64,000 nt of DNA, from positions 1 through 64,000 of the IMG/VR virus record IMGVR_UViG_3300025133_000060. One strand, 5' to 3'. The notes under the pieces were generated by a model. That model was given only the letters and a program-made list of their open reading frames with translations. It had not been told where the DNA came from and did not search any database. Source of the DNA: a virus. Position numbers and translations under genes: made by a program. Shown in pieces: positions 1 through 64,000 of the stretch (position 1 is its first letter; every line of letters begins with the position of its first letter).

Positions 1-522
1 TGCGCCGGTGGCTCCGGTGGCTCCATCCGTTCCATCTGTGCCATCGGCTCCATCTGCTCCCGCCGCACCAGTAGCCCCTGTTGCTCCCGTTGCTCCCGTT
101 GCTCCGGCTTCGCCTTGAATGCCTTGACTACCTGTCGCACCTGTCGCTCCATCTGCACCAGCCGAGCCGGTCGCACCAGTAGCACCTGTCGCTCCCGCAT
201 TCCCTCTTGGAATCGTGAACGACAAAGCGTTGTCCGATATTGACACACTCGCCGATGTTCCCGCCGCACCCGTTGTTGTTGTGCCGACAGACACAGAATT
301 GCTGGAACCTGTCGTTGTTGTTGTCGATGTTATCGAACCAAATATGCGCTCACTCTTGACATCGCTTGGGACTTCACCCAGAACAGAAGGCAACCCGCCA
401 GATAATTCTTGAACGATAGCGGCCAATTGTGGATAGGTCATACTTTGTCGAACTCGACTATTGTATTCATTCGGATAATTGGCCTTGAGCCACGCTCGGA
501 TTTGCACATCTCGGCTTGCCAT
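1..522 (-). CDS. Collagen-like virion protein, 3' end cut by window edge
   Basis: The reading frame starts with ATG at 522 and stays open to the left edge, so the C-terminus is missing. The first 60 residues form a globular start ([17 protein letters not shown]) followed by a Thr/Ser-rich linker. From about residue 105 the protein is a run of Gly-X-Y triplets such as GATGATGATG, with an interspersed [10 protein letters not shown] block, which is the collagen-like repeat seen in many phage tail fibres and tail tips. The DNA of this part is itself a degenerate 9-base repeat. Function as a trimeric fibre stalk is inferred from the repeat. It is the last visible gene of the leftward transcription order. 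Confidence 0.85.
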
Positions 523-594
523 TAGTAATCATCTCCAAGTATTGATATATCGAAACATTGATAGACTCCCCTCTCATCCGTCATGGGCGGCGAG

Positions 595-882
595 TCAGTT
601 CACACCCCAAACCTCCCAGCATTCGCCGGTGGTGTCGTTCTTGAATCGGAGATATGGAATGTCGGGATTGTCGTTAATCGGCATCACCGGACTAATCAAT
701 TTGAATATGAAATCAATCGGGTCAGGGCAACCTGCGCCCTTCATGTTGTATGTGTCGCCGGACTTCGATGTGATAGTCCAGTCATCTCCATTCTCGACCA
801 TTCGAGCAACGACTTTCATTCCCTTCTCATAGCCAATAAGTTCAGTCGAACCATCCCCAAGAGAGTGAACCCATACCATCAT
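595..882 (-). CDS. Hypothetical protein, 95 aa
   Basis: Small acidic protein with no family I recognise. It begins ATGATG at 882/879, overlapping the stop of the upstream gene (ATGA), so it is translationally coupled to it. The sequence is rich in aromatic residues and Gly (WVHSLGDGSTELIGYEKG, ending YLRFKNDTTGECWEVWGVN), suggesting a small beta-rich fold. It lies in a row of short genes between the collagen-like protein and the 2.4 kb promoter. No function can be assigned. Confidence 0.7.
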   Translation of the reverse strand: MMVWVHSLGDGSTELIGYEKGMKVVARMVENGDDWTITSKSGDTYNMKGAGCPDPIDFIFKLISPVMPINDNPDIPYLRFKNDTTGECWEVWGVN

Positions 883-1280
883 TCGCCATCACCTTCGAAC
901 GAATCATCAATCTCGCCATCTCCATATTGAGATAGGAATGATTCACCAAAAGCGGCGGTCGGGTCGAACACCAAATCCGAGTTCTCGTCAAAATCCAGAA
1001 CAATCACATCTCTATCGGTCTCGATAGCGCACACATGAGTGAACATCGCTTCAATCATTTGGAGAGGATTGTATTGACAGCCTGCGCCAAGTCGAACTCG
1101 ACCTGACCCTTTTGTGTCGGGGAATCTGAAATCCCAATGAAGTGGGTGAATGGCAACGATGCAATCTGGGGTTGCACCCTTCTGATTCGAGATGGCTTCG
1201 GATTCTTTGAATCCCCACATCTCCATGCCGTTCTTGCCAGCAACGACCCAATGCAATATCGGTGAGTTCAACAAGTCCAT
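879..1280 (-). CDS. Hypothetical protein, 133 aa
   Basis: ATG at 1280, 13 bases after the stop of the upstream gene; its stop overlaps the next start. The N-terminus contains 'MEMWGFKESEAI' and 'DCIVAIHPLHWDFRFPDTKG'; the C-terminus is very acidic (GDGEIDDSFEGDGE). I do not recognise the family. The acidic tail and coupling to a second small gene suggest that the two products may act together, which is inference only. Confidence 0.7.
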   Translation of the reverse strand: MDLLNSPILHWVVAGKNGMEMWGFKESEAISNQKGATPDCIVAIHPLHWDFRFPDTKGSGRVRLGAGCQYNPLQMIEAMFTHVCAIETDRDVIVLDFDENSDLVFDPTAAFGESFLSQYGDGEIDDSFEGDGE

Positions 1281-1293
1281 ACCCCCATCTGTA

Positions 1294-1542
1294 TCAAGCG
1301 GGGTTCTTCACGGTGTCCCTCAATTTCATCACGGCCTGTCTGCAACGAGCGCAGACCGATGTTGCTCGACTCATGTCGGCTAATGAAAGAATCTCTTCGA
1401 CCCATACGCCATCATGCACGATTGCGTTGTCTGTGCTTCGCCCACACACCGTCTTTGGGTTGATACCCGCCATGATGTGCAATCGCCCTGTGGAGCCGCC
1501 AGTAGCCACACTCACGAGCGTGAGGGGTTGGCGGCTTTCCAT
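1294..1542 (-). CDS. Small zinc-ribbon-like protein, 82 aa
   Basis: The frame is open from further upstream, but a start at ATG 1542 limits the overlap with the preceding gene to 31 bases. The product carries 'GRLHIMAGINPKTVCGR' followed by 'SVCARCRQAV', the His...CGR...CxxC arrangement found in a widespread group of small phage and actinobacterial zinc-binding proteins. A single zinc site (His, Cys, Cys, Cys) is likely. Function is unknown; such proteins are usually accessory. The exact start is uncertain. Confidence 0.6.
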   Translation of the reverse strand: MESRQPLTLVSVATGGSTGRLHIMAGINPKTVCGRSTDNAIVHDGVWVEEILSLADMSRATSVCARCRQAVMKLRDTVKNPA

Positions 1543-1715
1543 TTTCCCGATTCTTCGGTTATCACCTGTTGGACATTGATAGCAATCGGGTTGGTCTTGC
1601 GTTGTTTGCATTCATCATAGGCGGCTCGGAGTGCTTCGCCCACATTACCTTCGGTGGTGAGGTCAACGCATCCTTGTGAGCCCATATCGACCCGTATTCG
1701 GAACTTCTTCGGCAT
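1512..1715 (-). CDS. Hypothetical protein, 67 aa, first gene of an operon
   Basis: ATG at 1715 lies about 31 nt downstream of a TATA box (TTTGATAAGGGTGGGG on the minus strand), so the mRNA is probably leaderless. The product (MPKKFRIRVDMGSQGCVDL) reads as a short beta-alpha-beta domain: a strand, 'EGNVGEALRAAYDECKQRK' helix, then 'NPIAINVQQVI'. It resembles small phage proteins of unknown role. The following genes at 1542, 1280 and 882 overlap or abut it and form one operon. Confidence 0.75.
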   Translation of the reverse strand: MPKKFRIRVDMGSQGCVDLTTEGNVGEALRAAYDECKQRKTNPIAINVQQVITEESGKWKAANPSRS

Positions 1716-1731
1716 GAATCACCATCGACAC

Positions 1732-1747
1732 CCCACCCTTATCAAAG
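1732..1747 (-). promoter_or_regulatory. Archaeal TATA box, plain class
   Basis: Minus-strand TTTGATAAGGGTGGGG, about 31 nt from the ATG at 1715. Same box and spacing as at the PCNA and RFC genes, without the upstream CCGAAG element. Confidence 0.7.
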
Positions 1748-1772
1748 GGCAGGATTAGGCTAATGGTGGGCT

Positions 1773-2093
1773 TCAAAAAGTTCGTGGGTCCACGCCAACC
1801 ATAACGACTTCTTGGTTGACAACATCATAGACCATCATCTCGATTGTTCGATAGCCCCACCATGTTGTGGTGTTGCCGTTCATGAAAGCGAGTGTGTCTT
1901 GGATGGTCTTGGATGATAGTGAAGCGATTGCTTGCGAGCAGACGATTTGCTCGCCATCCTCTTTGCCAGCGGAGTTCGCATGGTCGAACTTCTCTTGGTC
2001 AGCGATGACCATGACACGAGCGACTCGGTATTGCTTCGGCGACTTGGATTTGTTGGCTTGCTTAATCATCAGGTTTCGGTTGATATTCACCAT
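1773..2093 (-). CDS. Hypothetical protein, 106 aa
   Basis: The ATG at 2093 (MVNINRNLMIKQANKSKS) is 5 bases past the stop of the upstream gene; a GTG at 2105 would add four residues. The sequence is a compact alpha/beta protein with 'KQYRVARVMVIADQEKFDHA' and 'TTTWWGYRTIEMMVYDVV', and no motif I can name. It is the second gene of a two-gene unit driven by the promoter near 2465. Confidence 0.7.
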   Translation of the reverse strand: MVNINRNLMIKQANKSKSPKQYRVARVMVIADQEKFDHANSAGKEDGEQIVCSQAIASLSSKTIQDTLAFMNGNTTTWWGYRTIEMMVYDVVNQEVVMVGVDPRTF

Positions 2094-2098
2094 TTGAA

Positions 2099-2443
2099 TC
2101 ACCACCTCACATAGCGAACTGTGGTCTTGACTTTGGTGTGTCGCTCAAATTGTGAGATGACATTAGAGAAGTGGCGGTCATGAAGTGTTGCGTGGCGGTC
2201 GTGTATTTTGCATCCAGTCTTAGTCAAGGATAGTGTGCAACGACCATCATCACCGGCTTGTATGTTGGCGGCTTTGTATGCGACCAGTATATTTGCATCG
2301 TGGGCGGGGATTGAATCGGGTCCACTCCCAATCGTGGCTCCGAATGAACCCGCATAATTACCCATGCGATTGTGGATAATTTGTGCGACCATGTGTTTTC
2401 GTTCTGCTGTGCGTTGTGCTCCGGTGGTTCGTTGTGCGACCAT
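2099..2443 (-). CDS. Hypothetical protein, 114 aa, member of the CCGAAG promoter group
   Basis: The frame contains two start codons, ATGTTCATG at 2449 and 2443. The second is exactly 30 nt from the first base of the TATA box, the spacing seen at other genes of this virus, so 2443 is preferred. The product begins MVAQRTTGAQRTAERKHMV and contains 'NRMGNYAGSFGATIGSGPDS' and a His-rich 'KIHDRHATLHDRHF' segment. No family recognised. A longer frame would run through the promoter itself and is rejected. Confidence 0.75.
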   Translation of the reverse strand: MVAQRTTGAQRTAERKHMVAQIIHNRMGNYAGSFGATIGSGPDSIPAHDANILVAYKAANIQAGDDGRCTLSLTKTGCKIHDRHATLHDRHFSNVISQFERHTKVKTTVRYVRW

Positions 2444-2461
2444 GAACATCGGTGGAGGTTC

Positions 2462-2490
2462 ACCCTTATGAAGTGTTCGGAATATCAATG
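2462..2490 (-). promoter_or_regulatory. Promoter with upstream CCGAAG element
   Basis: On the minus strand CATTGATATTCCGAA is followed by the TATA box CTTCATAAGGG, 30 nt before the ATG at 2443. A T/A-rich stretch with further near-matches (ATATTTTATCA) lies just upstream. Confidence 0.75.
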
Positions 2491-2615
2491 TGATAAAATA
2501 TCAATGGAAAAGTCTGTCAAGGTTGACACCAATTCCGAACTGCGAACGGTGAGACGGTTTGGGATATTGAGTTCGATATGCAACACCAGAAGATTGGAAC
2601 TCGGATTTGAACCAG

Positions 2616-2906
2616 ATGCAGATTCCAGATTTGTTCAATAACCAAACCATCGCCACCGTGAAAACCCGCCTTGAGGAATCCGATGTCATGGCTGAAATGT
2701 GTGTATCAACCGACTTGGTTGATGAAGGCTTGATGTGCGCCGGTGGCGAGGTCTTGTTGGCGGCTATCGCCATCGAATGTCTGTTCTATGTATTCTTATT
2801 CATGGGCGGATGGACTCTTCTCCAACGATTCTTTAGACGAAAAGCCCGACTTGAAAGAATGAAAGCAAAAGCAAAGTCGGAGAAGTGGATTCCACACAAG
2901 AAGTGA
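2616..2906 (+). CDS. Small single-pass membrane protein, 96 aa
   Basis: One of the few plus-strand genes. ATG at 2616 follows a possible in-frame TTG at 2607. The N-terminal 50 residues are soluble (MQIPDLFNNQTIATVKTRLE), then residues 53-75 form one transmembrane helix (VLLAAIAIECLFYVFLFMGG) followed by a strongly basic tail (RFFRRKARLERMKAKAKSEK). The positive-inside rule predicts the C-terminus in the cytoplasm. It is transcribed divergently from the gene at 2443 and ends tail to tail with the gene at 2908. A role at the host membrane is plausible but unproven. Confidence 0.7.
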   Translation: MQIPDLFNNQTIATVKTRLEESDVMAEMCVSTDLVDEGLMCAGGEVLLAAIAIECLFYVFLFMGGWTLLQRFFRRKARLERMKAKAKSEKWIPHKK

Positions 2907-2907
2907 A

Positions 2908-3192
2908 TCATTCAATCCAAGCATCTGGCGTATCTCGAACTGGAATCTCTTCGACCCATGTGCGAGTCTTGACAACCACTTCTTCATACTCTTCGTGGCG
3001 AATCACATCATTCCAACCGACTCGGACCCACGACCCTTTGAAGAATCTGACCAATGGCACATCGCATGATATACAATAATGTTCATCAAGTCCTGTTGCT
3101 TTGTCGACTCGTGAGCCGATGTTGTTGAAAGTCTTGTAGTCCGAACACGATTCATTCCTGCAAGTCCAGCACACAGAACTCACTTCACTCAT
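2908..3192 (-). CDS. Zinc-ribbon protein, 94 aa
   Basis: ATG at 3192 overlaps the stop of the upstream gene by 8 bases (ATGAGTGA). Cysteine pairs 'CWTCRNESC' near residue 8 and 'HYCISCDVPL' near residue 40 form a probable zinc ribbon. The C-terminal half (FKGSWVRVGWNDVIRHEEYE) looks like a beta-rich domain with an acidic end. Last gene of the operon that begins with the CobT-like gene at 7346. Function unknown; nucleic-acid binding is possible. Confidence 0.7.
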   Translation of the reverse strand: MSEVSSVCWTCRNESCSDYKTFNNIGSRVDKATGLDEHYCISCDVPLVRFFKGSWVRVGWNDVIRHEEYEEVVVKTRTWVEEIPVRDTPDAWIE

Positions 3193-3670
3193 CCGTTGTT
3201 GGCAATCCATTGGCTTCGATGTCGGCACGAATCAATGATTCAACGGCTCGACCTGCGGCCACGCCTTTGGCTTTCCAAGCCTTGATGTAGTCAACACAAT
3301 CCTCTGGCAGATTGACGGTGATTTGTTTGAGATTCTTTTTGGGTTTGCTCACGACACCGGCGGCGGCTTCGGCTTCGGCCAATGTCATCTCGGTCGTGAA
3401 TCCAATTCGGAATCTGGCGTTGCCATGATGTGAAGTTCCATTCCTGCTCAAGACAACGGCATCGACACCATCAACCACTCTTGCCACTTGCTTCAAGACA
3501 AATGCCAATTGGCGTGGGGTCTTTCGATGATTCTCTGGGAGTGTTGGGTCGGCGTTGACTCGTTCGGCCAATTGTGCCGATGTCATCGGACCCATCGACT
3601 TTGTGTCAACAAGTGTGGTCAATATACTTCGCATCAAGGGTTTGGGGATTCTTTTAGTCATAGTGTTCAT
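3185..3670 (-). CDS. Putative DNA-binding protein, 161 aa
   Basis: ATG at 3670 directly follows the stop at 3672 of the larger gene. The first 75 residues look like a winged-helix domain ('SAQLAERVNADPTLPENHRK', 'RQLAFVLKQVARVVDGV'), with a basic wing. The last 50 residues ('KQITVNLPEDCVDYIKAWKA', 'AGRAVESLIRADIEANG') read like a ribbon-helix-helix segment. Two DNA-binding folds in one small protein suggest a transcription regulator. Assignment is by eye from the pattern of helices and charged residues, so it is tentative. Confidence 0.55.
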   Translation of the reverse strand: MNTMTKRIPKPLMRSILTTLVDTKSMGPMTSAQLAERVNADPTLPENHRKTPRQLAFVLKQVARVVDGVDAVVLSRNGTSHHGNARFRIGFTTEMTLAEAEAAAGVVSKPKKNLKQITVNLPEDCVDYIKAWKAKGVAAGRAVESLIRADIEANGLPTTDE

Positions 3671-3671
3671 C

Positions 3672-5063
3672 TCATTCGGGGTCTCCCACCCTCTTAACGG
3701 CTTCGGCTGGAGCCTGTATCAAGTGGTGGAATGTGATTGCTTTGGCGGCTTTACAATGAGGACAAGTAGCCTCTGATATTTTGTTATCGGCTTTCATTTT
3801 GATAAGAACTCGACCGTTGCACGAACGGCATCGAATCTCATCGTGATAGTGGGCTGGGAATGGTGAGGCTCGGTCAATCACCAACACCCCTCGCTTGTCT
3901 TTCCAAGCAGGGATGAACTGGTCGGCGGTTGATTCACTCACATCTCCGATTGCAGCGGCTTGAGTGTTGCTCATCATAATCGAGAGTGCGGTGTAGTGGT
4001 TCAACGCATCGGCTTTTGTTGGATGGATGAATGAACGAATTGAATTGACTTCATGGTGTCCATACATTCGCTCCACACATACAAAACCAACATCACCGAA
4101 TCTCCACACATCATCAGTTCGGATATTCCACAATTCACTATCAGCGGTGATGACCAGCGGTTCAATTGGGGAATGACTTGAGGTCATTACTGCATCCAAA
4201 ACGAAGCCAGAGCCATTCCATCGCTCGATAGGAACAACGAGAATATCACCCCGTTGACAACCGGCTACATTAGCATGGGTGTATGCGAGAAGAATGTTTG
4301 AACTCAACGCATCCATACAACGGTTCGGGTCAGTATCGCTCGCACCTGACGGTTGGAACAATCGACAATAGGCGGTCTGGTCGGGGAATGATGTCTCTTG
4401 GTGTGTGCCGATAACTTGGAGAACTGTGAATGGAACATTGTCAATTGAGTCCACTTCTTCGGCATCCTTGAGGTGATTATCCCACTCCACTCCAATGCGC
4501 TCCCAGATGAGTGGCATTGTGTTCTGGACTTGTAATGGAGAACCATTGGTGCCTGCTGTGCTCCCTTTGGGGAGTTCATGTGGAATCTGTCGCAAATCAT
4601 CTCGGTATTGGCCACGCCAGTTCCCCATCAATCCAAACAAATGGTCGTGGGGTTGACGGGCATCGGCGATTGGCTTTCGCACCATGTTCGACTTGAGTTC
4701 AACGACCGACTTGAATCCGGTGTTCAGATTGTCAATGGAGATGGCAGAAGCCCAATCGTTGGGCATGACTTCAAGCCAATAAGGACTGTCAATAACTGAT
4801 GTCATTGTATCTGGACAATGGATGCGAGCATCGGTGGTGCGAGGATTGTCGAAGGTTGTATATGGATAATCTATGCGCCGACTATCTCGCCAGTCTTTGG
4901 GTTGTCCACGAGGCATGATGCTTCGACCTGTGTGTTGAGTCAGCATATGTGGTTCCGCATCATCGAGTTCCCCCCACACAAGACCCAAGTTCAAGCCACT
5001 TGAACCCCATAGCGAATAACTCGCATTGGTGGAATCATAGGCATCATGGACTTTGACTTTCAT
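3672..5063 (-). CDS. Unknown 463-aa protein with C-terminal zinc ribbon
   Basis: ATG at 5063, nine bases after the CobT-like gene. I do not recognise the body of the protein, which is rich in Trp, His and Asp and contains several 'GDILVVPIERW'-type beta strands. Residues about 417-442 hold two Cys pairs, 'CRSCNGRVL' and 'CPHCKAAKA', a typical zinc ribbon. Position between the MoxR/CobT-like pair and a DNA-binding protein suggests that it belongs to that system. It is long for an unknown viral gene and worth structure prediction. Confidence 0.7.
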   Translation of the reverse strand: MKVKVHDAYDSTNASYSLWGSSGLNLGLVWGELDDAEPHMLTQHTGRSIMPRGQPKDWRDSRRIDYPYTTFDNPRTTDARIHCPDTMTSVIDSPYWLEVMPNDWASAISIDNLNTGFKSVVELKSNMVRKPIADARQPHDHLFGLMGNWRGQYRDDLRQIPHELPKGSTAGTNGSPLQVQNTMPLIWERIGVEWDNHLKDAEEVDSIDNVPFTVLQVIGTHQETSFPDQTAYCRLFQPSGASDTDPNRCMDALSSNILLAYTHANVAGCQRGDILVVPIERWNGSGFVLDAVMTSSHSPIEPLVITADSELWNIRTDDVWRFGDVGFVCVERMYGHHEVNSIRSFIHPTKADALNHYTALSIMMSNTQAAAIGDVSESTADQFIPAWKDKRGVLVIDRASPFPAHYHDEIRCRSCNGRVLIKMKADNKISEATCPHCKAAKAITFHHLIQAPAEAVKRVGDPE

Positions 5064-5072
5064 TGTAATCCC

Positions 5073-7346
5073 TCAATTGCTCTTGACGGTGCGAACCATC
5101 TTGCGGATGATTGGCATGGACTCACGAACCAAGTCGTTGGAGTCGTTGACACAAACGGCATTGTCATAGTATGTGCTGGTGTCCATTCCATCAATTCCAA
5201 CGGAGAACAATCCAATGTCTTTGTTGGCGTTTGCGACAACCGCACGAAGGTGTTGGTCGGTGTTCATCGTTGGTGGGCTTGGACCCGCTGGTTGGCCATC
5301 AGAGATGACGAATAGCATACGGTTGCCCTTCATTGGTTGAAGGCGGTGCAAGCACCACTCAACCGCATATCCATCGGCATTGTTGCCACCGGCGGTTGGA
5401 GTGCGGATAGCGGCTTTTGTGATTTGATTCAATGGTGCGGTCATTCCCTTGCGGATTCTCATGGCGGTTTTGTTGCCATGAGAAGCGAAGTCGACAATCT
5501 CGCAACCAAAGTTCAAGCGGTCGAATACTTCTGCAAAGACGCAAGCGGTTTGTGCCGCCTTCTCGCAACGAGTTCCGCCCATTGACCCAGATGAGTCGAT
5601 GAGGATGATGATGTTTGCTTCGGCCTTCTTTGGTTCGGTCTTTTTCATGAATAGTCTCTCGTTGGTTCTGTGGAAAGCCAAGCGGCGTGAGTCAAGCGCA
5701 CCACGCTTTAGTCCTCGCTCGTGCTTGCTATTGTCGCCCTTGAGAGTGCGCTTGAGTTCGTTGACCATTGTTATGATTTGCGCCTTGTTCTCGCCGACAA
5801 CATCGTTGTATGCTTCGGCGGTCGACTGAATATCGACAGCCCCTCTCTCAATGAATGAATCGGTTGTGTGGGAGATGATGCACTCGTGGCCACCATCATC
5901 GAACTGTGTTGGGAATACTTCATCGGGTGAATCCATTGGAGTCTTTGAGTCTTTGATGTCATTCTCAAAGTCGTGCTTGATGTCTCGTGCATCCTGTTCT
6001 TCGGCATCCATTACCGCTTGAACTTCAGCCCACATCTCATCAAAGTCGATGTCATTGGTTGCCATGCCTCTATCGCCACCTGCACCCATGTCATCGGATT
6101 CGCCTTCGTGGTTCTCATCCTCGCCATCGCCATCGTTGAACTCCCAGACGGTCTCGCCATCTGCGCCTTCACAGGAATCGCCATCGGAGTCGCCTTCGCC
6201 TTCTCCTTCGCCCATACCGGACTCATCGGAATCGGAATCGCCAGCACCAGATTCGCCACCGTCTTGGTCGCCATCCTCGCCTTCTCCATCGGACCCTTCG
6301 CCGTTGCCGGAGTCGCCTTCATCGGAATCATCCGATTCTTGGCCAGTTCCAGCCTCGTCAGAGCCATCGTTTGCTCCAGAGGATGAATCATCCCCCTCAT
6401 CACATTCTTCGCCGTCAGATGACTCCTTTTGCTCACGAACCTTCTTGGCCTTTTCAGCGAGTTCATCCAGTTTTTTCTTCAAGTCTTGGAATCTTTGGCG
6501 GTTGACTTCTTCGGGTTTTGCATCCTTCTCGGTTTGCTTCTGTGCCATCTTTTCAATCTCTTCTGGGCTCATGTCATCGGTCATTACACCTTCTGCATCA
6601 TCGCCTTGTGGCATACCGAATGTGTCGGAATCCTCGTTCGCATCCTCTGGAAAGTGAGTGCGGAATACTTTGAGCATTCTCTTTGCTTGCCTGATGACTG
6701 ACTTGGTGTTTGGTTGACCAATCGCAGTAGCGCAGATTGGGCGAACCTCATCCATGTAGTCGCATACTGCTGGAACATGGTTGAAGAAGTGAGGCTTTTG
6801 TGCAATTGCTTCGGTCATCATGGCAATCATAGCGGCTTGGCGAGGATTGACTTCATCGGCGGGTTTGCCGTTCCAGTTATCCTCATGACGCTTCATGAAA
6901 ATTGCTTGGGTTGCATCCAGTCTTTTACCCGACCCAGCGAAGTCCTGTGAGAGCAAGTGGTTGACTCTTGCATCCTCAAGAATGTTCACGAAGTCATGGA
7001 GTAGTCTATCCTCATGCCCTCTCTTGATTTCATCGCCAATAACTTTCCATGCTTTGAAATCGGTGTATCGGAGATGACCGGCGGCTTCGTGAGCGAGGAT
7101 TGCTTCTTGAGCGATGTGGTTCACCTTATCATCCTCGTGAACTCTCATTGGAATCCAGACGGTCTCTCCATCTGTGCAAGCACGACCCTGTGGGCAGATA
7201 ACGACTCGCTTGACGGGTGTTCCGACATTCTCAAGTTCACCAGATAAGACGGTGGCTATCTTGTTAAGTGTGCGATTGCGAGCCTGTGCGATATAACTTC
7301 GCTCGACTCGACTGACCTGTATTCCGGTGTTGGGGCTGTCTGCCAT
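5073..7346 (-). CDS. CobT-like protein: HExxH-type metal site plus vWA domain
   Basis: 757 residues. Residues 86-91 read HEAAGH, followed about 30 residues later by 'NILEDARV', the arrangement of zinc ligands found in CobT and related proteins. A highly acidic low-complexity linker (about 250-430, Asp/Glu/Ser/Gly) separates this from a C-terminal von Willebrand A domain with the metal-binding MIDAS motif DSSGSMGG near residue 583. CobT proteins work with a MoxR/CobS AAA+ partner, and such a partner is encoded just upstream at 8588-9763. The pair probably remodels a protein complex; cobalt insertion is unlikely to be the task in a virus. The start is supported by a TATA box 30 nt upstream. Confidence 0.85.
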   Translation of the reverse strand: MADSPNTGIQVSRVERSYIAQARNRTLNKIATVLSGELENVGTPVKRVVICPQGRACTDGETVWIPMRVHEDDKVNHIAQEAILAHEAAGHLRYTDFKAWKVIGDEIKRGHEDRLLHDFVNILEDARVNHLLSQDFAGSGKRLDATQAIFMKRHEDNWNGKPADEVNPRQAAMIAMMTEAIAQKPHFFNHVPAVCDYMDEVRPICATAIGQPNTKSVIRQAKRMLKVFRTHFPEDANEDSDTFGMPQGDDAEGVMTDDMSPEEIEKMAQKQTEKDAKPEEVNRQRFQDLKKKLDELAEKAKKVREQKESSDGEECDEGDDSSSGANDGSDEAGTGQESDDSDEGDSGNGEGSDGEGEDGDQDGGESGAGDSDSDESGMGEGEGEGDSDGDSCEGADGETVWEFNDGDGEDENHEGESDDMGAGGDRGMATNDIDFDEMWAEVQAVMDAEEQDARDIKHDFENDIKDSKTPMDSPDEVFPTQFDDGGHECIISHTTDSFIERGAVDIQSTAEAYNDVVGENKAQIITMVNELKRTLKGDNSKHERGLKRGALDSRRLAFHRTNERLFMKKTEPKKAEANIIILIDSSGSMGGTRCEKAAQTACVFAEVFDRLNFGCEIVDFASHGNKTAMRIRKGMTAPLNQITKAAIRTPTAGGNNADGYAVEWCLHRLQPMKGNRMLFVISDGQPAGPSPPTMNTDQHLRAVVANANKDIGLFSVGIDGMDTSTYYDNAVCVNDSNDLVRESMPIIRKMVRTVKSN

Positions 7347-7366
7347 GTCTTATCCCACACCAGCAT

Positions 7367-7377
7367 CACATATAAGC
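7367..7377 (-). promoter_or_regulatory. TATA box for the CobT-like operon
   Basis: Minus-strand GCTTATATGTG; TTATATG starts 30 nt before the ATG at 7346. No GGGTGGGG stretch follows, so this box differs from the replication class. Confidence 0.6.
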
Positions 7378-7419
7378 ACTTCGACTTATGGTGTTCAAGT
7401 AGTATGATTGTTGAACCAT

Positions 7420-8304
7420 TCATATTCGCCGAACTGACCCTCGAATATCACGCCTTCGGAATGGCGGCTTCAATTGCTCTGTGGCTCTAAGGGTCGTCAG
7501 ATAGGCCATAGACACCGTTGAGAGTCCTTCGACACCCCAAGCAAGGGAATGAAGCCTCATCGCTTCACAGACGCTCTCTGATGACGCACAGTTCCATTCT
7601 GCGGCTTGTATCACACTCAAGGGATGAGAGGACACCCCACACTCGTGAGGATGCTCACCACGAAGGATGGTGGCTATCTCGTGAAATCCCGTTCGGGTGC
7701 GATGGGTTGCTTCGACTTCGTTGTCGACCCAATCGGTCGGAGTGGTCTTGAGCAGGAACATCGCACTTCTCCACGATGATGAGTTTTCAGCAATCCATCG
7801 AATCCGAACTGGGTCGACATCTGGACTTATCGAACTCAATAATGCCACCAAGTCATTTGAACTTGGTTGTGGAATCTCGTGAGTCAATCCAGATTTGCGA
7901 TACGCCCAACCGACTTCGGATTCAGATTGAGCGATGATGATAAGTGGGAATGCTTTGGACTTGATGGCGGAATCGAATGCTCGCCATGCTGACTTGGAGA
8001 TTGCACCAGCATCCTCGACAATGAGGCATCTCGGTTCACCAAAGAATGTCGGCATCCGAGCCTCGCTGAACACTCGATTGAAATGCTTGACATCTCGGTC
8101 GGCATCTGCATGACTCTCGATGATGTCGAATCCAGCCTCGTGAGCATACGCTCTGGCGACTGTTGACTTGCCAACACCGGAATCACCCACTATCACCAAA
8201 GGATAGACTGACGGTGTTCCATAGCCCCAAGAATCAAGCCATGACTTGATGGGTGCGAAGTTCCTGCGGGGTCCAAATAGTTCTGCGGGAGTTAAATCAT
8301 CCAT
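7420..8304 (-). CDS. RFC large-subunit-like clamp loader ATPase
   Basis: 294 residues from ATG 8304, which overlaps the stop of the upstream coiled-coil gene; a longer frame to 8424 would lie inside that gene. Walker A is GDSGVGKS (40-47) and the Walker B-like motif is 'CLIVEDAG'. The segment 'DPVRIRWIAENSSSWRSAMF' matches the end of the AAA+ lid in RFC large subunits, where unloaded clamp loaders read GDLR-A. The order of motifs fits RFC-L better than a MoxR protein, although the protein is shorter than cellular RFC-L (about 480) and lacks its C-terminal collar. It would work with RFC-S (13284-14306) to load the clamp. Confidence 0.6.
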   Translation of the reverse strand: MDDLTPAELFGPRRNFAPIKSWLDSWGYGTPSVYPLVIVGDSGVGKSTVARAYAHEAGFDIIESHADADRDVKHFNRVFSEARMPTFFGEPRCLIVEDAGAISKSAWRAFDSAIKSKAFPLIIIAQSESEVGWAYRKSGLTHEIPQPSSNDLVALLSSISPDVDPVRIRWIAENSSSWRSAMFLLKTTPTDWVDNEVEATHRTRTGFHEIATILRGEHPHECGVSSHPLSVIQAAEWNCASSESVCEAMRLHSLAWGVEGLSTVSMAYLTTLRATEQLKPPFRRRDIRGSVRRI

Positions 8305-8476
8305 GTCGCTCGCCCTTGAAATTATCCAATCGGACTTGGGCTGGGTCGAATGAACGAGGTCGGATTGTATCTGCGAAGTTATCCAGTAATCGGCGCAACC
8401 GAACGACTTCGGTTTCAAGGTCATTCACTCGCTTCTCAAGCGCATCTGTGCGTTGGGTATTCTGGTCTGTGGTCAT
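8297..8476 (-). CDS. Small coiled-coil protein, 59 aa
   Basis: Start ATG 8476 sits about 31 nt from a TATA box and the stop overlaps the RFC-L-like start (ATGGATGA), so it is the first gene of a two-gene unit. Residues 11-32 form a clear heptad pattern (DALEKRVNDLETEVVRLRRL) ending in LLDNF. The tail is basic. It may be an oligomerisation partner for the AAA+ protein encoded directly after it. No homologue recognised. Confidence 0.75.
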   Translation of the reverse strand: MTTDQNTQRTDALEKRVNDLETEVVRLRRLLDNFADTIRPRSFDPAQVRLDNFKGERHG

Positions 8477-8492
8477 AGATGTTGGTGGTGAA

Positions 8493-8507
8493 CCCCACCA
8501 TTATGAA
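8493..8507 (-). promoter_or_regulatory. TATA box, plain class, for the coiled-coil/RFC-L unit
   Basis: Minus-strand TTCATAATGGTGGGG, one base different from the PCNA box, about 31 nt before the ATG at 8476. Confidence 0.7.
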
Positions 8508-8543
8508 GTGCAAGGTGGGATGGGGAGTGAGATATGGGAGATA

Positions 8544-8577
8544 CCTCGTGCATACTCCCCACCCCGTTTGCACGAGG
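8544..8577 (-). terminator. Perfect 9-bp inverted repeat after the MoxR-like gene
   Basis: CCTCGTGCA (8544-8552) pairs with TGCACGAGG (8569-8577) across a 16-nt loop, 10 bases past the stop of the MoxR-like gene. A second overlapping pair, GGGGAGT (8522-8528) and ACTCCCC (8554-8560), could form instead. No T-run follows, so a terminator or RNA-processing role is only a guess; an operator is also possible. Confidence 0.45.
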
Positions 8578-8587
8578 CTTGTGAGTT

Positions 8588-9763
8588 TCAGTAGTCGCTC
8601 AAGCGAGCCCTTGCGGCGGTCTTGATGACATCGACTTCATGGGGTTGGTATCGACCAATCATCACATACTCGACAATCTCGGTCATATTCAAATCCTCTG
8701 ATGCTGACATCATATCCACAAGCATTCTTGTTGATGTGTCGGACTCAAGGTCGTGAGCATTCTTCAAGCGGCGAAGGTCGTTGGCTAATTGCACGAACTG
8801 GCGAGAGAGGGATGGGTTTTGCACACCGCTCTGTTCTTGAATAACTCTCATCTCCGAACCTTCGGGCAAGTAGCCACATTCAAGTGCCATACCGAATCTG
8901 TCGAGGGTTGCTTGGTTGAGGTCTTGGCCACCGGAGTAGCCTTCGATTGGGTTCATGGTTGCGAATGTTCTGAAATCCTCATGAGCGACAATGACTTCAT
9001 TGTTGTTCTGTGGAATCATCAAGCGACCGGAGTCGCCAACGGCGTTCCATGCGGTCATAATCTCTGGGCGAGCATGGCGGAACTCATCGAAGATGAGGAT
9101 GCAACCTTCACGCATAGCGGTTGGGAGGACACCATCAATCCAAACGATTTTACCGTCAACGAGTGTGTTGTAGCCAATGAATGACTCTTCGGTGAATCCT
9201 TCTGAACAGTTAATGCGAATGACTGGAATACCGACTTCTGATGCCCATGCAAGGACTCCCATTGTTTTACCGCATCCTTTGGGTCCGTTCAAGGACACAT
9301 TGAAATTGCGCTTGAATGCGATGGATAGTAATCGCATCTCGTTCTTTTCGCTCTCAACATAGCCAAGTGTTCCGGCTTTGTGAATGTAGGCTTGAGCCGC
9401 ATCGGTGTATTCATCGGATTGTCGGCGGCGGATTCCGTAATAGAATCCATCATCGGTTGTCTGTGGTGTAGTGGTGTTCGGCGACACATTGGTTGTGGCA
9501 TTCATTCCACCAACGGCGTTTCCAGCAAGAAGTGATTCGACCAGAACCTTAGTCCATACATATTTGTCTTTACCAATCGTCATGCGAGTGATTCCCGCTG
9601 ATTCCATTCTTGCGGAATTGAACGCATTGGACTTTAGTGAAGTGATAGATGTTGAACCACCCTCACTCTCAATCAGTTCCAATACTGCGTTCAGATACGC
9701 ATCTTCTGTCATTTGTCCACCGTTGAGTTCAACGGCATCTCTCATATTCTCTATTAGTCCCAT
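8588..9763 (-). CDS. MoxR/CobS-like AAA+ ATPase
   Basis: 391 residues. Walker A GPKGCGKT near residue 160, Walker B 'CILIFDEFRHA' near 224, then 'TFATMNPIEGYSGGQDLNQA' with the MoxR-type sensor Asn, and 'LDRFGM' holding the arginine finger. The N-terminal 100 residues look like a small winged-helix-type domain with a Thr/Asn-rich linker. MoxR/CobS ATPases act with a vWA/CobT partner, present at 5073-7346. The start at 9763 is preceded by a strong Shine-Dalgarno AAAGGAGATATG, unusual here, and the TATA box lies about 75 nt upstream, so this mRNA has a leader. Confidence 0.85.
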   Translation of the reverse strand: MGLIENMRDAVELNGGQMTEDAYLNAVLELIESEGGSTSITSLKSNAFNSARMESAGITRMTIGKDKYVWTKVLVESLLAGNAVGGMNATTNVSPNTTTPQTTDDGFYYGIRRRQSDEYTDAAQAYIHKAGTLGYVESEKNEMRLLSIAFKRNFNVSLNGPKGCGKTMGVLAWASEVGIPVIRINCSEGFTEESFIGYNTLVDGKIVWIDGVLPTAMREGCILIFDEFRHARPEIMTAWNAVGDSGRLMIPQNNNEVIVAHEDFRTFATMNPIEGYSGGQDLNQATLDRFGMALECGYLPEGSEMRVIQEQSGVQNPSLSRQFVQLANDLRRLKNAHDLESDTSTRMLVDMMSASEDLNMTEIVEYVMIGRYQPHEVDVIKTAARARLSDY

Positions 9764-9765
9764 GT

Positions 9766-9780
9766 TTTCATATCTCCTTT
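9766..9780 (-). promoter_or_regulatory. Strong Shine-Dalgarno of the MoxR-like gene
   Basis: Minus-strand AAAGGAGATATGAAAAC just before ATG 9763. It marks a leadered transcript, unlike the leaderless first genes elsewhere. Confidence 0.65.
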
Positions 9781-9834
9781 TTTTGGTTATGGCGGGTTAT
9801 CTCGTGCCGCACTAATCTATCCGAAGTCGGAATC

Positions 9835-9845
9835 TGATATAAGCC
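9835..9845 (-). promoter_or_regulatory. TATA-like box upstream of the MoxR-like gene
   Basis: Minus-strand GGCTTATATCA about 75 nt before the start at 9763; a transcript starting 25 nt on would carry a leader of about 50 nt with a Shine-Dalgarno. Confidence 0.45.
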
Positions 9846-9869
9846 TTTCCACTTAGAGAACTAAAGTAT

Positions 9870-10382
9870 TCATACTTCTAAGGGTATGTTATTGATTCGC
9901 AAATAAGTCAACAAGTGTCGGTCAGTCCATGCTTTGAGGCCTGACGATTGTTCTCGTTTGAGAACTTTTTGTGTGGTCTCGTGGATGAGAAGTCGCTCAT
10001 CCTCTCCCCAATCATTCCAGTCTCGAACTAATTCGCATATCTCACGCACGAGTGTATAACAAAGGGGGTCATCATCCTCTCCCCAGATTGCCTTCTCCAG
10101 ATTGCTGATGAACTGGCTCACCTTGTCCGAACGAATCATTAAGGCATATCCTTCGGCCACCTTTGACCATTCGGCTTTGTCTCGCTTCAATTCACTATAC
10201 AACAGGTTGCGATGATACGAGAGGCCACCGAGATGCGTTCCGAATATCGCACGAGCCTCGTGGTGGGTGAGGCCACATGAATCTCGGAGAAGGCGGTATG
10301 CCTTGCGCCAATCACTTAACTGGGTCAAACAAACCAATCTCCCATTGTTGACTGACTCATTCCGGCTCTCGCTTGTTCCCAC
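9870..10382 (-). CDS. Hypothetical alpha-helical protein, up to 170 aa
   Basis: The frame opens with GTG at 10382 inside the polymerase gene. A TTG near 10337 would reduce the overlap and is equally possible, so the first 15 residues are uncertain. The product is helical with a segment 'HHEARAIFGTHLGGLSYHRN' and many Trp and acidic residues near the C-terminus. It follows PolB in the same operon. I recognise no family; a replication accessory role is inferred only from position. Confidence 0.6.
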   Translation of the reverse strand: MGTSESRNESVNNGRLVCLTQLSDWRKAYRLLRDSCGLTHHEARAIFGTHLGGLSYHRNLLYSELKRDKAEWSKVAEGYALMIRSDKVSQFISNLEKAIWGEDDDPLCYTLVREICELVRDWNDWGEDERLLIHETTQKVLKREQSSGLKAWTDRHLLTYLRINNIPLEV

Positions 10383-13021
10383 GATGTTCCGAGCGCACCA
10401 AGAATCTGTTTGAAAGAATTGGAATTGACGAAGAACTTCTCAATCGCTCCCACCCTATCGACCACGATACCATACTCGGCTGGGTCATCTCCCCACTCAA
10501 TTGCCACGAGTCGGTTCGGTGGGATTCCATTCTTGGTCGCAGAGGCCATGAATATCACCGGCTTATCACCGAGCGTGAATGATGTGTTCAGATGTTTGTT
10601 TGACCACATCGCCGACCGATGCGCTTGAGTTCCAGATGTTTTCACTCCCATCGGTTGGCCGTAATCTCCATCGGTTGTCAAGGTTGGGTCGAGCATATCG
10701 GATTCGATAGAGCGAATCAACAGATTGATGTCAGTTCGGGAATCGCCATCCAGTATAGATTTGAACAATCGCTCTTGAGCCGACTTGACAACCTGCGGCG
10801 AACTCGACCGGCGCATCTCCACACCTCTGAATCCATGATGTCCATCAAAGTCAACATAGGCATATCGCTTCTTGACTCCCCATTGAAAGTAGCGAGCATA
10901 GAAGGCATCGGGTTTGACTCTAAAGAACTCATTCTTGGGAACCCCAAGAGTAGTCTGCACGAACTCATCAAATGATGCGTTGAGAATCTCGGTCAAAATG
11001 TTCGCACAGGAATAGATGTCTGATGGTGTGAATGGTCGCACTTTGGATTCGGCTTCATCGTGGTTCTCAATTATCGTCTTGCACGAATCTGTGTCTTGAT
11101 AGAGAGTCTTGAATCGGAGTCGCACCGCATCCGCATCACCTTCGACATGAGATGGGAGTCTATCAATGTTTTGGTCTATCAATGGTTGTGGGTCGGGATA
11201 GACACCATCCTGTGTGAAAATTAGTGTGGCTCGATTGATGATTGATTTATTCCAATCGTTGTGGCGGCGAGCGATGTCGGTTATATCGGAGCCAATCTCA
11301 CCATCGACCAGTCGGAATGGTCGGCCAGATGTTTTGTCGGTTTGACCAGAACCAAGAACTCCATACCACGAGTTCATGTTCTCCTTCATCACCCGTTGGC
11401 GTTGGTTGAGTCGATTGCCAAGTTCGTCATTCCCAGATTTGTATGCTTCGGCCATATCGCCCCTCACTCGCTCTCGCTCGGTTGCGAGCCCACGAAGGAT
11501 GCTTGGCATCAATCCCTCGATGTCTTGGCGATAGATGCGACCCAATGGAGTCCGAGCGACAGGGAATGGGAATCCGTCAGGATAATCCTCTTCACGCACC
11601 TTCGTGCTTGGGTCGGCATTACAAGTGATGATGACCGATGGATATTCCATCGAGTTATCCAGTTCAAACGCATTCTGCCATAGACCTGACGGTGCATCCA
11701 TCACATACCCACCGGATTCAATTCCGCCGGTCGCCAATCTGGAGCGAACTGTATCGAGCGATGGCATCACGGCATCCCTGTCTTGGAGCAAATGACCCAT
11801 CATATCCTCAATGAGCATCATGTTCGAGTGCGCCGAATGGAGTGTGGAATTGTGGAATCCGACTTTCATCTGATAGAATGAGAGCAGGTCGAGTTTATCC
11901 ATGCACCGATGAGCCACGACATTATCCCAGATATTGTAAATCACCAACATCATCGGGTCGTTCGCCATCATCTGCTTGATTGATGTGCGAGGAACTTTGC
12001 CATAGCCGAGTGTTGATTGACCCATCCATGCGAGCGATGCGGCTCCTGTTGTTGCGGCGGCTCCCTGAACCTGCTCGGCATAGACTCGCTTTGTATCGAA
12101 TGACGGCATGAGTCCTTTGTGTCGGGTGAATAATTTTGGATAGGTCGCCCATACTGGAACATTCCCTCGATGTTCTCGCTCCATCGCTCGGCGTTGATTG
12201 ACGCATCGGTTCTTCACATACGGGTTGTCATAGTTCAGAATGTTCTGACCAGCGATAACATCGGGGTCATACTTCTTGATGACTCTCTCGAACCACCAAA
12301 GCAATCCAGCCTCACGCTCGATGTCATCCTCGCCTTCGATGTTGTGAACATGGATGCGCTCGGCCACGAGTGGTGGGATTGGGTTATCATGCTCAACAAC
12401 GGACTCCAGAGCGACCTGTGAGGCCATGAATCGTCTGACTTGTCTTTCACTTGTGTGGCGGATTGTTGCACACTCATGGGTGTCTGTGCGTTCATCATAG
12501 ATGGCTATCGACACAATCGGTTCGGGTGTTCCATTCATGTCGAGGGAGTCGGCGGTCTCTATGTCATAATAGAGAGCATTCAATTTGAAATCTGAAATGT
12601 CGTGATTGGATTTGTGGATTTCAATCGGTCGCAGAACTGTCGACTTCGTGAGAAGTTCAGTATCGACTTCGATAACCGCACCCCAGCCTGCAATCCAGCG
12701 CACCAGATTCGGCCAAGACACATCAGCACAATAATGAGGAAAAAAGAACTCACGGATTTCACGAATGTGGGATGGCTTATCCACTCGGATTTCAAAAAGT
12801 AAATCTCCTTCGACCGATGTGAACTTGGATGGTTTAATGCTCTTGACTTGCTTCGGGAGAATCATTCCCTTCGGATTCTTTTCAGTCCAGAAGCGTGGTT
12901 GAATGTTGCGAACCAACAGGTTGTGGGATTGCCCATCGAGTGCCTTGCATCGAATCTCGGTGAGCAGTTCGGGGTTCTCGTGATAGTCGAGAGCGATAAT
13001 CAAAAGAGGTTCTTTAGCCAT
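10325..13021 (-). CDS. polB: Family B DNA polymerase with PIP box
   Basis: 898 residues with a full set of motifs. Exonuclease: ExoI 'YYDIETADS' near 150, ExoII 'AGQNILNYDNPYVKNR', ExoIII 'YNIWDNVV'. Polymerase: motif A 'DNSMEYPSVI' near 453, motif B 'KENMNSWYG' near 547, motif C 'YQDTDS' near 640. It should therefore replicate the viral genome with proofreading. The very end, QSTMGDWFV, matches the PCNA-interacting consensus QxxhxxWF, linking it to the clamp encoded at 18425. The start ATG 13021 has a Shine-Dalgarno AAGGAG and overlaps the upstream gene. Confidence 0.97.
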   Translation of the reverse strand: MAKEPLLIIALDYHENPELLTEIRCKALDGQSHNLLVRNIQPRFWTEKNPKGMILPKQVKSIKPSKFTSVEGDLLFEIRVDKPSHIREIREFFFPHYCADVSWPNLVRWIAGWGAVIEVDTELLTKSTVLRPIEIHKSNHDISDFKLNALYYDIETADSLDMNGTPEPIVSIAIYDERTDTHECATIRHTSERQVRRFMASQVALESVVEHDNPIPPLVAERIHVHNIEGEDDIEREAGLLWWFERVIKKYDPDVIAGQNILNYDNPYVKNRCVNQRRAMEREHRGNVPVWATYPKLFTRHKGLMPSFDTKRVYAEQVQGAAATTGAASLAWMGQSTLGYGKVPRTSIKQMMANDPMMLVIYNIWDNVVAHRCMDKLDLLSFYQMKVGFHNSTLHSAHSNMMLIEDMMGHLLQDRDAVMPSLDTVRSRLATGGIESGGYVMDAPSGLWQNAFELDNSMEYPSVIITCNADPSTKVREEDYPDGFPFPVARTPLGRIYRQDIEGLMPSILRGLATERERVRGDMAEAYKSGNDELGNRLNQRQRVMKENMNSWYGVLGSGQTDKTSGRPFRLVDGEIGSDITDIARRHNDWNKSIINRATLIFTQDGVYPDPQPLIDQNIDRLPSHVEGDADAVRLRFKTLYQDTDSCKTIIENHDEAESKVRPFTPSDIYSCANILTEILNASFDEFVQTTLGVPKNEFFRVKPDAFYARYFQWGVKKRYAYVDFDGHHGFRGVEMRRSSSPQVVKSAQERLFKSILDGDSRTDINLLIRSIESDMLDPTLTTDGDYGQPMGVKTSGTQAHRSAMWSNKHLNTSFTLGDKPVIFMASATKNGIPPNRLVAIEWGDDPAEYGIVVDRVGAIEKFFVNSNSFKQILGALGTSWEQARAGMSQSTMGDWFV

Positions 13022-13287
13022 GCCAACAATCTCCTTATGACCCCCACCTTTTTGATTGGGTTGCAGGTATGAACAACCGCATCAACGGCTCTAAGACGAA
13101 CCAATGCGGCGGTGAGATAGATGGCTAAGTCGAGAACCTCTTCAAGCCCCATCTCCGCCCATGAATCAGCGGGAGTTCCCCACGACCGAGTATCATCCAT
13201 CACTCGGATTCCATGTCCATATCGGTCTCGGCCAATATCCAATCGAGCCTGAATCAATTCGAGAATCTCGTCATTGTCATCCATCAT
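13000..13287 (-). CDS. Small helical protein, MazG-like, 95 aa
   Basis: ATGATG at 13287 overlaps the RFC-S stop. The pattern 'RYGHGIRV', 'WAEMGLEEVLDLAIYLTAAL' resembles phage proteins of the all-alpha NTP pyrophosphohydrolase (MazG-like) group, in which the EE-LD helix binds metal. One of the expected metal-binding helices is hard to see in so short a protein, so catalytic function is uncertain. It sits between clamp loader and polymerase, where a dNTP-pool enzyme would make sense. Confidence 0.6.
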   Translation of the reverse strand: MMDDNDEILELIQARLDIGRDRYGHGIRVMDDTRSWGTPADSWAEMGLEEVLDLAIYLTAALVRLRAVDAVVHTCNPIKKVGVIRRLLAWLKNLF

Positions 13288-14306
13288 GTTTTCAATCTCC
13301 TTAACCAAGCCTTGACGGTGAGAATGTCATCCTGTGAGATTGACGCATGATGAAGTGCATCACCAATCGAACTGAAAATTGAACGCTGAATTGACACCGG
13401 CATCGACCTATCTTCTGCTGTCGCTCTGAATATCGAATCCAATATGTCGCTGCCAGAGAATCCCTGTTCTGCCAGATTCTCGATTTGCTTATCCATCCGT
13501 CTGGCCAATTGTCGATATTGCTCTGGGTCGGATTCTTGAGAACACTTGAATGCGGTTTGTAGCAATCGGACTCTCGCCTTCGGGCTCAATTCTGCAACGA
13601 CATCATCGACATCATCAATCGTGGCGGTTGTTGGAACTCTCGTGGTGGCGAATAGAATGTTGAGTGCTTTACGCATGGAGCCACGAGCGACAAGGCCGAT
13701 TCTCTCGATAGCCTGTGGTTCAATATCCAGATTCTCCTTCTCGGCCACATTGGTCAAAGCAAATGTGATGTCGACCTTTGGGATTGGTCGGAATCGAGTA
13801 TCGGAGAACGCACATCTATCCTTTACTGGGTCAATCAATTTGTGAGGATAATTGCACGACAGAATGAACCGAGTCGTTTTGGAATGAATCTCCATGATTC
13901 GGCGGAGAGCAGATTGAGCATCGGGTGTCAGGTTGTCGCATTCGTCAAGGAACACCACATTGAATGGTATCGCACGAGTCTCCCCATTGACCAGATATGA
14001 ACCGATAACACCACGCCGAGCAAAGTCCTTGACCTTCGTGCGGATGATATTGATTGACCGTTCATCGGATGCGTTCAATTCAACAAAGTTTGCATCCCAA
14101 TCATCTCCGAACATCGAACGCATCAATGCCATCGCCGCCGATGTCTTGCCGACTCCAGCGGGTCCGGCAAACATCAGATGAGGGAATCCGGCATCCGCAC
14201 CAGATTGGTGCAAATCCTTGACCATGAACTTCAAGCGGTCGATGATGTGGTCTTGGCCAATAACATCATCAAGAACGAGTGGCCTATACGATTCCGCCCA
14301 TAGCAT
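13284..14306 (-). CDS. Replication factor C small subunit (clamp loader)
   Basis: 340 residues from ATG 14306, chosen because it is 31 nt from the TATA box; a frame to 14327 would enter the promoter. It starts MLWAESYRPLVLDDVIGQD, the RFC signature. Walker A GPAGVGKT (48-55), Walker B 'VVFLDECDN', sensor 1 'FILSCNYPHKLI'. The arginine-finger SRC motif of RFC-S reads DRC here (PVKDRCAF). It would form the AAA+ pentamer that loads the PCNA-like clamp, with the RFC-L-like protein at 7420. First gene of the operon RFC-S, MazG-like, PolB, unknown. Confidence 0.95.
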   Translation of the reverse strand: MLWAESYRPLVLDDVIGQDHIIDRLKFMVKDLHQSGADAGFPHLMFAGPAGVGKTSAAMALMRSMFGDDWDANFVELNASDERSINIIRTKVKDFARRGVIGSYLVNGETRAIPFNVVFLDECDNLTPDAQSALRRIMEIHSKTTRFILSCNYPHKLIDPVKDRCAFSDTRFRPIPKVDITFALTNVAEKENLDIEPQAIERIGLVARGSMRKALNILFATTRVPTTATIDDVDDVVAELSPKARVRLLQTAFKCSQESDPEQYRQLARRMDKQIENLAEQGFSGSDILDSIFRATAEDRSMPVSIQRSIFSSIGDALHHASISQDDILTVKAWLRRLKT

Positions 14307-14320
14307 GATTGAAGGGTGAA

Positions 14321-14336
14321 CCCCCACCCTTATGAA
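14321..14336 (-). promoter_or_regulatory. TATA box of the RFC-S/PolB operon
   Basis: Minus-strand TTCATAAGGGTGGGG, 31 nt before ATG 14306, identical to the PCNA box. Confidence 0.75.
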
Positions 14337-14342
14337 TCAGTT

Positions 14343-14633
14343 TCAATATGTGCGAATATATGAGAGGCGGCGGTGGAATACACTAACCGGATAACACAGT
14401 ATGGTTTCCAGACACTTTTTGCAGAATAGCCCCTTCTCAACCCATTCATCGAACTCATCTGGGGATGGTGTATCTAATCGAATAATATCGCTCACTTCTC
14501 CGACTTTGCCGATTGAGCAACGGTCAGCCCAAGTGTGAACACTACCAAAATTGATGATTCCATAGTGGATTTTACCTCTTGGCGTTGTTCGATAAAAAGC
14601 ATGGCGGTCGGATTGGTGGCTCATAGTAATCAT
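14343..14633 (-). CDS. Small Cys-containing protein, 96 aa
   Basis: ATG at 14633 or 14624; both follow the stop of the upstream gene at 14635. Contains 'TWADRCSIGKV' and 'LFCKKCLETI', a possible split zinc site, and a basic C-terminus (FHRRLSYIRTY). Third gene of the small operon starting at 15197. No family recognised. Confidence 0.65.
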   Translation of the reverse strand: MITMSHQSDRHAFYRTTPRGKIHYGIINFGSVHTWADRCSIGKVGEVSDIIRLDTPSPDEFDEWVEKGLFCKKCLETILCYPVSVFHRRLSYIRTY

Positions 14634-14634
14634 C

Positions 14635-14790
14635 TCAAAGGTTGTTGGCGGCGAATACTGCACCTTCATAATCGTCAGCCCCATTTATCCATGCGAAGCA
14701 GATTTCACAATCCGCATCCACGCATTCATCAAGGTGTTTTTTCATAGCAGGGCATTCGTCAAAGGTTTCGTTTTTACAGCAATTGCACAT
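14635..14790 (-). CDS. Cys-rich miniprotein, 51 aa
   Basis: Starts MCNCCKNETF at 14790 with a Shine-Dalgarno-like CCGGAG. It has seven Cys in the first 41 residues, arranged CxCC, C, C, CxxC ('DADCEICFAW'), with His in between, so it likely folds around one or two zinc ions. Coupled to the genes before and after. Function unknown; viral miniproteins of this kind often bind host proteins. Confidence 0.7.
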   Translation of the reverse strand: MCNCCKNETFDECPAMKKHLDECVDADCEICFAWINGADDYEGAVFAANNL

Positions 14791-14810
14791 ATCATCATCT
14801 CCGGTTTTGT

Positions 14811-15197
14811 TCAGTTTTGGGTGAATGGGTTGAAGGGTTCGTTGCGGCCCTGTGTCTGTCCGTTGTTGTTGCGGAGAACAGTCTTGAGAACTGTGCCGGT
14901 CATGTCGACCAGAACATCGGTGCGGCTGACGGAGAGGTTGAAGGTTTGGGTTGCTCGGCGGAGATAGATTGTGCGAACTTGTCCGTTGCGAACGATGGCG
15001 ACAACACAGTCGCCGTTGGATTCGTTGCCCCATGCTTGGTTGCGTTGTCCGTTAAGGCGGTGAGCGATGATTCCAATCGACTTGTTGCCATACTTTGCAC
15101 AGGCTGAAGCGATTGCGGAATTGACCTTTTGTGCTTCTTCGCCAACGAGTCTTTCGTCTGCTCGCTGAAGTGCGTGGAGGTTCGCCTTTGTCGCCAT
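14811..15197 (-). CDS. Hypothetical protein, 128 aa, CCGAAG promoter group
   Basis: Start MATKANLHALQ at ATG 15197, 30 nt from the TATA box; the frame extends upstream only through the promoter. An N-terminal helical half (QRADERLVGEEAQKVNSAIA) precedes a beta-rich half with 'DCVVAIVRNGQVRTIYLRR', 'LSVSRTDVLVDM' and a Gln/Asn-rich tail. No family recognised. First gene of a unit with two Cys-rich small proteins. Confidence 0.75.
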   Translation of the reverse strand: MATKANLHALQRADERLVGEEAQKVNSAIASACAKYGNKSIGIIAHRLNGQRNQAWGNESNGDCVVAIVRNGQVRTIYLRRATQTFNLSVSRTDVLVDMTGTVLKTVLRNNNGQTQGRNEPFNPFTQN

Positions 15198-15215
15198 GTT
15201 TAGTGCTGGAGGTTT

Positions 15216-15250
15216 CCCCCTATAAAGGCTTCGCAATATCAATGCTATTG
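15216..15250 (-). promoter_or_regulatory. Promoter with upstream CCGAAG-type element
   Basis: Minus strand: AGCATTGATATTGCGAAG, then CCTTTATAGGGGG, then 30 nt to ATG 15197. Preceded by GGGAACAAT, shared with the copies near 26500 and 52555. Confidence 0.8.
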
Positions 15251-15298
15251 TTCCCTCAAATCGGTGTTTTTCGCATCGCCACGAGTCTGTTCTGGTGT

Positions 15299-16129
15299 TC
15301 ACTTTTCGACCAATTTTCGCACCTTTGCGGCGAATGAAAGTGTCCGAGTTCTTGCCAGTCGGAGATAGTCATCGTTCGGGCATATCGAATCCAATATCTT
15401 CTGCTTGTGTTCTGTCGACAGATTCAATTCCAGCGAATCCAAAACGAGAACCGAATCCGGCAATCCTGTCTGGAACTTCTGGGAGAATCCATTGACGGCG
15501 GCGACTTTGGTTCCAGCACAAACACCCCACAATGCACCATGATATGATGACGATAGCACAATCTCCGATGCAACAATCTCACGGATGATGTCGGCAACCG
15601 GACCCTGCATTTTGACTTCATTCCAATCGGGGGGTCGGTTCGGATAACTGAATCTGAATCTATCCTCTCGATGTTGAACGGCCAAGACTTCGTTGAAGGT
15701 TGAACGCTTCACCATTGATGTTGCATCCCTGTCAAATAGTGGGTGCATGATACTCACACATGGAACCCACTTCGGGTCGATTCGACAATCACGGATTCCA
15801 ACCAAGTCGGCTTTGTCAATCAAAGCCTGACCGAATGAAGGGAGTGAATCATCATCGACTCCATGCCGATTCCGACCGATACCCCAAAGCGTGAGCGACT
15901 TCAAATCGGATTGGATGAGATGCTTCATGAACGGGGCGAAGTCATCATAGAGCAAACCGCCACCACCGAGAATCACATCTGCATTCCGTAGGTTCACCCA
16001 TTGAACATCGACAATATCAATCGTCTTGAAATCCTTAAGCCACTTTGGAAAATATAATTTAGGATTCGAGGCCATGTCGCCAGCGTTGTCATTATCTCGC
16101 CGATGGATGATGTATTTGCGACTCAACAA
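15299..16129 (-). CDS. Polysaccharide pyruvyl transferase-like protein
   Basis: 276 residues. It shows the family pattern: 'NAGDMASNP' near the start, 'DVILGGGGLLYDDFAPFMKH', 'LWGIGRNRHG', 'DLVGIRD', and the C-terminal 'VLSSSYHGALWGVCAG' holding the conserved S-YHG motif. Enzymes of this family (CsaB and relatives) transfer pyruvyl groups to sugars of surface glycans. Start is TTG 16129, after GGAGA, overlapping the Hef stop. It is the last gene of the clamp/primase/Hef operon, an odd place for a glycan enzyme. It may decorate virion glycans together with the glycosyltransferase at 51017, or alter the host surface. Confidence 0.8.
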   Translation of the reverse strand: MLSRKYIIHRRDNDNAGDMASNPKLYFPKWLKDFKTIDIVDVQWVNLRNADVILGGGGLLYDDFAPFMKHLIQSDLKSLTLWGIGRNRHGVDDDSLPSFGQALIDKADLVGIRDCRIDPKWVPCVSIMHPLFDRDATSMVKRSTFNEVLAVQHREDRFRFSYPNRPPDWNEVKMQGPVADIIREIVASEIVLSSSYHGALWGVCAGTKVAAVNGFSQKFQTGLPDSVLVLDSLELNLSTEHKQKILDSICPNDDYLRLARTRTLSFAAKVRKLVEK

Positions 16130-16983
16130 TCTCCCTCATGGAATACATCATAGATGCGTTGGGCGACCTTCTCTCCAATCCCATCGAGAGCCTTGATTTC
16201 ATCGACTGATGCGTTGGCGATGTTGGCCAACGAACCAAAGTGTTCCACCAGTTTGCGGCGAGTCTTGAGGCCAACCTTCGGGAGTGCTTGGATGATTATA
16301 TCTCGATACTCCTTCGGCTTCGGTGCGTTGGGTCGAGGAACATACAATCTGGGAATGTCATCCTCAACCTTCTCAACGATGCGGTGCATGAGATTGGCGG
16401 CATCATAATGGTCAGGCATGAATATCGGTGGATAGCCAACGGCGCATAGACTGGCGATGTAGCCAAGCAAAGTCCGAGTCGACATTCCCTTCTCGGCGGC
16501 ATCCATTTTGATGTCAGACCATGACTTGGTGATAATGACGAACGAGAACTCCGCTTCTTCACGCATCGCACCCAATTGTGTGAGCCTTCGATTGTCGAAT
16601 AGCGATGGGAGAAGGTCATCCTCTTTGCGCTCGATACTGACTCGACTGGATGCAACATCACCTTGACCTGTGTGAAGGTGGCTAATCTCGAATCCGAGTT
16701 CTGCCAGATATGAACGAATGAGCCAATGTTCACGATGGTCGACTTTGCGTTGTCGCTTCAACAATTCTCCTGTGATTGAAGTTCCGATTTGCTCGGCTCC
16801 CGACCGGCTCACCAGATTCTCACCTGTGAGCGTATTGAGCCCAATATCATCCCACTCGATGGCCAGTTCGGCGAGAATCGCTCTCAACAATCCAAGCCGT
16901 TGGCTCAAATTGCCTTCGGCTCGATTGTTGATTTCATCTGCGTCTTTCAAGAAGTCCCTCTTTTTCGTTATTCGTCTGGTCAT
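16123..16983 (-). CDS. XPF/Hef-type ERCC4 nuclease with helix-hairpin-helix tail
   Basis: 286 residues from ATG 16983, which overlaps the primase stop (ATGA). The catalytic ERCC4 motif is GD (108-109) followed by 'VSIERKEDDL' with ERK at 118-120. The C-terminal 60 residues carry tandem HhH units ('ALPKVGLKTRRKLVEHFGSL', 'ALDGIGEKVAQRIYDVF'). This is the nuclease half of archaeal Hef without the helicase; it would cut branched DNA such as stalled forks and flaps. The N-terminal 90 residues are an extra helical domain. Part of the PCNA/primase operon. Confidence 0.92.
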   Translation of the reverse strand: MTRRITKKRDFLKDADEINNRAEGNLSQRLGLLRAILAELAIEWDDIGLNTLTGENLVSRSGAEQIGTSITGELLKRQRKVDHREHWLIRSYLAELGFEISHLHTGQGDVASSRVSIERKEDDLLPSLFDNRRLTQLGAMREEAEFSFVIITKSWSDIKMDAAEKGMSTRTLLGYIASLCAVGYPPIFMPDHYDAANLMHRIVEKVEDDIPRLYVPRPNAPKPKEYRDIIIQALPKVGLKTRRKLVEHFGSLANIANASVDEIKALDGIGEKVAQRIYDVFHEGDC

Positions 16984-18161
16984 TTCACTCGGCTCCATTT
17001 TCGTTTGATAGTGCGCTGGTCTTGGAGTTCTCCAAAGAATGCGCTTGAGTCTTTGAACTTTGGACAGATGTCGCCCACACAACAACCATCTCGCTTGAGA
17101 GTCGAGCAGGATGCTGGCGCAACCATGTTTGGATTGTCGAAGATGGTGGCCATTTGATACGCTCGATATTCTGCATTGTGCAAGTCAACATAACCCACCT
17201 TTTTACCAAGTTCGACCCATATTCGTTCGAATTGATTTTGCTCGATTCCGATGCTCTTGGCGAACATCGCCGAATGGACTCTTGATTTGTGATTGGGATT
17301 CCTGCGCTTCAATTCATTCACGACTCCCATACACTTGATGTCCATCGAAGCGAGGAATCGTGCGCTCTCGGATGCGGCGTTGTCGAACCCGAAGTCATAG
17401 TCAATGATGGGTTTGATTCGGGTCTCCGGCGATTGCAGACTCACGCCAATCAAGTCGATGAATCCCTTGAGGGTTAATCGCTCACCTTCGATTTTGGGAA
17501 TGAAGAACTTTGGAACTGTTGCAGACCTGACGATTTCATCGTGGTTCACGGTCGCAAGCATATCGACTTCGATAGGCAACGCATAACGCCCGCTGCTCTG
17601 TCCATGTCTGTCGACATGGCGAGTGAATGGAAATCTGCAAAGTCGCTTTGGGTCGCCCATTGTCTGTGCATCCAATGTATTCAATTCGAGTGTGGTCTTG
17701 AGATGAGTCTGGACTTGGTGAACAATCTCTCTCAATGACTCTGCCGAGCCGTCTTTGGGGCTGAACTTGAATCGGGTTGGCTCATGGACTATTTGGAGAT
17801 GATAGCCCTTAGAGCCGCTGTATTGCACCCAATGAGCAACACCTTGCTCTCGCAAGAACTGACTCAATCGTTGAGCATCAGCAAAGGCATTCTCGGCCTT
17901 TGTCTCATGGTCGAAGTCAAAGAAGGTGAGGCCATACAGGATAGAACGAGGCACTTGTCGACCACCTTGCTCCCACACCAGATTGTCATATCCTTGCGTG
18001 GAGATGAAGCACGAGTGTTCGCCATTCCATTTACGGAATGCGGCCCAAGCGTTCTCGGTTGTATATGTGAATTGTTGTCGGGGATTGCCGATGGTGCGAG
18101 GCCAATTGCTGAAGCCCAAATGTGTGGATAACTTATCGAAGTCATCATATCTGGGGAACAT
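16980..18161 (-). CDS. Archaeo-eukaryotic primase (PriS/primpol-like)
   Basis: 393 residues. Catalytic DxD in 'FFDFDHE' (Asp82, Asp84), the nucleotide-binding 'SGSKGYHLQI' (115-124) and the basic 'DPKRLCRFPF' near 170-179 are the three AEP motifs. A C-terminal cluster of four Cys (352, 360, 361, 366) resembles the metal or Fe-S ligand region associated with primase large subunits and may fuse both functions in one chain. It would prime DNA synthesis for the viral PolB. Position between PCNA and Hef fits. Confidence 0.92.
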   Translation of the reverse strand: MFPRYDDFDKLSTHLGFSNWPRTIGNPRQQFTYTTENAWAAFRKWNGEHSCFISTQGYDNLVWEQGGRQVPRSILYGLTFFDFDHETKAENAFADAQRLSQFLREQGVAHWVQYSGSKGYHLQIVHEPTRFKFSPKDGSAESLREIVHQVQTHLKTTLELNTLDAQTMGDPKRLCRFPFTRHVDRHGQSSGRYALPIEVDMLATVNHDEIVRSATVPKFFIPKIEGERLTLKGFIDLIGVSLQSPETRIKPIIDYDFGFDNAASESARFLASMDIKCMGVVNELKRRNPNHKSRVHSAMFAKSIGIEQNQFERIWVELGKKVGYVDLHNAEYRAYQMATIFDNPNMVAPASCSTLKRDGCCVGDICPKFKDSSAFFGELQDQRTIKRKWSRVK

Positions 18162-18173
18162 CAGACATCACTC

Positions 18174-18422
18174 TCACGACTCCGACTCGAATCCTTCTCC
18201 AACGAGTGAACTCAACGAAGCGGCGGCATCGGACACATCATTCTTGACTCTCTCGGCATACGCCTTCAACACCTGTTCTTCTGTGATTCCAGCGTGAGCC
18301 AGCAAGAGGTCGATGGCCACCGCCATTCGGATTTTCTGTCGTTGATTCTCATCAATTCCAAGCATGGCTTCGGCGGCTTGAAGGTCAAACCTGCCTTTGT
18401 TTGGGTCATATAATCCACTCAT
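18174..18422 (-). CDS. Small helical protein, 82 aa, between clamp and primase
   Basis: ATG 18422 lies two bases past the PCNA stop. The protein is acidic and helical ('AAEAMLGIDENQRQKIRMAV', 'EEQVLKAYAERVKND'). No family recognised. Its place inside the clamp/primase operon suggests a replication accessory factor. Confidence 0.65.
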   Translation of the reverse strand: MSGLYDPNKGRFDLQAAEAMLGIDENQRQKIRMAVAIDLLLAHAGITEEQVLKAYAERVKNDVSDAAASLSSLVGEGFESES

Positions 18423-18424
18423 GT

Positions 18425-19225
18425 TCAAGCCTCACGGATTGCTTCTGTGGCGACAATGGTTGTGGTCAATCCTTCGATAACGGCGAAGCCGCCCTTCTCA
18501 TGTTTTTGTAGCGTGATGGAATCACCATCAATCGCTTTGAGAATTGTGGTCAAATTACTGGTGAAGCAAACGGATGCTTCGCCTTTCACATCGGCCTTGA
18601 TTGGTGATGTTGACTGATTGGATTTTGCACCCCATTGTCCAGATGAACATGATGACTCTCCATCCTTGAAATTGAACACCACATACGGTGCTTTGGCCAC
18701 TTGCATATCGACCAGCCCACGCTGGAGTTCAGAGCGATTGAGTCGAACTTGGAGTGTTGACAATTCGCCATCAAACATCGGGAACTTGCAGATGCCAGCA
18801 GGGTTCTTTTTGAGAATCCAATGGTCAGGAACAGTATGGCATTCATCCTCATCGGCGGCGTGATAAACAGCAGATGCACCACTTCTTGACTTGACGGTGA
18901 TTGGCTTGGCGGCTTCGGTTTGAATGCGAACTTGTTCTCCACCGAACTTGGTCGATAGCAATTCCGAGAACGCCTTTGGTTCAATCAGAAGAATGCAATC
19001 CTCTTTGACTTTGAGGCCAGTCAATTCACGCTCGTTGACCAATACTTGGAGTGTCTTGGCATTGTCGTGGGTCCACACACTCAATCCATCGTTGGTGAAC
19101 ATCACCCGCACAGGGGCAGGTGGGTTGTCTGTAATGATGCTTGAGAGTGCATCGGCAAGGTCAGTCGCAGACACCTTGATGTCGGCGGTTCGTTCAAGGT
19201 CGGTCGAGTTCGGAGTGAGGCTCAT
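18425..19225 (-). CDS. PCNA-like sliding clamp
   Basis: 266 residues from ATG 19225, set by a TATA box 31 nt upstream (the frame to 19270 runs into the promoter). The length and pattern fit PCNA: two similar halves, the first with 'SATDLADALSSIITDN' and 'VRVMFTNDGLSVWTHDN' (the 'D-D-GLS' strand of clamps), the second with 'QVRLNRSELQRGLVDMQV' and a late 'GFAVIEGLTTTIVA'. Identity with cellular PCNA is low, so the call rests on layout, on co-occurring clamp loader genes and on the PIP box of PolB. First gene of the operon PCNA, small protein, primase, Hef, pyruvyl transferase. Confidence 0.75.
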   Translation of the reverse strand: MSLTPNSTDLERTADIKVSATDLADALSSIITDNPPAPVRVMFTNDGLSVWTHDNAKTLQVLVNERELTGLKVKEDCILLIEPKAFSELLSTKFGGEQVRIQTEAAKPITVKSRSGASAVYHAADEDECHTVPDHWILKKNPAGICKFPMFDGELSTLQVRLNRSELQRGLVDMQVAKAPYVVFNFKDGESSCSSGQWGAKSNQSTSPIKADVKGEASVCFTSNLTTILKAIDGDSITLQKHEKGGFAVIEGLTTTIVATEAIREA

Positions 19226-19240
19226 AGATACGGAGCCGAG

Positions 19241-19255
19241 CCCCACCCTTATGAA
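19241..19255 (-). promoter_or_regulatory. TATA box of the clamp/primase operon
   Basis: Minus-strand TTCATAAGGGTGGGG, 31 nt before ATG 19225. Reference copy of the plain class. Confidence 0.8.
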
Positions 19256-19292
19256 CCCGAAGGGAGCCACTCATCCTCAATCGAGTCGAGTA

Positions 19293-19730
19293 TCAAAACC
19301 ACATTGGAACATTACGGCCAAGTGCCAGTTCTGCCTTTGCTCGGTCTCGCATGAGTTCCGCCGAACGGCGGCGGATGAATCGTGCGGATGCTTCACCATC
19401 ACACGAGATGTTCTCTGGACTCAATTGACAATCAATGCCTTCGATAATATCCAAGAGTTCGGATTCGGTTTTGCCTTCAAATTGATTCGTCTGTGGGCGA
19501 GGGGTGCTGGTCATTGTGGCGTTAATAGTGTTGACACCATCCTCGATAACTTTGCATAGCGAGCGAGGCACAGTCCAGACGGTTCCTTCACGGTGCGACT
19601 TCTGTCGACCACGAGTGCCTATCTGCTTCACCTTGAGTTTCTTCGGGTTCACCTTTACAATTACACCCTGCGTCTTTTCACCGTGAGTTCGACCGAACTC
19701 AACAATCATTCCAATTTTCCAATCTGTCAT
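19293..19730 (-). CDS. Conserved-type phage protein with SH3-like start, 145 aa
   Basis: ATG 19730 follows AAGGTGAAT, a ribosome-binding site that overlaps the stop of the 38-aa gene before it. The first 70 residues ('IGMIVEFGRTHGEKTQGVIV', 'KKLKVKQIGTRGRQ', 'GTVWTVPRSLC') match a small beta-barrel found in several large phages, with a helical C-terminal half. Function unknown; a nucleic-acid-binding barrel is plausible. Confidence 0.75.
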   Translation of the reverse strand: MTDWKIGMIVEFGRTHGEKTQGVIVKVNPKKLKVKQIGTRGRQKSHREGTVWTVPRSLCKVIEDGVNTINATMTSTPRPQTNQFEGKTESELLDIIEGIDCQLSPENISCDGEASARFIRRRSAELMRDRAKAELALGRNVPMWF

Positions 19731-19735
19731 TCTAT

Positions 19736-19852
19736 TCACCTTATCTCTATGACTCCAGCAATCATCAACGGCAACCAGATGAAAGTCAAGGGCATCAATG
19801 GCAAAACCATGACGCACCAAAGCCCAGCCGGTATGCGGATTAGTGGGGTCAT
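19736..19852 (-). CDS. 38-aa membrane miniprotein
   Basis: ATG 19852 is 30 nt from a TATA box of the CCGAAG group. The product is almost wholly hydrophobic (GLWCVMVLPLMPLTFIWLPL then MIAGVIEIR), so it should span the membrane once. It is too short for usual gene finders. It leads a two-gene unit with the SH3-like protein. The exact promoter spacing and the coupled downstream ribosome-binding site support it; peptide evidence is lacking. Confidence 0.6.
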   Translation of the reverse strand: MTPLIRIPAGLWCVMVLPLMPLTFIWLPLMIAGVIEIR

Positions 19853-19871
19853 GTTTATCGCACCACTATCC

Positions 19872-19900
19872 GCCTTATCAATGCTTCGGTATCTCAACCC
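19872..19900 (-). promoter_or_regulatory. Promoter with upstream CCGAAG element
   Basis: Minus strand: TTGAGATACCGAAG, then CATTGATAAGGCGG, 30 nt before ATG 19852. Sequence 19906-20025 beyond it shows nothing else I can name. Confidence 0.7.
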
Positions 19901-20025
19901 TTTCAACCCCTATACCCATCACAAGTTTCTCTGTTGACAAGATATTGAGTTCGATATGAAGTCCTCGAACGAGTGAGGAACGAGGTTTGTGTAAATTATT
20001 ACGGGTTTTAACTGGATGAAATGAA

Positions 20026-20373
20026 TCATTCGGTCGGCGGGTCAAACGCATCGGGATGAGCCAACCAAGTCGATTGGTCATATGATGTGCGGCCATCAAT
20101 GCCAGCGACTTTCACTCGACCATCCTCGTGGAACAGGTATGGTTTATTCGCCAAGTGGTTGGTCAAGGCATTCATAGAGAATGGTTGATTGGGGAGATTG
20201 AGAACTTCTGTCGATGACAATGGTTTGCCATCAGGGAACACCGCACCGGCTTGAATCATGGCTTTCCATAACCGCTTGATATTGCGACCATCGTGGCGAC
20301 CAAGACGGCCAAACCTGCGAGTCCCATACTTGGATGATGGAACTTCACGGTCAGGCTTCTCTTCGTCTCCCAC
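20026..20373 (-). CDS. Hypothetical basic protein, 115 aa
   Basis: The start is a GTG at 20373, 31 nt from a TATA box (CTTATTGATG). The N-terminus is basic (SSKYGTRRFGRLGRHDGRNI), then 'IQAGAVFPDGKPLSSTEVLN' and 'FSMNALTNHLANKPYLFHED' look like a winged-helix unit. A DNA-binding role is possible. Family not recognised. Confidence 0.65.
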   Translation of the reverse strand: MGDEEKPDREVPSSKYGTRRFGRLGRHDGRNIKRLWKAMIQAGAVFPDGKPLSSTEVLNLPNQPFSMNALTNHLANKPYLFHEDGRVKVAGIDGRTSYDQSTWLAHPDAFDPPTE

Positions 20374-20393
20374 AATAGGCGGCAGACCTGCCG

Positions 20394-20403
20394 CATCAAT
20401 AAG
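20394..20403 (-). promoter_or_regulatory. TATA-like box before the GTG start at 20373
   Basis: Minus-strand CTTATTGATG, 31 nt from the GTG. A short inverted repeat, GGCGGCAGACCTGCCGCC-like, lies between box and start. Confidence 0.5.
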
Positions 20404-20445
20404 GGTTGGGTTGATTAGTCAGTTAAATGAGTCGGTTGCCCATGT

Positions 20446-21630
20446 TCACTTCTTCTTCACCTTCATGGCATTGTATGGCTTCTTGATAGCAGATTCCTGC
20501 ACTTGCTTCGCCATATCCTCTGGGAGAATGGGCAACACTCGTTCCACCGCCGCCTTCGTCAATCCGACCATCTGGCCGAACACCGCCGGTGGCACGATGC
20601 GTTGAACTTCGGATGGAATGAACTCGGTGCGTTCGCCTTGTTGATATTCAACAGTCCATCCATCGGTCTCGATTTTCAATTCTTTGTTCATTGGGTCGAG
20701 TCGTGAACGCAAGTCCTTCTCGATGTTCTTGCGGCGAGATGTCAGGATTCCCTGTGCCGCCTTGATTTTAGCGAGTGCATCCAATTGCTCATCATCGGTG
20801 TCGAACTCCGATGCAACGAGGTCGAATGAGCCTTTGTGAATGAGAGTCTGAACCTTTGGGCAGATTGATTGATATGCACACCACTTGCACGAATCTCCGA
20901 GCGATGGTTTGCCTTCTTTGAGTGTCTTGATGGATTCATACTTGGCCTTGAGCCATAACTTGAACTCTTCGATTTGCTCATCAGTCCAGACCGTTGACAC
21001 CGGACCCCATCGAATCATATCGAATGTGAATCGAAGTGGCCTGTCGGGGAACATTTGCTTCGCCCATGCCAGATAGATTCCGGCTTGAACATCGTTGTCG
21101 GCTTCGGCTTGCGACTTCGGCATCCTGTTGGTTTTGTAGTCAATGAGTTCTATCGTGCCGTCTTTGTGTTCCAGTATCAAATCAATGAATCCGAATATGG
21201 GAACTTCACCACCATCGACTTGTAATTTGAATGGTGCGTGATGGCCACCACCCATTCGTTGTTCAGTAGCATAGACTCGCACAGGAGTCTTGCCACGCCT
21301 ATCGAACCAACGGCGAAGCATCTGCTTGCCGTCTTGATAGAAGTCGAAGTCGACCGTATATTGTGGGTCAGCCGCCCATCGCTCATAGTGCTTCATCAAC
21401 GCACCGAACTTGGGCTTGGGTGTTGACCCGTCTTTGTTGGGCTTGCGCCAATCCTCAAGCGCACCGTGAACAACATTCCCCAGCCGAGCCGCTTGCATCG
21501 AGGATGGGTGATTCGACATCTCTTTGAGAATGCGCTCTGATTCGGAATCTGGGTCATACTGGAACTGATAAGCGAGGGTGCAATCCTTTGCCATTCGGAG
21601 TCGAGTGGCCGAGATGTATGGAACTTTCAT
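20446..21630 (-). CDS. Cas4/AddB-like PD-(D/E)XK nuclease with Fe-S Cys
   Basis: 394 residues. RecB-family nuclease motifs: 'GNVVHGALE' (His55), 'GFIDLI' (Asp150) and 'ELIDYKT' (Asp164, Lys166). Four Cys at 17, 248, 251 and 257 ('CKWCAYQSICP') are placed exactly as in the Fe-S cluster of Cas4 and AddB nucleases. The last 120 residues form an extra basic helical domain. It would resect DNA ends for recombination with the Sak4-like ATPase encoded just upstream. No CRISPR genes are nearby, so a Cas role is unlikely. Start ATG 21630 has a TATA box at 32 nt. Confidence 0.9.
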   Translation of the reverse strand: MKVPYISATRLRMAKDCTLAYQFQYDPDSESERILKEMSNHPSSMQAARLGNVVHGALEDWRKPNKDGSTPKPKFGALMKHYERWAADPQYTVDFDFYQDGKQMLRRWFDRRGKTPVRVYATEQRMGGGHHAPFKLQVDGGEVPIFGFIDLILEHKDGTIELIDYKTNRMPKSQAEADNDVQAGIYLAWAKQMFPDRPLRFTFDMIRWGPVSTVWTDEQIEEFKLWLKAKYESIKTLKEGKPSLGDSCKWCAYQSICPKVQTLIHKGSFDLVASEFDTDDEQLDALAKIKAAQGILTSRRKNIEKDLRSRLDPMNKELKIETDGWTVEYQQGERTEFIPSEVQRIVPPAVFGQMVGLTKAAVERVLPILPEDMAKQVQESAIKKPYNAMKVKKK

Positions 21631-21646
21631 AGTGTATCACCTACAA

Positions 21647-21662
21647 CCCCACCCATATCAAG
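21647..21662 (-). promoter_or_regulatory. TATA box of the RecB/Cas4-like nuclease
   Basis: Minus-strand TTGATATGGGTGGGG, 32 nt before ATG 21630. Confidence 0.7.
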
Positions 21663-21679
21663 GGTGTGGCAGATGCCGA

Positions 21680-22561
21680 TTAAATGGCTGACTTCTCCAC
21701 CGCTTTGTTGAAGCGGGGTTGGGTCGGGTTATCCAAGACGAACGGTGGGCAAGCACGAGACTTCTTGACTTGAGCCAAGTAGCGAACCTGCAAATCTCCC
21801 TTCTTGATTCGTTGTTGTGAAGTGAACTCCACAATCCAGTCGAAGAGAGGGTCGGTGATGTCGGGGCGACCTGCGCTCACGACAATCTCCTTTGCGTCTG
21901 GTGTGCCGAATCCTTCGGTGCGACTCTTCATCAAAGTAGTCGAGATGAAGTGTGCGCCATACAGTTCTGCACCCATTTTGAGTCGCTCAAATGGTTGAAC
22001 GAACAATCGGTTGATGACTTTGTATGAGTGCATCTGGCCTTCGGCGAATGTTGGGAGTGTCTTTTTGCCTTCACGCAGGGCTTGTTGTTGGCGGGATAGA
22101 AGCAAGTCTGCTTCGCTCATACCGTGAACGGATTCTGCGTAGTGGTTGCGGCATCCCAGATAGAATGCGCCTTCGTTCTCCAAGACCATCACTCGAACAC
22201 CGGCTGGATGATTCTCTTTGTGCTGGCGGTGAAGGTCGATGAATGCAAGAGTCATGTCGTTGACTTCATCTGGAGTGGTGCAAACCTTTCGCAGAATGCT
22301 CGGTCGCAAATCCTCACGGATGATTGAATCACGAGCGATGAGGTCAGCCTGACCTTCAAGGTCGCAATCAATGATGGTCAACAAACACTCATCTGGTTTT
22401 TTGCCATCGGCGAGGTCGTTGAACATCGTGAGATAGAAGTTCGTCTTTCCAGAACCGCTGAATCCTTGTAATTTCATGTGTCGGGTGCGGTTCTGAATCA
22501 TGCTATCGCCAGTATCACAACCGGCGATGAGTGCTGAATAGTCAGTCTTTTTTCGTGCCAT
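21680..22561 (-). CDS. Sak4-like RecA-fold ATPase (putative recombinase)
   Basis: 293 residues with Walker A 'GFSGSGKT' (33-40) and an early acidic strand 'LLTIIDCDLEGQ'. The overall pattern (short N-terminus, P-loop, long insert, late 'VRYLAQVKKSRACPPF') resembles phage AAA_24/Sak4 ATPases, which promote single-strand annealing or exchange with a partner SSB and nuclease. The nuclease (20446) and SSB candidate (22608) flank it, forming a typical recombination set. A RadB-like reading is the main alternative. Confidence 0.75.
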   Translation of the reverse strand: MARKKTDYSALIAGCDTGDSMIQNRTRHMKLQGFSGSGKTNFYLTMFNDLADGKKPDECLLTIIDCDLEGQADLIARDSIIREDLRPSILRKVCTTPDEVNDMTLAFIDLHRQHKENHPAGVRVMVLENEGAFYLGCRNHYAESVHGMSEADLLLSRQQQALREGKKTLPTFAEGQMHSYKVINRLFVQPFERLKMGAELYGAHFISTTLMKSRTEGFGTPDAKEIVVSAGRPDITDPLFDWIVEFTSQQRIKKGDLQVRYLAQVKKSRACPPFVLDNPTQPRFNKAVEKSAI

Positions 22562-22579
22562 ATCAATCCCTCACATTCA

Positions 22580-22592
22580 CACCTATATCAAT
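22580..22592 (-). promoter_or_regulatory. TATA box of the Sak4-like gene
   Basis: Minus-strand TTGATATAGGTGTG, 31 nt before ATG 22561. Confidence 0.65.
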
Positions 22593-22607
22593 CGTGGATT
22601 CCCACCA

Positions 22608-23978
22608 TCAGTCCCAGTCATCCCATTCATCATCATCATCATCGCCGGAGATGAATCCATCATCATCCTTTGACGCATCAACAACAGTCGGTGCGGAATC
22701 GCCGGACAATGCCTCAACGAGTTCCGCCTTCTTCATAGTGGAGTAGCCTTCGATGCCTTCTGCCTTGCACATGGCCTTGAGAGCCTTGACAGGGAGAATG
22801 GTGAGGTCAATATCGTCATCATCATCGTCATCATCATCATCATCCGATTCTTCGACCACAGGGGGTGCTTCTGGGGCTTCTTCGGGTTCAGATGGTGTTG
22901 GAGTAGTATCGACTGATTCGGTGGCTTCTGATGCACCGGAATCGTCATCATCGTCATCATCGTCATCATCAAGGTTGATGGCCTTTGCAGATTGCTTGTT
23001 GAAGTAATCAGCCGCATCATCCTCTTTGGATTCAACGGTGGCAACCTTAGCCACAATCGGTGCGACCAGAATGACAGGGAGAGCGACAACGATGTTGCCG
23101 GACAATCCGTATTCGCCTTGCACCTTAGTGGTGATGAGAGCGAGGATTTTGGAGTATTTGCCAAAGCGAGTAGCGATGTCGGTCGAACACAATGCGTTCA
23201 ACATGAGTGATTCACCAGATTCGATTGCTTCGAGAGTCATAGTGGAATCATCCTTGAGAAGTAATTTGCCGAACTGGTTTCCTGCACGACTGTTTTGAAC
23301 ACCGGCGTATGATACAGTAGCCTCAATCAAACGGTAATCGTTGCGACCACGACTGACATCATCCTCAAGGTCGGCTATATCCACGACTTCATAGGTGTCC
23401 TTGAGCAAATCGACAGCAGATTCATGTGTGTATTCTTCGGAGTGAAATGTGGTCAAGCCGGAGAGTGGGCGTAGGTCAAGAGTAGGCGCATCCAGATTGC
23501 GGCATGACACCGACACTTCATAGATTCCATCTCGTTCGACATCATCGCCGATTGCCGCATCATCATCCCAAAGAGACATTGAGAACATAGCCGCATCCAT
23601 AGCATCATCGCCATCCTCAACAACGGCTTGGCCGAATATGTTGCATACTGGTCGAGGGTTGCCTGATGCCGCACCAACGGTGTTGTGTGATACAGACCAT
23701 ATTTGAACATGGGCGGTGTATCGCTTTTGACGAAGAATACTGGTGAGGTCGGTGAGAACGATGTCGGTCAAGAATGCTTGGGCGACTTCACTTGCTACGC
23801 CGCCGAGTGAATCAACGGTCTCTTTCAATGAAGCGTCTTGTGCTTTGTTATTGAACATCGCAACCACAGGAGTGGCATCCTTGAAGATTCCATTGGCGAT
23901 GCCTCGCTCGATGAACGGAGCGAGTCGCTTTGCGGCGGTCGGTGGCAGGGCTAAATTATCGGCTTTCTTGGCTGACAT
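22608..23978 (-). CDS. Putative ssDNA-binding protein with acidic tail and SAP-like domain
   Basis: 456 residues. The first 310 residues contain many beta strands and no enzyme motif. They are followed by two poly-Asp runs of about ten residues each, a Pro/Glu/Ser linker, a SAP/Rho-N-like helix pair ('LPVKALKAMCKAEGIEGYST', 'KKAELVEALSG') and a final acidic tail ending DDDDDEWDDWD. Acidic C-termini ending in an aromatic residue are typical of SSBs, where they bind partners. Position next to the Sak4-like recombinase and helicase supports an SSB role. No OB-fold can be proven by eye. Confidence 0.55.
   Translation of the reverse strand: MSAKKADNLALPPTAAKRLAPFIERGIANGIFKDATPVVAMFNNKAQDASLKETVDSLGGVASEVAQAFLTDIVLTDLTSILRQKRYTAHVQIWSVSHNTVGAASGNPRPVCNIFGQAVVEDGDDAMDAAMFSMSLWDDDAAIGDDVERDGIYEVSVSCRNLDAPTLDLRPLSGLTTFHSEEYTHESAVDLLKDTYEVVDIADLEDDVSRGRNDYRLIEATVSYAGVQNSRAGNQFGKLLLKDDSTMTLEAIESGESLMLNALCSTDIATRFGKYSKILALITTKVQGEYGLSGNIVVALPVILVAPIVAKVATVESKEDDAADYFNKQSAKAINLDDDDDDDDDDSGASEATESVDTTPTPSEPEEAPEAPPVVEESDDDDDDDDDDDIDLTILPVKALKAMCKAEGIEGYSTMKKAELVEALSGDSAPTVVDASKDDDGFISGDDDDDEWDDWD
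22813..22975. repeat. GAT/GAC triplet runs encoding poly-Asp
   Basis: Two stretches (about 22813-22849 and 22943-22975) of ATC/GTC triplets on the plus strand encode poly-Asp in the SSB candidate. They are prone to length change. Confidence 0.7.
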
Positions 23979-23994
23979 ATTTCACCCAGAGATT

Positions 23995-24010
23995 CCCCAC
24001 CCTTATGAAG
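23995..24010 (-). promoter_or_regulatory. TATA box of the SSB candidate
   Basis: Minus-strand CTTCATAAGGGTGGGG, 32 nt before ATG 23978. Confidence 0.75.
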
Positions 24011-26015
24011 CCGAATAGTCAGTATCGAGAGTGTCGAGGTGTGCATTTGCTATCTGTTCCCAGAAGTCATCATCGCTGGACTCAACGGCAGTTTGCGCCA
24101 GTTTTTGAACCTTCTTTCGCACTTCTCGCTTGGCTTCAAGAGCATCCGTTGAAGCCGATTCTGTCGTTCCATCCATCCATGCACATCGAGAACCAAAGAG
24201 GGTTGGTCGGTGTGGGCTATCACCCACGATGTCATAGAATGCACCACGCACACCGGAATGCAGATACTTCGGCAAAACCAAAGACCGCCAGATGAGGGAT
24301 TCTGATTTTGTTGAGCAACCAATTGACTTGAGAAGGGCGGCATCTGTGCCAGTTAATTTCATACTGGACACCGGCTTTTCACAATCAACAAGAATATCGG
24401 AGAAGTCGGACATCGTTGTCGACAATGAAGAACGACAGGATTCAATGAATAGTGGAGCCAGCGCATAAGTGTCCATCAATCCAGTTCGGGTCTTGACGAT
24501 GTTCCATGTCTTTCGACCACCACCACGACCACCACCACGCTTCTTGACTTCAATCAATCCCGAATCCTCAAGGGTCGGCAGATGCTTCTCCTTGAGTGCA
24601 TTCTTAGAACAAGTGAATGCGTGAATGTGAAGCCATTGGAGAATCCCATCTTCTGTTAATGCTCGACTGGACTCGACCATCTTTTTCATTTCATTGAATA
24701 CAAGCCAAGAATCTTCGGGAACACCAGATAGTGAGGCTCGCAAAACCAAGTCGCAGAGAATCAATCCCAACACATTATCTTCTATCGAACTCAATATGAA
24801 TGTGTTCTCTTCGATTTGGTGTGTCGGTCGTTGTTCCTGATGCAGAAGTGTAATTGTGTCGATGATGGAGAGAACTTTGGTGATGTCTCGTTGGTGTTGT
24901 GCTGACTTTGCTGGAAAGAAGTCGGCCATCATTGGGGCGAATATGTTGCGAACTCGATACTTCTTCGCCTTGAGCATCGCCGCTTGAAGTAAATATAAAT
25001 CGGGATGGATGAACAAATCCTCTGGTCGGGCTTTGGCCATGAGAGTATTCGAGACCACCGCTTCAACCTTATCAGGAGTAGTGTCGGGAGTCATCAATAA
25101 CTGGCGAGTAATTTGTTCCGCTTCGCTTGGGTTGCGAGTGGTGAGAGTGATGAATGATGGTTGGCCACGAATGATGAAATCACGAGTCTCAATCTCACCA
25201 GTCATCTCATTCTTGATTGGAGTTTTCCAGACCAGTTCTTTGTCGTCTCCAGACATCAACGGCTTCATCCGGCGCATGAATGCGTATGACTCATCCTTCT
25301 CCAGAATGACGATGCAACGATTGGCCACATTGACAATGAACTCACCATCATCGCTGACTTCATCATAGTCATACTTGAGTGCTTCTTTGGATGCACCAGC
25401 AAGAACCATGCACATTGACTTCGGGAATCCATTCCGAGCCGTGAGAGTGAGATATGTTTTACCAGATGCCGATGAACCAATCAATTCCAGATTGAGGGGG
25501 TGTTCAGTTTTGCAGGATAAGAATACCAAAAAGGTCAACAGGAGATTTGCATCATCTCCAACAAATGGAGATTCTCGACTGTTGTGGAGAATATCATTGA
25601 TTCTGTCGAGCAGGTCAGGCTGGCTAAGGAACTTGGAGATAGTATCGGCTTCGATATATCCGAACGATGAGTTTCGACCCTCATATTCGCTGACTTCAAT
25701 TTCAATCCGGTCAGGGATTGGCGCTGGAACATAATCACCATCTCGCAGTTTGATTCCAACCGTCAATGCTTCGGCGATGAATTGCTCCTTCTGGTCATCG
25801 GCGACTTTCATCGACTTCGCCAAGCGAGCGAGAGAATGTTGTGAGAGAACATTGAACTTGCCAAGTGGCTTGCCATCATGTTCGGCGGTGAAGTCCATCC
25901 GACCTTTCGCAGATGATAGGAATATGAAGGCGATGTCCTTCTCACAAAGCGTGGTCTCATATCGACTCGCCGACTGTGCGGATTGTTTGACTTCGATAGC
26001 ATCGCCGCTGGACAT
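24003..26015 (-). CDS. AAA+ ATPase, putative replicative helicase
   Basis: 670 residues with Walker A 'GSSASGKT' (180-187), Walker B-like 'CIVILEKDE' (near 242) and a polar sensor strand 'SFITLTTRNPSEAEQ'. A winged-helix segment with a Gly/Arg-rich wing (RGGGRGGGRKTW) lies near 480-510. The central domain is reminiscent of MCM-like or phage replicative helicases. No other hexameric helicase is visible among the replication genes, which makes this the best candidate for fork unwinding. Helicase class cannot be fixed by eye. ATG 26015 is 31 nt from a TATA box. Confidence 0.6.
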   Translation of the reverse strand: MSSGDAIEVKQSAQSASRYETTLCEKDIAFIFLSSAKGRMDFTAEHDGKPLGKFNVLSQHSLARLAKSMKVADDQKEQFIAEALTVGIKLRDGDYVPAPIPDRIEIEVSEYEGRNSSFGYIEADTISKFLSQPDLLDRINDILHNSRESPFVGDDANLLLTFLVFLSCKTEHPLNLELIGSSASGKTYLTLTARNGFPKSMCMVLAGASKEALKYDYDEVSDDGEFIVNVANRCIVILEKDESYAFMRRMKPLMSGDDKELVWKTPIKNEMTGEIETRDFIIRGQPSFITLTTRNPSEAEQITRQLLMTPDTTPDKVEAVVSNTLMAKARPEDLFIHPDLYLLQAAMLKAKKYRVRNIFAPMMADFFPAKSAQHQRDITKVLSIIDTITLLHQEQRPTHQIEENTFILSSIEDNVLGLILCDLVLRASLSGVPEDSWLVFNEMKKMVESSRALTEDGILQWLHIHAFTCSKNALKEKHLPTLEDSGLIEVKKRGGGRGGGRKTWNIVKTRTGLMDTYALAPLFIESCRSSLSTTMSDFSDILVDCEKPVSSMKLTGTDAALLKSIGCSTKSESLIWRSLVLPKYLHSGVRGAFYDIVGDSPHRPTLFGSRCAWMDGTTESASTDALEAKREVRKKVQKLAQTAVESSDDDFWEQIANAHLDTLDTDYSAS

Positions 26016-26028
26016 GACTCAAGGGAAT

Positions 26029-26046
26029 CCCCCCACCGTTATGAAG
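26029..26046 (-). promoter_or_regulatory. TATA box of the AAA+ helicase candidate
   Basis: Minus-strand CTTCATAACGGTGGGGGG, 31 nt before ATG 26015. Confidence 0.75.
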
Positions 26047-26060
26047 GTGGACAACCCACT

Positions 26061-26471
26061 TCAACAAATCATTGTGAGATTGTCGGTCGAGGTTGATGAC
26101 CAATAAGTGTCTCTGACTTTATCATGTGGCTTCATCCAAGAGTGTGAACCAACGAAGAGGACACCATCGTCATTGTGAGCGAAGTGAACTCCGGTCTTGT
26201 CGGTGAAGTCTTGAAGAGTCTTGATTGAAGTCTTGGCTTTGCTCGCAACCATCCAAAGGTCGGTGCGGGTCGATGTGATTCCGCCGCCGATGAATGATTG
26301 TCCAGCATTCCAAGACTTGGATATGTTCGCAAGAAGAATGGAATCCCAATCCCACTTGCCACCAAGACGGATGCCATACATTTGACCCTTATGGGATGAG
26401 CATTTGTCGCTCACGATATGCAGACGGGTGTCTGGTGTTGGGATTTCAAGGTCGCCGATTAGGTTGCTCAT
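26061..26471 (-). CDS. Hypothetical protein, 136 aa, CCGAAG promoter group
   Basis: ATG 26471 (MSNLIGDLEIPTPDTRLHIV) is 31 nt from the TATA box. The sequence alternates strands and loops ('MYGIRLGGKWDWDSILLANI', 'GVHFAHNDDGVLFVGSHSW') and looks like a single beta-rich domain. No family recognised. It is transcribed alone, as are most genes with this promoter. Confidence 0.75.
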   Translation of the reverse strand: MSNLIGDLEIPTPDTRLHIVSDKCSSHKGQMYGIRLGGKWDWDSILLANISKSWNAGQSFIGGGITSTRTDLWMVASKAKTSIKTLQDFTDKTGVHFAHNDDGVLFVGSHSWMKPHDKVRDTYWSSTSTDNLTMIC

Positions 26472-26489
26472 GCCCTTTGAGGGGAGCCA

Positions 26490-26528
26490 CCACTATATTA
26501 ACTCATCGGAATATCAATGCTATTGTTC
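26490..26528 (-). promoter_or_regulatory. Promoter with upstream CCGAAG-type element
   Basis: Minus strand: GAACAATAGCATTGATATTC, then CGATGAG, then TTAATATAGTGG, 31 nt to ATG 26471. The first part equals the copy near 15240. Confidence 0.8.
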
Positions 26529-26819
26529 TTTAATTACCCATGAATCCATATCCAACGGGTCGATTGTCGCCGCTCTGAATCCACAGGAATGTTCGCCTCG
26601 ATGAACGAACAGATAGTTTGGATGCTGGGTCAACGGGTATAATTTGAACTCCCATATCTCGGCGTTCATCCTATTGCATTTGCGACATTCCTGTTGATTC
26701 ACTCTCGCCGAGTGAACTTTTCGCCGTTGGTCTTGGCCTTCAAATGAAAACACCATTTCATCTGGAATGAACTCCGATGTGAGTTCTCGACCCGTATCGG
26801 GTTCGATAGTCATATACAT
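26520..26819 (-). CDS. Putative HNH-like or zinc-finger protein, 99 aa
   Basis: ATG 26819 overlaps the preceding gene by 10 bases. It holds 'ECRKCNRMNAEIWEF' followed by 'NYLFVHRGEHSCGF', giving a CxxC...H...H..C set that could bind zinc. It is the last gene of the seven-gene unit that begins at 28863. Function not known. Confidence 0.6.
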   Translation of the reverse strand: MYMTIEPDTGRELTSEFIPDEMVFSFEGQDQRRKVHSARVNQQECRKCNRMNAEIWEFKLYPLTQHPNYLFVHRGEHSCGFRAATIDPLDMDSWVIKEQ

Positions 26820-27037
26820 TCACTCTCGGTGATTGGGAATCTGATTGATGAAAGGATTTTGGATATACTCGGTCGAGAATCTCCCATCGCAATTAGAGCA
26901 TATCCATTCATATCGCAATAGTCGGAGAGAATTGATAATGACGCACTCCCGCTTGGTAATCTCACCAGTTCGGGATAGCAACCGGCTCGTTGAAAGTCAA
27001 GCACGAAGTATGTCATGTTGTGCAATCTCACACTCAT
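26810..27037 (-). CDS. Hypothetical protein, 75 aa
   Basis: ATG 27037 overlaps the upstream stop (ATGA). The product (MSVRLHNMTYFVLDFQRAGC) has no motif I recognise. Strict coupling on both sides supports it as a real gene. Confidence 0.6.
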   Translation of the reverse strand: MSVRLHNMTYFVLDFQRAGCYPELVRLPSGSASLSILSDYCDMNGYALIAMGDSRPSISKILSSIRFPITESECI

Positions 27038-28143
27038 ACATTCACCTTCTTCATGATTTTGTCAACGACTGTTTGTTGACCAGACGATAGCGAACGGCCA
27101 TTGGCCAATCGACCCATGACCGACTTGACGAACTCGGATTCCCAATCGTTGAGTGAGCCTGTCGCCATCGCCTTTCGCAGTTCTGTGGCGACCGGCGGGA
27201 GTGGAATATCCACTCCATTCGCAATCATGTGGCGAGCGATGAGTTCTTCACGGAACCGGAGATAACCCCCACGCAAAGCGGCGACACCAGATTGGCGGAT
27301 TTTCGACTGGACTCGGCCAACCATCTCCTTCTCCCAAGCGTTCAATTCATCGGTCAAGTCTGTGCCGATTTCAAGGAACTCTTCTGCTTCGCTCGCCCAT
27401 TGGTTTCGATTGTTTGCGATTTGTTGAGCGAACTTTGCGGCTCTCTCGTGGTTCTGTTCGGCTCTTGCACGAGCCTCGATTGCTCGTTGCTCTTTGTATG
27501 TGGTATATGCTTTGAACTCCTTCTCCGCATCCATCATGAACTCATCATACTGGCGGCGGGTCTTGGGTCCGAGATAGCCATACTTGACCAATCGGTTCAT
27601 CACCGTCTTGTGGAGTCGCTTGAGAGGCTTTCGTGAGTGCATCATGGCTTCATACTTCTTGAGGTCTTGGAGAGCCGTTGGGTATGTGATGGCGAACTCT
27701 TGGCGGTTGTATAGCATCTTCGCTTCGGTCATGTTCTCCTTGAGGAACTCTCGCTTCTCTTCATCACTCAAGACTCGACCTGTGGTTGGGTCTCTTATCT
27801 CGATGTATCGGTGAACGCAGGTATTCCCAATGAGCAATTGCTGACCATCTCCATCCACCAATACGCAGTTCTCAACGATGGGCGCATGGCCACATAATTG
27901 ACACTTCTTGGTGTGTCCGAATATCGACTTCTCATATGTCCAATCCTTGCTGAACTCTTCATATGGGCGGATGCCGCCTTCGGGTGAAATGATGTTCGAC
28001 ACCTTCGCCAGATTGCGAATCACTCGGCGTTCATACGCCTTCGCTCGGCCAGATGCCAATGCGTCATACAATTCTTCTGGGAGATTCCCTGCGTTGGCTT
28101 GGGCTTTCCAGCGTTGTGCTTGACGCACGAGGATTGCACTCAT
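27034..28143 (-). CDS. Coiled-coil protein with zinc site, 369 aa
   Basis: ATG 28143, directly after the upstream stop. Near residues 80-112 'KKCQLCGHAPIVENCVL' and 'GNTCVHRYIE' form a Cys4-type zinc site. Residues about 205-260 are long charged helices (KEQRAIEARARAEQNHERAA) suggesting a coiled coil. Similar phage proteins with a CxxCG...GN-C pattern occur but have no assigned role that I know. Largest gene of its operon. Confidence 0.7.
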   Translation of the reverse strand: MSAILVRQAQRWKAQANAGNLPEELYDALASGRAKAYERRVIRNLAKVSNIISPEGGIRPYEEFSKDWTYEKSIFGHTKKCQLCGHAPIVENCVLVDGDGQQLLIGNTCVHRYIEIRDPTTGRVLSDEEKREFLKENMTEAKMLYNRQEFAITYPTALQDLKKYEAMMHSRKPLKRLHKTVMNRLVKYGYLGPKTRRQYDEFMMDAEKEFKAYTTYKEQRAIEARARAEQNHERAAKFAQQIANNRNQWASEAEEFLEIGTDLTDELNAWEKEMVGRVQSKIRQSGVAALRGGYLRFREELIARHMIANGVDIPLPPVATELRKAMATGSLNDWESEFVKSVMGRLANGRSLSSGQQTVVDKIMKKVNV

Positions 28144-28144
28144 C

Positions 28145-28369
28145 TCAAGCACCTTCGTCTTGATGTGTTGCGACCGCTTCGGAGACCATCTCCATCTGCG
28201 GAATCATAGAGAATCGAGCGAACAGGTGAGCGCACTTCAATCGTGGACCCACAATTCGTTGACCATCGGGGAGCCAGCATTCGATAACTGTGTCGAAGTA
28301 TTGGATGCCTTCGATGACTGTCGACACTTCTGTGCCGATGTCATCATCTGTGTATGCGACTTCGCTCAT
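28145..28369 (-). CDS. Hypothetical protein, 74 aa
   Basis: ATG 28369 lies in the stop of the gene before it (TTGATGAG). A mostly acidic product (MSEVAYTDDDIGTEVSTVIE, then FDTVIECWLPDGQRIVG). No family recognised. Confidence 0.65.
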   Translation of the reverse strand: MSEVAYTDDDIGTEVSTVIEGIQYFDTVIECWLPDGQRIVGPRLKCAHLFARFSMIPQMEMVSEAVATHQDEGA

Positions 28370-28518
28370 CAAGAACCACCATTGATGCGAGAGATGCTGA
28401 CTCGATTGTCATCACTTCGCTTGATGTTCGCATTTACATATCCGGTGCATTCTTTGAGCGACTCGCTCTTGAATACTTCTTTGCCATTCAATTTTACTGT
28501 CCATTCCATTTCATTCAT
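28369..28518 (-). CDS. Hypothetical miniprotein, 49 aa
   Basis: ATG 28518 follows the ribosome-binding site GAAGGAG and overlaps the stop of the gene before it; its own stop overlaps the next start. Product MNEMEWTVKLNGKEVFKSES is a compact beta-hairpin-like sequence. Operon position with overlaps on both sides supports it. Confidence 0.65.
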   Translation of the reverse strand: MNEMEWTVKLNGKEVFKSESLKECTGYVNANIKRSDDNRVSISRINGGS

Positions 28519-28825
28519 CTCCTTCATTCTCACGACCACAACCACAACCGACCTTCACGGTCGATGGTTTTGGTGTTGGGTGGAGTGTGAAAACCGATTG
28601 TGGCCTTCGCCACGAGGAACCTGCTTTGGAGTGATTCATTCGGGTTGGGGTGTTGAATCCCAGATGGGTGATGTGTTCTTTTCCAGATTGGCGAGTGTTG
28701 ATGAGGTTGTTTTGGAGTGATTCTTGAATCCAATCACGCTCGTGATTCTTGAAATTGCGGTGGCTCTTATGACGGCTTGCACCGTCAATTCCGCCGACTT
28801 CGTTGTGTCGAATTGTTCTGCTCAT
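28511..28825 (-). CDS. Basic hypothetical protein, 104 aa
   Basis: ATG 28825 lies in the sequence GGAGGGATATTGATG, which combines a ribosome-binding site, the stop of a 12-codon frame and the start. The product is rich in Asn, Arg and His (HKSHRNFKNHERDWIQESLQ), ends with a 'GCGCGRENEGDE' tail and may bind nucleic acid. No family recognised. Confidence 0.6.
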   Translation of the reverse strand: MSRTIRHNEVGGIDGASRHKSHRNFKNHERDWIQESLQNNLINTRQSGKEHITHLGFNTPTRMNHSKAGSSWRRPQSVFTLHPTPKPSTVKVGCGCGRENEGDE

Positions 28826-28863
28826 CAATATCCCTCCATGTAATAGGTTCGCTTGACGGTCAT
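28825..28863 (-). CDS. 12-codon leader ORF
   Basis: ATG 28863 is exactly 30 nt from a TATA box, so ribosomes should start here on a leaderless mRNA. It encodes MTVKRTYYMEGY and its stop TGA shares bases with the next ATG (TGATG). The second half of the ORF contains the GGAGGG ribosome-binding site of the next gene. It therefore looks like a translated leader controlling the seven-gene operon, or simply an entry point for ribosomes. Confidence 0.45.
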   Translation of the reverse strand: MTVKRTYYMEGY

Positions 28864-28880
28864 GGTTATCGGATAACGCT

Positions 28881-28905
28881 CACCTTTATCAATACTTCGG
28901 TTCTC
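28881..28905 (-). promoter_or_regulatory. Promoter of the 28.8-26.5 kb operon
   Basis: Minus strand: GGAGAACCGAAG, then TATTGATAAAGGTGAG, 30 nt to ATG 28863. The CCGAAG part is kept but the preceding ATTGATA is lost. Confidence 0.65.
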
Positions 28906-28935
28906 CACTTATTTCACCAAACCATTCATACTTGT

Positions 28936-30678
28936 TCACAACAAATGCCGCTTGAGCCACGCTGGTGCGGGTTGAATTGCTTCTCTAAACCAAGACGGCA
29001 GGAGGTGTCCGTTCAACCTGTAATATCTATCCCACGACTGGTCGAGGATGAATAGATGACCAACATCGTCAGGTGTTCTGTTGATTCGACCTGCGCCTTG
29101 AACCAGTTTGAGAGTAGTGTTCAGATTGAACCAACCTTGACAGGGTTTGGGGCAAGTGAACGAGCCACACAATCCATTGGTGTATTTGCTCGGCGGCTCA
29201 TATGGACACTTCGGTGTTCCCTCATGTTCTCTTCGCCACTCATGTTCATCCTGCTCCATTCGTTGCTTGACTTGTGGGTCGGGTGTGAATAGATAGGGAA
29301 CTTTTGAAATCACGAGCCACTCGGCCAATCTCCCCTTGAAGTCAAATCCCTCGCCGACATAGGTCGAGATGAGAACGAGGTCATCCCTCTTAGATGTGAA
29401 GAACTTATCGAGAGCGATGCCACGAGCCACGCCGTTGGAATCGTGCGAGATGACTCTATCCCCTAAGCCTTCGGCTTCGAGCCCTTCGACCAATGTCTTG
29501 CGTATCGCATGGGTGTGTGGGAGAACCACGCCTCGTTTGTTCGGCCACTTTCGCATGATGGCGGCGATGGCTTTGACCTGACGAGGGATGGACTTCTCTC
29601 GCCGAGCATATGACATCGAGCCGCATGGTGAATAGTGAACATTGAAGTTCTCCTTCGGGAATGGTGAATCGGTGATTCTCACGAACAGGGTGCGCTGGTC
29701 GGCGAGCCCCAAACCTGACAGGAATGTGTCGATGTCGAGAATTGTTGCTGACATCATGATGCGTTGTCGACTCACGGAATCCAAAATTGCTGGTGCGATT
29801 TTGTTGACTCGAACTGGTTTTGCGATGAGGATTTTGTTCCCTCGCCGGTCGGTATCGAGTTCAATAACCACATCATTGGGTTCTTCGAGAAGTTCGAGAA
29901 GCGTTGTTGTTCTCTGGATGATTGCTCTCATGTCATCAATTTTGTTGGAATCCTCATCATCCTCTGCAACGGCCAATGTCTTATTCGCCCCGTCATAGAG
30001 TCGTTGAATGTCTGCGACCCAATCGGTTGGATGATAGTGCATCGGGAATGTGGTGCGAGCCCCAAAGACTCGGTTGAAATCGGTTTGGGTGATTCGACAT
30101 TCCATCAGCCCCATGAAGAATTGTTCCATCTGGTGCGCCTCATCAATGATGGCGAAGTCTCGTTGCCCGAACGATTGGTCGGGCGACTTCACCACTCGGA
30201 ACAAATATGCTGGATTCGTGAGTGTGATTCGGGCATCAACGGCGGCGAACTTCTGTGCATAGTATGGGCATGGGTCATCGGCCTTTGTGTGTGAGCATCG
30301 CTTCTTGCCAACATAACATGGACCCTTGTCAGCAGTTCCAGTATTAACCCAACAAGCGAAGTTTGACCGGCCTTTGACTTCTTTCACAACATGGCCATAA
30401 TCACGCCTGTATTGCTCTGTGAGACCAAGCGTTGGTGTCAATAGGTATGCGGATTGGAATCGTGCTTGAACAGTCATAGCGACAGCGGATTTGCCTATTC
30501 CTGTTGGGGCCTCAAGAACGATGTTGTCGAAGTTATCATTCTCCATCGCCCAATAGATGACCGACAATGCCTCGCCTTGATATGGTCGGGGGGATGGCAT
30601 TGGAAAGTCTGGGCGAATCTGCTCCCACTCGTCTGGGAGTTCGGCACGAGACGGAATGTCAATTCTCACGACCGGCAT
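28936..30678 (-). CDS. XPD/DinG-like superfamily 2 helicase with Fe-S cluster
   Basis: 580 residues from ATG 30678. Walker A 'EAPTGIGKS' near 56-64, four Cys at about 109, 121, 128 and 137 spaced as in the Fe-S domain of XPD and DinG, DEAH box 'AIIDEAHQ', and motif VI 'LVQGAGRINRTPDD'. Such enzymes unwind DNA 5' to 3'. A second Cys group near 510 ('GLCGSFTCPKPC') is an extra feature. It is a monocistronic gene with its own TATA box. The closest functional picture is fork repair or transcription-linked unwinding. Confidence 0.9.
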   Translation of the reverse strand: MPVVRIDIPSRAELPDEWEQIRPDFPMPSPRPYQGEALSVIYWAMENDNFDNIVLEAPTGIGKSAVAMTVQARFQSAYLLTPTLGLTEQYRRDYGHVVKEVKGRSNFACWVNTGTADKGPCYVGKKRCSHTKADDPCPYYAQKFAAVDARITLTNPAYLFRVVKSPDQSFGQRDFAIIDEAHQMEQFFMGLMECRITQTDFNRVFGARTTFPMHYHPTDWVADIQRLYDGANKTLAVAEDDEDSNKIDDMRAIIQRTTTLLELLEEPNDVVIELDTDRRGNKILIAKPVRVNKIAPAILDSVSRQRIMMSATILDIDTFLSGLGLADQRTLFVRITDSPFPKENFNVHYSPCGSMSYARREKSIPRQVKAIAAIMRKWPNKRGVVLPHTHAIRKTLVEGLEAEGLGDRVISHDSNGVARGIALDKFFTSKRDDLVLISTYVGEGFDFKGRLAEWLVISKVPYLFTPDPQVKQRMEQDEHEWRREHEGTPKCPYEPPSKYTNGLCGSFTCPKPCQGWFNLNTTLKLVQGAGRINRTPDDVGHLFILDQSWDRYYRLNGHLLPSWFREAIQPAPAWLKRHLL

Positions 30679-30695
30679 GAACACAAGGGGGGTCT

Positions 30696-30710
30696 CCCAC
30701 CTTAATCAAT
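30696..30710 (-). promoter_or_regulatory. TATA box of the XPD/DinG-like gene
   Basis: Minus-strand TTGATTAAGGTGGGA, 32 nt before ATG 30678. Confidence 0.65.
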
Positions 30711-30793
30711 CAAACATACCCCTATATCCACACACACACACAATCTCTCATGTATATGTCTATCAGCACCCCTATGGGTTTGATTCATTGGCC

Positions 30794-30861
30794 TATCCCC
30801 CCTATGGGGGGATAATGATTCAGACGATTTGAAGCGAGAGCATCAATGGTTGATGACTCTC
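30794..30861. other. Intergenic region with two strong hairpins
   Basis: The 160-nt gap 30720-30882 holds no gene. TATCCCCCC (30794-30802) pairs with GGGGGGATA (30806-30814) around a 3-nt loop. GAGAGCATCAA (30836-30846) pairs with TTGATG-A-CTCTC (30850-30861), one bulged base. A (CA)n tract and two further CCCCTAT words lie near 30718-30780. It may end the upstream transcript or act as a regulatory RNA. Confidence 0.5.
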
Positions 30862-30882
30862 AAATCACAATCACAATGGTGT

Positions 30883-31314
30883 TCAGTTATACCAACCGAA
30901 TGATTCCCACAATTGTTGAACATCAGCCTTTGCCTCATCGGACAGGTCGGAGTTCTCCAGATTGGATTCTGCTTCAGCAATCATTTCATCAACACCGCTG
31001 ATGAATCTGTGAGGGCGGATTGCATATCCCTTCTCCATTCCATGTTCGGAATGTTGTGGAACTCCCCATACTGTGCCTGTCCACTTGTTGGTTTGTGGGT
31101 CAACGGCTTCACGGAGTTCATTGGTTCGGCAGATGAATGTCTCGCATCCATCAATTTCATCGCCCCATGCTTGCGACCAATCGGAGAATACGGAGAAGCC
31201 ACGATAGTGGAAATTGACTTGTCCAATGTCCTCTTCTGTCGGTCGGTATTCAGTCTCGGTATGCTCTGCATACGGGTCAGGGTTTTCAGGTGTTGCGTTT
31301 ATTCTTCTATCCAT
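30883..31314 (-). CDS. Hypothetical protein, 143 aa
   Basis: ATG 31314, 23 bases after the kinase-like gene. The N-terminal part is polar (MDRRINATPENPDPYAEHTE), followed by a beta-rich middle ('GQVNFHYRGFSVFSDWSQAW', 'CETFICRTNELREA') and an acidic helical end. No motif I can name. Second gene of a unit that begins at 31829. Confidence 0.7.
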   Translation of the reverse strand: MDRRINATPENPDPYAEHTETEYRPTEEDIGQVNFHYRGFSVFSDWSQAWGDEIDGCETFICRTNELREAVDPQTNKWTGTVWGVPQHSEHGMEKGYAIRPHRFISGVDEMIAEAESNLENSDLSDEAKADVQQLWESFGWYN

Positions 31315-31337
31315 TTTACTCACATTCCATTTGGTGT

Positions 31338-31829
31338 TCAAAGGTCTTGTTCCCATTCATTCTCAACGACTGTTGTGGTCATGGCCTGCTCTCGGCAGAT
31401 GTCGAATGCGACTTCGATGTCTTGAGCCTTCATTCGGATGACTTCTTCGGGAACCACTCGCTCTCGGCGGGAATTGCGGCCAAGAGATGTTTCAAGGTCA
31501 ACGATAACGAACACAAGTCGAGTGGTCATTCCTGCCTCTTCAGCCAGAAGCATATATCTGACCATGCGCTCGGAATTGGTTCCTGTGGAGTCATATACTG
31601 CATCGGTTGGGTTATCGAATAAGTTCATCATGCTCTTGTCGCATTCGTTCTGCGACCATGCGTGGAGTGCTTGTGGGTTCTTTGGGTCATAGTCTGGATG
31701 AGTAGCCTTGATTGAATCACAGTCGATGAACTGGTGGGTGTCAGCGAACATTTGGTTGCCGATGTGGGATTTACCAGCGGCAGGGAGTCCCATCAAGAGG
31801 ACAAGTTCGGGTTGGGTGTTGTTCGCCAT
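31338..31829 (-). CDS. Polynucleotide kinase/AAA_33-like P-loop kinase
   Basis: 163 residues with Walker A 'MGLPAAGKS' (13-21), then 'FIDCDSIKATHPDY', 'VYDSTGTNSERMVRYML' and 'RNSRRERVVPEEVIRM' with the Arg-rich lid seen in T4 Pnk-type and related kinases. Substrates in this group range from RNA or DNA 5' ends to small molecules. A role in RNA repair against host tRNA cleavage is a known function for phage Pnk, but no ligase is visible here. ATG 31829 is 31 nt from the TATA box of a CCGAAG-type promoter. Confidence 0.8.
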   Translation of the reverse strand: MANNTQPELVLLMGLPAAGKSHIGNQMFADTHQFIDCDSIKATHPDYDPKNPQALHAWSQNECDKSMMNLFDNPTDAVYDSTGTNSERMVRYMLLAEEAGMTTRLVFVIVDLETSLGRNSRRERVVPEEVIRMKAQDIEVAFDICREQAMTTTVVENEWEQDL

Positions 31830-31846
31830 GTTTAATCGTAGCAGTT

Positions 31847-31880
31847 CCCCCTATATGAAGGCTTCGCAATATCAATGGTT
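31847..31880 (-). promoter_or_regulatory. Promoter with upstream CCGAAG-type element
   Basis: Minus strand: CCATTGATATTGCGAAG, CC, TTCATATAGGGGG, 31 nt to ATG 31829. Nearly the same as the copy before 15197. Confidence 0.8.
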
Positions 31881-31937
31881 TTAACCCCTCAAAAGGGTGT
31901 TTTTTGACTGGCCGACTCATCAAAAAAGGCTCTGCGA

Positions 31938-32354
31938 TTACCTTTTCCAGAACAAGCCGTGAATGCTTTGAACTGGTCGGCGGTCTCTGACTCGTGGGTC
32001 TGTATCAACAACGACTTCACCAGATTTGTTTAGAAGAAGGACATGGCCTTTTACTGCGACAACAAATCCAACCAAACCTGCTTCAACGGCTCGGTCGGCG
32101 ATTGCATTCTTGAATTGTGAAACGGACTTTGCTTTGAACGCAGACTTGCGAGAGCGAACGGAGAACTCGGTCATCAATGCTCTCTTCAAATCTGGGAGAG
32201 TGTGAAGGAATCGGACATTATCAGCCACACCCATCGCTTCTGCGACTTTCAAAGCGCACCAGTTTTTGTTGGGGTTCTCATCGTTGTTCGAGTTTGCTTT
32301 ATGCCAATCTCTCTCCGCCTTTGCAGAAGTGAACCACTTCGGTTGGTTGCTCAT
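31938..32354 (-). CDS. Hypothetical protein, 138 aa, CCGAAG promoter group
   Basis: ATG 32354 (MSNQPKWFTSAKAERDWHKA) lies 30 nt from the TATA box. The middle is basic and helical ('SVRSRKSAFKAKSVSQFKNA') and the C-terminal part has 'GFVVAVKGHVLLLNKSGEVV', a beta hairpin. No family recognised; the charge suggests nucleic-acid binding. Confidence 0.75.
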   Translation of the reverse strand: MSNQPKWFTSAKAERDWHKANSNNDENPNKNWCALKVAEAMGVADNVRFLHTLPDLKRALMTEFSVRSRKSAFKAKSVSQFKNAIADRAVEAGLVGFVVAVKGHVLLLNKSGEVVVDTDPRVRDRRPVQSIHGLFWKR

Positions 32355-32373
32355 ATAACTTCGGTGGGGGTTG

Positions 32374-32412
32374 ACCCTTATAATACCTTCTGAATCTCAA
32401 TGGTTTTGTTCC
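32374..32412 (-). promoter_or_regulatory. Promoter with upstream CCGAAG-type element
   Basis: Minus strand: GGAACAAAACCATTGAGATT, CAGAAGG, TATTATAAGGG, 30 nt to ATG 32354. The first 20 bases equal those of the plus-strand copy near 52552. Confidence 0.8.
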
Positions 32413-32489
32413 GACTCTTCTGGTCGACACAGTTATCGAACTCAATATCGGCTCATTCTCCAAGTCTAAACCCCTTTGGGGTTTAGACT

Positions 32490-35400
32490 TCAACCTTCAG
32501 GATAACCGGCCAAACCTTCGCCGCCACCATCAATCGAAGTTCCGAGTTCCATTTGGATTCCGCCAGCAGATGGATAGAATACTTCTGCGCCTTTGGTGTT
32601 GGTTCGATACCACGCCAGTTCGTTGGTGAACCATCTCAAGTCAATCTCGGATGCGTCATATCCCCAGAACCGTTGGAATCTCAATTGTGGGCTGTGATGT
32701 GGAAAGTCCTCTTCACCGGCCATCGTTTGAGCCGAACCGACTGGACTCCAAGTATTGTTGACTTCATCCCATCGAAGAGAAGGAACAGATAACCATCGAA
32801 TGTTCACCGACCTAAGAGTGTTGGCGGTAGTATCGAACTCGATTGATGGAACCCAACAATGCACGAGATGTTGATGTTCACTCCCGACCGAAGAGTCCAT
32901 GTATGGAGTAATTGGCGGAGTGATACTTTTTGTCCAGTTCGGGGATTCGGCGGGTTTGATGAACCCACCAATGTATGGAACTTCGGATGCAGCGGTTTCA
33001 TCCCCTGTTGGTGTTGCCGCCCAAATGAGTGGGGATAGTGCGGATTGGCGAGCCTTCGGAACTGTCGCATCTCGATAGACTTCTCCGAATCTCCCATCAT
33101 CCGAGCCAATCATCGTGAATGACATGACAATGTGGATATTCCCTTTGCCGTCAGTAGTGAGCGAGATGTCTCGATAATTGGGATTGGTTTTGCGGAGTTC
33201 TGACACTCCATCATACACAGGACCCCGCCATAGTGTGATGTGCGCTCCAAGACCATCTGTGCTGGTGTATTGTTCCGCAAGGGTCTTGCGAGTATCAAAC
33301 ACCGAGATGAGCGTCTGGCGTGGCGCATAGGCAACGGGAGAGGACTCCCTATCGTCTTTGATGGACAACACAATTGCCCTATCCCTTTCATCAATGATGG
33401 CATCATAATAGACCACATCTTTCGTCTCCATTGGATTCTTTGAATCTGGTGGGAGTCCGACCACATGAAAGCACTTGGTTGTATCAAATGCGAATCGACC
33501 AGATGGGTCGCTGATTCGATTTGGTGATTGGCCGATGTTGCAGTATATTGCATCATAGTTTCGACTGGCATCGGCGAACGATTGAATTGGCAATCCACGA
33601 TAGAACACCACAGGAATGTTGTCGCCTCTCAACACAACCTTCGGACAATCATTGTATGTTGTATAATGTGGACCCGATGCAGGTTGATTGAGGTCGGTCT
33701 CTGCCGCATCCACAATGAGACCATTCACCACTTGATACCGATTATCGTCAGGTCGCCCCTGCAATTCTGCGTTGTCGATAGGAGTGAATGTTGGGAATGA
33801 ATCTTCGCCAGCGAGTTTTGATGTGTAGTATATTCGATTGTTCTGTGGCAATCCCGTTGAACCAACATGAGACATTGGTTGAACGAACGACAAATGAAGT
33901 CGGTCATTCCCATCTATCACAAGTGATGGGTGTCGCATATCCCACATTGTTCCACCAGCCTCAAGTCCGGTGTATGTCGCCCCGCCTTGAAGCAACACAG
34001 GTGTGTGGATTGACCAGTCCCAATCATAAATGGGGTCGGGGTTTTGAGAGGGTGATGTGCGAACCGCTTTGTGATAATAGAATCTGTGCGCTCGATGGTT
34101 TGCCGTATCGTCTGGATTCGCATGATATTCGAGAATTGCATGAATCGTTCCCGCCGAATCCGATGCAAATGCCGCACCCATCACTCGGCCTTTGTGATAT
34201 TCTGCTGGGGTCGTGAGACCTGCTCCTATCGAGTTCAATAAGGGGCCGACTTCATCCAATCCTCCGAACACAGCGGATTCATTTTGTGGTTTCATCGCCT
34301 TCTTATTCCAAAACAAATCTCCGTGAAGTGGCTTCTTGATGTGAGTCCATTGTGGCAAATTGTCTGAACCTGATTGGCAAGAACGGCGGATGAAGAATTG
34401 ATGGAGTGTGCCGTCTGGTGTTCGCAATTGTCGTTGACCCATTCCGAGATTCTGTGGGCCTGACCCACCGGCCATTACTGCTGGGCCTGACATATCGTTG
34501 CCATCCATATTCGATTGCCGTTGAATCATATACACCCCCTTCGGGTCTTGGAATCCCATCCCGACCGCCGAAGCGATTGAACCAGAATCCCACATCGGCT
34601 TCGCCGTCTGCGACACATGAACATCAACACTCGATTGTAATTGCTCGGACAAAGCCAACACATCGAGTTCATGAATCTCGTTGACTCTCGCCAACATCAA
34701 TGGTGAATATCGACTGGATTCAATCATCGCCAAGTCATAATCGGAATTGGGGAGAATCGGCATGGCCGAAGCGTGAAAGTGGTCAGTCGGATGGTCAGAC
34801 CAAAACGCCTCAAGACCGAATGAGCCACTCACGATGGGTCCGTGAACTCTTGTTCCAATGGTGTCCATTGGTGCAATTTGCGCCCCTGACACACCACCCG
34901 AACCCCAAGTGGGCTTATCCCATAGGTTCGTTCTCAAGAAGTATTGACCGGCCACAGGTCGAGCCGCATCCGGTGGCGATTCTCCACCGAGTTCAAATCC
35001 TGTGTTGAATTGTGATGCTCCCAGCAGATGAATGTTGTCGGTTCGGTGGAATGGAGTCTCCATCTCAAGTTCAATGGCGTTCTTTCCACCGGCTCTCGCT
35101 CGAACACTCACGGCTGGTGGAATTAACAAATGAATTGGAATGTTGTAGCCGACTCCACCGTGAACTTGTTTGAATACTCGGTCGACTCGATATGGGTGCA
35201 TTTTGGTTGAGATTCCATAATGCAGGGGTCCGTGATGCGACCAACCACCAACCCGACCACGCATCAACCGATGACCTTGAACCTCCGCACTCCCCCAAGA
35301 GAACACCCGACCACCGACAGTCAATGATGTCCATTCCATCGCCCCTATTGCTTCGAGTGGCGGTGGGAGATTTGGGTCCCAAGTCCGAACCAGATAGTTT

Positions 35401-38400
35401 GTTGGTTCTTCTCGCAAAGCCCTGCCATCAGATGCTTGATATTGGCTTTCATAGATGGTTGACCAATCGCTCAATAATGGGTCGAGAATCGCCGCCACAA
35501 TGTCGGCCACGCTCGACACACTCACAGGTGCGAAGATGCGTTCGTGGGGTCCAGTTCCCAATTTATACACTATCATCGAATCAAGCGTGGTTGGGAATGA
35601 TACTCCACGCAAGTCGACAAAGCGACCCACATTTGGAGCCCAGAGATTTGCGCCAGCACTATCCGAATCATCTGCGACATCTCCGAATCCTTTGAAAATT
35701 GCTTGCTCGGTAGGAGTAATGACTCCACCAACGAGTGGACTTGCATCAAGTGATTCTGGTGCATCGGAGAAGAATGTTTGGTTATCTCCATAGGATATTG
35801 GGTCGAATAAGCCTCGTGGGAATGACCAGCCTGACCAGCCGAGTTCTTGGAATGGATTCGCACCAGAACCAAAGTCAGCAAATCCAATTGTGGTTGGAAC
35901 GAACCGAGTCAATTTCACATGAGAATTGCGAATCCCCACCCACGCATCCGTGATTCTGGTGTCGTTGTCAACGAGGTCGGGGGTTGCTTTTGACATTGAC
36001 TTGGCTGTGATTATCGGTTGGATGGTTGGGAATCCAGACGAGATGCGAGCCGAGTCGCTTAGAGCAGGTGTTCCATATTCATTGATTAAGAACGGGAGAG
36101 AGCGAGGGAGATTTGCATATGACATTCGACAATCTGGGTATGAACCATAGGTGATTGGGATTGCTCTTTGACCAGACTCTTGATACCAATATGAGATTCG
36201 TGCGCCACTCCACCAAGTATCGCCGTCAGTCCATGTTTGTCGAGCGATATTTTCAATTGTTCCACCAGTTCCGATTGACACCTTCTCCCATGTGATGTCG
36301 AATAATGCTCGACCACGCTTGGCGAACCCCGTATCGGGGTCGGCTTTCGCATCGGAGAACATGAGGATGAGAGAACGGGCTTGAGTATTCGCCATCAATT
36401 TTGACCAAGTGGGATATGCCGAGAAGTTATCGCTCTTGGGTGTTGAGCCGCCAGAGCCATTGACCGGAGTGGGAACAGAACTCGATGGTTTAGCATCTCC
36501 AGATTGTGGGTCGGGTCCGAAGCCAGCCGGATAATCTGCCGACTCACCACCGATGGGAATGCACTTGCCGCCCGATTGATAATATCCGGCAGGACAACCG
36601 CCGGTGTCGAGGTCAGGATTCAAAGGATATTTGATGTCAACCGCCGGATAATCGTTCTCGGTTTTGATGTAGTCGACATGAACCGCCGCCATAACGAAGC
36701 GACCATCATCCATCGCTCTTAGACTGGAACAATGAAGCGTTGGGTGATAGATGGGCGCACTACCACCACTCGCCTTTGGATGCTTCACAGCGTTCTTCTC
36801 TTCACGACCGAGATAACGCATCATCTCAATTTGAGGCATGACCCAATCATGTATCGACCACACCGCACCATATCCCAGCGGAGTATTTGTGAGTTCACCA
36901 ATTTGAGTTCGAGTGATTGAATCACAAGTCGCCGCCGAATATGGAATCGACACACCAGAACTTGGAAACCCAGAGAGTATCGGGTTCGATAAGTATGTGC
37001 TGGAACGAGTATAGAGTGGGTCGAGAGTCGGAGAATATCGCCAAACCAACAATTCACAACCTTGCGGAATTGTAGGTGTGCCGACTCCATCTGGCCAAAC
37101 CTGACCATTCCCCCATATCCCGTAGTGAGGTTGCCCATCAACGGTTGTCGATGTTTGGCACAATTGCGTTGGGTCTATGACATCTGCACCGATGAATATC
37201 TCGCCTTTGTATTCACAAGCATCCCACACATGAGAGATGCCACCCCGCTGGAATGAACCACCGCCTTCAACCGCCGCACATAGGTCGGGGATTTTGGTGT
37301 TGGTATCAGCCAAAGCAAGTGGTCGGAATGGTGTTGCTTGGTGCAATCCCCACCCCATGTGAGCCTCACCCTCTTCAATATCAGCCCATGTGTGGCGAGG
37401 CATCACAGACATCGGGCATTCATTCTCTAATGGGTCAATTCCAAGTGCGGCTCCAGCCGTTGCATCAATGAATATCTGTTCAAGAGATGTTGGGTCGATT
37501 CGGAATATGCCGTGATAGATGGTGCATGGAATATCAGAGAAGTCGCAGTTCACAGATAGGCGAGTGCCATCGGGGTTATTCCGTTGAGTCGGTGTTCCGG
37601 TTGGTGTATTCCCCACGCTTGTGTCTGCTGTTCCATCTGGCACATGAGATTCTCGCACCACCGAGACAATGACATGATAGTCAACAAGAGGCTTGCGGAA
37701 TGTTTGACTCGCCGCCGATGGATGGTTGGCCAATTTTGCGGCTCCTGCCGACACTTCAATGTCAGTATAGCCGGTGATGACGGGAACAATCTGAACTTTG
37801 GTTGGAACTCCATCTGCAATCCATCGACCTGTCGAATATGTGGAGTCGATGAGTTCTGGTGAGTCATCGCCCTTTGTATTGGAGCCGATAATTTTGCCTG
37901 TTGTTCCTGCTCCGCCCTGCTTAATCTGGTTTGAGTTCACCAATTGATGTGGAACTCGACCCAACGGACCCACCATAGTCGGCTGGTCGGGTATGGCCGA
38001 AGTGTGCAAATCTCCAGACGAGAAGTTCCTAAACCAAGTGGCGTTGGCATTGACATCAACACCGAGAGGATGAGTAGCGGCTCGACCTGCGTGGGTTGAG
38101 AGCGCATCGAACATTGGGTCAATTCGCCCCCCATCTGACCCATACAAATATGCTGGTTGTGTTGGTGTTCCTGTTGTATAGCCGTTGCGCCTGACAGGTG
38201 TGCCGGAATTGACTTGAATGTTCAACCCCGCATATCCCTTGCTCGCATCGGCGATAGACACAGGACCCAACACTCCACCAGTATCAGTCGCTTTGGTCGG
38301 TGCGAAGAATGCGGTGGCCGTGATGACTCCTTCATATCCAATTAACCCAACCGAGTCTGCGACAACACTCGCACCCAAGTCGGCTCGACCCAGATTGGTT

Positions 38401-39446
38401 GCCGTCAACGGGGTCGCTCCTGTTCCATCATCGAATACATCATTCGTGAGAATCTGTTGAATTGTCGACCCGCCAGCAAGCGACCATTCTGAAACGGCTT
38501 CTGCCACATCTGTTGCACCCATTGTAATTGCCCCCGTCATACCATCTGGTGAACTGATGTCCTTGCCGGTCAACAGGAATGGTTGTTGTGTTCTCATGTT
38601 CACCGACCAATGCGCCGAGAAGTCAAAAGCATCGGCATCGAACTGGATTCCCGCCGCCGTTGTCATGGTGCTTTCGATTGGGGCCGACACAACAGTCGTG
38701 AGATAATTGGAATTGTGAGCATCGTGATAAATCATTCCGATTCCGTTCGAGGGAATTGCTGGAATCGAATCGTGAACAATCGCCTCAACAATTCCCCCAC
38801 CAATGAAAGTCGGTTCGGTGCAAAGTCCGATGGATGATTTTGCGACCGTAGTTCCATAGATGAAGTCATATTGAGTTCGATATTCTCCTGTGTTGGAATC
38901 CGATTCCTTCATCCACGAATGATTCGCTGGTCGAGGTGAAGCATATCGTTGGTCAGGATGGTCAGTATATTGACCACATTCCGTGATACTCAATCCAGCG
39001 AATTGAGCCGAACCTGTCAATTGAGTCGCATCCCATCTCCCCATAGACACATCTTGGCCAATCTGACCGAACAACAACGACCCACGAGTGTGGCTCATGA
39101 CGGGTGCGCTGGTGTTGATTCTCAAGCCTGTCGCTCGTGCTTCTTGATTCAAACCTGTCGGGTCCACTATCGGCCATTCGTCTTTGGCGAGATTGGTTGC
39201 CGAAGGACACACCGCTTTGGGATTGATTGTCGTTCCAGATGCGGTTGTTGCTTGAGTCGTTCGTGGTGTCCAAATGGCTTCATCAAATAACGCCATGCGA
39301 GTGGCTTGAGCATCGGCGATGTTGTCTTTGATACTATCGTTGAACACCAGCGTCAATGGGAGTCCACGAGAACCGACCGGTGGAATAGCATCAACGGTGT
39401 CCACAGGCATTCCTGTGGCGGGAGTGATTGCTGGCGCTGGCGACAC
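32490..39446 (-). CDS. Giant 2318-aa tail or host-recognition protein
   Basis: Largest gene of the window. It is Thr/Ser/Gly/Asn-rich and beta-structured. A Cys-containing hinge with Pro/Ser/Gly linker ('GGCPAGYYQSGGKCIPIGG', 'SSSVPTPVNGSGGSTPKS') near residue 980 divides two halves. The second half has repeated 'DxxGxxHxx' strands (DSAGTIHAI, DGNDRLHLSF, DGKGNIHIVM) as in sialidase-like beta-propellers. Such layout fits a receptor-binding or glycan-active tail protein. The first in-frame start is GTG 39446, 29 nt from a TATA-like CTTAAAGCGG. It follows the hub gene, from which the RNA region separates it. Role is inferred. Confidence 0.75.
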   Translation of the reverse strand: MSPAPAITPATGMPVDTVDAIPPVGSRGLPLTLVFNDSIKDNIADAQATRMALFDEAIWTPRTTQATTASGTTINPKAVCPSATNLAKDEWPIVDPTGLNQEARATGLRINTSAPVMSHTRGSLLFGQIGQDVSMGRWDATQLTGSAQFAGLSITECGQYTDHPDQRYASPRPANHSWMKESDSNTGEYRTQYDFIYGTTVAKSSIGLCTEPTFIGGGIVEAIVHDSIPAIPSNGIGMIYHDAHNSNYLTTVVSAPIESTMTTAAGIQFDADAFDFSAHWSVNMRTQQPFLLTGKDISSPDGMTGAITMGATDVAEAVSEWSLAGGSTIQQILTNDVFDDGTGATPLTATNLGRADLGASVVADSVGLIGYEGVITATAFFAPTKATDTGGVLGPVSIADASKGYAGLNIQVNSGTPVRRNGYTTGTPTQPAYLYGSDGGRIDPMFDALSTHAGRAATHPLGVDVNANATWFRNFSSGDLHTSAIPDQPTMVGPLGRVPHQLVNSNQIKQGGAGTTGKIIGSNTKGDDSPELIDSTYSTGRWIADGVPTKVQIVPVITGYTDIEVSAGAAKLANHPSAASQTFRKPLVDYHVIVSVVRESHVPDGTADTSVGNTPTGTPTQRNNPDGTRLSVNCDFSDIPCTIYHGIFRIDPTSLEQIFIDATAGAALGIDPLENECPMSVMPRHTWADIEEGEAHMGWGLHQATPFRPLALADTNTKIPDLCAAVEGGGSFQRGGISHVWDACEYKGEIFIGADVIDPTQLCQTSTTVDGQPHYGIWGNGQVWPDGVGTPTIPQGCELLVWRYSPTLDPLYTRSSTYLSNPILSGFPSSGVSIPYSAATCDSITRTQIGELTNTPLGYGAVWSIHDWVMPQIEMMRYLGREEKNAVKHPKASGGSAPIYHPTLHCSSLRAMDDGRFVMAAVHVDYIKTENDYPAVDIKYPLNPDLDTGGCPAGYYQSGGKCIPIGGESADYPAGFGPDPQSGDAKPSSSVPTPVNGSGGSTPKSDNFSAYPTWSKLMANTQARSLILMFSDAKADPDTGFAKRGRALFDITWEKVSIGTGGTIENIARQTWTDGDTWWSGARISYWYQESGQRAIPITYGSYPDCRMSYANLPRSLPFLINEYGTPALSDSARISSGFPTIQPIITAKSMSKATPDLVDNDTRITDAWVGIRNSHVKLTRFVPTTIGFADFGSGANPFQELGWSGWSFPRGLFDPISYGDNQTFFSDAPESLDASPLVGGVITPTEQAIFKGFGDVADDSDSAGANLWAPNVGRFVDLRGVSFPTTLDSMIVYKLGTGPHERIFAPVSVSSVADIVAAILDPLLSDWSTIYESQYQASDGRALREEPTNYLVRTWDPNLPPPLEAIGAMEWTSLTVGGRVFSWGSAEVQGHRLMRGRVGGWSHHGPLHYGISTKMHPYRVDRVFKQVHGGVGYNIPIHLLIPPAVSVRARAGGKNAIELEMETPFHRTDNIHLLGASQFNTGFELGGESPPDAARPVAGQYFLRTNLWDKPTWGSGGVSGAQIAPMDTIGTRVHGPIVSGSFGLEAFWSDHPTDHFHASAMPILPNSDYDLAMIESSRYSPLMLARVNEIHELDVLALSEQLQSSVDVHVSQTAKPMWDSGSIASAVGMGFQDPKGVYMIQRQSNMDGNDMSGPAVMAGGSGPQNLGMGQRQLRTPDGTLHQFFIRRSCQSGSDNLPQWTHIKKPLHGDLFWNKKAMKPQNESAVFGGLDEVGPLLNSIGAGLTTPAEYHKGRVMGAAFASDSAGTIHAILEYHANPDDTANHRAHRFYYHKAVRTSPSQNPDPIYDWDWSIHTPVLLQGGATYTGLEAGGTMWDMRHPSLVIDGNDRLHLSFVQPMSHVGSTGLPQNNRIYYTSKLAGEDSFPTFTPIDNAELQGRPDDNRYQVVNGLIVDAAETDLNQPASGPHYTTYNDCPKVVLRGDNIPVVFYRGLPIQSFADASRNYDAIYCNIGQSPNRISDPSGRFAFDTTKCFHVVGLPPDSKNPMETKDVVYYDAIIDERDRAIVLSIKDDRESSPVAYAPRQTLISVFDTRKTLAEQYTSTDGLGAHITLWRGPVYDGVSELRKTNPNYRDISLTTDGKGNIHIVMSFTMIGSDDGRFGEVYRDATVPKARQSALSPLIWAATPTGDETAASEVPYIGGFIKPAESPNWTKSITPPITPYMDSSVGSEHQHLVHCWVPSIEFDTTANTLRSVNIRWLSVPSLRWDEVNNTWSPVGSAQTMAGEEDFPHHSPQLRFQRFWGYDASEIDLRWFTNELAWYRTNTKGAEVFYPSAGGIQMELGTSIDGGGEGLAGYPEG

Positions 39447-39466
39447 ATCAAATGGTCATTCGTGCC

Positions 39467-39476
39467 GCTTTAAGTG
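39467..39476 (-). promoter_or_regulatory. TATA-like box of the giant protein gene
   Basis: Minus-strand CTTAAAGCGG, about 29 nt from the GTG 39446. Weak match; the constant spacing is the main support. Confidence 0.4.
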
Positions 39477-39489
39477 GTTATTGATGAAA

Positions 39490-39795
39490 TGAAAAAAGAC
39501 TTCAACCCCCGAAGGAGTATGAAGCGAGTCGAGATTTAAGGCAGAACAAAACCTTTGGACAGTTTAACCCCCACTCCGGTTCTCGCTCACAAGCGGTGAT
39601 TTGCTTAGAACTCTGACAGGCCTTCTTGGGGGAATACGCCGCATTCACGCCTTGATATTTCAACCACCGATATTCCGGTGGCTCTTGGTATTTCAACCCG
39701 CAAGGCGATACTCTGTTTGGCGCATCCATGAATCCTCTCGACTCAATGCCCCCATTCAAAGAAGAGGGGCGGCTTCGGTGGGGGTGTTCTCCCAC
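39490..39795 (-). ncRNA. Candidate structured RNA of about 300 nt
   Basis: A 400-nt gap between hub and giant gene has a strong promoter, several helices and a terminator. Helices in plus coordinates: 39736-39744 with 39526-39534 (9 bp, closing a domain of about 200 nt); 39648-39654 with 39701-39707 (7 bp) around the hairpin 39664-39669/39676-39681 (6 bp); 39568-39573 with 39627-39632 (6 bp) around 39579-39583/39607-39611 (5 bp); 39749-39754 with 39779-39784 (6 bp). Near-identical GGTTGAAAT(A/C)... segments sit in the internal loops. A 97-codon frame with GTG 39795 also spans the region, but its product lacks protein-like character and its stop lies inside the terminator stem. RNA is preferred. 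Confidence 0.6.
39492..39524 (-). terminator. Hairpin terminator with UUCG loop and U-run
   Basis: On the minus strand CTTCA-T-ACTCC, loop TTCG, GGGGT-TGAAG forms a 10-bp stem (39500-39524) capped by a cUUCGg tetraloop, followed by GTC and six T. It would end the RNA starting near 39795. Confidence 0.7.
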
Positions 39796-39815
39796 AAACC
39801 TATCGAGTCAGCATC

Positions 39816-39850
39816 GACTATATGAACTCTTCGGAATATCAATGGTTTAT
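39816..39850 (-). promoter_or_regulatory. Promoter with upstream CCGAAG element, for the RNA
   Basis: Minus strand: CCATTGATATTCCGAAG, AG, TTCATATAGTCG. Transcription should start about 25 nt on, near 39795. Confidence 0.75.
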
Positions 39851-41658
39851 TGAGATATTCCAAGCGTGAACTTCAATGTCGACATCAAGTCTTGGCCTTG
39901 CCGACCCACCGTCAATGTCATTGTCGAACCTGATGGACTCATGCCCCATGCGATGTTGAATATCCTATGGCGACCAGATAGACTCGCCTCGTTCGATGCG
40001 AACTCCATCACATCTCCGACTCTCAAATCGAATCGCTCTGGAATGCCGTTGACCACCCACTTGGTTCGTTGAAGTCCTTGAGTATTCAAGAAGTATTCGC
40101 CAACCAATTTTGCTTGAACTTCATCGGTGATTGAATCATCCTCAATTCTCTTCTCCACAGGAATGGATGGGTATCGAGTGGAATCGGTTGCTGGAACTGA
40201 CACATTTATGTCCAGTTCAGGATTCGACACTATCGCAACATTGAATCCTGTGATTTCACCGGATTCTCTCTCAATTCCTGTTGGATAGAAGTCTTGTGGC
40301 AACGCACTTCTCGGCATTCGACCGGCGATGAATGGTTGGACTGTTGCATCATCGACTTCACGCAATTTGCGAAAATTGATGTAGCCATCCGCCGAGCAAT
40401 ATATCTGGTTCAAGGCGGGAGTGCTATTGATGATATTCAATATCGTTTGGATTGCCGACAGGCGAGTCTGACCAACGAAGTTCATTCCGGCTGGGAGAAC
40501 GACATGGGATTGATTTGCCATGCGACCAACAGGCGGAGCATAAGTGGAGTTCGCCACAATGTCTTTGATAACGGTTGCCGCATCGGTTTGAAAATATGTC
40601 ATTGACCCCTTGACCACTTCGAGATTCAAATAGCCGAGCGCACACAAACACTTGAATGAAATGTCGCTCGATGATTCGTGAACTTCTGATACAAATCCGG
40701 TGAACACAAGTGGTGGACTCGCCCATGTTCTCGGACTCGCATACACTTGAACTGTATCGCCTCGCTTAATCCAGCCAGTTCTTCTGCCAGATGGATTATT
40801 GAGTTCGATATTGACTTCGGTGGGGCCATTGAAGTTCTGTGTGAGATTCACAGAAGTGATTCCATGCAAATCATTGAGTCCGTTGATAACAACAGTCGGG
40901 GATTGTGGTGTTGCTTCATCTCGTGCGAGGGGTCCATAGAGATTCCTGAACAACACTCTCCGTGAGCGAGCGAAGAATATCTTGTGCGCCCAGCCGTTTC
41001 TAAGCCCCCCTAAGCGCATCCTTTTGGGTCGGTTAGTCCATTGTAGTCCTTCGGGATTCCAACCGCCGTCAGAGAAGCCCAATCGCCCCAAATTGAATAC
41101 TGGTTGAGGGAGAATGGCGGTGGGATATGCACCTTCGGTGGGGCCGGTTGTCATGGAGAATCCACCACGAGGACCCCCGCCTCTTCTGGTGATTATGTCT
41201 TGTTGGTCGGGGAATCCTGTTGAACCTTGATAATTGTAGCCGAATCCGAGCGCACCCGTTTTGACATCGCCATGCAATTGAGGGTCAAACGGTCTTGGTG
41301 TGGTCAGGCTTGTGTAGCCCAGCGTGGTGTTCCTATCTCGCAACCAAACGCCACTCAAGTCAGATGGGAATGGAATCATATCCAAACCCCAATCCACCGG
41401 ATAATGTGCCGGTCGATACATGAGTTCCTTTTCACTATGACTTGCATCGAGTTCGACTCCTGTGCCTTCGCTCATAGATTCGTGGGAATGTTCCAACCAG
41501 ATTCGTGAAGCCCAACGAGCGATGGCGGTGCGAGGTCGGCGAGGGTCTTGACCCATCCGTTCGATTTCATCCAACAAGCCCTTCGGCGGAGTGATGATTA
41601 GTTCATCATCGCCAGACCTGACCAAGCGGTGGAATCGCTCGATACTGTCTTTGTCCAT
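39847..41658 (-). CDS. Tail hub / baseplate protein (GpD/gp27-like)
   Basis: 603 residues. From about 245 the order of elements matches phage late-control D/gp27-type hubs: 'TVVINGLNDLHGITSVNLTQ', 'VNIELNNPSGRR', 'WIKRGDTVQVYASPR', 'LVFTGFVSEVHESSSD', and a C-terminal 'FDLRVGDVMEFAS' plus 'FNIAWGMSPSGSTMTLTVG'. The N-terminal 240 residues are extra and Gly/Arg-rich with short 'RRGGGPRGG'-type segments. It would form the ring at the tail tip that joins tube and fibres. ATG 41658, 36 bases after a small gene. Confidence 0.8.
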   Translation of the reverse strand: MDKDSIERFHRLVRSGDDELIITPPKGLLDEIERMGQDPRRPRTAIARWASRIWLEHSHESMSEGTGVELDASHSEKELMYRPAHYPVDWGLDMIPFPSDLSGVWLRDRNTTLGYTSLTTPRPFDPQLHGDVKTGALGFGYNYQGSTGFPDQQDIITRRGGGPRGGFSMTTGPTEGAYPTAILPQPVFNLGRLGFSDGGWNPEGLQWTNRPKRMRLGGLRNGWAHKIFFARSRRVLFRNLYGPLARDEATPQSPTVVINGLNDLHGITSVNLTQNFNGPTEVNIELNNPSGRRTGWIKRGDTVQVYASPRTWASPPLVFTGFVSEVHESSSDISFKCLCALGYLNLEVVKGSMTYFQTDAATVIKDIVANSTYAPPVGRMANQSHVVLPAGMNFVGQTRLSAIQTILNIINSTPALNQIYCSADGYINFRKLREVDDATVQPFIAGRMPRSALPQDFYPTGIERESGEITGFNVAIVSNPELDINVSVPATDSTRYPSIPVEKRIEDDSITDEVQAKLVGEYFLNTQGLQRTKWVVNGIPERFDLRVGDVMEFASNEASLSGRHRIFNIAWGMSPSGSTMTLTVGRQGQDLMSTLKFTLGISQ

Positions 41659-41694
41659 ACACTATCGTGCGCCCTTGCGGGTTATCACGGTTGT

Positions 41695-41967
41695 TCAAAA
41701 GTTCGTTTTGATGTAGCAAGATGCGAGATGGTCAATGAATCCGTGAATTGCTTCGGGGTTATGCCATTCGATTTCACGAATGGTGTGGCGAATCTGCGCC
41801 TGTTCTGGGTATGATGCGACTTCAATAACCATGCGGATAACTTCATCAGAGTCGATGTAGTGGCACATCGACTGGTCATCAATGTATTGGATGGTTCGAT
41901 TTGGCAGGTTGCGCTCTGCGAAGTATGTGGTCAAGTATTTCTGAACGAGAGTTTCTTGGGTCGCCAT
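41695..41967 (-). CDS. Hypothetical protein, 90 aa, CCGAAG-type promoter
   Basis: ATG 41967 (MATQETLVQKYLTTYFAERN) 31 nt from a TATA box. Acidic, helical, with 'REIEWHNPEAIHGFIDHLAS'. It sits inside the tail module but has its own promoter, so it is likely not a virion protein. No family recognised. Confidence 0.75.
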   Translation of the reverse strand: MATQETLVQKYLTTYFAERNLPNRTIQYIDDQSMCHYIDSDEVIRMVIEVASYPEQAQIRHTIREIEWHNPEAIHGFIDHLASCYIKTNF

Positions 41968-41986
41968 GTTAAAGACGAGGGGTTTC

Positions 41987-42020
41987 GCCTATATGAACCC
42001 TTTGGTTCTCTCAATGTTTG
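41987..42020 (-). promoter_or_regulatory. Variant promoter of the small gene at 41967
   Basis: Minus strand: CAAACATTGAGAGAACCAAA, GGG, TTCATATAGGCG, 31 nt to the ATG. The CCGAAG core is changed to ACCAAAG. Confidence 0.6.
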
Positions 42021-42106
42021 AGAATCACAATTGAATAGTTCTCGATTATTCATAGTTCATAAAGGGTCGAGCAAACCATTGTGATTGATAAGTATCGAAG
42101 CGAATA

Positions 42107-45100
42107 TCAAACGCCAAGACCCGCCTCTCGAACCAGATTGATTGTGTATGGAGTTTCACCATGTCGACCACCTTCTCGATTGTAGTCGAACGATGTGATT
42201 CGACCCACGAATGTTTTGCCTGTCGGTGTTCCTACATAATTGACGGATTCCCACATGAACTCCACGAGCGAACCACTCATCAGCAATTCTTCAACGAACT
42301 CAATATCGGCATTGGCGGTTTCAGTCAGGAATGAACCGGAGAGAGCGAACTCATCATGTCTTTGACCCATATCCGTCAGTTCTGGATAGACGGCATCGAG
42401 AACAGGAGTTTGCGACCATTCTGCGCTTCGGTTGCGTTGGAATCCCTTTGGCATGATATTGAAAACGAGAGGAACCACGAGCGTTGCTGGCAGAACCTTG
42501 ATAATCGCCGTTGCGGTTTGTGAGGATGCACTATCATTGTCGACAACGACCAATGTGGCTTGGTATTCACCAGCCGCCGCATAGGTGTGTTGGGCGGTTC
42601 CAGATGCGTTGGTTGTTGACCCCGACCCATCTCCGTATGTGAATGTGTATGAAGAGAGGCTCGCACCCGCATTGATGTCGAATGAATCTGTTCCATCGAG
42701 AGTGATGGGTTGCCCTGCTCTGATGAGAGATGGAACGGCTCGGAGAACTGCGACTGGTGCGGAGTTCACCACGACAACACTCATGGTCGCCGCATCCGAT
42801 TCATTCCCCGCATCGTCTTTGGAATACACTTTCGCATCATAAGTTCCGGCGATGAGATATGAGTGTGCCGTATCATAAGTATTGGTTTGAAGCGTCTGGT
42901 CGGTGAATGGCAACCAATCGGTGATGACTCCATCTCCAAAGTCGAACTTGACTTGTGTGATGATTCGGTCGATGTCAGTCGTGATTCCAGTTCCCCTGAA
43001 TGACACAATATGACCGACCTTTGTGTCAATGGGGGGAGTGATGTCGCCATTGAAGGTGTTGCCTATGCAAGCAATACTGGCGGTTGGTTTGATGTCATAC
43101 TCAAGCGACCACGAACGAATGATTGGGGTTGTTGACCAATCCACAGGTTGAAGCGTTGCCATCGAACTTGTTGGAACATAGAATAAGAATCGAATCACGA
43201 ATCCATTGGTTGTTGCATCGGTTGGGAGAGTGGTCAAATCAATCGAGCCGAATCCGCCGATGACATTCAAATCCAGAGCATCAAAGTTCTCGTATGGAGT
43301 TCCACCTTCGCCTTGACGAAGAACCGTCAAATCGGTTGCGATATTGTCATTGACCGGACAGATTGACACCTTGACATTCATGCCCTTTGACACATTGATG
43401 TTGTCGACTTCGACACTCAAGCCTGTGTATTTGCCAACACCCGCAATTTGTTGCTTGCGAGAGTCCACAGGGAATGGAATCATAGCATCGGATGGAATGT
43501 GCCGGATGGTGATTTCATCCATCTGGAACGCCGCATTCGTTTTGTTGTATGTTGGGTTCGCCATCCACATATCGTTGCCGACTCCATCGTGAAGTGGACT
43601 TGCATTTGATTTCAATCCTTGACCACAAGACTTCTGAAACAACAATGAGAATCCCCACACAGGGTCGTTGGAGTTCAGGTCTTTGCCCTTGCTCGCACCA
43701 TCTATGCTCATTGTCATGCCTTCTTCATCGAATGTCGCTCGCATGGTGTGATAACCTTCGGTCATTGTGAATGGTGTGCCGGTTCCAATGTAGTTCCCCA
43801 TAGTTCCCCAGCCCACATTATTTCCTCCCATAGCGGCATACGGCCACGAGTTCTCCAATGCGACATCAACCCAATCACCGCCCAACGATACATCGGCTTG
43901 GTTGTAATTGAACGCTGGCGGTTCACCCCACATGGCCGACCCACCCCAGACAAATATCTGGGAATTGTGCGAAGCCAATTTGGTTTGTGATTCGTTTTGA
44001 ATGTTCATGCTTTTCCAGCCCAAGTCTGTCGCCGAGCCTTCTCCTGTTCCCCAAGACACTTCGTCATTCAAGCCTTCGATGAGTCCGATTCGAGTGAATC
44101 CTTGTGTCCAAGTCAACATCGAACCGTGATTGTTGTGAGCATGACGACCGAACTGGATATTATTCACGCCAGTATCGAAGTCGATAATAGTCAACAAATC
44201 CTTCTGAACTGGCCACCACGCTTTTATCTGCAAATCCAACCAGATTGGAGAACACCCGACTTCGGTGAGTCCAGTATTTGTTGTCTCCATTCCGTATGTT
44301 CGGTCTCCAACAACGGTTGGGTTGGGTTCGAGTAATGTCCATGATGTTTGCCCGAATGACCCATAACCACCCTTCGTGGCGACTCGCTCGTGGACTGGCC
44401 AGATTCGATTGCGACCATACGGCCACTTCTCGACACCCGTTCCGGCTGGACAATAATCCCATGCGTGATAGCCGGTTGCTTGGTCATAGAATGAAGTGAA
44501 TAGAATTGTCATTCCCTTGCTAAACCATCCTGCGGATTGGGAATTGTATGAGAACTTACTCGCATTCTTCGACAGCACATTCGCAGGGTCGGTTTGACTC
44601 ATTTCATAGACGGCGTTGTGGCCAACCGAGAAGTTCGACCATCCCATATCCGCCACCAATTCCATTCCAGAACTCGAAAGACGGTCAACATTTGTGATGC
44701 TGAAATACTGACCAGCATGGCCGAATGAGTTTGGTGCGTTGCACCGTAGCATTCCACCACCATGCCCACCGGCTATCGGGTTCGATATGAACACATCTTG
44801 AGTGGGTGATTGGAGAGATATTCCAGCAGGGGTATTCGCATAATCCCCAAACCATCCACCCATGTCGTTTGACCATAATGCGAGAGGGTCGAGTGTCAAT
44901 CTGGTCGGGCTGGTGAAATTATGGCCACCGTATGCAGGAACATTTTGACCACCAATGTATGCGCCACCAATGAATCCGACACCCATTTCAGCATCATAAA
45001 TGGGGCCTTGTGTGGTGAATATGTTGTATTTGTTGGGGGAATAACTGGCTGACCTATCTCTATCTCGGCCTACTGCCGTTCCCGACCCCGCATAGAATCC

Positions 45101-47335
45101 TGATATTGGGTCGTATGGCCAAGTCCCACCATTCCCAATGTCGGTGTCATTGACGGATGCTGAACCATCCCAATAATTGTAGCCGCCCCATGAGAACTCC
45201 GCCCCACCCATGATGCCCTGACAGACGAATCCTTTGGCACAAGCGTATGTGGTAATGTCTTGGATTGAATTAGATTTGCTCGAAGGTGGGTCGGGCAAAG
45301 ATATGCTATATCCGGTGTTGATGGTGAAGGTCAATTTGTGGCCGGTGAATGTGCCTACTGCACCACTCACAATTGTCGACTTGGCTACGCTTGCGAGCGC
45401 ATCGACAGCCGTGATAATCCACCAACCAGAACGAGATGAATAGCCACCCAATGTGTCAGTCGCTCCACCACCAAGCACCACACTCATCCAAGTGTCAGCA
45501 TCCCATTCCATCCCATATTCTCGACTATTTGGACCCTGTTGCCATTGATACATCAAAGTTCCATCGGCGGCACGAAGGCCATTCAATACACCATCCATCT
45601 CCATGTAAATTGGCATACCTGCTTTCCATTTGTTCGCCTTGCCCACTTCGGTGTTATTATCCTCAACCCACACCGTCAGAGTTCCTGTGGCAGTTCCCGA
45701 AGTGGTATGAGGATTCCCCGACCCATCACCGCTGGCTTGCCCAACCGCATAAATTGGCGCACGAGTCGGGTTGGGTCGCACCAAACACGAACGAGGTTGT
45801 TGTTGAAGGGTTGCGGCAACGGGTGAACTCAAGGTGTTTGGTGAACTCCCACCATCTCCGGTCGCTCCATTGATGTATGCGTCATTTTGTTGACTATTCC
45901 ACTCTATGTATGCAGGAAACCATTTGTATTGCACGACATCATAGTCATAGTTCCATCCTTGACCGGCTGGGCATAAGGGGCCTTGAATGAAATCAAACAA
46001 AGGGAATATCTGTGCGGATTGACTTCGTGAGGTTGTCGGTGTGTCCAGTTCGGCTTGGGTATTGGCGACTCCACCCTTGCCATTCCAAACCGCATAGCAA
46101 GTCGTTCCATCCGAGCCGCCAATGGTTCTCGCTGGGTCATAGATGTAGGGGATAAGTGAGCCACCAGAGAGTGTATATGTGCCGTCTTTCAAGAAGCAAG
46201 CGAGTGCAGTTCGCATTCGATATGAGGGTCCACCATAGGCGGATGATGATGGGTCAATATCCCAATTGACATAATCCCATAGGTTGTCGGGATTCCGAAC
46301 AGTATCGACCTTTTGAAATGAACCAACCTGCCCCTCTTTGAAATCTCCAGATGACTTGAACCATTTGAATCGAGCCCCGCTAACCGTCTCAGTTTGTGGA
46401 TATACTGTGTCGGTTTGAGGTTGTTGATTATGACGGGTCATTCCTTCGTCAAAGAAATTGAAATATGTTCCCGAATCACCAATTCCAGATTCGGCTGGTC
46501 GGGCTTCTGTCCAGACGCCCCTCACAATGTCGTTGCTCACCCCCGCAGTCTCATATGATAATTGATTGTTATCATATAGCAACGGTTGGAACATCGTGGC
46601 GATGTAAAGGCCGATGTTCGGTAATGGATTGTTGTGAGCAAGGTCAATGCGTGGGTCGAGATTGGCCGCTGGCCAAGCGGATGATGAGGCGATTGTTCCA
46701 CCGACACTTGTATCTCCCTTGAGACCCTGTGGGAGCCAAGCCGATTTAGTGGCCTGTTCGACCGCCATTCCGGTTGTTGCCGCCCAATAGGTATCGAAGG
46801 CGAGTTTATCCCACGAATTGGCTAATCCATCCATCCAATCAATGAAGTCTTGAAGTGTTGCATATACCGGATAGGGGCCAGCCGAGTTCTTGTGGGGAGT
46901 CAATGGTGCGATGTTCTGGTTCATCGAACCAGCCGCCGCCGAGTCTTGAGCCCCATATCCATTCGATGTGTTCGTATCTGCGCTCGGCGAAACAAATCTC
47001 CATTCTGTGCTTGTGCCGTCAGGATGCGTCAAAATACAACGAGCATTATGAGTTCCAGAGTCGACAATCTCGATGGTCGGAGTTCCGGTTGGCTCACTCC
47101 CATCTATGTTCAAACACTCGACTCGAACACCTGCCGTATTTGCTTCGTCATTGAATCCTCGACCTTCATCCTCAAGGGTATCTGCACCCAATTGAGTGTG
47201 GAACATCACAGGGTCAACGGATAAGCCGTTCTTGCCATCTCCCTTGATGTATGCTGGCCACCATCGTTGCTTCTCGGCCAAGTCATTGAGAACTCTTGAG
47301 AAGCGATATGAGATGATTCGTTTGAATGATGCCAA
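42107..47335 (-). CDS. 1742-aa tail protein with LamG-like and two PKD domains
   Basis: Very large, secreted-type beta protein. The middle has concanavalin/LamG-like stretches ('VALENSWPYAAMGG', 'GYHTMRATFDEEGMTMSIDG'). Two PKD domains follow near 1470-1640: 'VKFDFGDGVITDW...HSYLIAGTYDAKV' and 'YTFTYGDGSGSTT...HTYAAAGEYQATL'. The last 120 residues ('FALSGSFLTETANADIEFVE', 'MWESVNYVGTPTGKTFVGRI', 'GRHGETPYTINLVREAG') look like a baseplate-anchoring tail domain. PKD domains are common on archaeal surfaces and may bind host glycans. Start is TTG 47335 after GGGGTGATT, overlapping the tape measure stop. Confidence 0.8.
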   Translation of the reverse strand: MASFKRIISYRFSRVLNDLAEKQRWWPAYIKGDGKNGLSVDPVMFHTQLGADTLEDEGRGFNDEANTAGVRVECLNIDGSEPTGTPTIEIVDSGTHNARCILTHPDGTSTEWRFVSPSADTNTSNGYGAQDSAAAGSMNQNIAPLTPHKNSAGPYPVYATLQDFIDWMDGLANSWDKLAFDTYWAATTGMAVEQATKSAWLPQGLKGDTSVGGTIASSSAWPAANLDPRIDLAHNNPLPNIGLYIATMFQPLLYDNNQLSYETAGVSNDIVRGVWTEARPAESGIGDSGTYFNFFDEGMTRHNQQPQTDTVYPQTETVSGARFKWFKSSGDFKEGQVGSFQKVDTVRNPDNLWDYVNWDIDPSSSAYGGPSYRMRTALACFLKDGTYTLSGGSLIPYIYDPARTIGGSDGTTCYAVWNGKGGVANTQAELDTPTTSRSQSAQIFPLFDFIQGPLCPAGQGWNYDYDVVQYKWFPAYIEWNSQQNDAYINGATGDGGSSPNTLSSPVAATLQQQPRSCLVRPNPTRAPIYAVGQASGDGSGNPHTTSGTATGTLTVWVEDNNTEVGKANKWKAGMPIYMEMDGVLNGLRAADGTLMYQWQQGPNSREYGMEWDADTWMSVVLGGGATDTLGGYSSRSGWWIITAVDALASVAKSTIVSGAVGTFTGHKLTFTINTGYSISLPDPPSSKSNSIQDITTYACAKGFVCQGIMGGAEFSWGGYNYWDGSASVNDTDIGNGGTWPYDPISGFYAGSGTAVGRDRDRSASYSPNKYNIFTTQGPIYDAEMGVGFIGGAYIGGQNVPAYGGHNFTSPTRLTLDPLALWSNDMGGWFGDYANTPAGISLQSPTQDVFISNPIAGGHGGGMLRCNAPNSFGHAGQYFSITNVDRLSSSGMELVADMGWSNFSVGHNAVYEMSQTDPANVLSKNASKFSYNSQSAGWFSKGMTILFTSFYDQATGYHAWDYCPAGTGVEKWPYGRNRIWPVHERVATKGGYGSFGQTSWTLLEPNPTVVGDRTYGMETTNTGLTEVGCSPIWLDLQIKAWWPVQKDLLTIIDFDTGVNNIQFGRHAHNNHGSMLTWTQGFTRIGLIEGLNDEVSWGTGEGSATDLGWKSMNIQNESQTKLASHNSQIFVWGGSAMWGEPPAFNYNQADVSLGGDWVDVALENSWPYAAMGGNNVGWGTMGNYIGTGTPFTMTEGYHTMRATFDEEGMTMSIDGASKGKDLNSNDPVWGFSLLFQKSCGQGLKSNASPLHDGVGNDMWMANPTYNKTNAAFQMDEITIRHIPSDAMIPFPVDSRKQQIAGVGKYTGLSVEVDNINVSKGMNVKVSICPVNDNIATDLTVLRQGEGGTPYENFDALDLNVIGGFGSIDLTTLPTDATTNGFVIRFLFYVPTSSMATLQPVDWSTTPIIRSWSLEYDIKPTASIACIGNTFNGDITPPIDTKVGHIVSFRGTGITTDIDRIITQVKFDFGDGVITDWLPFTDQTLQTNTYDTAHSYLIAGTYDAKVYSKDDAGNESDAATMSVVVVNSAPVAVLRAVPSLIRAGQPITLDGTDSFDINAGASLSSYTFTYGDGSGSTTNASGTAQHTYAAAGEYQATLVVVDNDSASSQTATAIIKVLPATLVVPLVFNIMPKGFQRNRSAEWSQTPVLDAVYPELTDMGQRHDEFALSGSFLTETANADIEFVEELLMSGSLVEFMWESVNYVGTPTGKTFVGRITSFDYNREGGRHGETPYTINLVREAGLGV

Positions 47336-49630
47336 TCAAATCACCCCTCGCACACTTTTAACTCGGCCACTCAACGCTCGGATAAGTGCCTTATCAAATG
47401 CGTCTTGCACTTCGACCTTATTCACATTATTCCCTGCGCCGATGTGGATGCCACCATTCACAACAATCGTTGGCGTATTGGAGCCGATACTCGTTCCGTT
47501 CTGCGCTTTCATCATCGAAGATGCGATAATTCCGTCAATCTTCTCGATTGGGATGATTGCTTCGGGTCCGGCTTCACCAACGATTCCCATTTGAGGCTCG
47601 TTCACGATTCCACCTTCGGCGAAGAATAATCCACCGACCGCACCGCCGATGAGCGCACCAACGGGTCCACCCATCATGAATCCAATTCCAGCGCCAGCCG
47701 CCGCCGACCCCATACTGAATCCGGTGTCCTCTTCTAAGTCATTTGAGAATCCCTCCATATCAAATCCAAGCATCTGGGCTATCGCCGACAATACTCGCCA
47801 AACCGGATTGATGACTTCAAACCAAGCACCAAAGGCGGCTCCAAGACCGTCAATGACTCCCTCGAAGTCGAGTTCGATAATCGAATTGATGACCTGTGCA
47901 ATCGCACCAATCATTCGATAGACCGGCTCCATGAAAAAGAACATGAATTGAAGCGCATATCCAACCAATTTGAGAACTGGCGCAAGGAGAATGAGAACAT
48001 CGGCGAAGGTTTGGAACATCGGAACCAATGCTTCGAGAAGCGGCGGCAATATCTCTCCGACAGCAACCGCAAGTTCAGCGAATGCTGGAACCATCGGTGC
48101 GAGATTCACAATCATCTCCTTGAGAGCAGGGATGACTTCTTCAACGAGCATGGGTCCGAAGTTCTCGCCGATGTCCAACAAGAACGATTCCCAAGCCGCA
48201 CCCAGACTTTGGAGAGAGAACAGGGTTGAGGTCTCCATCACCTTTGTGATTTCAGCCGTCTTTCCAATCCCCTCTTGAGCCTTCTTATTGGCTTCTGTGA
48301 GTTCATTCATCCCATCGACATTCGCCAACAATGCCATCGCCGCTGTTCCACCACGAACGCCGAATAATTCCAACATTTGATTTGTGGTCGCACCCGAATC
48401 TCGCAATTGTAGGAACACATCGCTTAGGCTGGTGAGTCCGGTTGTCTGTTCCCCAACGGTTTTGTTAAGGTCGGAATATGACTCCTTTTGTGCTTGGATG
48501 GTTTCATTGACCCTCTTCTGTTCTGCGCCAGTAATTTGTTGCTCGATTCTTCGCTCGGCCATCGTGATGTTGAGGTCGGCATTCGCTGATTCGAGTCGAC
48601 TAATTTGTTCCATCTCACGCTTGTTGAGGTCTCGCCCCTCTCGTTCGGCTCTGCGCTTGATTTTCATTATCGCCAGACTGTTTTGTTGTTGGTCGATGCT
48701 CAAGTCGGAGAGTTCGGCGTTCAACGCCTTCATCTGTGCATTGGTCGCCGCCGCCGACACCTTGCTTGCTTCAAGTTCTTGAGCAACGGTTCGGAGTGCG
48801 GTTTTGGCCGCTTGGCCAGCCGGAGTGAGTGTGAAGAAGTCGAGCCCCAAGTCTGCCATCATTTTGCGAGCATCATCGGTCGGCTTGAGCAATTTAGTGA
48901 TGGCCATACGCAAGGCGGTTCCAGCCATCGAGCCTTGAAGTCCTGCATTCCCCAATTGACCAACGGCGGATGCCGCTTCTTCAAGTGAAATCCCCGCCGC
49001 CGAAGCGGTTGGTGCGAGGAACTTCATTGATTGTCCAAGACCTTGAATGTCGGTGAAAGTCGAAGTCATTGTATTGAGCAGAATATCGTTGACATTCCGA
49101 AGTTCAGAAGTCTCCATTTGCATTCCCTTGAGGCTTGAGATTGCGACAGACGCCGCTTCGGGAATTGTGATGCCAGCCGCAATTGCGAGATTGTTGAGGT
49201 TCTCCAGAGCCTTGCCTTCGACCATCTCTTCTGAACCCAATCCCGCCAGAGCAAGAATCTGCGCCGCTTCTGCGACTTCGCTGGCGGTGGATTTGGTCGC
49301 CATTCCCAGATTGCGAACTTCGGTTGTTAATTCGGGAATGTCATCCATTCCCATTTTGCCCATGATTGCCGCCGTCTTAATCATCTTGGCTTCAAAGTCG
49401 ATGAAGGTCTTGGTTGCCTTAACCGCAAATGCCGCCACGATAGCAACACCAGCCGCCGCCGCCGCTACACCCATAGCGATGAATCCGGCTTTGGACATTC
49501 CAACGAACTTGGACATCGAGCCGCCAGATGCCGCAAGTCCGGTTTGAACCGAAGCCATGCCTTGTGAGAACCCTTTGGTGTTCGCACCGACCTTGACATT
49601 GATGTTCATATCATTATTGGGCATACTCAT
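47336..49630 (-). CDS. Tail tape measure protein
   Basis: 764 residues, 80-90 of them Ala/Gly-rich. The start 'VKVGANTKGFSQGMASVQTG' and the hydrophobic helix 'FIAMGVAAAAAGVAIVAAFA' are typical of TP901-type tape measures. A long coiled coil lies near 260-360 ('DLNKREMEQISRLESANADL'). A second hydrophobic Gly-rich segment (GAGIGFMMGGPVGALIGGAV) is near 655-690. The protein would set tail length and be injected. ATG 49630 overlaps the stop of the chaperone extension (ATGA). It is followed by the PKD protein and hub, a standard tail order. Length suggests a tail of about 110 nm by the usual ratio. Confidence 0.93.
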   Translation of the reverse strand: MSMPNNDMNINVKVGANTKGFSQGMASVQTGLAASGGSMSKFVGMSKAGFIAMGVAAAAAGVAIVAAFAVKATKTFIDFEAKMIKTAAIMGKMGMDDIPELTTEVRNLGMATKSTASEVAEAAQILALAGLGSEEMVEGKALENLNNLAIAAGITIPEAASVAISSLKGMQMETSELRNVNDILLNTMTSTFTDIQGLGQSMKFLAPTASAAGISLEEAASAVGQLGNAGLQGSMAGTALRMAITKLLKPTDDARKMMADLGLDFFTLTPAGQAAKTALRTVAQELEASKVSAAATNAQMKALNAELSDLSIDQQQNSLAIMKIKRRAEREGRDLNKREMEQISRLESANADLNITMAERRIEQQITGAEQKRVNETIQAQKESYSDLNKTVGEQTTGLTSLSDVFLQLRDSGATTNQMLELFGVRGGTAAMALLANVDGMNELTEANKKAQEGIGKTAEITKVMETSTLFSLQSLGAAWESFLLDIGENFGPMLVEEVIPALKEMIVNLAPMVPAFAELAVAVGEILPPLLEALVPMFQTFADVLILLAPVLKLVGYALQFMFFFMEPVYRMIGAIAQVINSIIELDFEGVIDGLGAAFGAWFEVINPVWRVLSAIAQMLGFDMEGFSNDLEEDTGFSMGSAAAGAGIGFMMGGPVGALIGGAVGGLFFAEGGIVNEPQMGIVGEAGPEAIIPIEKIDGIIASSMMKAQNGTSIGSNTPTIVVNGGIHIGAGNNVNKVEVQDAFDKALIRALSGRVKSVRGVI

Positions 49631-49821
49631 CGTCTCCTATTCTGCTTCGCTCTCTTCGCATACTTCTCTTCTCGCTTCTTGTGTTCAACGAAAGCATTCG
49701 CCAAGAACGCAGTATCACGAGGGTCCATCTCACGCCAGTCTTGTGGAGTGAGTGAAAAGTCTTTCAGTAAATGAAAATAGAATTGACCCTCATGGGTCTC
49801 GGAGAACCTTACGATTCCCCC
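49627..49821 (-). CDS. Tail assembly chaperone, frameshift extension (T part)
   Basis: An open frame of about 64 codons with no good start, beginning where the upstream chaperone ends and running to the tape measure start. The product (RFSETHEGQFYFHLLKDFSL, 'DWREMDPRDTAFLANAFVEH', ending KRAKQNRRR) has the composition of lambda GpT-like extensions. A -1 shift on the five-G run (minus-strand GTT CTG GGG GAA, at 49817-49821) joins it to the chaperone in one fusion protein. Confidence 0.75.
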   Translation of the reverse strand, partial: GGIVRFSETHEGQFYFHLLKDFSLTPQDWREMDPRDTAFLANAFVEHKKREEKYAKRAKQNRRR

Positions 49822-50174
49822 AGAACACCACCACCGTCTGGTGTTGGTGAACCAACCGCCGATACCACCGCTTGAGCGATTGCACCCAATAGTGTCAATG
49901 GCAGTTTTTGGAACTCTCCCCATTTGAGAGATGAGTCGCACTTCTTGAGCATCTCGAAAGTCATTCGCAATCCGAGATATTCTGTTTTGTCCTCTCCAGA
50001 CAATTTGAGAACTGCTGGGTCCGACTTGAGAACTTGATATTCGGCGGCTGAAATTGGTCGAGCGAGAAGGCTCGACACTTCTTTGCCATCCGCCCCAACG
50101 AGTCCAACCCCCGTCATGTCGACCTCGATGTCGGCGTTGGCTTTGTCCAGCGTGGAATCCAACCATTGAGCCAA
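49809..50174 (-). CDS. Tail assembly chaperone (G part)
   Basis: 121 residues between tail tube and tape measure genes, the standard place. The start is TTG 50174 after GGGGTGATTAGAA. The protein (LARPISAAEYQVLKSDPAVL, 'KTEYLGLRMTFEMLKKCDSS') is mostly helical, as GpG-like chaperones are, and stops with TAA at 49809 just after the G-run used for frameshifting. It would coat the tape measure protein before tube assembly. Confidence 0.8.
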   Translation of the reverse strand: MAQWLDSTLDKANADIEVDMTGVGLVGADGKEVSSLLARPISAAEYQVLKSDPAVLKLSGEDKTEYLGLRMTFEMLKKCDSSLKWGEFQKLPLTLLGAIAQAVVSAVGSPTPDGGGVLGES

Positions 50175-50187
50175 TTCTAATCACCCC

Positions 50188-50583
50188 TCAAGCGTCTCGG
50201 TTGAAGGTGAGTCCTTCAAACGATGCGTTCACCATCAAAGCACCTTCAGCACCAGCCTCAAGTCCTTCGATAGCAAGGTCGGTCAAAACACAACCAGATA
50301 CGGTGTATGTGTCAGTTCCGGTTTGTTCTGCATCGAACTCGATTGTGTATTCTGCGCTGGTGTTGAACCATGTCCACAATTCTTCATCGGAGATTCCCCA
50401 AGCCTTCTTGAGAGTTCCGCTGACGGTCTTGACACCACGAGTGTGTGCAACATTTGTGTTTGTTCCAAGTGTGATGTATTTGCCCGTTGCTTGAGCGAGC
50501 GAAAAGTCGCCACTCACAAAGCCAATGATGGTAGTGTTGGCGGTGATTTTACCTGTGCATCCGGTGTATGAGTGAACGGCCAT
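50188..50583 (-). CDS. Major tail tube protein
   Basis: 131 residues from ATG 50583 (MAVHSYTGCTGKITANTTII). Beta-rich with the tube-protein pattern: Gly/Thr start, 'SGDFSLAQATGKYITLGTNT', 'KKAWGISDEELWTWFNTSAE', and a C-terminal 'EGLEAGAEGALMVNASFEGL' typical of phage tube subunits. Location directly before the chaperone and tape measure genes is diagnostic. The frame to 50601 adds six residues; the internal ATG after GGGATTAAC is preferred. Confidence 0.85.
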   Translation of the reverse strand: MAVHSYTGCTGKITANTTIIGFVSGDFSLAQATGKYITLGTNTNVAHTRGVKTVSGTLKKAWGISDEELWTWFNTSAEYTIEFDAEQTGTDTYTVSGCVLTDLAIEGLEAGAEGALMVNASFEGLTFNRDA

Positions 50584-50630
50584 GTTAATCCCTTGCTTCA
50601 AACGGTATTCTTTGGGGTTCTTAACGGTGT

Positions 50631-51020
50631 TTATTCTTCTTCGGTGTTGCCAACCCTGAATCCACCCATATCTAAGCGCATTCTCTCGACTTGAAGTTTA
50701 TCCAATCCTTCGACTGGTATTTGCTGGTGTGGGCTATGCTCAAATCGTTCGACCATACACTTCTTGCACCGATGTTCGCTATCTTTGCCATGTGAAGGTG
50801 CGCCCATTTTCAAAAGTTCCTTCTTGAATCGGTGTCGCTCATCCTTAACTGGCCAATCGACTTCGATTGCACATGGATTCCCATGCTTCTCACATCGAGT
50901 GTGAAAACGATGCCCACACTTGATTGGCTTCTTGAGTGGTCGAGGCTTCTTTGCCTTCGATGCCTTCGATGCCTTCTTCGGTCGAGGGATTCGTTTGCGT
51001 TGGGGATGCCGCTTGCTCAT
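50631..51020 (-). CDS. Basic zinc-binding protein, 129 aa
   Basis: ATG 51020 overlaps the glycosyltransferase stop (ATGA). The first 35 residues are Lys/Arg/Pro-rich (KRHPQRKRIPRPKKASKASK) and repeat AS-KA units. Then 'CGHRFHTRCEKHGNPC' and 'HRCKKCMVERFEH' provide a Cys/His set for one or two zinc ions. The tail is acidic. Function unknown; it sits in the tail module but its sequence suggests nucleic-acid binding. Confidence 0.7.
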   Translation of the reverse strand: MSKRHPQRKRIPRPKKASKASKAKKPRPLKKPIKCGHRFHTRCEKHGNPCAIEVDWPVKDERHRFKKELLKMGAPSHGKDSEHRCKKCMVERFEHSPHQQIPVEGLDKLQVERMRLDMGGFRVGNTEEE

Positions 51021-52351
51021 GATTGTTCACCATTCCGTTGCGTCATGAGAGTCATTGGATGGTCAGTTCCAGTTCGAGATTCAATCAAGTCGTGGAATTG
51101 TTTGGTGATGTTGTCCCAATCCAGATTATCGACAGCCCATTTGCGAGCCGCTTTGCCTCGCTTCTTGACTTCATTTGGCTTTGTATGGACTTCGACAAGT
51201 GCATCTGCGAGCAATTCACAATTGACCAATCCCATCTCGACTCCCCAACGGGGTCCGACAATCGACTCTGAACATGGAATCAACCATCCTCGTTCGTTAT
51301 CGGCTCCAATCAGTTCGGGTCCTGTGCTATTGTCAGGGAGAATGATTGGGATTCCACAAGACATCGCTTCGGCAGATGGGATTCCGAATCCCTCGCCGCC
51401 GGTCGCCAGCACATGAGCATCGGTGCATCCATACAAATTAGCCAAGTCCTCTCGACTAATTCCATGAAGTGGGTTGCTTGACCCATCGGAGAACATGACA
51501 TTATTCGACAATCCGTAATCTTTGATGAGGTCGGGTAATTTCCACCCACCCATGTTCATCGAATCAACAGGGTCGCCACAATGAATGACCAATCCCAGAG
51601 CATTTGGGTCATCCAATTTATCGAGCGCAATACGGAGAGCCTTGAGCAATCGAGGAATCTGCTTTCGATTTGTGTTGCGACCAACAGATGAGAACAATGT
51701 CTTGAATCCAAGACCCAATTTGTTCCGCATTATCTCTCGTTCTTGAGCAGGCATTGGCTTGAACACATCAATATCGACACCGTGATAAATCATCGGATTC
51801 TCATCAATCGGCGTATCGGTGTATCTGTCGAGGTCGGGGAACTTCAATTGTGGATGGCCATCGCCAACCGAATTGTGTTTGGCTATGAAATCCAACCACA
51901 CATTCTTGCCGAACTCACTCATCCACAGGTTGGTGTGTGTGTGGCCGAGAATGCGACTCCATTGGTGTGAGATTGGAACACCATCAATTGGAGTGTATGC
52001 GATGTGTGGAATCCCAATACCATTACTGGATAAAACCATGTGGCCGGTGAACCAACAATCAATCAACGAGACGAACACATCAGGCTTAATGGTTTGGAGA
52101 TGATAATCCAAGACTGTGGGGGAATTACCTTCTCCGCCGCTTTGGAGTTTTTCACCACCGAAGCCACCAAGACCTGCGTGAACGAGAGTCCACCCCTCTT
52201 CATGAGTCATACTTTCGCCGTTGTAATCCCACCCCATGACATACACTTCATGGCCATAATCCTTGATGAGTCGCTTGATAATTTCACGACTCACTACTGC
52301 ATAACCTGTTGGTCGAATGGGTTGCTCTGAACCCCATAGAATCTTCGCCAT
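51017..52351 (-). CDS. GT4-type glycosyltransferase
   Basis: 444 residues from ATG 52351, the start that gives the family beginning MAKILWGSEQPIRPTGYAVV; in-frame starts at 52423 and further up are less likely. The C-terminal Rossmann domain has 'LFSSVGRNTNRKQIPRLLKA' and 'ATGGEGFGIPSAEAMSCGIP', the GT4 donor-binding motif E-x7-E. It would add a sugar from an NDP-sugar to a glycan or protein. Placed between LamG-type virion protein and tail tube, it probably modifies virion or host glycans, perhaps together with the pyruvyl transferase at 15299. Confidence 0.93.
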   Translation of the reverse strand: MAKILWGSEQPIRPTGYAVVSREIIKRLIKDYGHEVYVMGWDYNGESMTHEEGWTLVHAGLGGFGGEKLQSGGEGNSPTVLDYHLQTIKPDVFVSLIDCWFTGHMVLSSNGIGIPHIAYTPIDGVPISHQWSRILGHTHTNLWMSEFGKNVWLDFIAKHNSVGDGHPQLKFPDLDRYTDTPIDENPMIYHGVDIDVFKPMPAQEREIMRNKLGLGFKTLFSSVGRNTNRKQIPRLLKALRIALDKLDDPNALGLVIHCGDPVDSMNMGGWKLPDLIKDYGLSNNVMFSDGSSNPLHGISREDLANLYGCTDAHVLATGGEGFGIPSAEAMSCGIPIILPDNSTGPELIGADNERGWLIPCSESIVGPRWGVEMGLVNCELLADALVEVHTKPNEVKKRGKAARKWAVDNLDWDNITKQFHDLIESRTGTDHPMTLMTQRNGEQS

Positions 52352-52549
52352 GAGGATGCGAACCTTTTGCCCTGCTTCAAGGCTTCGGTGAAAACAAAGT
52401 GTCAACGACCAAAGAGCGAACATTGGCCGATGACGATTTGTCGACCACGACCCCACCTATTTGAATACCCCGAATCACAATATGGTGGGGGTTTGTATGT
52501 TTTCAATCGCAATTATTCCATTCGATAACTGTCATATCGAGGAAAATAA

Positions 52550-52590
52550 GGGAACAAAACCATTGAGATTCCGAAGCCTTTATAGGGGGA
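52550..52590 (+). promoter_or_regulatory. Plus-strand promoter with upstream CCGAAG element
   Basis: GGGAACAAAACCATTGAGAT, TCCGAAG, CCTTTATAGGGGG, 30 nt to ATG 52608. Best copy on the plus strand. Confidence 0.85.
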
Positions 52591-52607
52591 AACCCACAGG
52601 CATAGAT

Positions 52608-52961
52608 ATGAGCCGACAAAGCCCGAACCAATACGCCGACACAGACGCAACATGGAACACCAATGTTGTCTTGCCCGAAGAAGTAATTGAAGCCTATATG
52701 GATATGCAAGCACGAGTGTTCGCAAAGCACGAAGGACACCCATCATTCAACCATGCTATGTATTCCCAGACTCCACAAGACTTTCAAGAAGCATATTCCG
52801 CTGGATATGAACAAGCAGACCGTTGCCAAGAAGTATTCGGAACAATGTCAGTCAACAACCGCAACCGCACCGGAATCCGCAACACAACAGGAATCCGCTA
52901 TGCAACCGGCGTTGCCGCAAAAGCATTCCAAGCAGGATTCAATGCTCGCACAATGGAGTGA
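52608..52961 (+). CDS. Hypothetical protein, 117 aa, CCGAAG promoter group
   Basis: ATG 52608 (MSRQSPNQYADTDATWNTNV) is 30 nt from the TATA box; the frame upstream passes through the promoter. The protein is polar with repeats of 'RNRTGIRN'/'TTGIRYATG' near the end and a helical middle (EEVIEAYMDMQARVFAKHEG). No family recognised. It leads a plus-strand pair with a small membrane protein. Confidence 0.75.
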   Translation: MSRQSPNQYADTDATWNTNVVLPEEVIEAYMDMQARVFAKHEGHPSFNHAMYSQTPQDFQEAYSAGYEQADRCQEVFGTMSVNNRNRTGIRNTTGIRYATGVAAKAFQAGFNARTME

Positions 52962-52966
52962 TTCAA

Positions 52967-53158
52967 ATGACTGAAATGACAATCTCCCAAGCATGGACCC
53001 AAGCATCTGAACAATCAGGACTCTCACAGGTTTCACCGGAGATGGGAGTCGGACTCACCATTCTTCTCGGAATCGCAGAAGTCCTTTGGTGGTTCGGCGT
53101 TGCATGGGTCTCTCGCAAGGGCTACAAATTATTCCGCCAGAAGCCTCAAGTGAACTGA
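52967..53158 (+). CDS. Small membrane protein, 63 aa
   Basis: ATG 52967, five bases after the upstream stop. One transmembrane helix, 'GVGLTILLGIAEVLWWFGVA' (27-46), then a basic tail 'WVSRKGYKLFRQKPQVN'. The N-terminal 25 residues are polar (MTEMTISQAWTQASEQSGLS). Topology resembles small viral membrane proteins such as holins, but one helix alone does not prove this. It ends two bases before the convergent LamG-like gene. Confidence 0.75.
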   Translation: MTEMTISQAWTQASEQSGLSQVSPEMGVGLTILLGIAEVLWWFGVAWVSRKGYKLFRQKPQVN

Positions 53159-53159
53159 A

Positions 53160-54305
53160 TCAAACCTTGCGAGCAAAGGTCGGTCGCAAGACTCTCACTT
53201 CTCGTGCGTCTAAGACCCCTTGAAAGGTGTTCGTGCCGATAGTGGGGTTCGACTCCATGTTCGGTTCTGCAAGCGTTCCAGATGCCGTCAATTGAGGTGT
53301 TTGGAGAGGATAGTCCACCGCACCAACAATACTGCTGGAATCGGTCTTGACTCCCCATCCAGTATAGGGATAGGGCAATAACGCCGGAGAAGCCGCCTCA
53401 AGGCTCACTCCCGACCCAAGTGCGGTTAAACCCCCAACGGTGTCTCCACGACCCCACAGATAGGCCAGTTCGGACAATCTGGTGTATGTGTTGCTTATAC
53501 TGGCGGGTCTTGACGCAGAGTTCAGGATGGGGCAGGTTGACAAATTGCCAGACCATTCGAGAGTGGCATCCGTGAATGCTGGCATATTGCCGGATGATTT
53601 GGCCGGAGCGAGGAACTTTTGTGTTCCTGTGTCTGTTCCATCCCAATAAGCGGTTGTAGCGGCTCTCGCTGGATTGATGGGCGCAACAACATTTTGCGAC
53701 ATCGAGAATGCCGCACCGTTGTTGTATATGGTGGCCGCTTCGGGTGCTGTGGGCATCCAAGTATTGGCGACCCAAATGTCGCTCATCAATCCCTCAAAGA
53801 AGTCGCCATCACATTCCCCCAATCGCCATTCGGTGATGGTCGACAAATCTGGAGCAGAACTCACTTGATAAGTCCAAACGACACCGTTGACCCAGATGTC
53901 GAAGTATTGGTCATATTGCGACCACATGATATGATTCCATGTGTTCGGGGTTATCGTTTGGCCGGAGTAGCCAGTCGATGTGCCATGTTGAACGAAGATT
54001 TGATTTGTTCCTGATTTGATTTTCAATCCGATTGCGTTGTTTGTTCCATCGAAGAATGACATCAATCCATCTGTGGTGTTGACTGTTGGTTTGAACCATC
54101 CACCGATGGTGAACTTGTAGCCTGTCGGTGTCAATGGGAATGTGGATGGGTTGACGGCCACCGCCAGTTTGTAATAATCCGAGCCTGTGATTGCTTTTGT
54201 TTTCCATTCTAACGCCGCCGGATTGAACCACGACCGAACCTGTTGCTCCCAATCTGGTGCGGTTCTCGAAAACCGAGTCAAAGCGGATGCGCCTGAAATG
54301 CTCAT
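53160..54305 (-). CDS. LamG/concanavalin-like virion protein, 381 aa
   Basis: Residues about 55-190 match a LamG-type jelly roll: 'TGYKFTIGGWFKPTV', 'GLMSFFDGTNNAIGLKIKSG', 'NTWNHIMWSQYDQYFDIWVN', 'WRLGECDGDFFEGLMSDIWV'. Such domains bind glycans and occur on phage tail or capsid surface proteins. The C-terminal 190 residues are Ala/Ser/Thr-rich without a recognised fold. ATG 54305 overlaps the HNH stop. A capsid decoration or tail adhesin role is inferred. Confidence 0.75.
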   Translation of the reverse strand: MSISGASALTRFSRTAPDWEQQVRSWFNPAALEWKTKAITGSDYYKLAVAVNPSTFPLTPTGYKFTIGGWFKPTVNTTDGLMSFFDGTNNAIGLKIKSGTNQIFVQHGTSTGYSGQTITPNTWNHIMWSQYDQYFDIWVNGVVWTYQVSSAPDLSTITEWRLGECDGDFFEGLMSDIWVANTWMPTAPEAATIYNNGAAFSMSQNVVAPINPARAATTAYWDGTDTGTQKFLAPAKSSGNMPAFTDATLEWSGNLSTCPILNSASRPASISNTYTRLSELAYLWGRGDTVGGLTALGSGVSLEAASPALLPYPYTGWGVKTDSSSIVGAVDYPLQTPQLTASGTLAEPNMESNPTIGTNTFQGVLDAREVRVLRPTFARKV

Positions 54306-55036
54306 GATTCACCCTTGCCGTTCCGGTTTAACTTTGTATCGAACTCAATATCCGCATCATGGATTTCACCCTCCATCTGCAAATGGTCAGTTCTCGCTCG
54401 CTTCAACAATCTCCGCAATCTCGCCGCCTCCGCCGCATCCAATGTTCCACCGTTCTCCACTTTGTATAGCAAGGAGTCGATGTCATTATCCATCTGTCGA
54501 GGTGGACCCGAACGCTTTGAAGTGTCGCCTTCGAGTTCTTTTTTCGCCGCCCGTTGTCGTTGTTTTCGCCTTTTTCGTCTGCGCTTCTTTTGTCGGGTCA
54601 AGGAGTCGTTGCCAAAAGTCGAACTCGCCGCACCAGCCTCACCAGCCTCAATCCAGATGGACTTCTCACCAGATTCAACGGCTCTGCGATGGTCGGTGTA
54701 ATGGTCTCGCCGGTGGCAATTGGAACAAATGACATCACACTTCTCAATCTCGGTGAGTATTCGCTTCTTGGCTAATCCAGCGGCGACCATTCCAGAGATG
54801 AGGTAATCCTTCTCTTCTGGGTTGCGATGATGGAACTCCAACGCCCATGCGTTATCCTCTCCAGATAGCCCACACACCGCACAAGAGAGAGTCTCTTTGA
54901 GTTTTCGCATCCACTCTCGGATTCCCCTCTTTCGACTCCGAACCTGCTCAATTCGAGAGCCACGATTTTGTTGATACCATTTGCGATGATACTCCCGTTG
55001 ATACGCCGCCCGTTTCTCTCGGTCTTTGTGTGGCAT
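54302..55036 (-). CDS. HNH endonuclease
   Basis: 244 residues. Zinc Cys at 52/55 ('SCAVCG') and 104/107 ('CDVICSNCHRRDH') enclose the catalytic 'EFHHRNPEEK' (His69, His70, Asn72). The N-terminus is basic (HKDREKRAAYQREYHRKWYQ), as in homing or packaging HNH enzymes. The C-terminal 100 residues are Lys/Arg-rich, then charged helices. Its place between head and tail genes allows two readings: a terminase-associated HNH, or a free-standing homing endonuclease. No clear choice. Confidence 0.88.
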   Translation of the reverse strand: MPHKDREKRAAYQREYHRKWYQQNRGSRIEQVRSRKRGIREWMRKLKETLSCAVCGLSGEDNAWALEFHHRNPEEKDYLISGMVAAGLAKKRILTEIEKCDVICSNCHRRDHYTDHRRAVESGEKSIWIEAGEAGAASSTFGNDSLTRQKKRRRKRRKQRQRAAKKELEGDTSKRSGPPRQMDNDIDSLLYKVENGGTLDAAEAARLRRLLKRARTDHLQMEGEIHDADIEFDTKLNRNGKGES

Positions 55037-55229
55037 GAATCGCCATCATACTGTGAGGGTTAAGAAAGAATGGGTGGTGGGAGAATGACGGATTATGGAA
55101 TGCGGCGACTGGCCGTCATCCCCCCGATGTTCGGTGGAGGCTCCAGCCGCATCTCAATGTCAGTCTTTGGGGTTTATCACTATTTCACACACCGATACGC
55201 CTTTTAACCCCAAAGGAGTCAGCACAACC

Positions 55230-55631
55230 ATGACTGAACTCGCTGGTCTATCGAAAAAAGAATTGGTCGCTCTGGCCGAAGAACATGAATTGTCCATCAA
55301 GGGGTCAAAGGCAGATTTGATTGGTCGCATCGAACGACACATCGCTTTGCCGGTCGAAGAAGTGGTCGAAGAAGTCGATGAAATTAGATTCACACCGGAA
55401 CCAAAGAAGGCGAAGAAGCCGAAGAAGTCGAAGAAGGCGTCTGGGCTCCCACCTGTTGATGATGACATGGATGCCGAAGAGTTCGTCAAGGCGGCGTATC
55501 TATCCATCCTCAAGCGTGAAGCCGATGTAGGTGGACTACAACACTATTCAACCGCTATCATGATGAAGTCGATGGATAAGCAATCCGTTCTCGATGACCT
55601 GTCGGCATCTGCCGAAGCCCAATCACTTTGA
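55230..55631 (+). CDS. SAP plus DUF4214-like protein, 133 aa
   Basis: ATG 55230 with a TATA-like CTTTTAAC 30 nt upstream and AAAGGAG 13 nt upstream. Residues 1-40 form a SAP-type DNA-binding helix pair (LAGLSKKELVALAEEHELSI, 'SKADLIGRIERHI'). A Lys/Pro linker (PKKAKKPKKSKKASG) leads to a DUF4214-like end 'EEFVKAAYLSILKREADVGG' followed by 'LQHYSTAIM'. DUF4214 is found in surface and phage tail proteins. This combination in a small plus-strand gene is unusual. The 190 bases between it and the HNH gene hold only the two promoters. Confidence 0.75.
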   Translation: MTELAGLSKKELVALAEEHELSIKGSKADLIGRIERHIALPVEEVVEEVDEIRFTPEPKKAKKPKKSKKASGLPPVDDDMDAEEFVKAAYLSILKREADVGGLQHYSTAIMMKSMDKQSVLDDLSASAEAQSL

Positions 55632-55877
55632 TTCAGATTCAGTTTTGGACATCGCAATATCAACCATGATATTGATTCGCCCTGCAACATCAGCGGTATT
55701 CCAAAGTGATATGAACTTGGCCAAGTAATCGCCGGTGGCGTGGTCAAAGAGCCAACGAATCAATCCGTGAGTAGTATAGAGCGAAGCCGATACTCCAACC
55801 TCTTCGATGCAAACCACATCGTCAGGAATCCCGCCCAGAACTTTGTCCAGAGCGGCGACAATCTGTTTGTCGCTCAT
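55623..55877 (-). CDS. Hypothetical protein, 84 aa
   Basis: ATG 55877 (MSDKQIVAALDKVLGGIPDD) follows the upstream stop; a start at 55895 is possible. Contains 'TTHGLIRWLFDHATGDYLAK'. It overlaps the end of the plus-strand SAP gene by nine bases (convergent). No family recognised. Confidence 0.65.
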   Translation of the reverse strand: MSDKQIVAALDKVLGGIPDDVVCIEEVGVSASLYTTHGLIRWLFDHATGDYLAKFISLWNTADVAGRINIMVDIAMSKTESESK

Positions 55878-55882
55878 CTCAT

Positions 55883-56125
55883 TCACTCCGCACATCGACT
55901 TCTTAGAGGGTTGTCGAGGCGAGGTAAGTGTGGCAGACTCAACGCTTCTTCTGCGGTCGTTGGGCATCCCAAAGCATACCAACACTTCTGCATTGATATA
56001 TTGTCATTCATCGACCATTGGCCATCATACACATAGGTGAAATGTTTCAGATATTGGTCGAGGGTCATACCCAAAAAGTCGTTTGCTCTTTTGGTCAGGC
56101 GGCGGATTGCGGTTTCGGTTCGCAT
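55883..56125 (-). CDS. Hypothetical protein, 80 aa, CCGAAG promoter group
   Basis: ATG 56125 (MRTETAIRRLTKRANDFLGM) 31 nt from the TATA box. Helical with a basic start and 'SLPHLPRLDNPLRSR' end. No family recognised. Followed by the gene at 55877, so a two-gene unit. Confidence 0.7.
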   Translation of the reverse strand: MRTETAIRRLTKRANDFLGMTLDQYLKHFTYVYDGQWSMNDNISMQKCWYALGCPTTAEEALSLPHLPRLDNPLRSRCAE

Positions 56126-56144
56126 ATTACAACCGAGTCGGTAG

Positions 56145-56173
56145 CAATATATCAATGCTTCGGAATATCAATC
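56145..56173 (-). promoter_or_regulatory. Promoter with upstream CCGAAG element
   Basis: Minus strand: GATTGATATTCCGAAG, CA, TTGATATATTGC, 31 nt to ATG 56125. It starts within the last codons of the upstream virion gene. Confidence 0.75.
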
Positions 56174-56175
56174 TC

Positions 56176-56685
56176 TCATTCGCCCCATCTCAATTGAACT
56201 GTGTAGTCGGAGCGATAGCCAACACAATTGTCGCCCTTGCCACCGGCGGGTCCACAATCGGGTTCTTCAAATCGAACTGGCTTGGATTCATCCGAACGAG
56301 TGATTCGACAGTATTGATACGCATTGTTCCCAGATGGCTCCAAACCCGCTGACGGCTCTGTGAGAGTCCCGTTGTTCATCACGAGCAGGAACTTGGCCAT
56401 CATACCCCACAGTAGCGAGCGAGATGGAGCAAATAGTGTGATGCGCCCGAACCAGATTGATGTGCGAGCGACAGTAGTCGAACTTGTGTCGAGATTCGCT
56501 TCTTCGGTTAAACCGATTAAAGGTTGGATGCAAATCTGATATGTCTTTTGTTTTTTGTAAAGCAACCAGTTTGGATTCACGCTCGGAGTCCAAGTTCCAT
56601 CAGGAGAATCCATATTGGCTTCGATAAGGTTCTTGAGAGTAGTGTATGGGTCGATTGAAGGTAATCCTGTGTCGACAATGGCCAT
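56176..56685 (-). CDS. Putative tail completion/terminator protein, 169 aa
   Basis: ATG 56685 overlaps the connector stop (TGATG). It begins MAIVDTGLPSIDPYTTLKNL, and 'TYQICIQPLIGLTEEANLDT' and 'YRSDYTVQLRWGE' resemble head-tail joining or tail terminator proteins that follow the connector in phage gene order. Assignment is mostly by position. Confidence 0.6.
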   Translation of the reverse strand: MAIVDTGLPSIDPYTTLKNLIEANMDSPDGTWTPSVNPNWLLYKKQKTYQICIQPLIGLTEEANLDTSSTTVARTSIWFGRITLFAPSRSLLWGMMAKFLLVMNNGTLTEPSAGLEPSGNNAYQYCRITRSDESKPVRFEEPDCGPAGGKGDNCVGYRSDYTVQLRWGE

Positions 56686-57341
56686 CAATTCGACCCCCGA
56701 TACCAGAATGATGAAGGCATTTTGTATTGACCCCATGTTGCGACACCGACTTTGGTATGGCTCTTTACCTTCTCAAGCAATTCTTTGTATTCTCGTTCTG
56801 TATCTCGGATGAGTTCTTTCCAGAACTCCTTGACTCGCTCCATGCAATTCTCATCATTCATGGCGGCACGAGCCGCTGACCTGACCACATGGAGAATTGT
56901 AGCCATTTTGACATCGGCTGGCGGCGTTGTCGCCCCCGCATCATAGATGACTTTGAGTCGACAAGCAAATGACTCGGTGAATGCGTAGTGGAATCTGACC
57001 AAGCCGGATTCAGCATCGGCCAGATAGTAATCATCATTATTGGGGATTCGACCTTCGTCGAGAAGAGTTTCAGCACCAGATGGGGAGAGGGAGTGGATTG
57101 ATGTGATACTCACTACCGGTCGTTCGCCACAAGTCAGGCTCGCCAGTCCAAATGCGGTGTCAAAGTATTCGGTATGAGTTTCAACACCGGCGAATTGATG
57201 TCCGGCATAAGCATCCATCAGTCGAGATGCGTTGCTTATCATCGTGCCAATCTGAACATCGGTGGGTCCGATGCCTTCGGAGAAGTCAACCCCAGAGTAT
57301 GCTTCGACTTCGGCGAGTGTGCAGTAGTCGGTTGCGGCCAT
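56685..57341 (-). CDS. Head-tail connector protein, 218 aa
   Basis: Starts MAATDYCTLAEVEAYSGVDF, the typical beginning of HK97 gp6/SPP1 gp15-type adaptors, with 'IGTMISNASRLMDAYAGHQF' as the long helix. It lies just after the major capsid gene. It would form the ring below the portal. C-terminal 90 residues are helical and charged. Confidence 0.8.
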   Translation of the reverse strand: MAATDYCTLAEVEAYSGVDFSEGIGPTDVQIGTMISNASRLMDAYAGHQFAGVETHTEYFDTAFGLASLTCGERPVVSITSIHSLSPSGAETLLDEGRIPNNDDYYLADAESGLVRFHYAFTESFACRLKVIYDAGATTPPADVKMATILHVVRSAARAAMNDENCMERVKEFWKELIRDTEREYKELLEKVKSHTKVGVATWGQYKMPSSFWYRGSN

Positions 57342-57436
57342 GCTTCATCCTTATCCGATACGGTTTATCACGGAGTCGCCCCTCGAAAGGTTTGGCTCAC
57401 GCTATTCCCTATCAGTCAAGGCGACTCAAGTCAGTC

Positions 57437-58501
57437 TCAAACGGTTGCGATGCCAGTTAGCAGACATACTGCTTCGGCATAGCGCACATTGAAGGCGATG
57501 TCTTGGCGAGGGATGAGAACGAATCTATCCTTTGTTGGCTCGTCAAGGAATCCCATGTTGAAGCGGCGGTCTGCGTCAGTAGGGTTGCCAATGAGTGGAC
57601 TACGGTTGTTCACCAGAAGTGCGACAGTCTTGGTTGTGGTTGTGCCGTCATAGACTCCTGTCCAATCGAGATTGGTTGGGATGACTCCGGTTGCGAATAC
57701 TCTGATTCCATAGATGCGGCCGAGTTCGCCGGAGAGGATTGTTGCCCCTGCGCCATACTTGTCGACTGTCTGGAGTTCGGTGAATCCAAGCAATTGAACT
57801 TCAAGGTTGCGAGGAACAATCAAAGAGAGTTCATCACGGTTGTCTGCATAGACTCCAAGATTGTTGATTGCCGAGCGAAGGTGGCTCAAAGCGAATGTTC
57901 CGCTAACTGATACTGCGGTTGCGCCAGCCAGTTTGCGAAGTCCGTTGAGTTCGAGCAAGTAATCGTTCTGCTCTGACCCTGCGGTGGCATTGATTCCGGT
58001 TGCGTTGGTCGAACTGTTATAGACACCGTTGATGTTGCTCGCAAGAGTGGTTTGAGTGTCGCCGTTAATGAGTAGCGACTCTTCGTTGTATGCAAGACGG
58101 GATGCGATGTCATCTCGAAGAACTGAAAGTAATCCTTCGACACCATATGCTATCAAGTAATTGCCGATTGGAATGTTCGCAATCATTGTGGTGAGTGTTA
58201 GTTCAACCTCTGTGGTTGCCTGTCGGGATTCGTCAGATGCAGTTCCGGCTTCGGTCTGGCCAAGTGTTTGGCGGTGAAAGTTCACAGAGCCGTTCAATTT
58301 TGGAACTTTGACGGTTCGGGTTGACATCGGCATAGATGGGAACAGACTACGCATGAAGTTTCGCTCATACACTATCTGGATAATCTCGTCTGCGGTTTCA
58401 GTCGGGAACATTGTTGCTCCGGTTGTAGTGCCAGCACCAGCCAGCGCTGCTTTCACTCTTTCGACCATATCGGTAAATTGAATCTCGTTTTCATCAGTCA
58501 T
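57437..58501 (-). CDS. Major capsid protein, HK97 fold
   Basis: 354 residues. Features of phage HK97-type capsids: N-terminal helical start, 'SMPMSTRTVKVPKLNGSVNF' (N-arm/E-loop region), 'NEESLLINGDTQ' in the P-domain, 'LIVPRNLEVQLLGF', 'TILSGELGRIYGIRVFATGV' and 'PRQDIAFNVRYAEAVCLLTG'. No separate delta domain is needed because the protease gene carries an acidic scaffold. ATG 58501 has GGGATAGTGA upstream. The best marker gene for phylogeny. Confidence 0.93.
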   Translation of the reverse strand: MTDENEIQFTDMVERVKAALAGAGTTTGATMFPTETADEIIQIVYERNFMRSLFPSMPMSTRTVKVPKLNGSVNFHRQTLGQTEAGTASDESRQATTEVELTLTTMIANIPIGNYLIAYGVEGLLSVLRDDIASRLAYNEESLLINGDTQTTLASNINGVYNSSTNATGINATAGSEQNDYLLELNGLRKLAGATAVSVSGTFALSHLRSAINNLGVYADNRDELSLIVPRNLEVQLLGFTELQTVDKYGAGATILSGELGRIYGIRVFATGVIPTNLDWTGVYDGTTTTKTVALLVNNRSPLIGNPTDADRRFNMGFLDEPTKDRFVLIPRQDIAFNVRYAEAVCLLTGIATV

Positions 58502-58543
58502 ATTCTTTCACTATCCCTGTTTGTTGTCCTGTGGACTCTGATT

Positions 58544-60103
58544 TCAATTGCTCCCCCTCAAAGCAATCTGTGATTCCAACCATCCTGCAAGGCCATTCAT
58601 GCCTTTGCTGACGGTCGGTGTGGGGTCGTGGCGGTTCGACTTCTTGGTCGATTCCACTACGGTTGAAGCAAGACTCTTCGGGTCTGCTTCGGGTGCTGGA
58701 GAAGGTGCATCACCAATGTGTGCTGCGACTCGCTTTGCGACTTCGGCCTCAATTGCGGCTTCGGATTCTGCGGTCTCCTTCTCGGTCGTGAGTTCTGCGA
58801 TTTGAGCCTTCAATGCTTCAACCTCATCGCTCACTTGAATGTGATTCTCGATGTCAGATAATCTCGACTCGACACCAGCCAGAGCCTTGACCACTTCAAA
58901 CAATACTTCGGTTGTGGTTGGTTCTGGTGTGGATTCTTCTTCGATTGCTTCAACAACCTCTTCAACAACCTCTTCTTCTGGGGCTGATAGTTCAACGACT
59001 TCTTCGACAACCTCTTCGGTTGCCTCTTCTTCGCTGGAATCTTCATCTGCGCTGGAATCTTCATCTGCGCTCTTAATAGTAGTAATGGGTTCGTCAACGA
59101 TAACTTCTTCGTCAACAACATCGAGAACGGTGTCCTCGACTTCTTCTGATTCAATAATGGATTCGTCAGTCATGTCGGTGGTCTCCGGTCTCTGACCCAA
59201 ACGGTTGTCGAGGGGGGTATTAAGCGAATCGGTTTCTTCGGATTCCGACTGTTGCGATTCAGATGGAGGTGAAATTGCTTGCAGTAGTGCTTTCAGGTTG
59301 TCGACTTCTCCACGAAGTTCTTCGATACTGGATGGGTTCTCCGTATCGACTTCGATACTGCCACAAGAACACATCGAACTGGCGACCGAGAGATTTTCGA
59401 CTGGCGATTCCATATCTCCACCTTCGGATGGTTCTTCGCTCGGAGATTCGGATGGCTCTTTTTCAAACAGGATTGCGATTGCATCTCCCATATCCTCATA
59501 CCCGATGATGTGCTTCTCAACATTGAATAGTGCGTTCGGCGATGCCGGAACATCGACCACACTCGTCTCAAGCCAGTCAATCTCGGTGAATGTCAGATAA
59601 CACACATCATCATCCAAACACTCTTTGACAGCCGCACGAGCGATGAACCCAATAGAGAACGCACGAAGCAATCCCTTGCGGATTTTCCTGACGATGGCCG
59701 TCTCTCCACCATCAATCAATGCTCGGCCAATCGGAACTTCACCCTCGATTCCATCCCATTCGCCCATCTCAACATCGAGCATTTTGCCGATGACTCCTGT
59801 GTCTTTACTATGATTATACAGGATGACTGGATTCTTAGAGTAGCCAGCCCACGCATTGAGGATGGCGGTTGGCGCAACGAGTTCGTTGTGGCGGTCAAGC
59901 ATATCGGCGTTGCCAACATATACAGGACCCCGCACGATAACATCATCATCATCGGCGGTTGCTCCCTCTTCTGCTTTCGCTTGGTCGGAGTAATGTTTGG
60001 TATCTATCTCGAACGGAATCTGAAAGTCCAATTTCACTTCGACTTCACGAGATTCACCTTCACGAGAAGAGAACTCATCTGTGTTCAGCAATACTGCTCG
60101 CAT
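58544..60103 (-). CDS. Prohead protease fused to acidic scaffold-like region
   Basis: 519 residues from ATG 60103. The N-terminal 200 are an S78-type prohead protease: 'DMLDRHNELVAP', 'KNPVILYNHSKD' (catalytic His98), 'LLRAFSIGF' (Ser150) and 'WLETSVVDVPASPNALF'. Residues about 200-460 are Glu/Asp/Ser/Val-rich and coiled-coil forming ('AQIAELTTEKETAESEAA'), a likely scaffold. The last 50 residues (HDPTPTVSKGMNGLAGWLES) are a conserved-looking end which may bind the capsid. In many phages protease and scaffold are one nested pair. Confidence 0.9.
   Translation of the reverse strand: MRAVLLNTDEFSSREGESREVEVKLDFQIPFEIDTKHYSDQAKAEEGATADDDDVIVRGPVYVGNADMLDRHNELVAPTAILNAWAGYSKNPVILYNHSKDTGVIGKMLDVEMGEWDGIEGEVPIGRALIDGGETAIVRKIRKGLLRAFSIGFIARAAVKECLDDDVCYLTFTEIDWLETSVVDVPASPNALFNVEKHIIGYEDMGDAIAILFEKEPSESPSEEPSEGGDMESPVENLSVASSMCSCGSIEVDTENPSSIEELRGEVDNLKALLQAISPPSESQQSESEETDSLNTPLDNRLGQRPETTDMTDESIIESEEVEDTVLDVVDEEVIVDEPITTIKSADEDSSADEDSSEEEATEEVVEEVVELSAPEEEVVEEVVEAIEEESTPEPTTTEVLFEVVKALAGVESRLSDIENHIQVSDEVEALKAQIAELTTEKETAESEAAIEAEVAKRVAAHIGDAPSPAPEADPKSLASTVVESTKKSNRHDPTPTVSKGMNGLAGWLESQIALRGSN
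59033..59068. repeat. Perfect 18-bp tandem repeat
   Basis: GCTGGAATCTTCATCTGC occurs twice head to tail in the scaffold region, encoding two copies of the six residues ADEDSS. Typical slippage product in an acidic linker. Confidence 0.85.
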
Positions 60104-60154
60104 AACCAAAGCGTTTATCGAGGCGGGTTAAGAGGGATTCGGTTCGGTATGGAA

Positions 60155-61291
60155 TCAGTTATCATCATCCGTGAATTGACTTAAATCCATACAATCAATC
60201 TCTTCATCATCCAGTAAATCTGTTGGATTCTCGTCAATCATCGGCAAGAACCAAGAGTCGAACTTGGCCGCTTTGATGTGTTCCATATTGGCATGGCTTG
60301 GGGGAATCCATTCGACTTTTTCAGCCTCGTTCAAGTGCTCATATTTTCCTCCACTCTTGGTCTCCGGCAATCTCTCGATTGCCTCACCATCCTCAAAGTC
60401 CTCAAATCCCAACACACCAGTATTGACAAATGTTATGGCATCACACGACCGACATTCCATTCCCATCCTGCCCTTTGGAATATACCCCTGTTTGAACTTC
60501 ACCCGCAGTTCGGCGAGTCCAGTTTCACCCCTATCTCGCAAAGTGAATCCATGACCTGCGATGTTATATGATTCATTATCCCACCACTCGGCCTTCTCAT
60601 AGAGTTCAGGAAAGTGGAGCCAAAGTGAATACCACGAACGGAATGATTGCTTTGGACAATGATAACACCCAAGTCGATTGAATACTGTGTAAAGTTCCAA
60701 AGCGATACCATGATGGTCTAAGAAGGCCATGCAATCGGCTTCTGTCCATTCCCATTCGGCGAGGGGGAATCTGACTTGTGGAACGCCGGATTGTAATCGC
60801 TTTGGTTCATCAATGGCGATGCCCATATATTGGTATGTAATATCCCCTGCATCCATGATTTTATCGAGTGGGTATAATTTGGCTTGTCGGGTCCACCAAC
60901 ATGGGTATAATTTGAGGGGAGCACCTCTTGGTTTTCCTTCAAATTGTCCTCTTGTTGCATTACCATAAAACCACTCATCCCATGTTCCAATCGGTGCGAC
61001 CCTCTCAATGACAAGACCCCGTTCGGGATAATGCTCGTCAAGGTATGCCTGAACTCTATCTAAGTAATCATACAATTGAGGGAACTCAAAACCTGTGTCA
61101 GCAAAAACAATACGAGTTATTGGGTATCTGATTGGGTCATCCAGTTCAAGCATTCTCAACAACATGGCCGTTGAATCCTTGCCTCCAGAGAAGCAAACAA
61201 CACCTGTCGCATCTGGAACTTCAACGAAGTTCTCCATATTCCGTTTGTGTTCTCCAACAACATACGGCGTGGGTTTAATGCGCTTCACCAT
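60155..61291 (-). CDS. PAPS reductase-like PP-loop protein
   Basis: 378 residues from ATG 61291; the upstream ATG at 61321 is part of the TATA box. The PP-loop 'CFSGGKDSTAM' has SGGKDS at 35-40. Then 'VFADTGFEFPQLYDYL', 'LGCYHCPKQS' and a zinc-type 'MECRSCDAITF'. The family adenylates substrates such as sulfate or tRNA, and its phage members (DndC-like and others) have been linked with DNA phosphorothioation. The Cys pair and acidic end (DLLDDEEIDCMDLSQFTDDD) are extra. It interrupts the head module and has its own plain TATA box. Confidence 0.88.
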   Translation of the reverse strand: MVKRIKPTPYVVGEHKRNMENFVEVPDATGVVCFSGGKDSTAMLLRMLELDDPIRYPITRIVFADTGFEFPQLYDYLDRVQAYLDEHYPERGLVIERVAPIGTWDEWFYGNATRGQFEGKPRGAPLKLYPCWWTRQAKLYPLDKIMDAGDITYQYMGIAIDEPKRLQSGVPQVRFPLAEWEWTEADCMAFLDHHGIALELYTVFNRLGCYHCPKQSFRSWYSLWLHFPELYEKAEWWDNESYNIAGHGFTLRDRGETGLAELRVKFKQGYIPKGRMGMECRSCDAITFVNTGVLGFEDFEDGEAIERLPETKSGGKYEHLNEAEKVEWIPPSHANMEHIKAAKFDSWFLPMIDENPTDLLDDEEIDCMDLSQFTDDDN

Positions 61292-61307
61292 ACAATCAAA
61301 CAAATCT

Positions 61308-61322
61308 CCCACCTTTATCATT
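61308..61322 (-). promoter_or_regulatory. TATA box of the PAPS reductase-like gene
   Basis: Minus-strand TGATAAAGGTGGGAG, 30 nt before ATG 61291. It overlaps a misleading upstream ATG. Confidence 0.75.
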
Positions 61323-61352
61323 GATGGGGTGTGAATAGGATTGTGATTTAGA

Positions 61353-61382
61353 GCATTGATATACCGAAGCCTTTATAGGGGG
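61353..61382 (+). promoter_or_regulatory. Plus-strand promoter with upstream CCGAAG element
   Basis: GCATTGATATACCGAAG, CCTTTATAGGGGG, then 30 nt to the ATG 61401. The two promoters of this divergent gap are 30 bases apart. Confidence 0.85.
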
Positions 61383-61400
61383 AGACCCCCACGAATGTTT

Positions 61401-61691
61401 ATGAGCAACCGTAGCCCAGACAACACCTTCGAGACCGGACAGAGATACACCGCAACATCAATCTGCAATTCAGATTGCACTTGGACATTCACTATCGTCA
61501 AGCGAACTGCAAAGACCGTTTGGTTCACAACCGACTATGGAGTCGGTGCAGAAGCAGAAGTTCAACGCCGAGCAATCAAGACCGATGCAAACATCTGGAC
61601 TATTGCAGACCGAAACATCTCCGAATACTTCATGCCCTTTGGGACTTATTCGATGGCGGCTTCTTGCGGCGCTGACTCACGAGTCGCTTGA
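61401..61691 (+). CDS. Conserved-type small protein, 96 aa, CCGAAG promoter group
   Basis: Two starts ATGTTTATG at 61395/61401; the second is 30 nt from the TATA box. The product (MSNRSPDNTFETGQRYTATS, 'CTWTFTIVKRTAKTVWFTTD', 'EYFMPFGTYSMAASCG') matches the pattern of a small beta protein seen in many phages and plasmids ('FE-GK-Y-CRSICDS', 'RTAK-V', 'PFG-YSMAA'). Its role is unknown. It overlaps a 41-aa frame on the opposite strand. Confidence 0.8.
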   Translation: MSNRSPDNTFETGQRYTATSICNSDCTWTFTIVKRTAKTVWFTTDYGVGAEAEVQRRAIKTDANIWTIADRNISEYFMPFGTYSMAASCGADSRVA

Positions 61692-61755
61692 GAACCCACG
61701 ACTTGGATTCCGAACACCAACGATACTCGGAGTCTCTTGTCATCAAGTTCGACAT
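61630..61755 (-). CDS. Candidate 41-aa basic protein, antisense overlap
   Basis: ATG 61755 is 30 nt from a TATA box of the replication class (TGATAACGGTGGGGGG). The frame gives MSNLMTRDSEYRWCSESKSW then VLKRLVSQRRKKPPSNKSQR, a strongly basic tail. Its last 62 bases overlap the plus-strand gene ending at 61691. The promoter position is persuasive; but the transcript could also act as antisense RNA. Confidence 0.45.
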   Translation of the reverse strand: MSNLMTRDSEYRWCSESKSWVLKRLVSQRRKKPPSNKSQRA

Positions 61756-61768
61756 AAACGAGGGGAGA

Positions 61769-61786
61769 CCCCCCACCGTTATCATT
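61769..61786 (-). promoter_or_regulatory. TATA box before the 41-aa frame
   Basis: Minus-strand AATGATAACGGTGGGGGG, partly inside the end of the gp10-like gene, 30 nt before ATG 61755. Confidence 0.6.
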
Positions 61787-62171
61787 TTGTCGAGCCGCTT
61801 CTCGCAATTACTCGCAAGACTCGATTCCCGTCTTGTTGGAATATCCTTTTGACTGATTTGCGTTGAGCAATCACCGCCGGTTCTAAGAATGGTTGGGGTC
61901 GTTGTCGGTGTGTTCCAAGTTCAACGGCTTGGGCATAATCCACTCCTGTTCCACCGCCGCCAAATTGCACGATGCGTTGATGTTGATTAACTCGCAACAC
62001 TCGACCCGATGCTCGAAGCGCACCAGTATCAACAGGGGCTCGCTTCTTCGCTTCTGTGAGGATTCGGTGGGCGACCTTATCGAGCGTCTTTGCGGTCGCT
62101 TTGACATACGCTATTTGACCCTGACCAAAGGCGAGAGATGCTTTGATGAATGGCCATCCACCTTTGCTCAT
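61782..62171 (-). CDS. HK97 gp10-like tail completion protein
   Basis: 129 residues. 'LTEAKKRAPVDTGALRASGR' and 'DYAQAVELGTHRQRPQPFLE' are the two signature blocks of HK97 gp10-type neck proteins. ATG 62171 overlaps the portal stop (ATGA). In most phages the gp10 gene lies after the connector; here it directly follows the portal, a change of order. Confidence 0.88.
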   Translation of the reverse strand: MSKGGWPFIKASLAFGQGQIAYVKATAKTLDKVAHRILTEAKKRAPVDTGALRASGRVLRVNQHQRIVQFGGGGTGVDYAQAVELGTHRQRPQPFLEPAVIAQRKSVKRIFQQDGNRVLRVIARSGSTK

Positions 62172-64000
62172 CAGTTTCCACCTTCACGCTCTGGGAGAGT
62201 TTCTATCGCCGGAACCAACACATCTTCGGGTGGAACAATCTGGTCGGGGTCGGGAGTGTCCTCAACGGCCACAAATGTGCATCGACAATTTGGATGCGCT
62301 GGAACAACCGACTTCGATTCTTCGATTTTGTATTTGGCTCCTTCATACGGAGCGCACAATGCTCTGTCGGTTTGGGTGTCGACAACGACCAATCTCTCCA
62401 CATATTGGAATCCTGCTCGCCGCATTCCAGAGATGTGTGAGTTCTCAACCACTCGGCGAGTCTCGGTTCGTGCTATGCGTGAGTAGTAGTATGATGGATA
62501 TTTTGCACCGTTGGGGTCAATCAACGAACGCATCTCGGCTGAAGCCCATTTCCATGATTCTCCACCAGACACCATTCGCTCAAAGACACCGATGACATTC
62601 TTGCGATGTGAGCCGAGTGTGTTGCGGAGAGCAGGGAGAACCCATCGCCTTCGCCAGAATGCAATCGCCGCAATATCATCGGCCATCAACGCCGAAGCCA
62701 TTCCGGTTGGTGCAAGTGTGAGAGCGAGTGAATCCGCATAAGCCGAAGTGAGCATGACTTCTGCTTCGACAATTTGCTTTTCGAGTGTTGCGGCGATATT
62801 GGTGTCAATACGGCCAATGGCGACCTCGATGTCGTTGAGCGATATTGTGTCTTTTCGTCTGAACATTTTGATGGGAATGTCAAGGTCGACATTTGGAATC
62901 TCAACCGCTTCATCGCCACCGGCGAACATCTGGTTCAATTCTCTCATCACATCGGATGCGAATTGTTCTTGTTGGTCGGCAAACATTTGTTCCATCAGGA
63001 TTGTATTCTGCCCGATGAGATTGTCATATTCGTCAGCAGATTTGATTCTCCTGTTCTGTATATCGAGCCGAATATCGGCGGATAATCCAGCCGGTTCGAG
63101 TTCATCATTCCAATCTGGAGCCGAACCTGCTCCATCGCCTTCATCAAGTGGCCGACTTTTTTCAGGGAATAAATCGTTGAGAGATGGGGGAGTCGCTGGA
63201 TTCTCACCTTCACCGCCGAGCGCATCCGCACCAGCATTGATGGATAACTTCGGAGAGAGATAGAATGGGTCGTCTGCTTCGGGTTCGCTCAATCGCTCAA
63301 GACCAAGCATCTGGCGAGCCTCGTTGATACTGACCACACCTTCTTGGCGCAGATTGCTGATTGCATTCGACTCGGCCTTGCGAGTCTCGGCCAGTTCTTT
63401 TTCACGGCTCGGTCGGATGGTCGTGAAATTGAATATCCATTCGTCAATCCCAAGCAACGGCAACAGGCGATTGTTGATGACGGCTTCGATTCGGCGATGG
63501 AATGATTCAATCACATCATACCACGCATCCAATTGTTGTTCTGGATTTGACATTTTGCCTGTTTGGACCCAACCCAATTTCATTGGTGGGATTCCGAACA
63601 CAGCGCAAATCTCTTCACGATAGTAATAGAGCAAATCCAATTGCGCCCCTTCACGAGTCGAATCGAGAACCCTGTGCATATTGAATCCTGTTCCACCATT
63701 GACGGCGACCAACCCGAACGGTGATTTACCACCAGTCAATTGTTGCTCAAGTAGTGAGAGCATCGCCTTCATCTCGGCGTTGCTGATGTCGCCGACATTG
63801 AGGATGGTCTTGGGGAGAGTTCCGGTATAGAGTTCGTTCAGATAATTCGACAGGTTCAGGTGTCCGGCGATGACATTCAACAAGGCGATGAGTGGTGAAG
63901 TTCCATACGCTCGGCCATGCTTGAACTTTGAAATGTGAATCACTTTGTCGGCGGAGAATTGTCGAGTCTCGCCATTGACCTTCTGCGTATAGGCCATTTT
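62171..64000 (-). CDS. Portal protein fused to MuF domain, 5' end outside window
   Basis: The open frame runs to the right edge, so the N-terminus lies outside. The first part shows portal features: 'DKVIHISKFKHGRAYGTSPL', 'YYYREEICAVFGIPPMKLGW', and 'FNFTTIRPSREKELAETRKA'. After an acidic linker (about 240-310) the C-terminus has the MuF signature: 'SRIARTETRRVVENSHISGM', 'CAPYEGAKYKIEES', 'PAHPNCRCTFVAV'. Portal and MuF are usually separate genes; fused forms occur in some phages and archaeal viruses. It is the entry port for DNA packaging; the terminase gene should lie further right. Confidence 0.92.
   Translation of the reverse strand, partial: KMAYTQKVNGETRQFSADKVIHISKFKHGRAYGTSPLIALLNVIAGHLNLSNYLNELYTGTLPKTILNVGDISNAEMKAMLSLLEQQLTGGKSPFGLVAVNGGTGFNMHRVLDSTREGAQLDLLYYYREEICAVFGIPPMKLGWVQTGKMSNPEQQLDAWYDVIESFHRRIEAVINNRLLPLLGIDEWIFNFTTIRPSREKELAETRKAESNAISNLRQEGVVSINEARQMLGLERLSEPEADDPFYLSPKLSINAGADALGGEGENPATPPSLNDLFPEKSRPLDEGDGAGSAPDWNDELEPAGLSADIRLDIQNRRIKSADEYDNLIGQNTILMEQMFADQQEQFASDVMRELNQMFAGGDEAVEIPNVDLDIPIKMFRRKDTISLNDIEVAIGRIDTNIAATLEKQIVEAEVMLTSAYADSLALTLAPTGMASALMADDIAAIAFWRRRWVLPALRNTLGSHRKNVIGVFERMVSGGESWKWASAEMRSLIDPNGAKYPSYYYSRIARTETRRVVENSHISGMRRAGFQYVERLVVVDTQTDRALCAPYEGAKYKIEESKSVVPAHPNCRCTFVAVEDTPDPDQIVPPEDVLVPAIETLPEREGGN

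Follow-up and report, generated by a model that had tools for sequence, protein, structure and literature searches.

The DNA analysed here (the window) comprises 64 kb of the viral record IMGVR_UViG_3300025133_000060, which extends over 81,530 bases; the GC content of the window is 49.5%. A collagen-like repeat stretch is common to both ends of the record, and therefore the genome may be circularly permuted. Several relatives are found on contigs of 78 to 83 kb. The minus strand of the window carries a gene block in the order RFC-S, PolB, 170-aa protein, moxR, RFC-L-like, cobT-like, 463-aa protein and 161-aa protein (Table 1). In agreement with the initial annotation, which described complete MoxR and CobT-like proteins flanking an RFC-L-like gene, these three ORFs are intact at the coordinates listed.

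Table 1. Genes and sequence features of the block, with positions in the window
Feature	Position	Strand	Evidence
161-aa protein, last of the conserved block, DNA-binding fold possible	3185..3670	-	weak Pfam match, E 0.03
Zinc-ribbon protein, 463 aa, directly after cobT	3672..5063	-	counterpart in related loci
Zinc ribbon CRSCNGRV...CPHC, residues 412-437	3753..3830	-	cysteine conservation
CobT-like protein, 757 aa	5073..7346	-	Pfam CobT_C 3e-17, VWA 3e-6; PHROG_1576 1e-40
vWA MIDAS motif DSSGS, residues 584-588	5583..5597	-	sequence motif
Acidic Gly/Ser-rich linker, residues 310-430, 40% D+E	6057..6419	-	composition
NILEDAR, residues 121-127, with Glu124 as candidate third ligand; predicted helix 115-135	6966..6986	-	Glu124 invariant 40/40
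HEAAGH, residues 86-91, HExxGH-type zinc motif; predicted helix 73-94	7074..7091	-	conservation and model
RFC-large-like AAA+ protein between the pair, 334 aa	7420..8424	-	NCBIfam RFC-L 2e-15; PHROG clamp loader 1e-9
MoxR-family AAA+ ATPase (CbbQ/NorQ/CobS/Midasin-like), 391 aa	8588..9763	-	Pfam AAA_5 2e-21, CbbQ_C 5e-7
MoxR Walker A GPKGCGKT, residues 160-167	9263..9286	-	sequence motif
170-aa protein, polB-moxR interval, clade-conserved	9870..10382	-	conservation in relatives
Family-B DNA polymerase (PolB), upstream neighbour	10325..13021	-	Pfam DNA_pol_B 4e-14
RFC-small-like clamp loader, opens the syntenic block	13284..14327	-	Pfam AAA 4e-13 and clamp-loader lid models

The closest relatives of the window PolB are those of haloarchaeal tailed viruses, at about 23% identity, and the match to a halovirus PolB has a coverage of 96%. 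The RFC-like and primase-like genes of the window are archaeal in type as well, and the virus, a tailed one, probably has an archaeal host. Profile searches of genome contigs with CobT and PolB, both of which were limited by peptide patterns, returned no relative.

Conservation of the gene block

In the 39 loci found with the CobT profile, the gene order is kept wherever the contig is long enough. As this set had been found through cobT, a second set was retrieved via PolB. Here, moxR, the RFC-L-like gene and cobT occur together and in unchanged order in each of the 31 loci whose downstream sequence is long enough; the remaining six loci end too soon and were left out of the 31. Separation of the two genes in related genomes, which would speak against the initial annotation, was thus looked for and not encountered in the clade. 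All of these counts refer to loci, because several searches yielded loci on the same contigs, and the best measure of independence is the number of CobT sequences with less than 90% identity, namely 25.

The middle gene resembles a large RFC subunit in part: the RFC-L match spans residues 47-215 only and reaches 56 bits against a cut-off of 442. Its Walker A motif is kept, the catalytic glutamate of Walker B is not conserved, and the acidic pair varies (ED, DD, EG, EA). Because of this variation, the protein may bind ATP more than hydrolyse it. In HVTV-1, an RFC-L is annotated downstream of polB, and the pair does not surround it. This arrangement points to an older replication operon that the pair either entered or dropped out of.

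Wherever the ORF that immediately follows cobT was readable (34 loci), it encodes a zinc-ribbon protein, and in 14 of these loci its start and the cobT stop share four bases. These proteins range from 298 to 648 aa, with a highly variable N-terminus and a C-terminal ribbon. Only eight columns are invariant across the 15 homologues compared with the 463-aa protein, and these include the three ribbon cysteines C412, C415 and C434; C437 is nearly invariant. The AlphaFold model of the 463-aa protein has a mean pLDDT of 42 and is confident only at about residues 385-450. Of the zinc and DNA-binding features that had been ascribed to the two proteins after cobT, the zinc ribbon is borne out for the C-terminus of the first, whereas the possible DNA-binding fold of the 161-aa protein is not established by its weak match; the latter protein has a counterpart in nearly all relatives of sufficient extent. 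The variable N-terminus, the fixed ribbon and the tight coupling to cobT suggest that the zinc-ribbon protein may be an adaptor or a substrate of the machine encoded by the pair.

The MoxR ATPase and the CobT-like protein

The MoxR protein matched Midasin (1e-55), CbbQ (3e-25), NorQ (5e-24) and CobS (2e-18) in a phmmer search of the PDB. Together with the NCBIfam models, this search places it nearer to GvpN, CbbQ and NorQ than to CobS. The Walker B motif is FDEF (residues 225-228), a TMN motif is present at residues 269-271, and a Walker A-type motif was found in 67/67 related MoxR ORFs scanned.

The CobT-like protein consists of an N-terminal metallopeptidase-like domain, an acidic linker and a C-terminal vWA domain, and the DxSxS motif of the latter is present in all 37 CobT-like sequences that cover the site. 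HEAAGH, NILEDAR and DSSGS were located where the initial annotation had placed them. Across 40 aligned CobT-like proteins (25 with less than 90% identity, the set being partly selected on the patterns LAHE and EDARVN), His86, Glu87, His91, Asn121, Glu124, Asp125 and Arg127 are invariant, and the ligands and Glu87 are conserved in relatives down to 34% identity. Because this set was partly motif-selected, the test was repeated with the relatives found via PolB, that is, without use of cobT. Loss of the metal ligands was not observed: His86, His91 and Glu124 are kept in 31 of the 31 proteins, and the catalytic Glu87 in 30. The single exception, L112, reads LAHANAHH. Glu87 is replaced by Ala through a single base (GAG to GCG), and the stretch of 24 bases in question shows no other difference from the one that encodes LAHENAHH in L069; the replacement is due to a sequencing error or represents an inactive variant that occurs naturally. 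The zinc motifs are not chance occurrences.

The histidines of HEAAGH are at positions i and i + 5, and the motif is thus an HExxGH hexapeptide, one residue longer than the canonical HExxH (i, i + 4). The apparent metalloprotease-type site noted initially is therefore conserved, but it is of the HExxGH and not of the canonical type. In four CobT loci (L069, L072, L076 and L077) the glycine is absent and the motif is HENAH or HESAH. Both forms are also known from dipeptidyl peptidase III (DPP III, M49), where they bind zinc alike and where the third ligand lies in an E-E-C-R/K motif (PMC5805324). This is an analogy of motifs only, as neither a sequence match nor a PDB fold match between DPP III and the window protein was found.

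An AlphaFold model of residues 1-251, based on 13 sequences, has a mean pLDDT of 82. In this model, two strands are followed by the helix with HEAAGH and then by the helix with NILEDAR. The two histidines and the catalytic glutamate thus lie on one predicted helix and a further glutamate on the following predicted helix, as is characteristic of gluzincins, and from motif and model the N-terminal domain would be a gluzincin-like metallopeptidase that binds zinc and has peptidase activity. In a search of the viral structure library BFVD, the model matched HCTV-2, HHTV-2 gene 2, Cantare and other CobT-like phage proteins at E <= 0.001, and the HVTV-1 protein at E 0.0013. A fold search of the PDB, zincins included, yielded no solved structure at E <= 0.001, and the zincin assignment therefore rests on the motif and the helix layout.

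Distant viral relatives

The N-terminal domain was aligned by hhalign to the proteins of DLP6 (probability 94%) and P-SSM2 (68%). In these alignments, HEAAGH is paired with HEIGH/HEVGH, with a one-residue gap, and NILEDAR with NVIEDAR/NVCEDVR. The HE pair is kept in P-SSM2, DLP6, Mosig, CRP-810, Neoevie, ICP2, GMA6, Cantare, Mae-Yong, RHph_X66, HHTV-2 and HVTV-1, and the zinc motif is lost in Nican01, ANB28 and pAYP-A2. HHTV-2 encodes the metallopeptidase-like domain in an ORF of its own, which still has HEVQH and LED. Thus, the catalytic site is usual, but not universal, among the distant relatives, and these losses, together with E87A in one closer relative, indicate that catalysis is not essential everywhere.

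P-SSM2 and Mosig have the pair close to the clamp and clamp loader; Nican01, ANB28, RHph_X66, pAYP-A2 and Cantare have it close to DnaE, ligase or primase, and DLP6 has it close to polymerase, UvsX and primase-helicase. In ICP2 a polymerase is about 4 kb from the pair, and the pair and the polymerase are not neighbours in HHTV-2 and HVTV-1. In the annotated phage loci examined (P-SSM2, Mosig, Nican01, ANB28, RHph_X66, Cantare, DLP6 and a halovirus), none of the genes next to the pair is a head or tail gene. However, a large proportion of such genomes consists of early genes, and nearness to replication genes thus has a sizeable base rate.

The cobaltochelatase label

Tailed viruses commonly carry genes labelled cobS and cobT, which are interpreted as auxiliary genes for vitamin B12. 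Membership of the window proteins in the cobaltochelatase families was rejected by the curated NCBIfam models: the CobT-like protein reached 39.6 bits (TIGR01651, cut-off 759) and the MoxR protein 61.8 bits (CobS, TIGR01650, cut-off 558.55), whereas the Sinorhizobium controls scored 1166.6 (CobT) and 650.8 bits (CobS). CobN was not found in the record of the window or in those of eight relatives, nine viral records in all. No homology between the N-terminal domain and genuine CobT was detectable by hhalign. Genuine CobT has no HE pair in the closest stretch that can be compared, where its sequence is HDARVH or HNPRIH. The idea that genuine CobT is an inactivated peptidase was also considered, as MAFFT lined up HDARVH/EQARVE with HEAAGH/NILEDAR, but it was rejected because hhalign gave no support.

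A possible role in viral genome replication

The cob label is rejected by the curated models. From its conserved residues the CobT-like protein looks like a zinc peptidase, and from the gene order the pair seems tied to genome replication. Based on the observed gene integrity, domain identities, conservation and fixed gene order, we lean toward the view that the pair encodes an ATP-driven remodelling machine with a metallopeptidase-competent cofactor that acts in viral genome replication. The MoxR protein would form the ATP-driven ring and the CobT-like protein would be its cofactor, the C-terminal vWA/MIDAS domain of which, on a long acidic linker, may dock the target or the ring. The N-terminal gluzincin-like domain, with His86, His91 and Glu124 as putative ligands and Glu87 as the base, would cut or clasp the remodelled protein. 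The machine would act while the viral genome is replicated, and its target would be either part of the replication complex or a protein bound to the viral DNA. The strongest candidate for its adaptor or substrate is the zinc-ribbon protein, whose synthesis directly follows that of CobT.

A cofactor competent as a peptidase is suggested by the conservation of the ligands and Glu87, by the natural alternation of HExxGH and HExxH without loss of the ligands, as in active DPP III, and by the predicted helices. The fold common to halovirus and phage vWA proteins, the motif pairing by hhalign and the separate HHTV-2 ORF also argue for a peptidase-type domain. Contact between ring and cofactor is expected from the MoxR-vWA coupling demonstrated for ATV p618-p892 (PMC4124505), and a role in replication from the fixed place next to PolB and the clamp loader and the similar sites in P-SSM2, Mosig, Nican01, ANB28, RHph_X66, pAYP-A2, Cantare and DLP6. 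The lack of a matching solved structure, the one E87A replacement, the motif losses, the halovirus pairs away from the polymerase and the base rate of replication genes count against it. Nevertheless, the remodelling or proteolytic role proposed initially fits the curated scores, the nine records without CobN and the N-terminal domain better than a role in cobalamin synthesis does. The target named at that time, a host or virion complex, does not fit the context, as the clade has these genes in a replication operon and virion-structure genes are missing next to the pair in the annotated loci examined.

For the same reasons it appears unlikely that the pair acts in virion assembly or maturation as a chaperone-protease of head or tail proteins, even though this was proposed for the same architecture in jumbo phages (PMC7824862) and has been inferred for ATV p618-p892, where p618 is a virion component that binds the vWA protein p892 (PMC4124505). 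We would likewise be surprised if the N-terminal domain bound metal or peptide without cutting, so that the machine only remodels, for example by loading or unloading the clamp loader or polymerase. The retention of the pair in Nican01, ANB28, pAYP-A2 and L112 in spite of a lost motif or base is in line with such a pseudo-peptidase, as is the finding that most MoxR-vWA systems act as chaperones (PMC7159879), whereas the presence of Glu87 in nearly all relatives and of HE in most of the distant ones examined argues for cleavage. An extension of the favoured peptidase-competent machine, quite doubtful as a whole, would be a single replisome-coupled complex in which the MoxR ring and the clamp-loader-like ATPase are joined by the metallopeptidase-vWA protein and the hypervariable zinc-ribbon protein. 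Such a complex might strip proteins from viral DNA under replication or cleave them there, and the zinc-ribbon protein would be its rapidly evolving targeting subunit. That viral CobS and CobT join host CobN in a mosaic cobaltochelatase for cobalamin synthesis, as proposed for tailed-virus cobST (PMC8651126) and similarly for magroviruses (PMC10160649), is highly improbable, because the match of the C-terminal vWA domain to CobT_C is opposed by scores far below cut-offs that the controls pass, by an N-terminal domain without detectable homology to a genuine CobT that itself has no HE pair, by the affinities of the MoxR protein and by the viral records without CobN. If the replication and peptidase reading is true, the published cobalamin claims for such viruses would need revision, and the natural switch between HExxGH and HExxH offers a clean mutational handle.

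Comparison with known systems

Bacterial CobS/CobT (PDB 9uka) also combines a MoxR-type AAA+ protein with a vWA protein that has an acidic linker; the window pair differs in falling far below the family cut-offs and in an N-terminal domain that is not demonstrably homologous. ATV p618-p892 is likewise a viral MoxR protein with a vWA partner, but no peptidase domain has been reported for it, and it has been linked to extracellular tail development. The viral cobST cluster of Liu et al. (2021), for which hijacking of host CobN was proposed (PMC8651126), has the two-gene set in common with the window (HHTV-2, HVTV-1 and the cyanophage peptidase/cobS genes). Cyanophage cobT is usually annotated as a peptidase, which was called a mistake in that study. 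The N-terminal fold of the window protein matches the proteins of HCTV-2, HHTV-2 and HVTV-1; however, the cobST-cluster members examined have HExxH (HEVQH, HECGH, HEVGH) and the window protein has HExxGH.

The closest precedent is the pair described by Iyer et al. (2021) in jumbo phages, with a proposed role in virion assembly (PMC7824862). Compared by its published description, that pair (ASV44729/ASV44728) consists of adjacent genes for a MoxR protein and a vWA cofactor with an N-terminal metallopeptidase. In both cases, a MoxR AAA+ gene is linked to a gene for a vWA protein with such a domain, and the core idea is thus already known from jumbo phages. The window pair differs in the HExxGH motif, in being one gene apart, with the RFC-L-like gene in between, in the zinc-ribbon gene that follows and in its position in a replicase operon. 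What is new here is the motif variant, the universal zinc-ribbon neighbour with its variable N-terminus and the fixed position in the replicase operon. This pair is a useful test case because its zinc motif is unusual, its zinc-ribbon neighbour constant and its place by the polymerase fixed.

The zinc-ribbon gene downstream of cobT

In the window and in all readable relatives (L042-L078), cobT, the CobT-like gene, is followed immediately on its 3' side by a gene for a zinc-ribbon protein, and a four-base overlap is frequent at the junction of the two genes. The N-terminus of this protein is hypervariable. In L112 (14899-17073), a relative retrieved with PolB, the metallopeptidase motif reads LAHANAHH, that is, Glu is replaced by Ala; this stretch differs from that of the CobT locus L069 by a single base and is otherwise identical.

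Record ends and other genes

Collagen-like Gly-X-Y repeat DNA is common to both record ends, one at window 1-200 and the other where L004, the locus beyond the window, terminates; this suggests circular permutation or an assembly broken at the repeat.

Features of the window and of L004
Feature	Location	Evidence
Zinc-ribbon protein	window 3672-5063	
Giant protein, 2318 aa	window 32490-39446	no Pfam match
Giant protein, 1742 aa	window 42107-47335	PKD domains
GT4-type glycosyltransferase	window 51017-52456	Pfam 1e-14
PAPS-reductase family-like protein	L004 2116-2994	sequence only
Small protein	L004 6519-7100 (G000:C1 70519-71100)	HHELLH
Two putative DNA methyltransferases (one cytosine-C5 type, one amino type)	L004 13053-15290 and 15510-16403	sequence only

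Judging from sequence alone, two L004 products are probably DNA methyltransferases, and a third looks like a member of the PAPS-reductase family. The HHELLH protein resembles SprT-type metallopeptidases; a SprT-like gene is also annotated in the halovirus HVTV-1.
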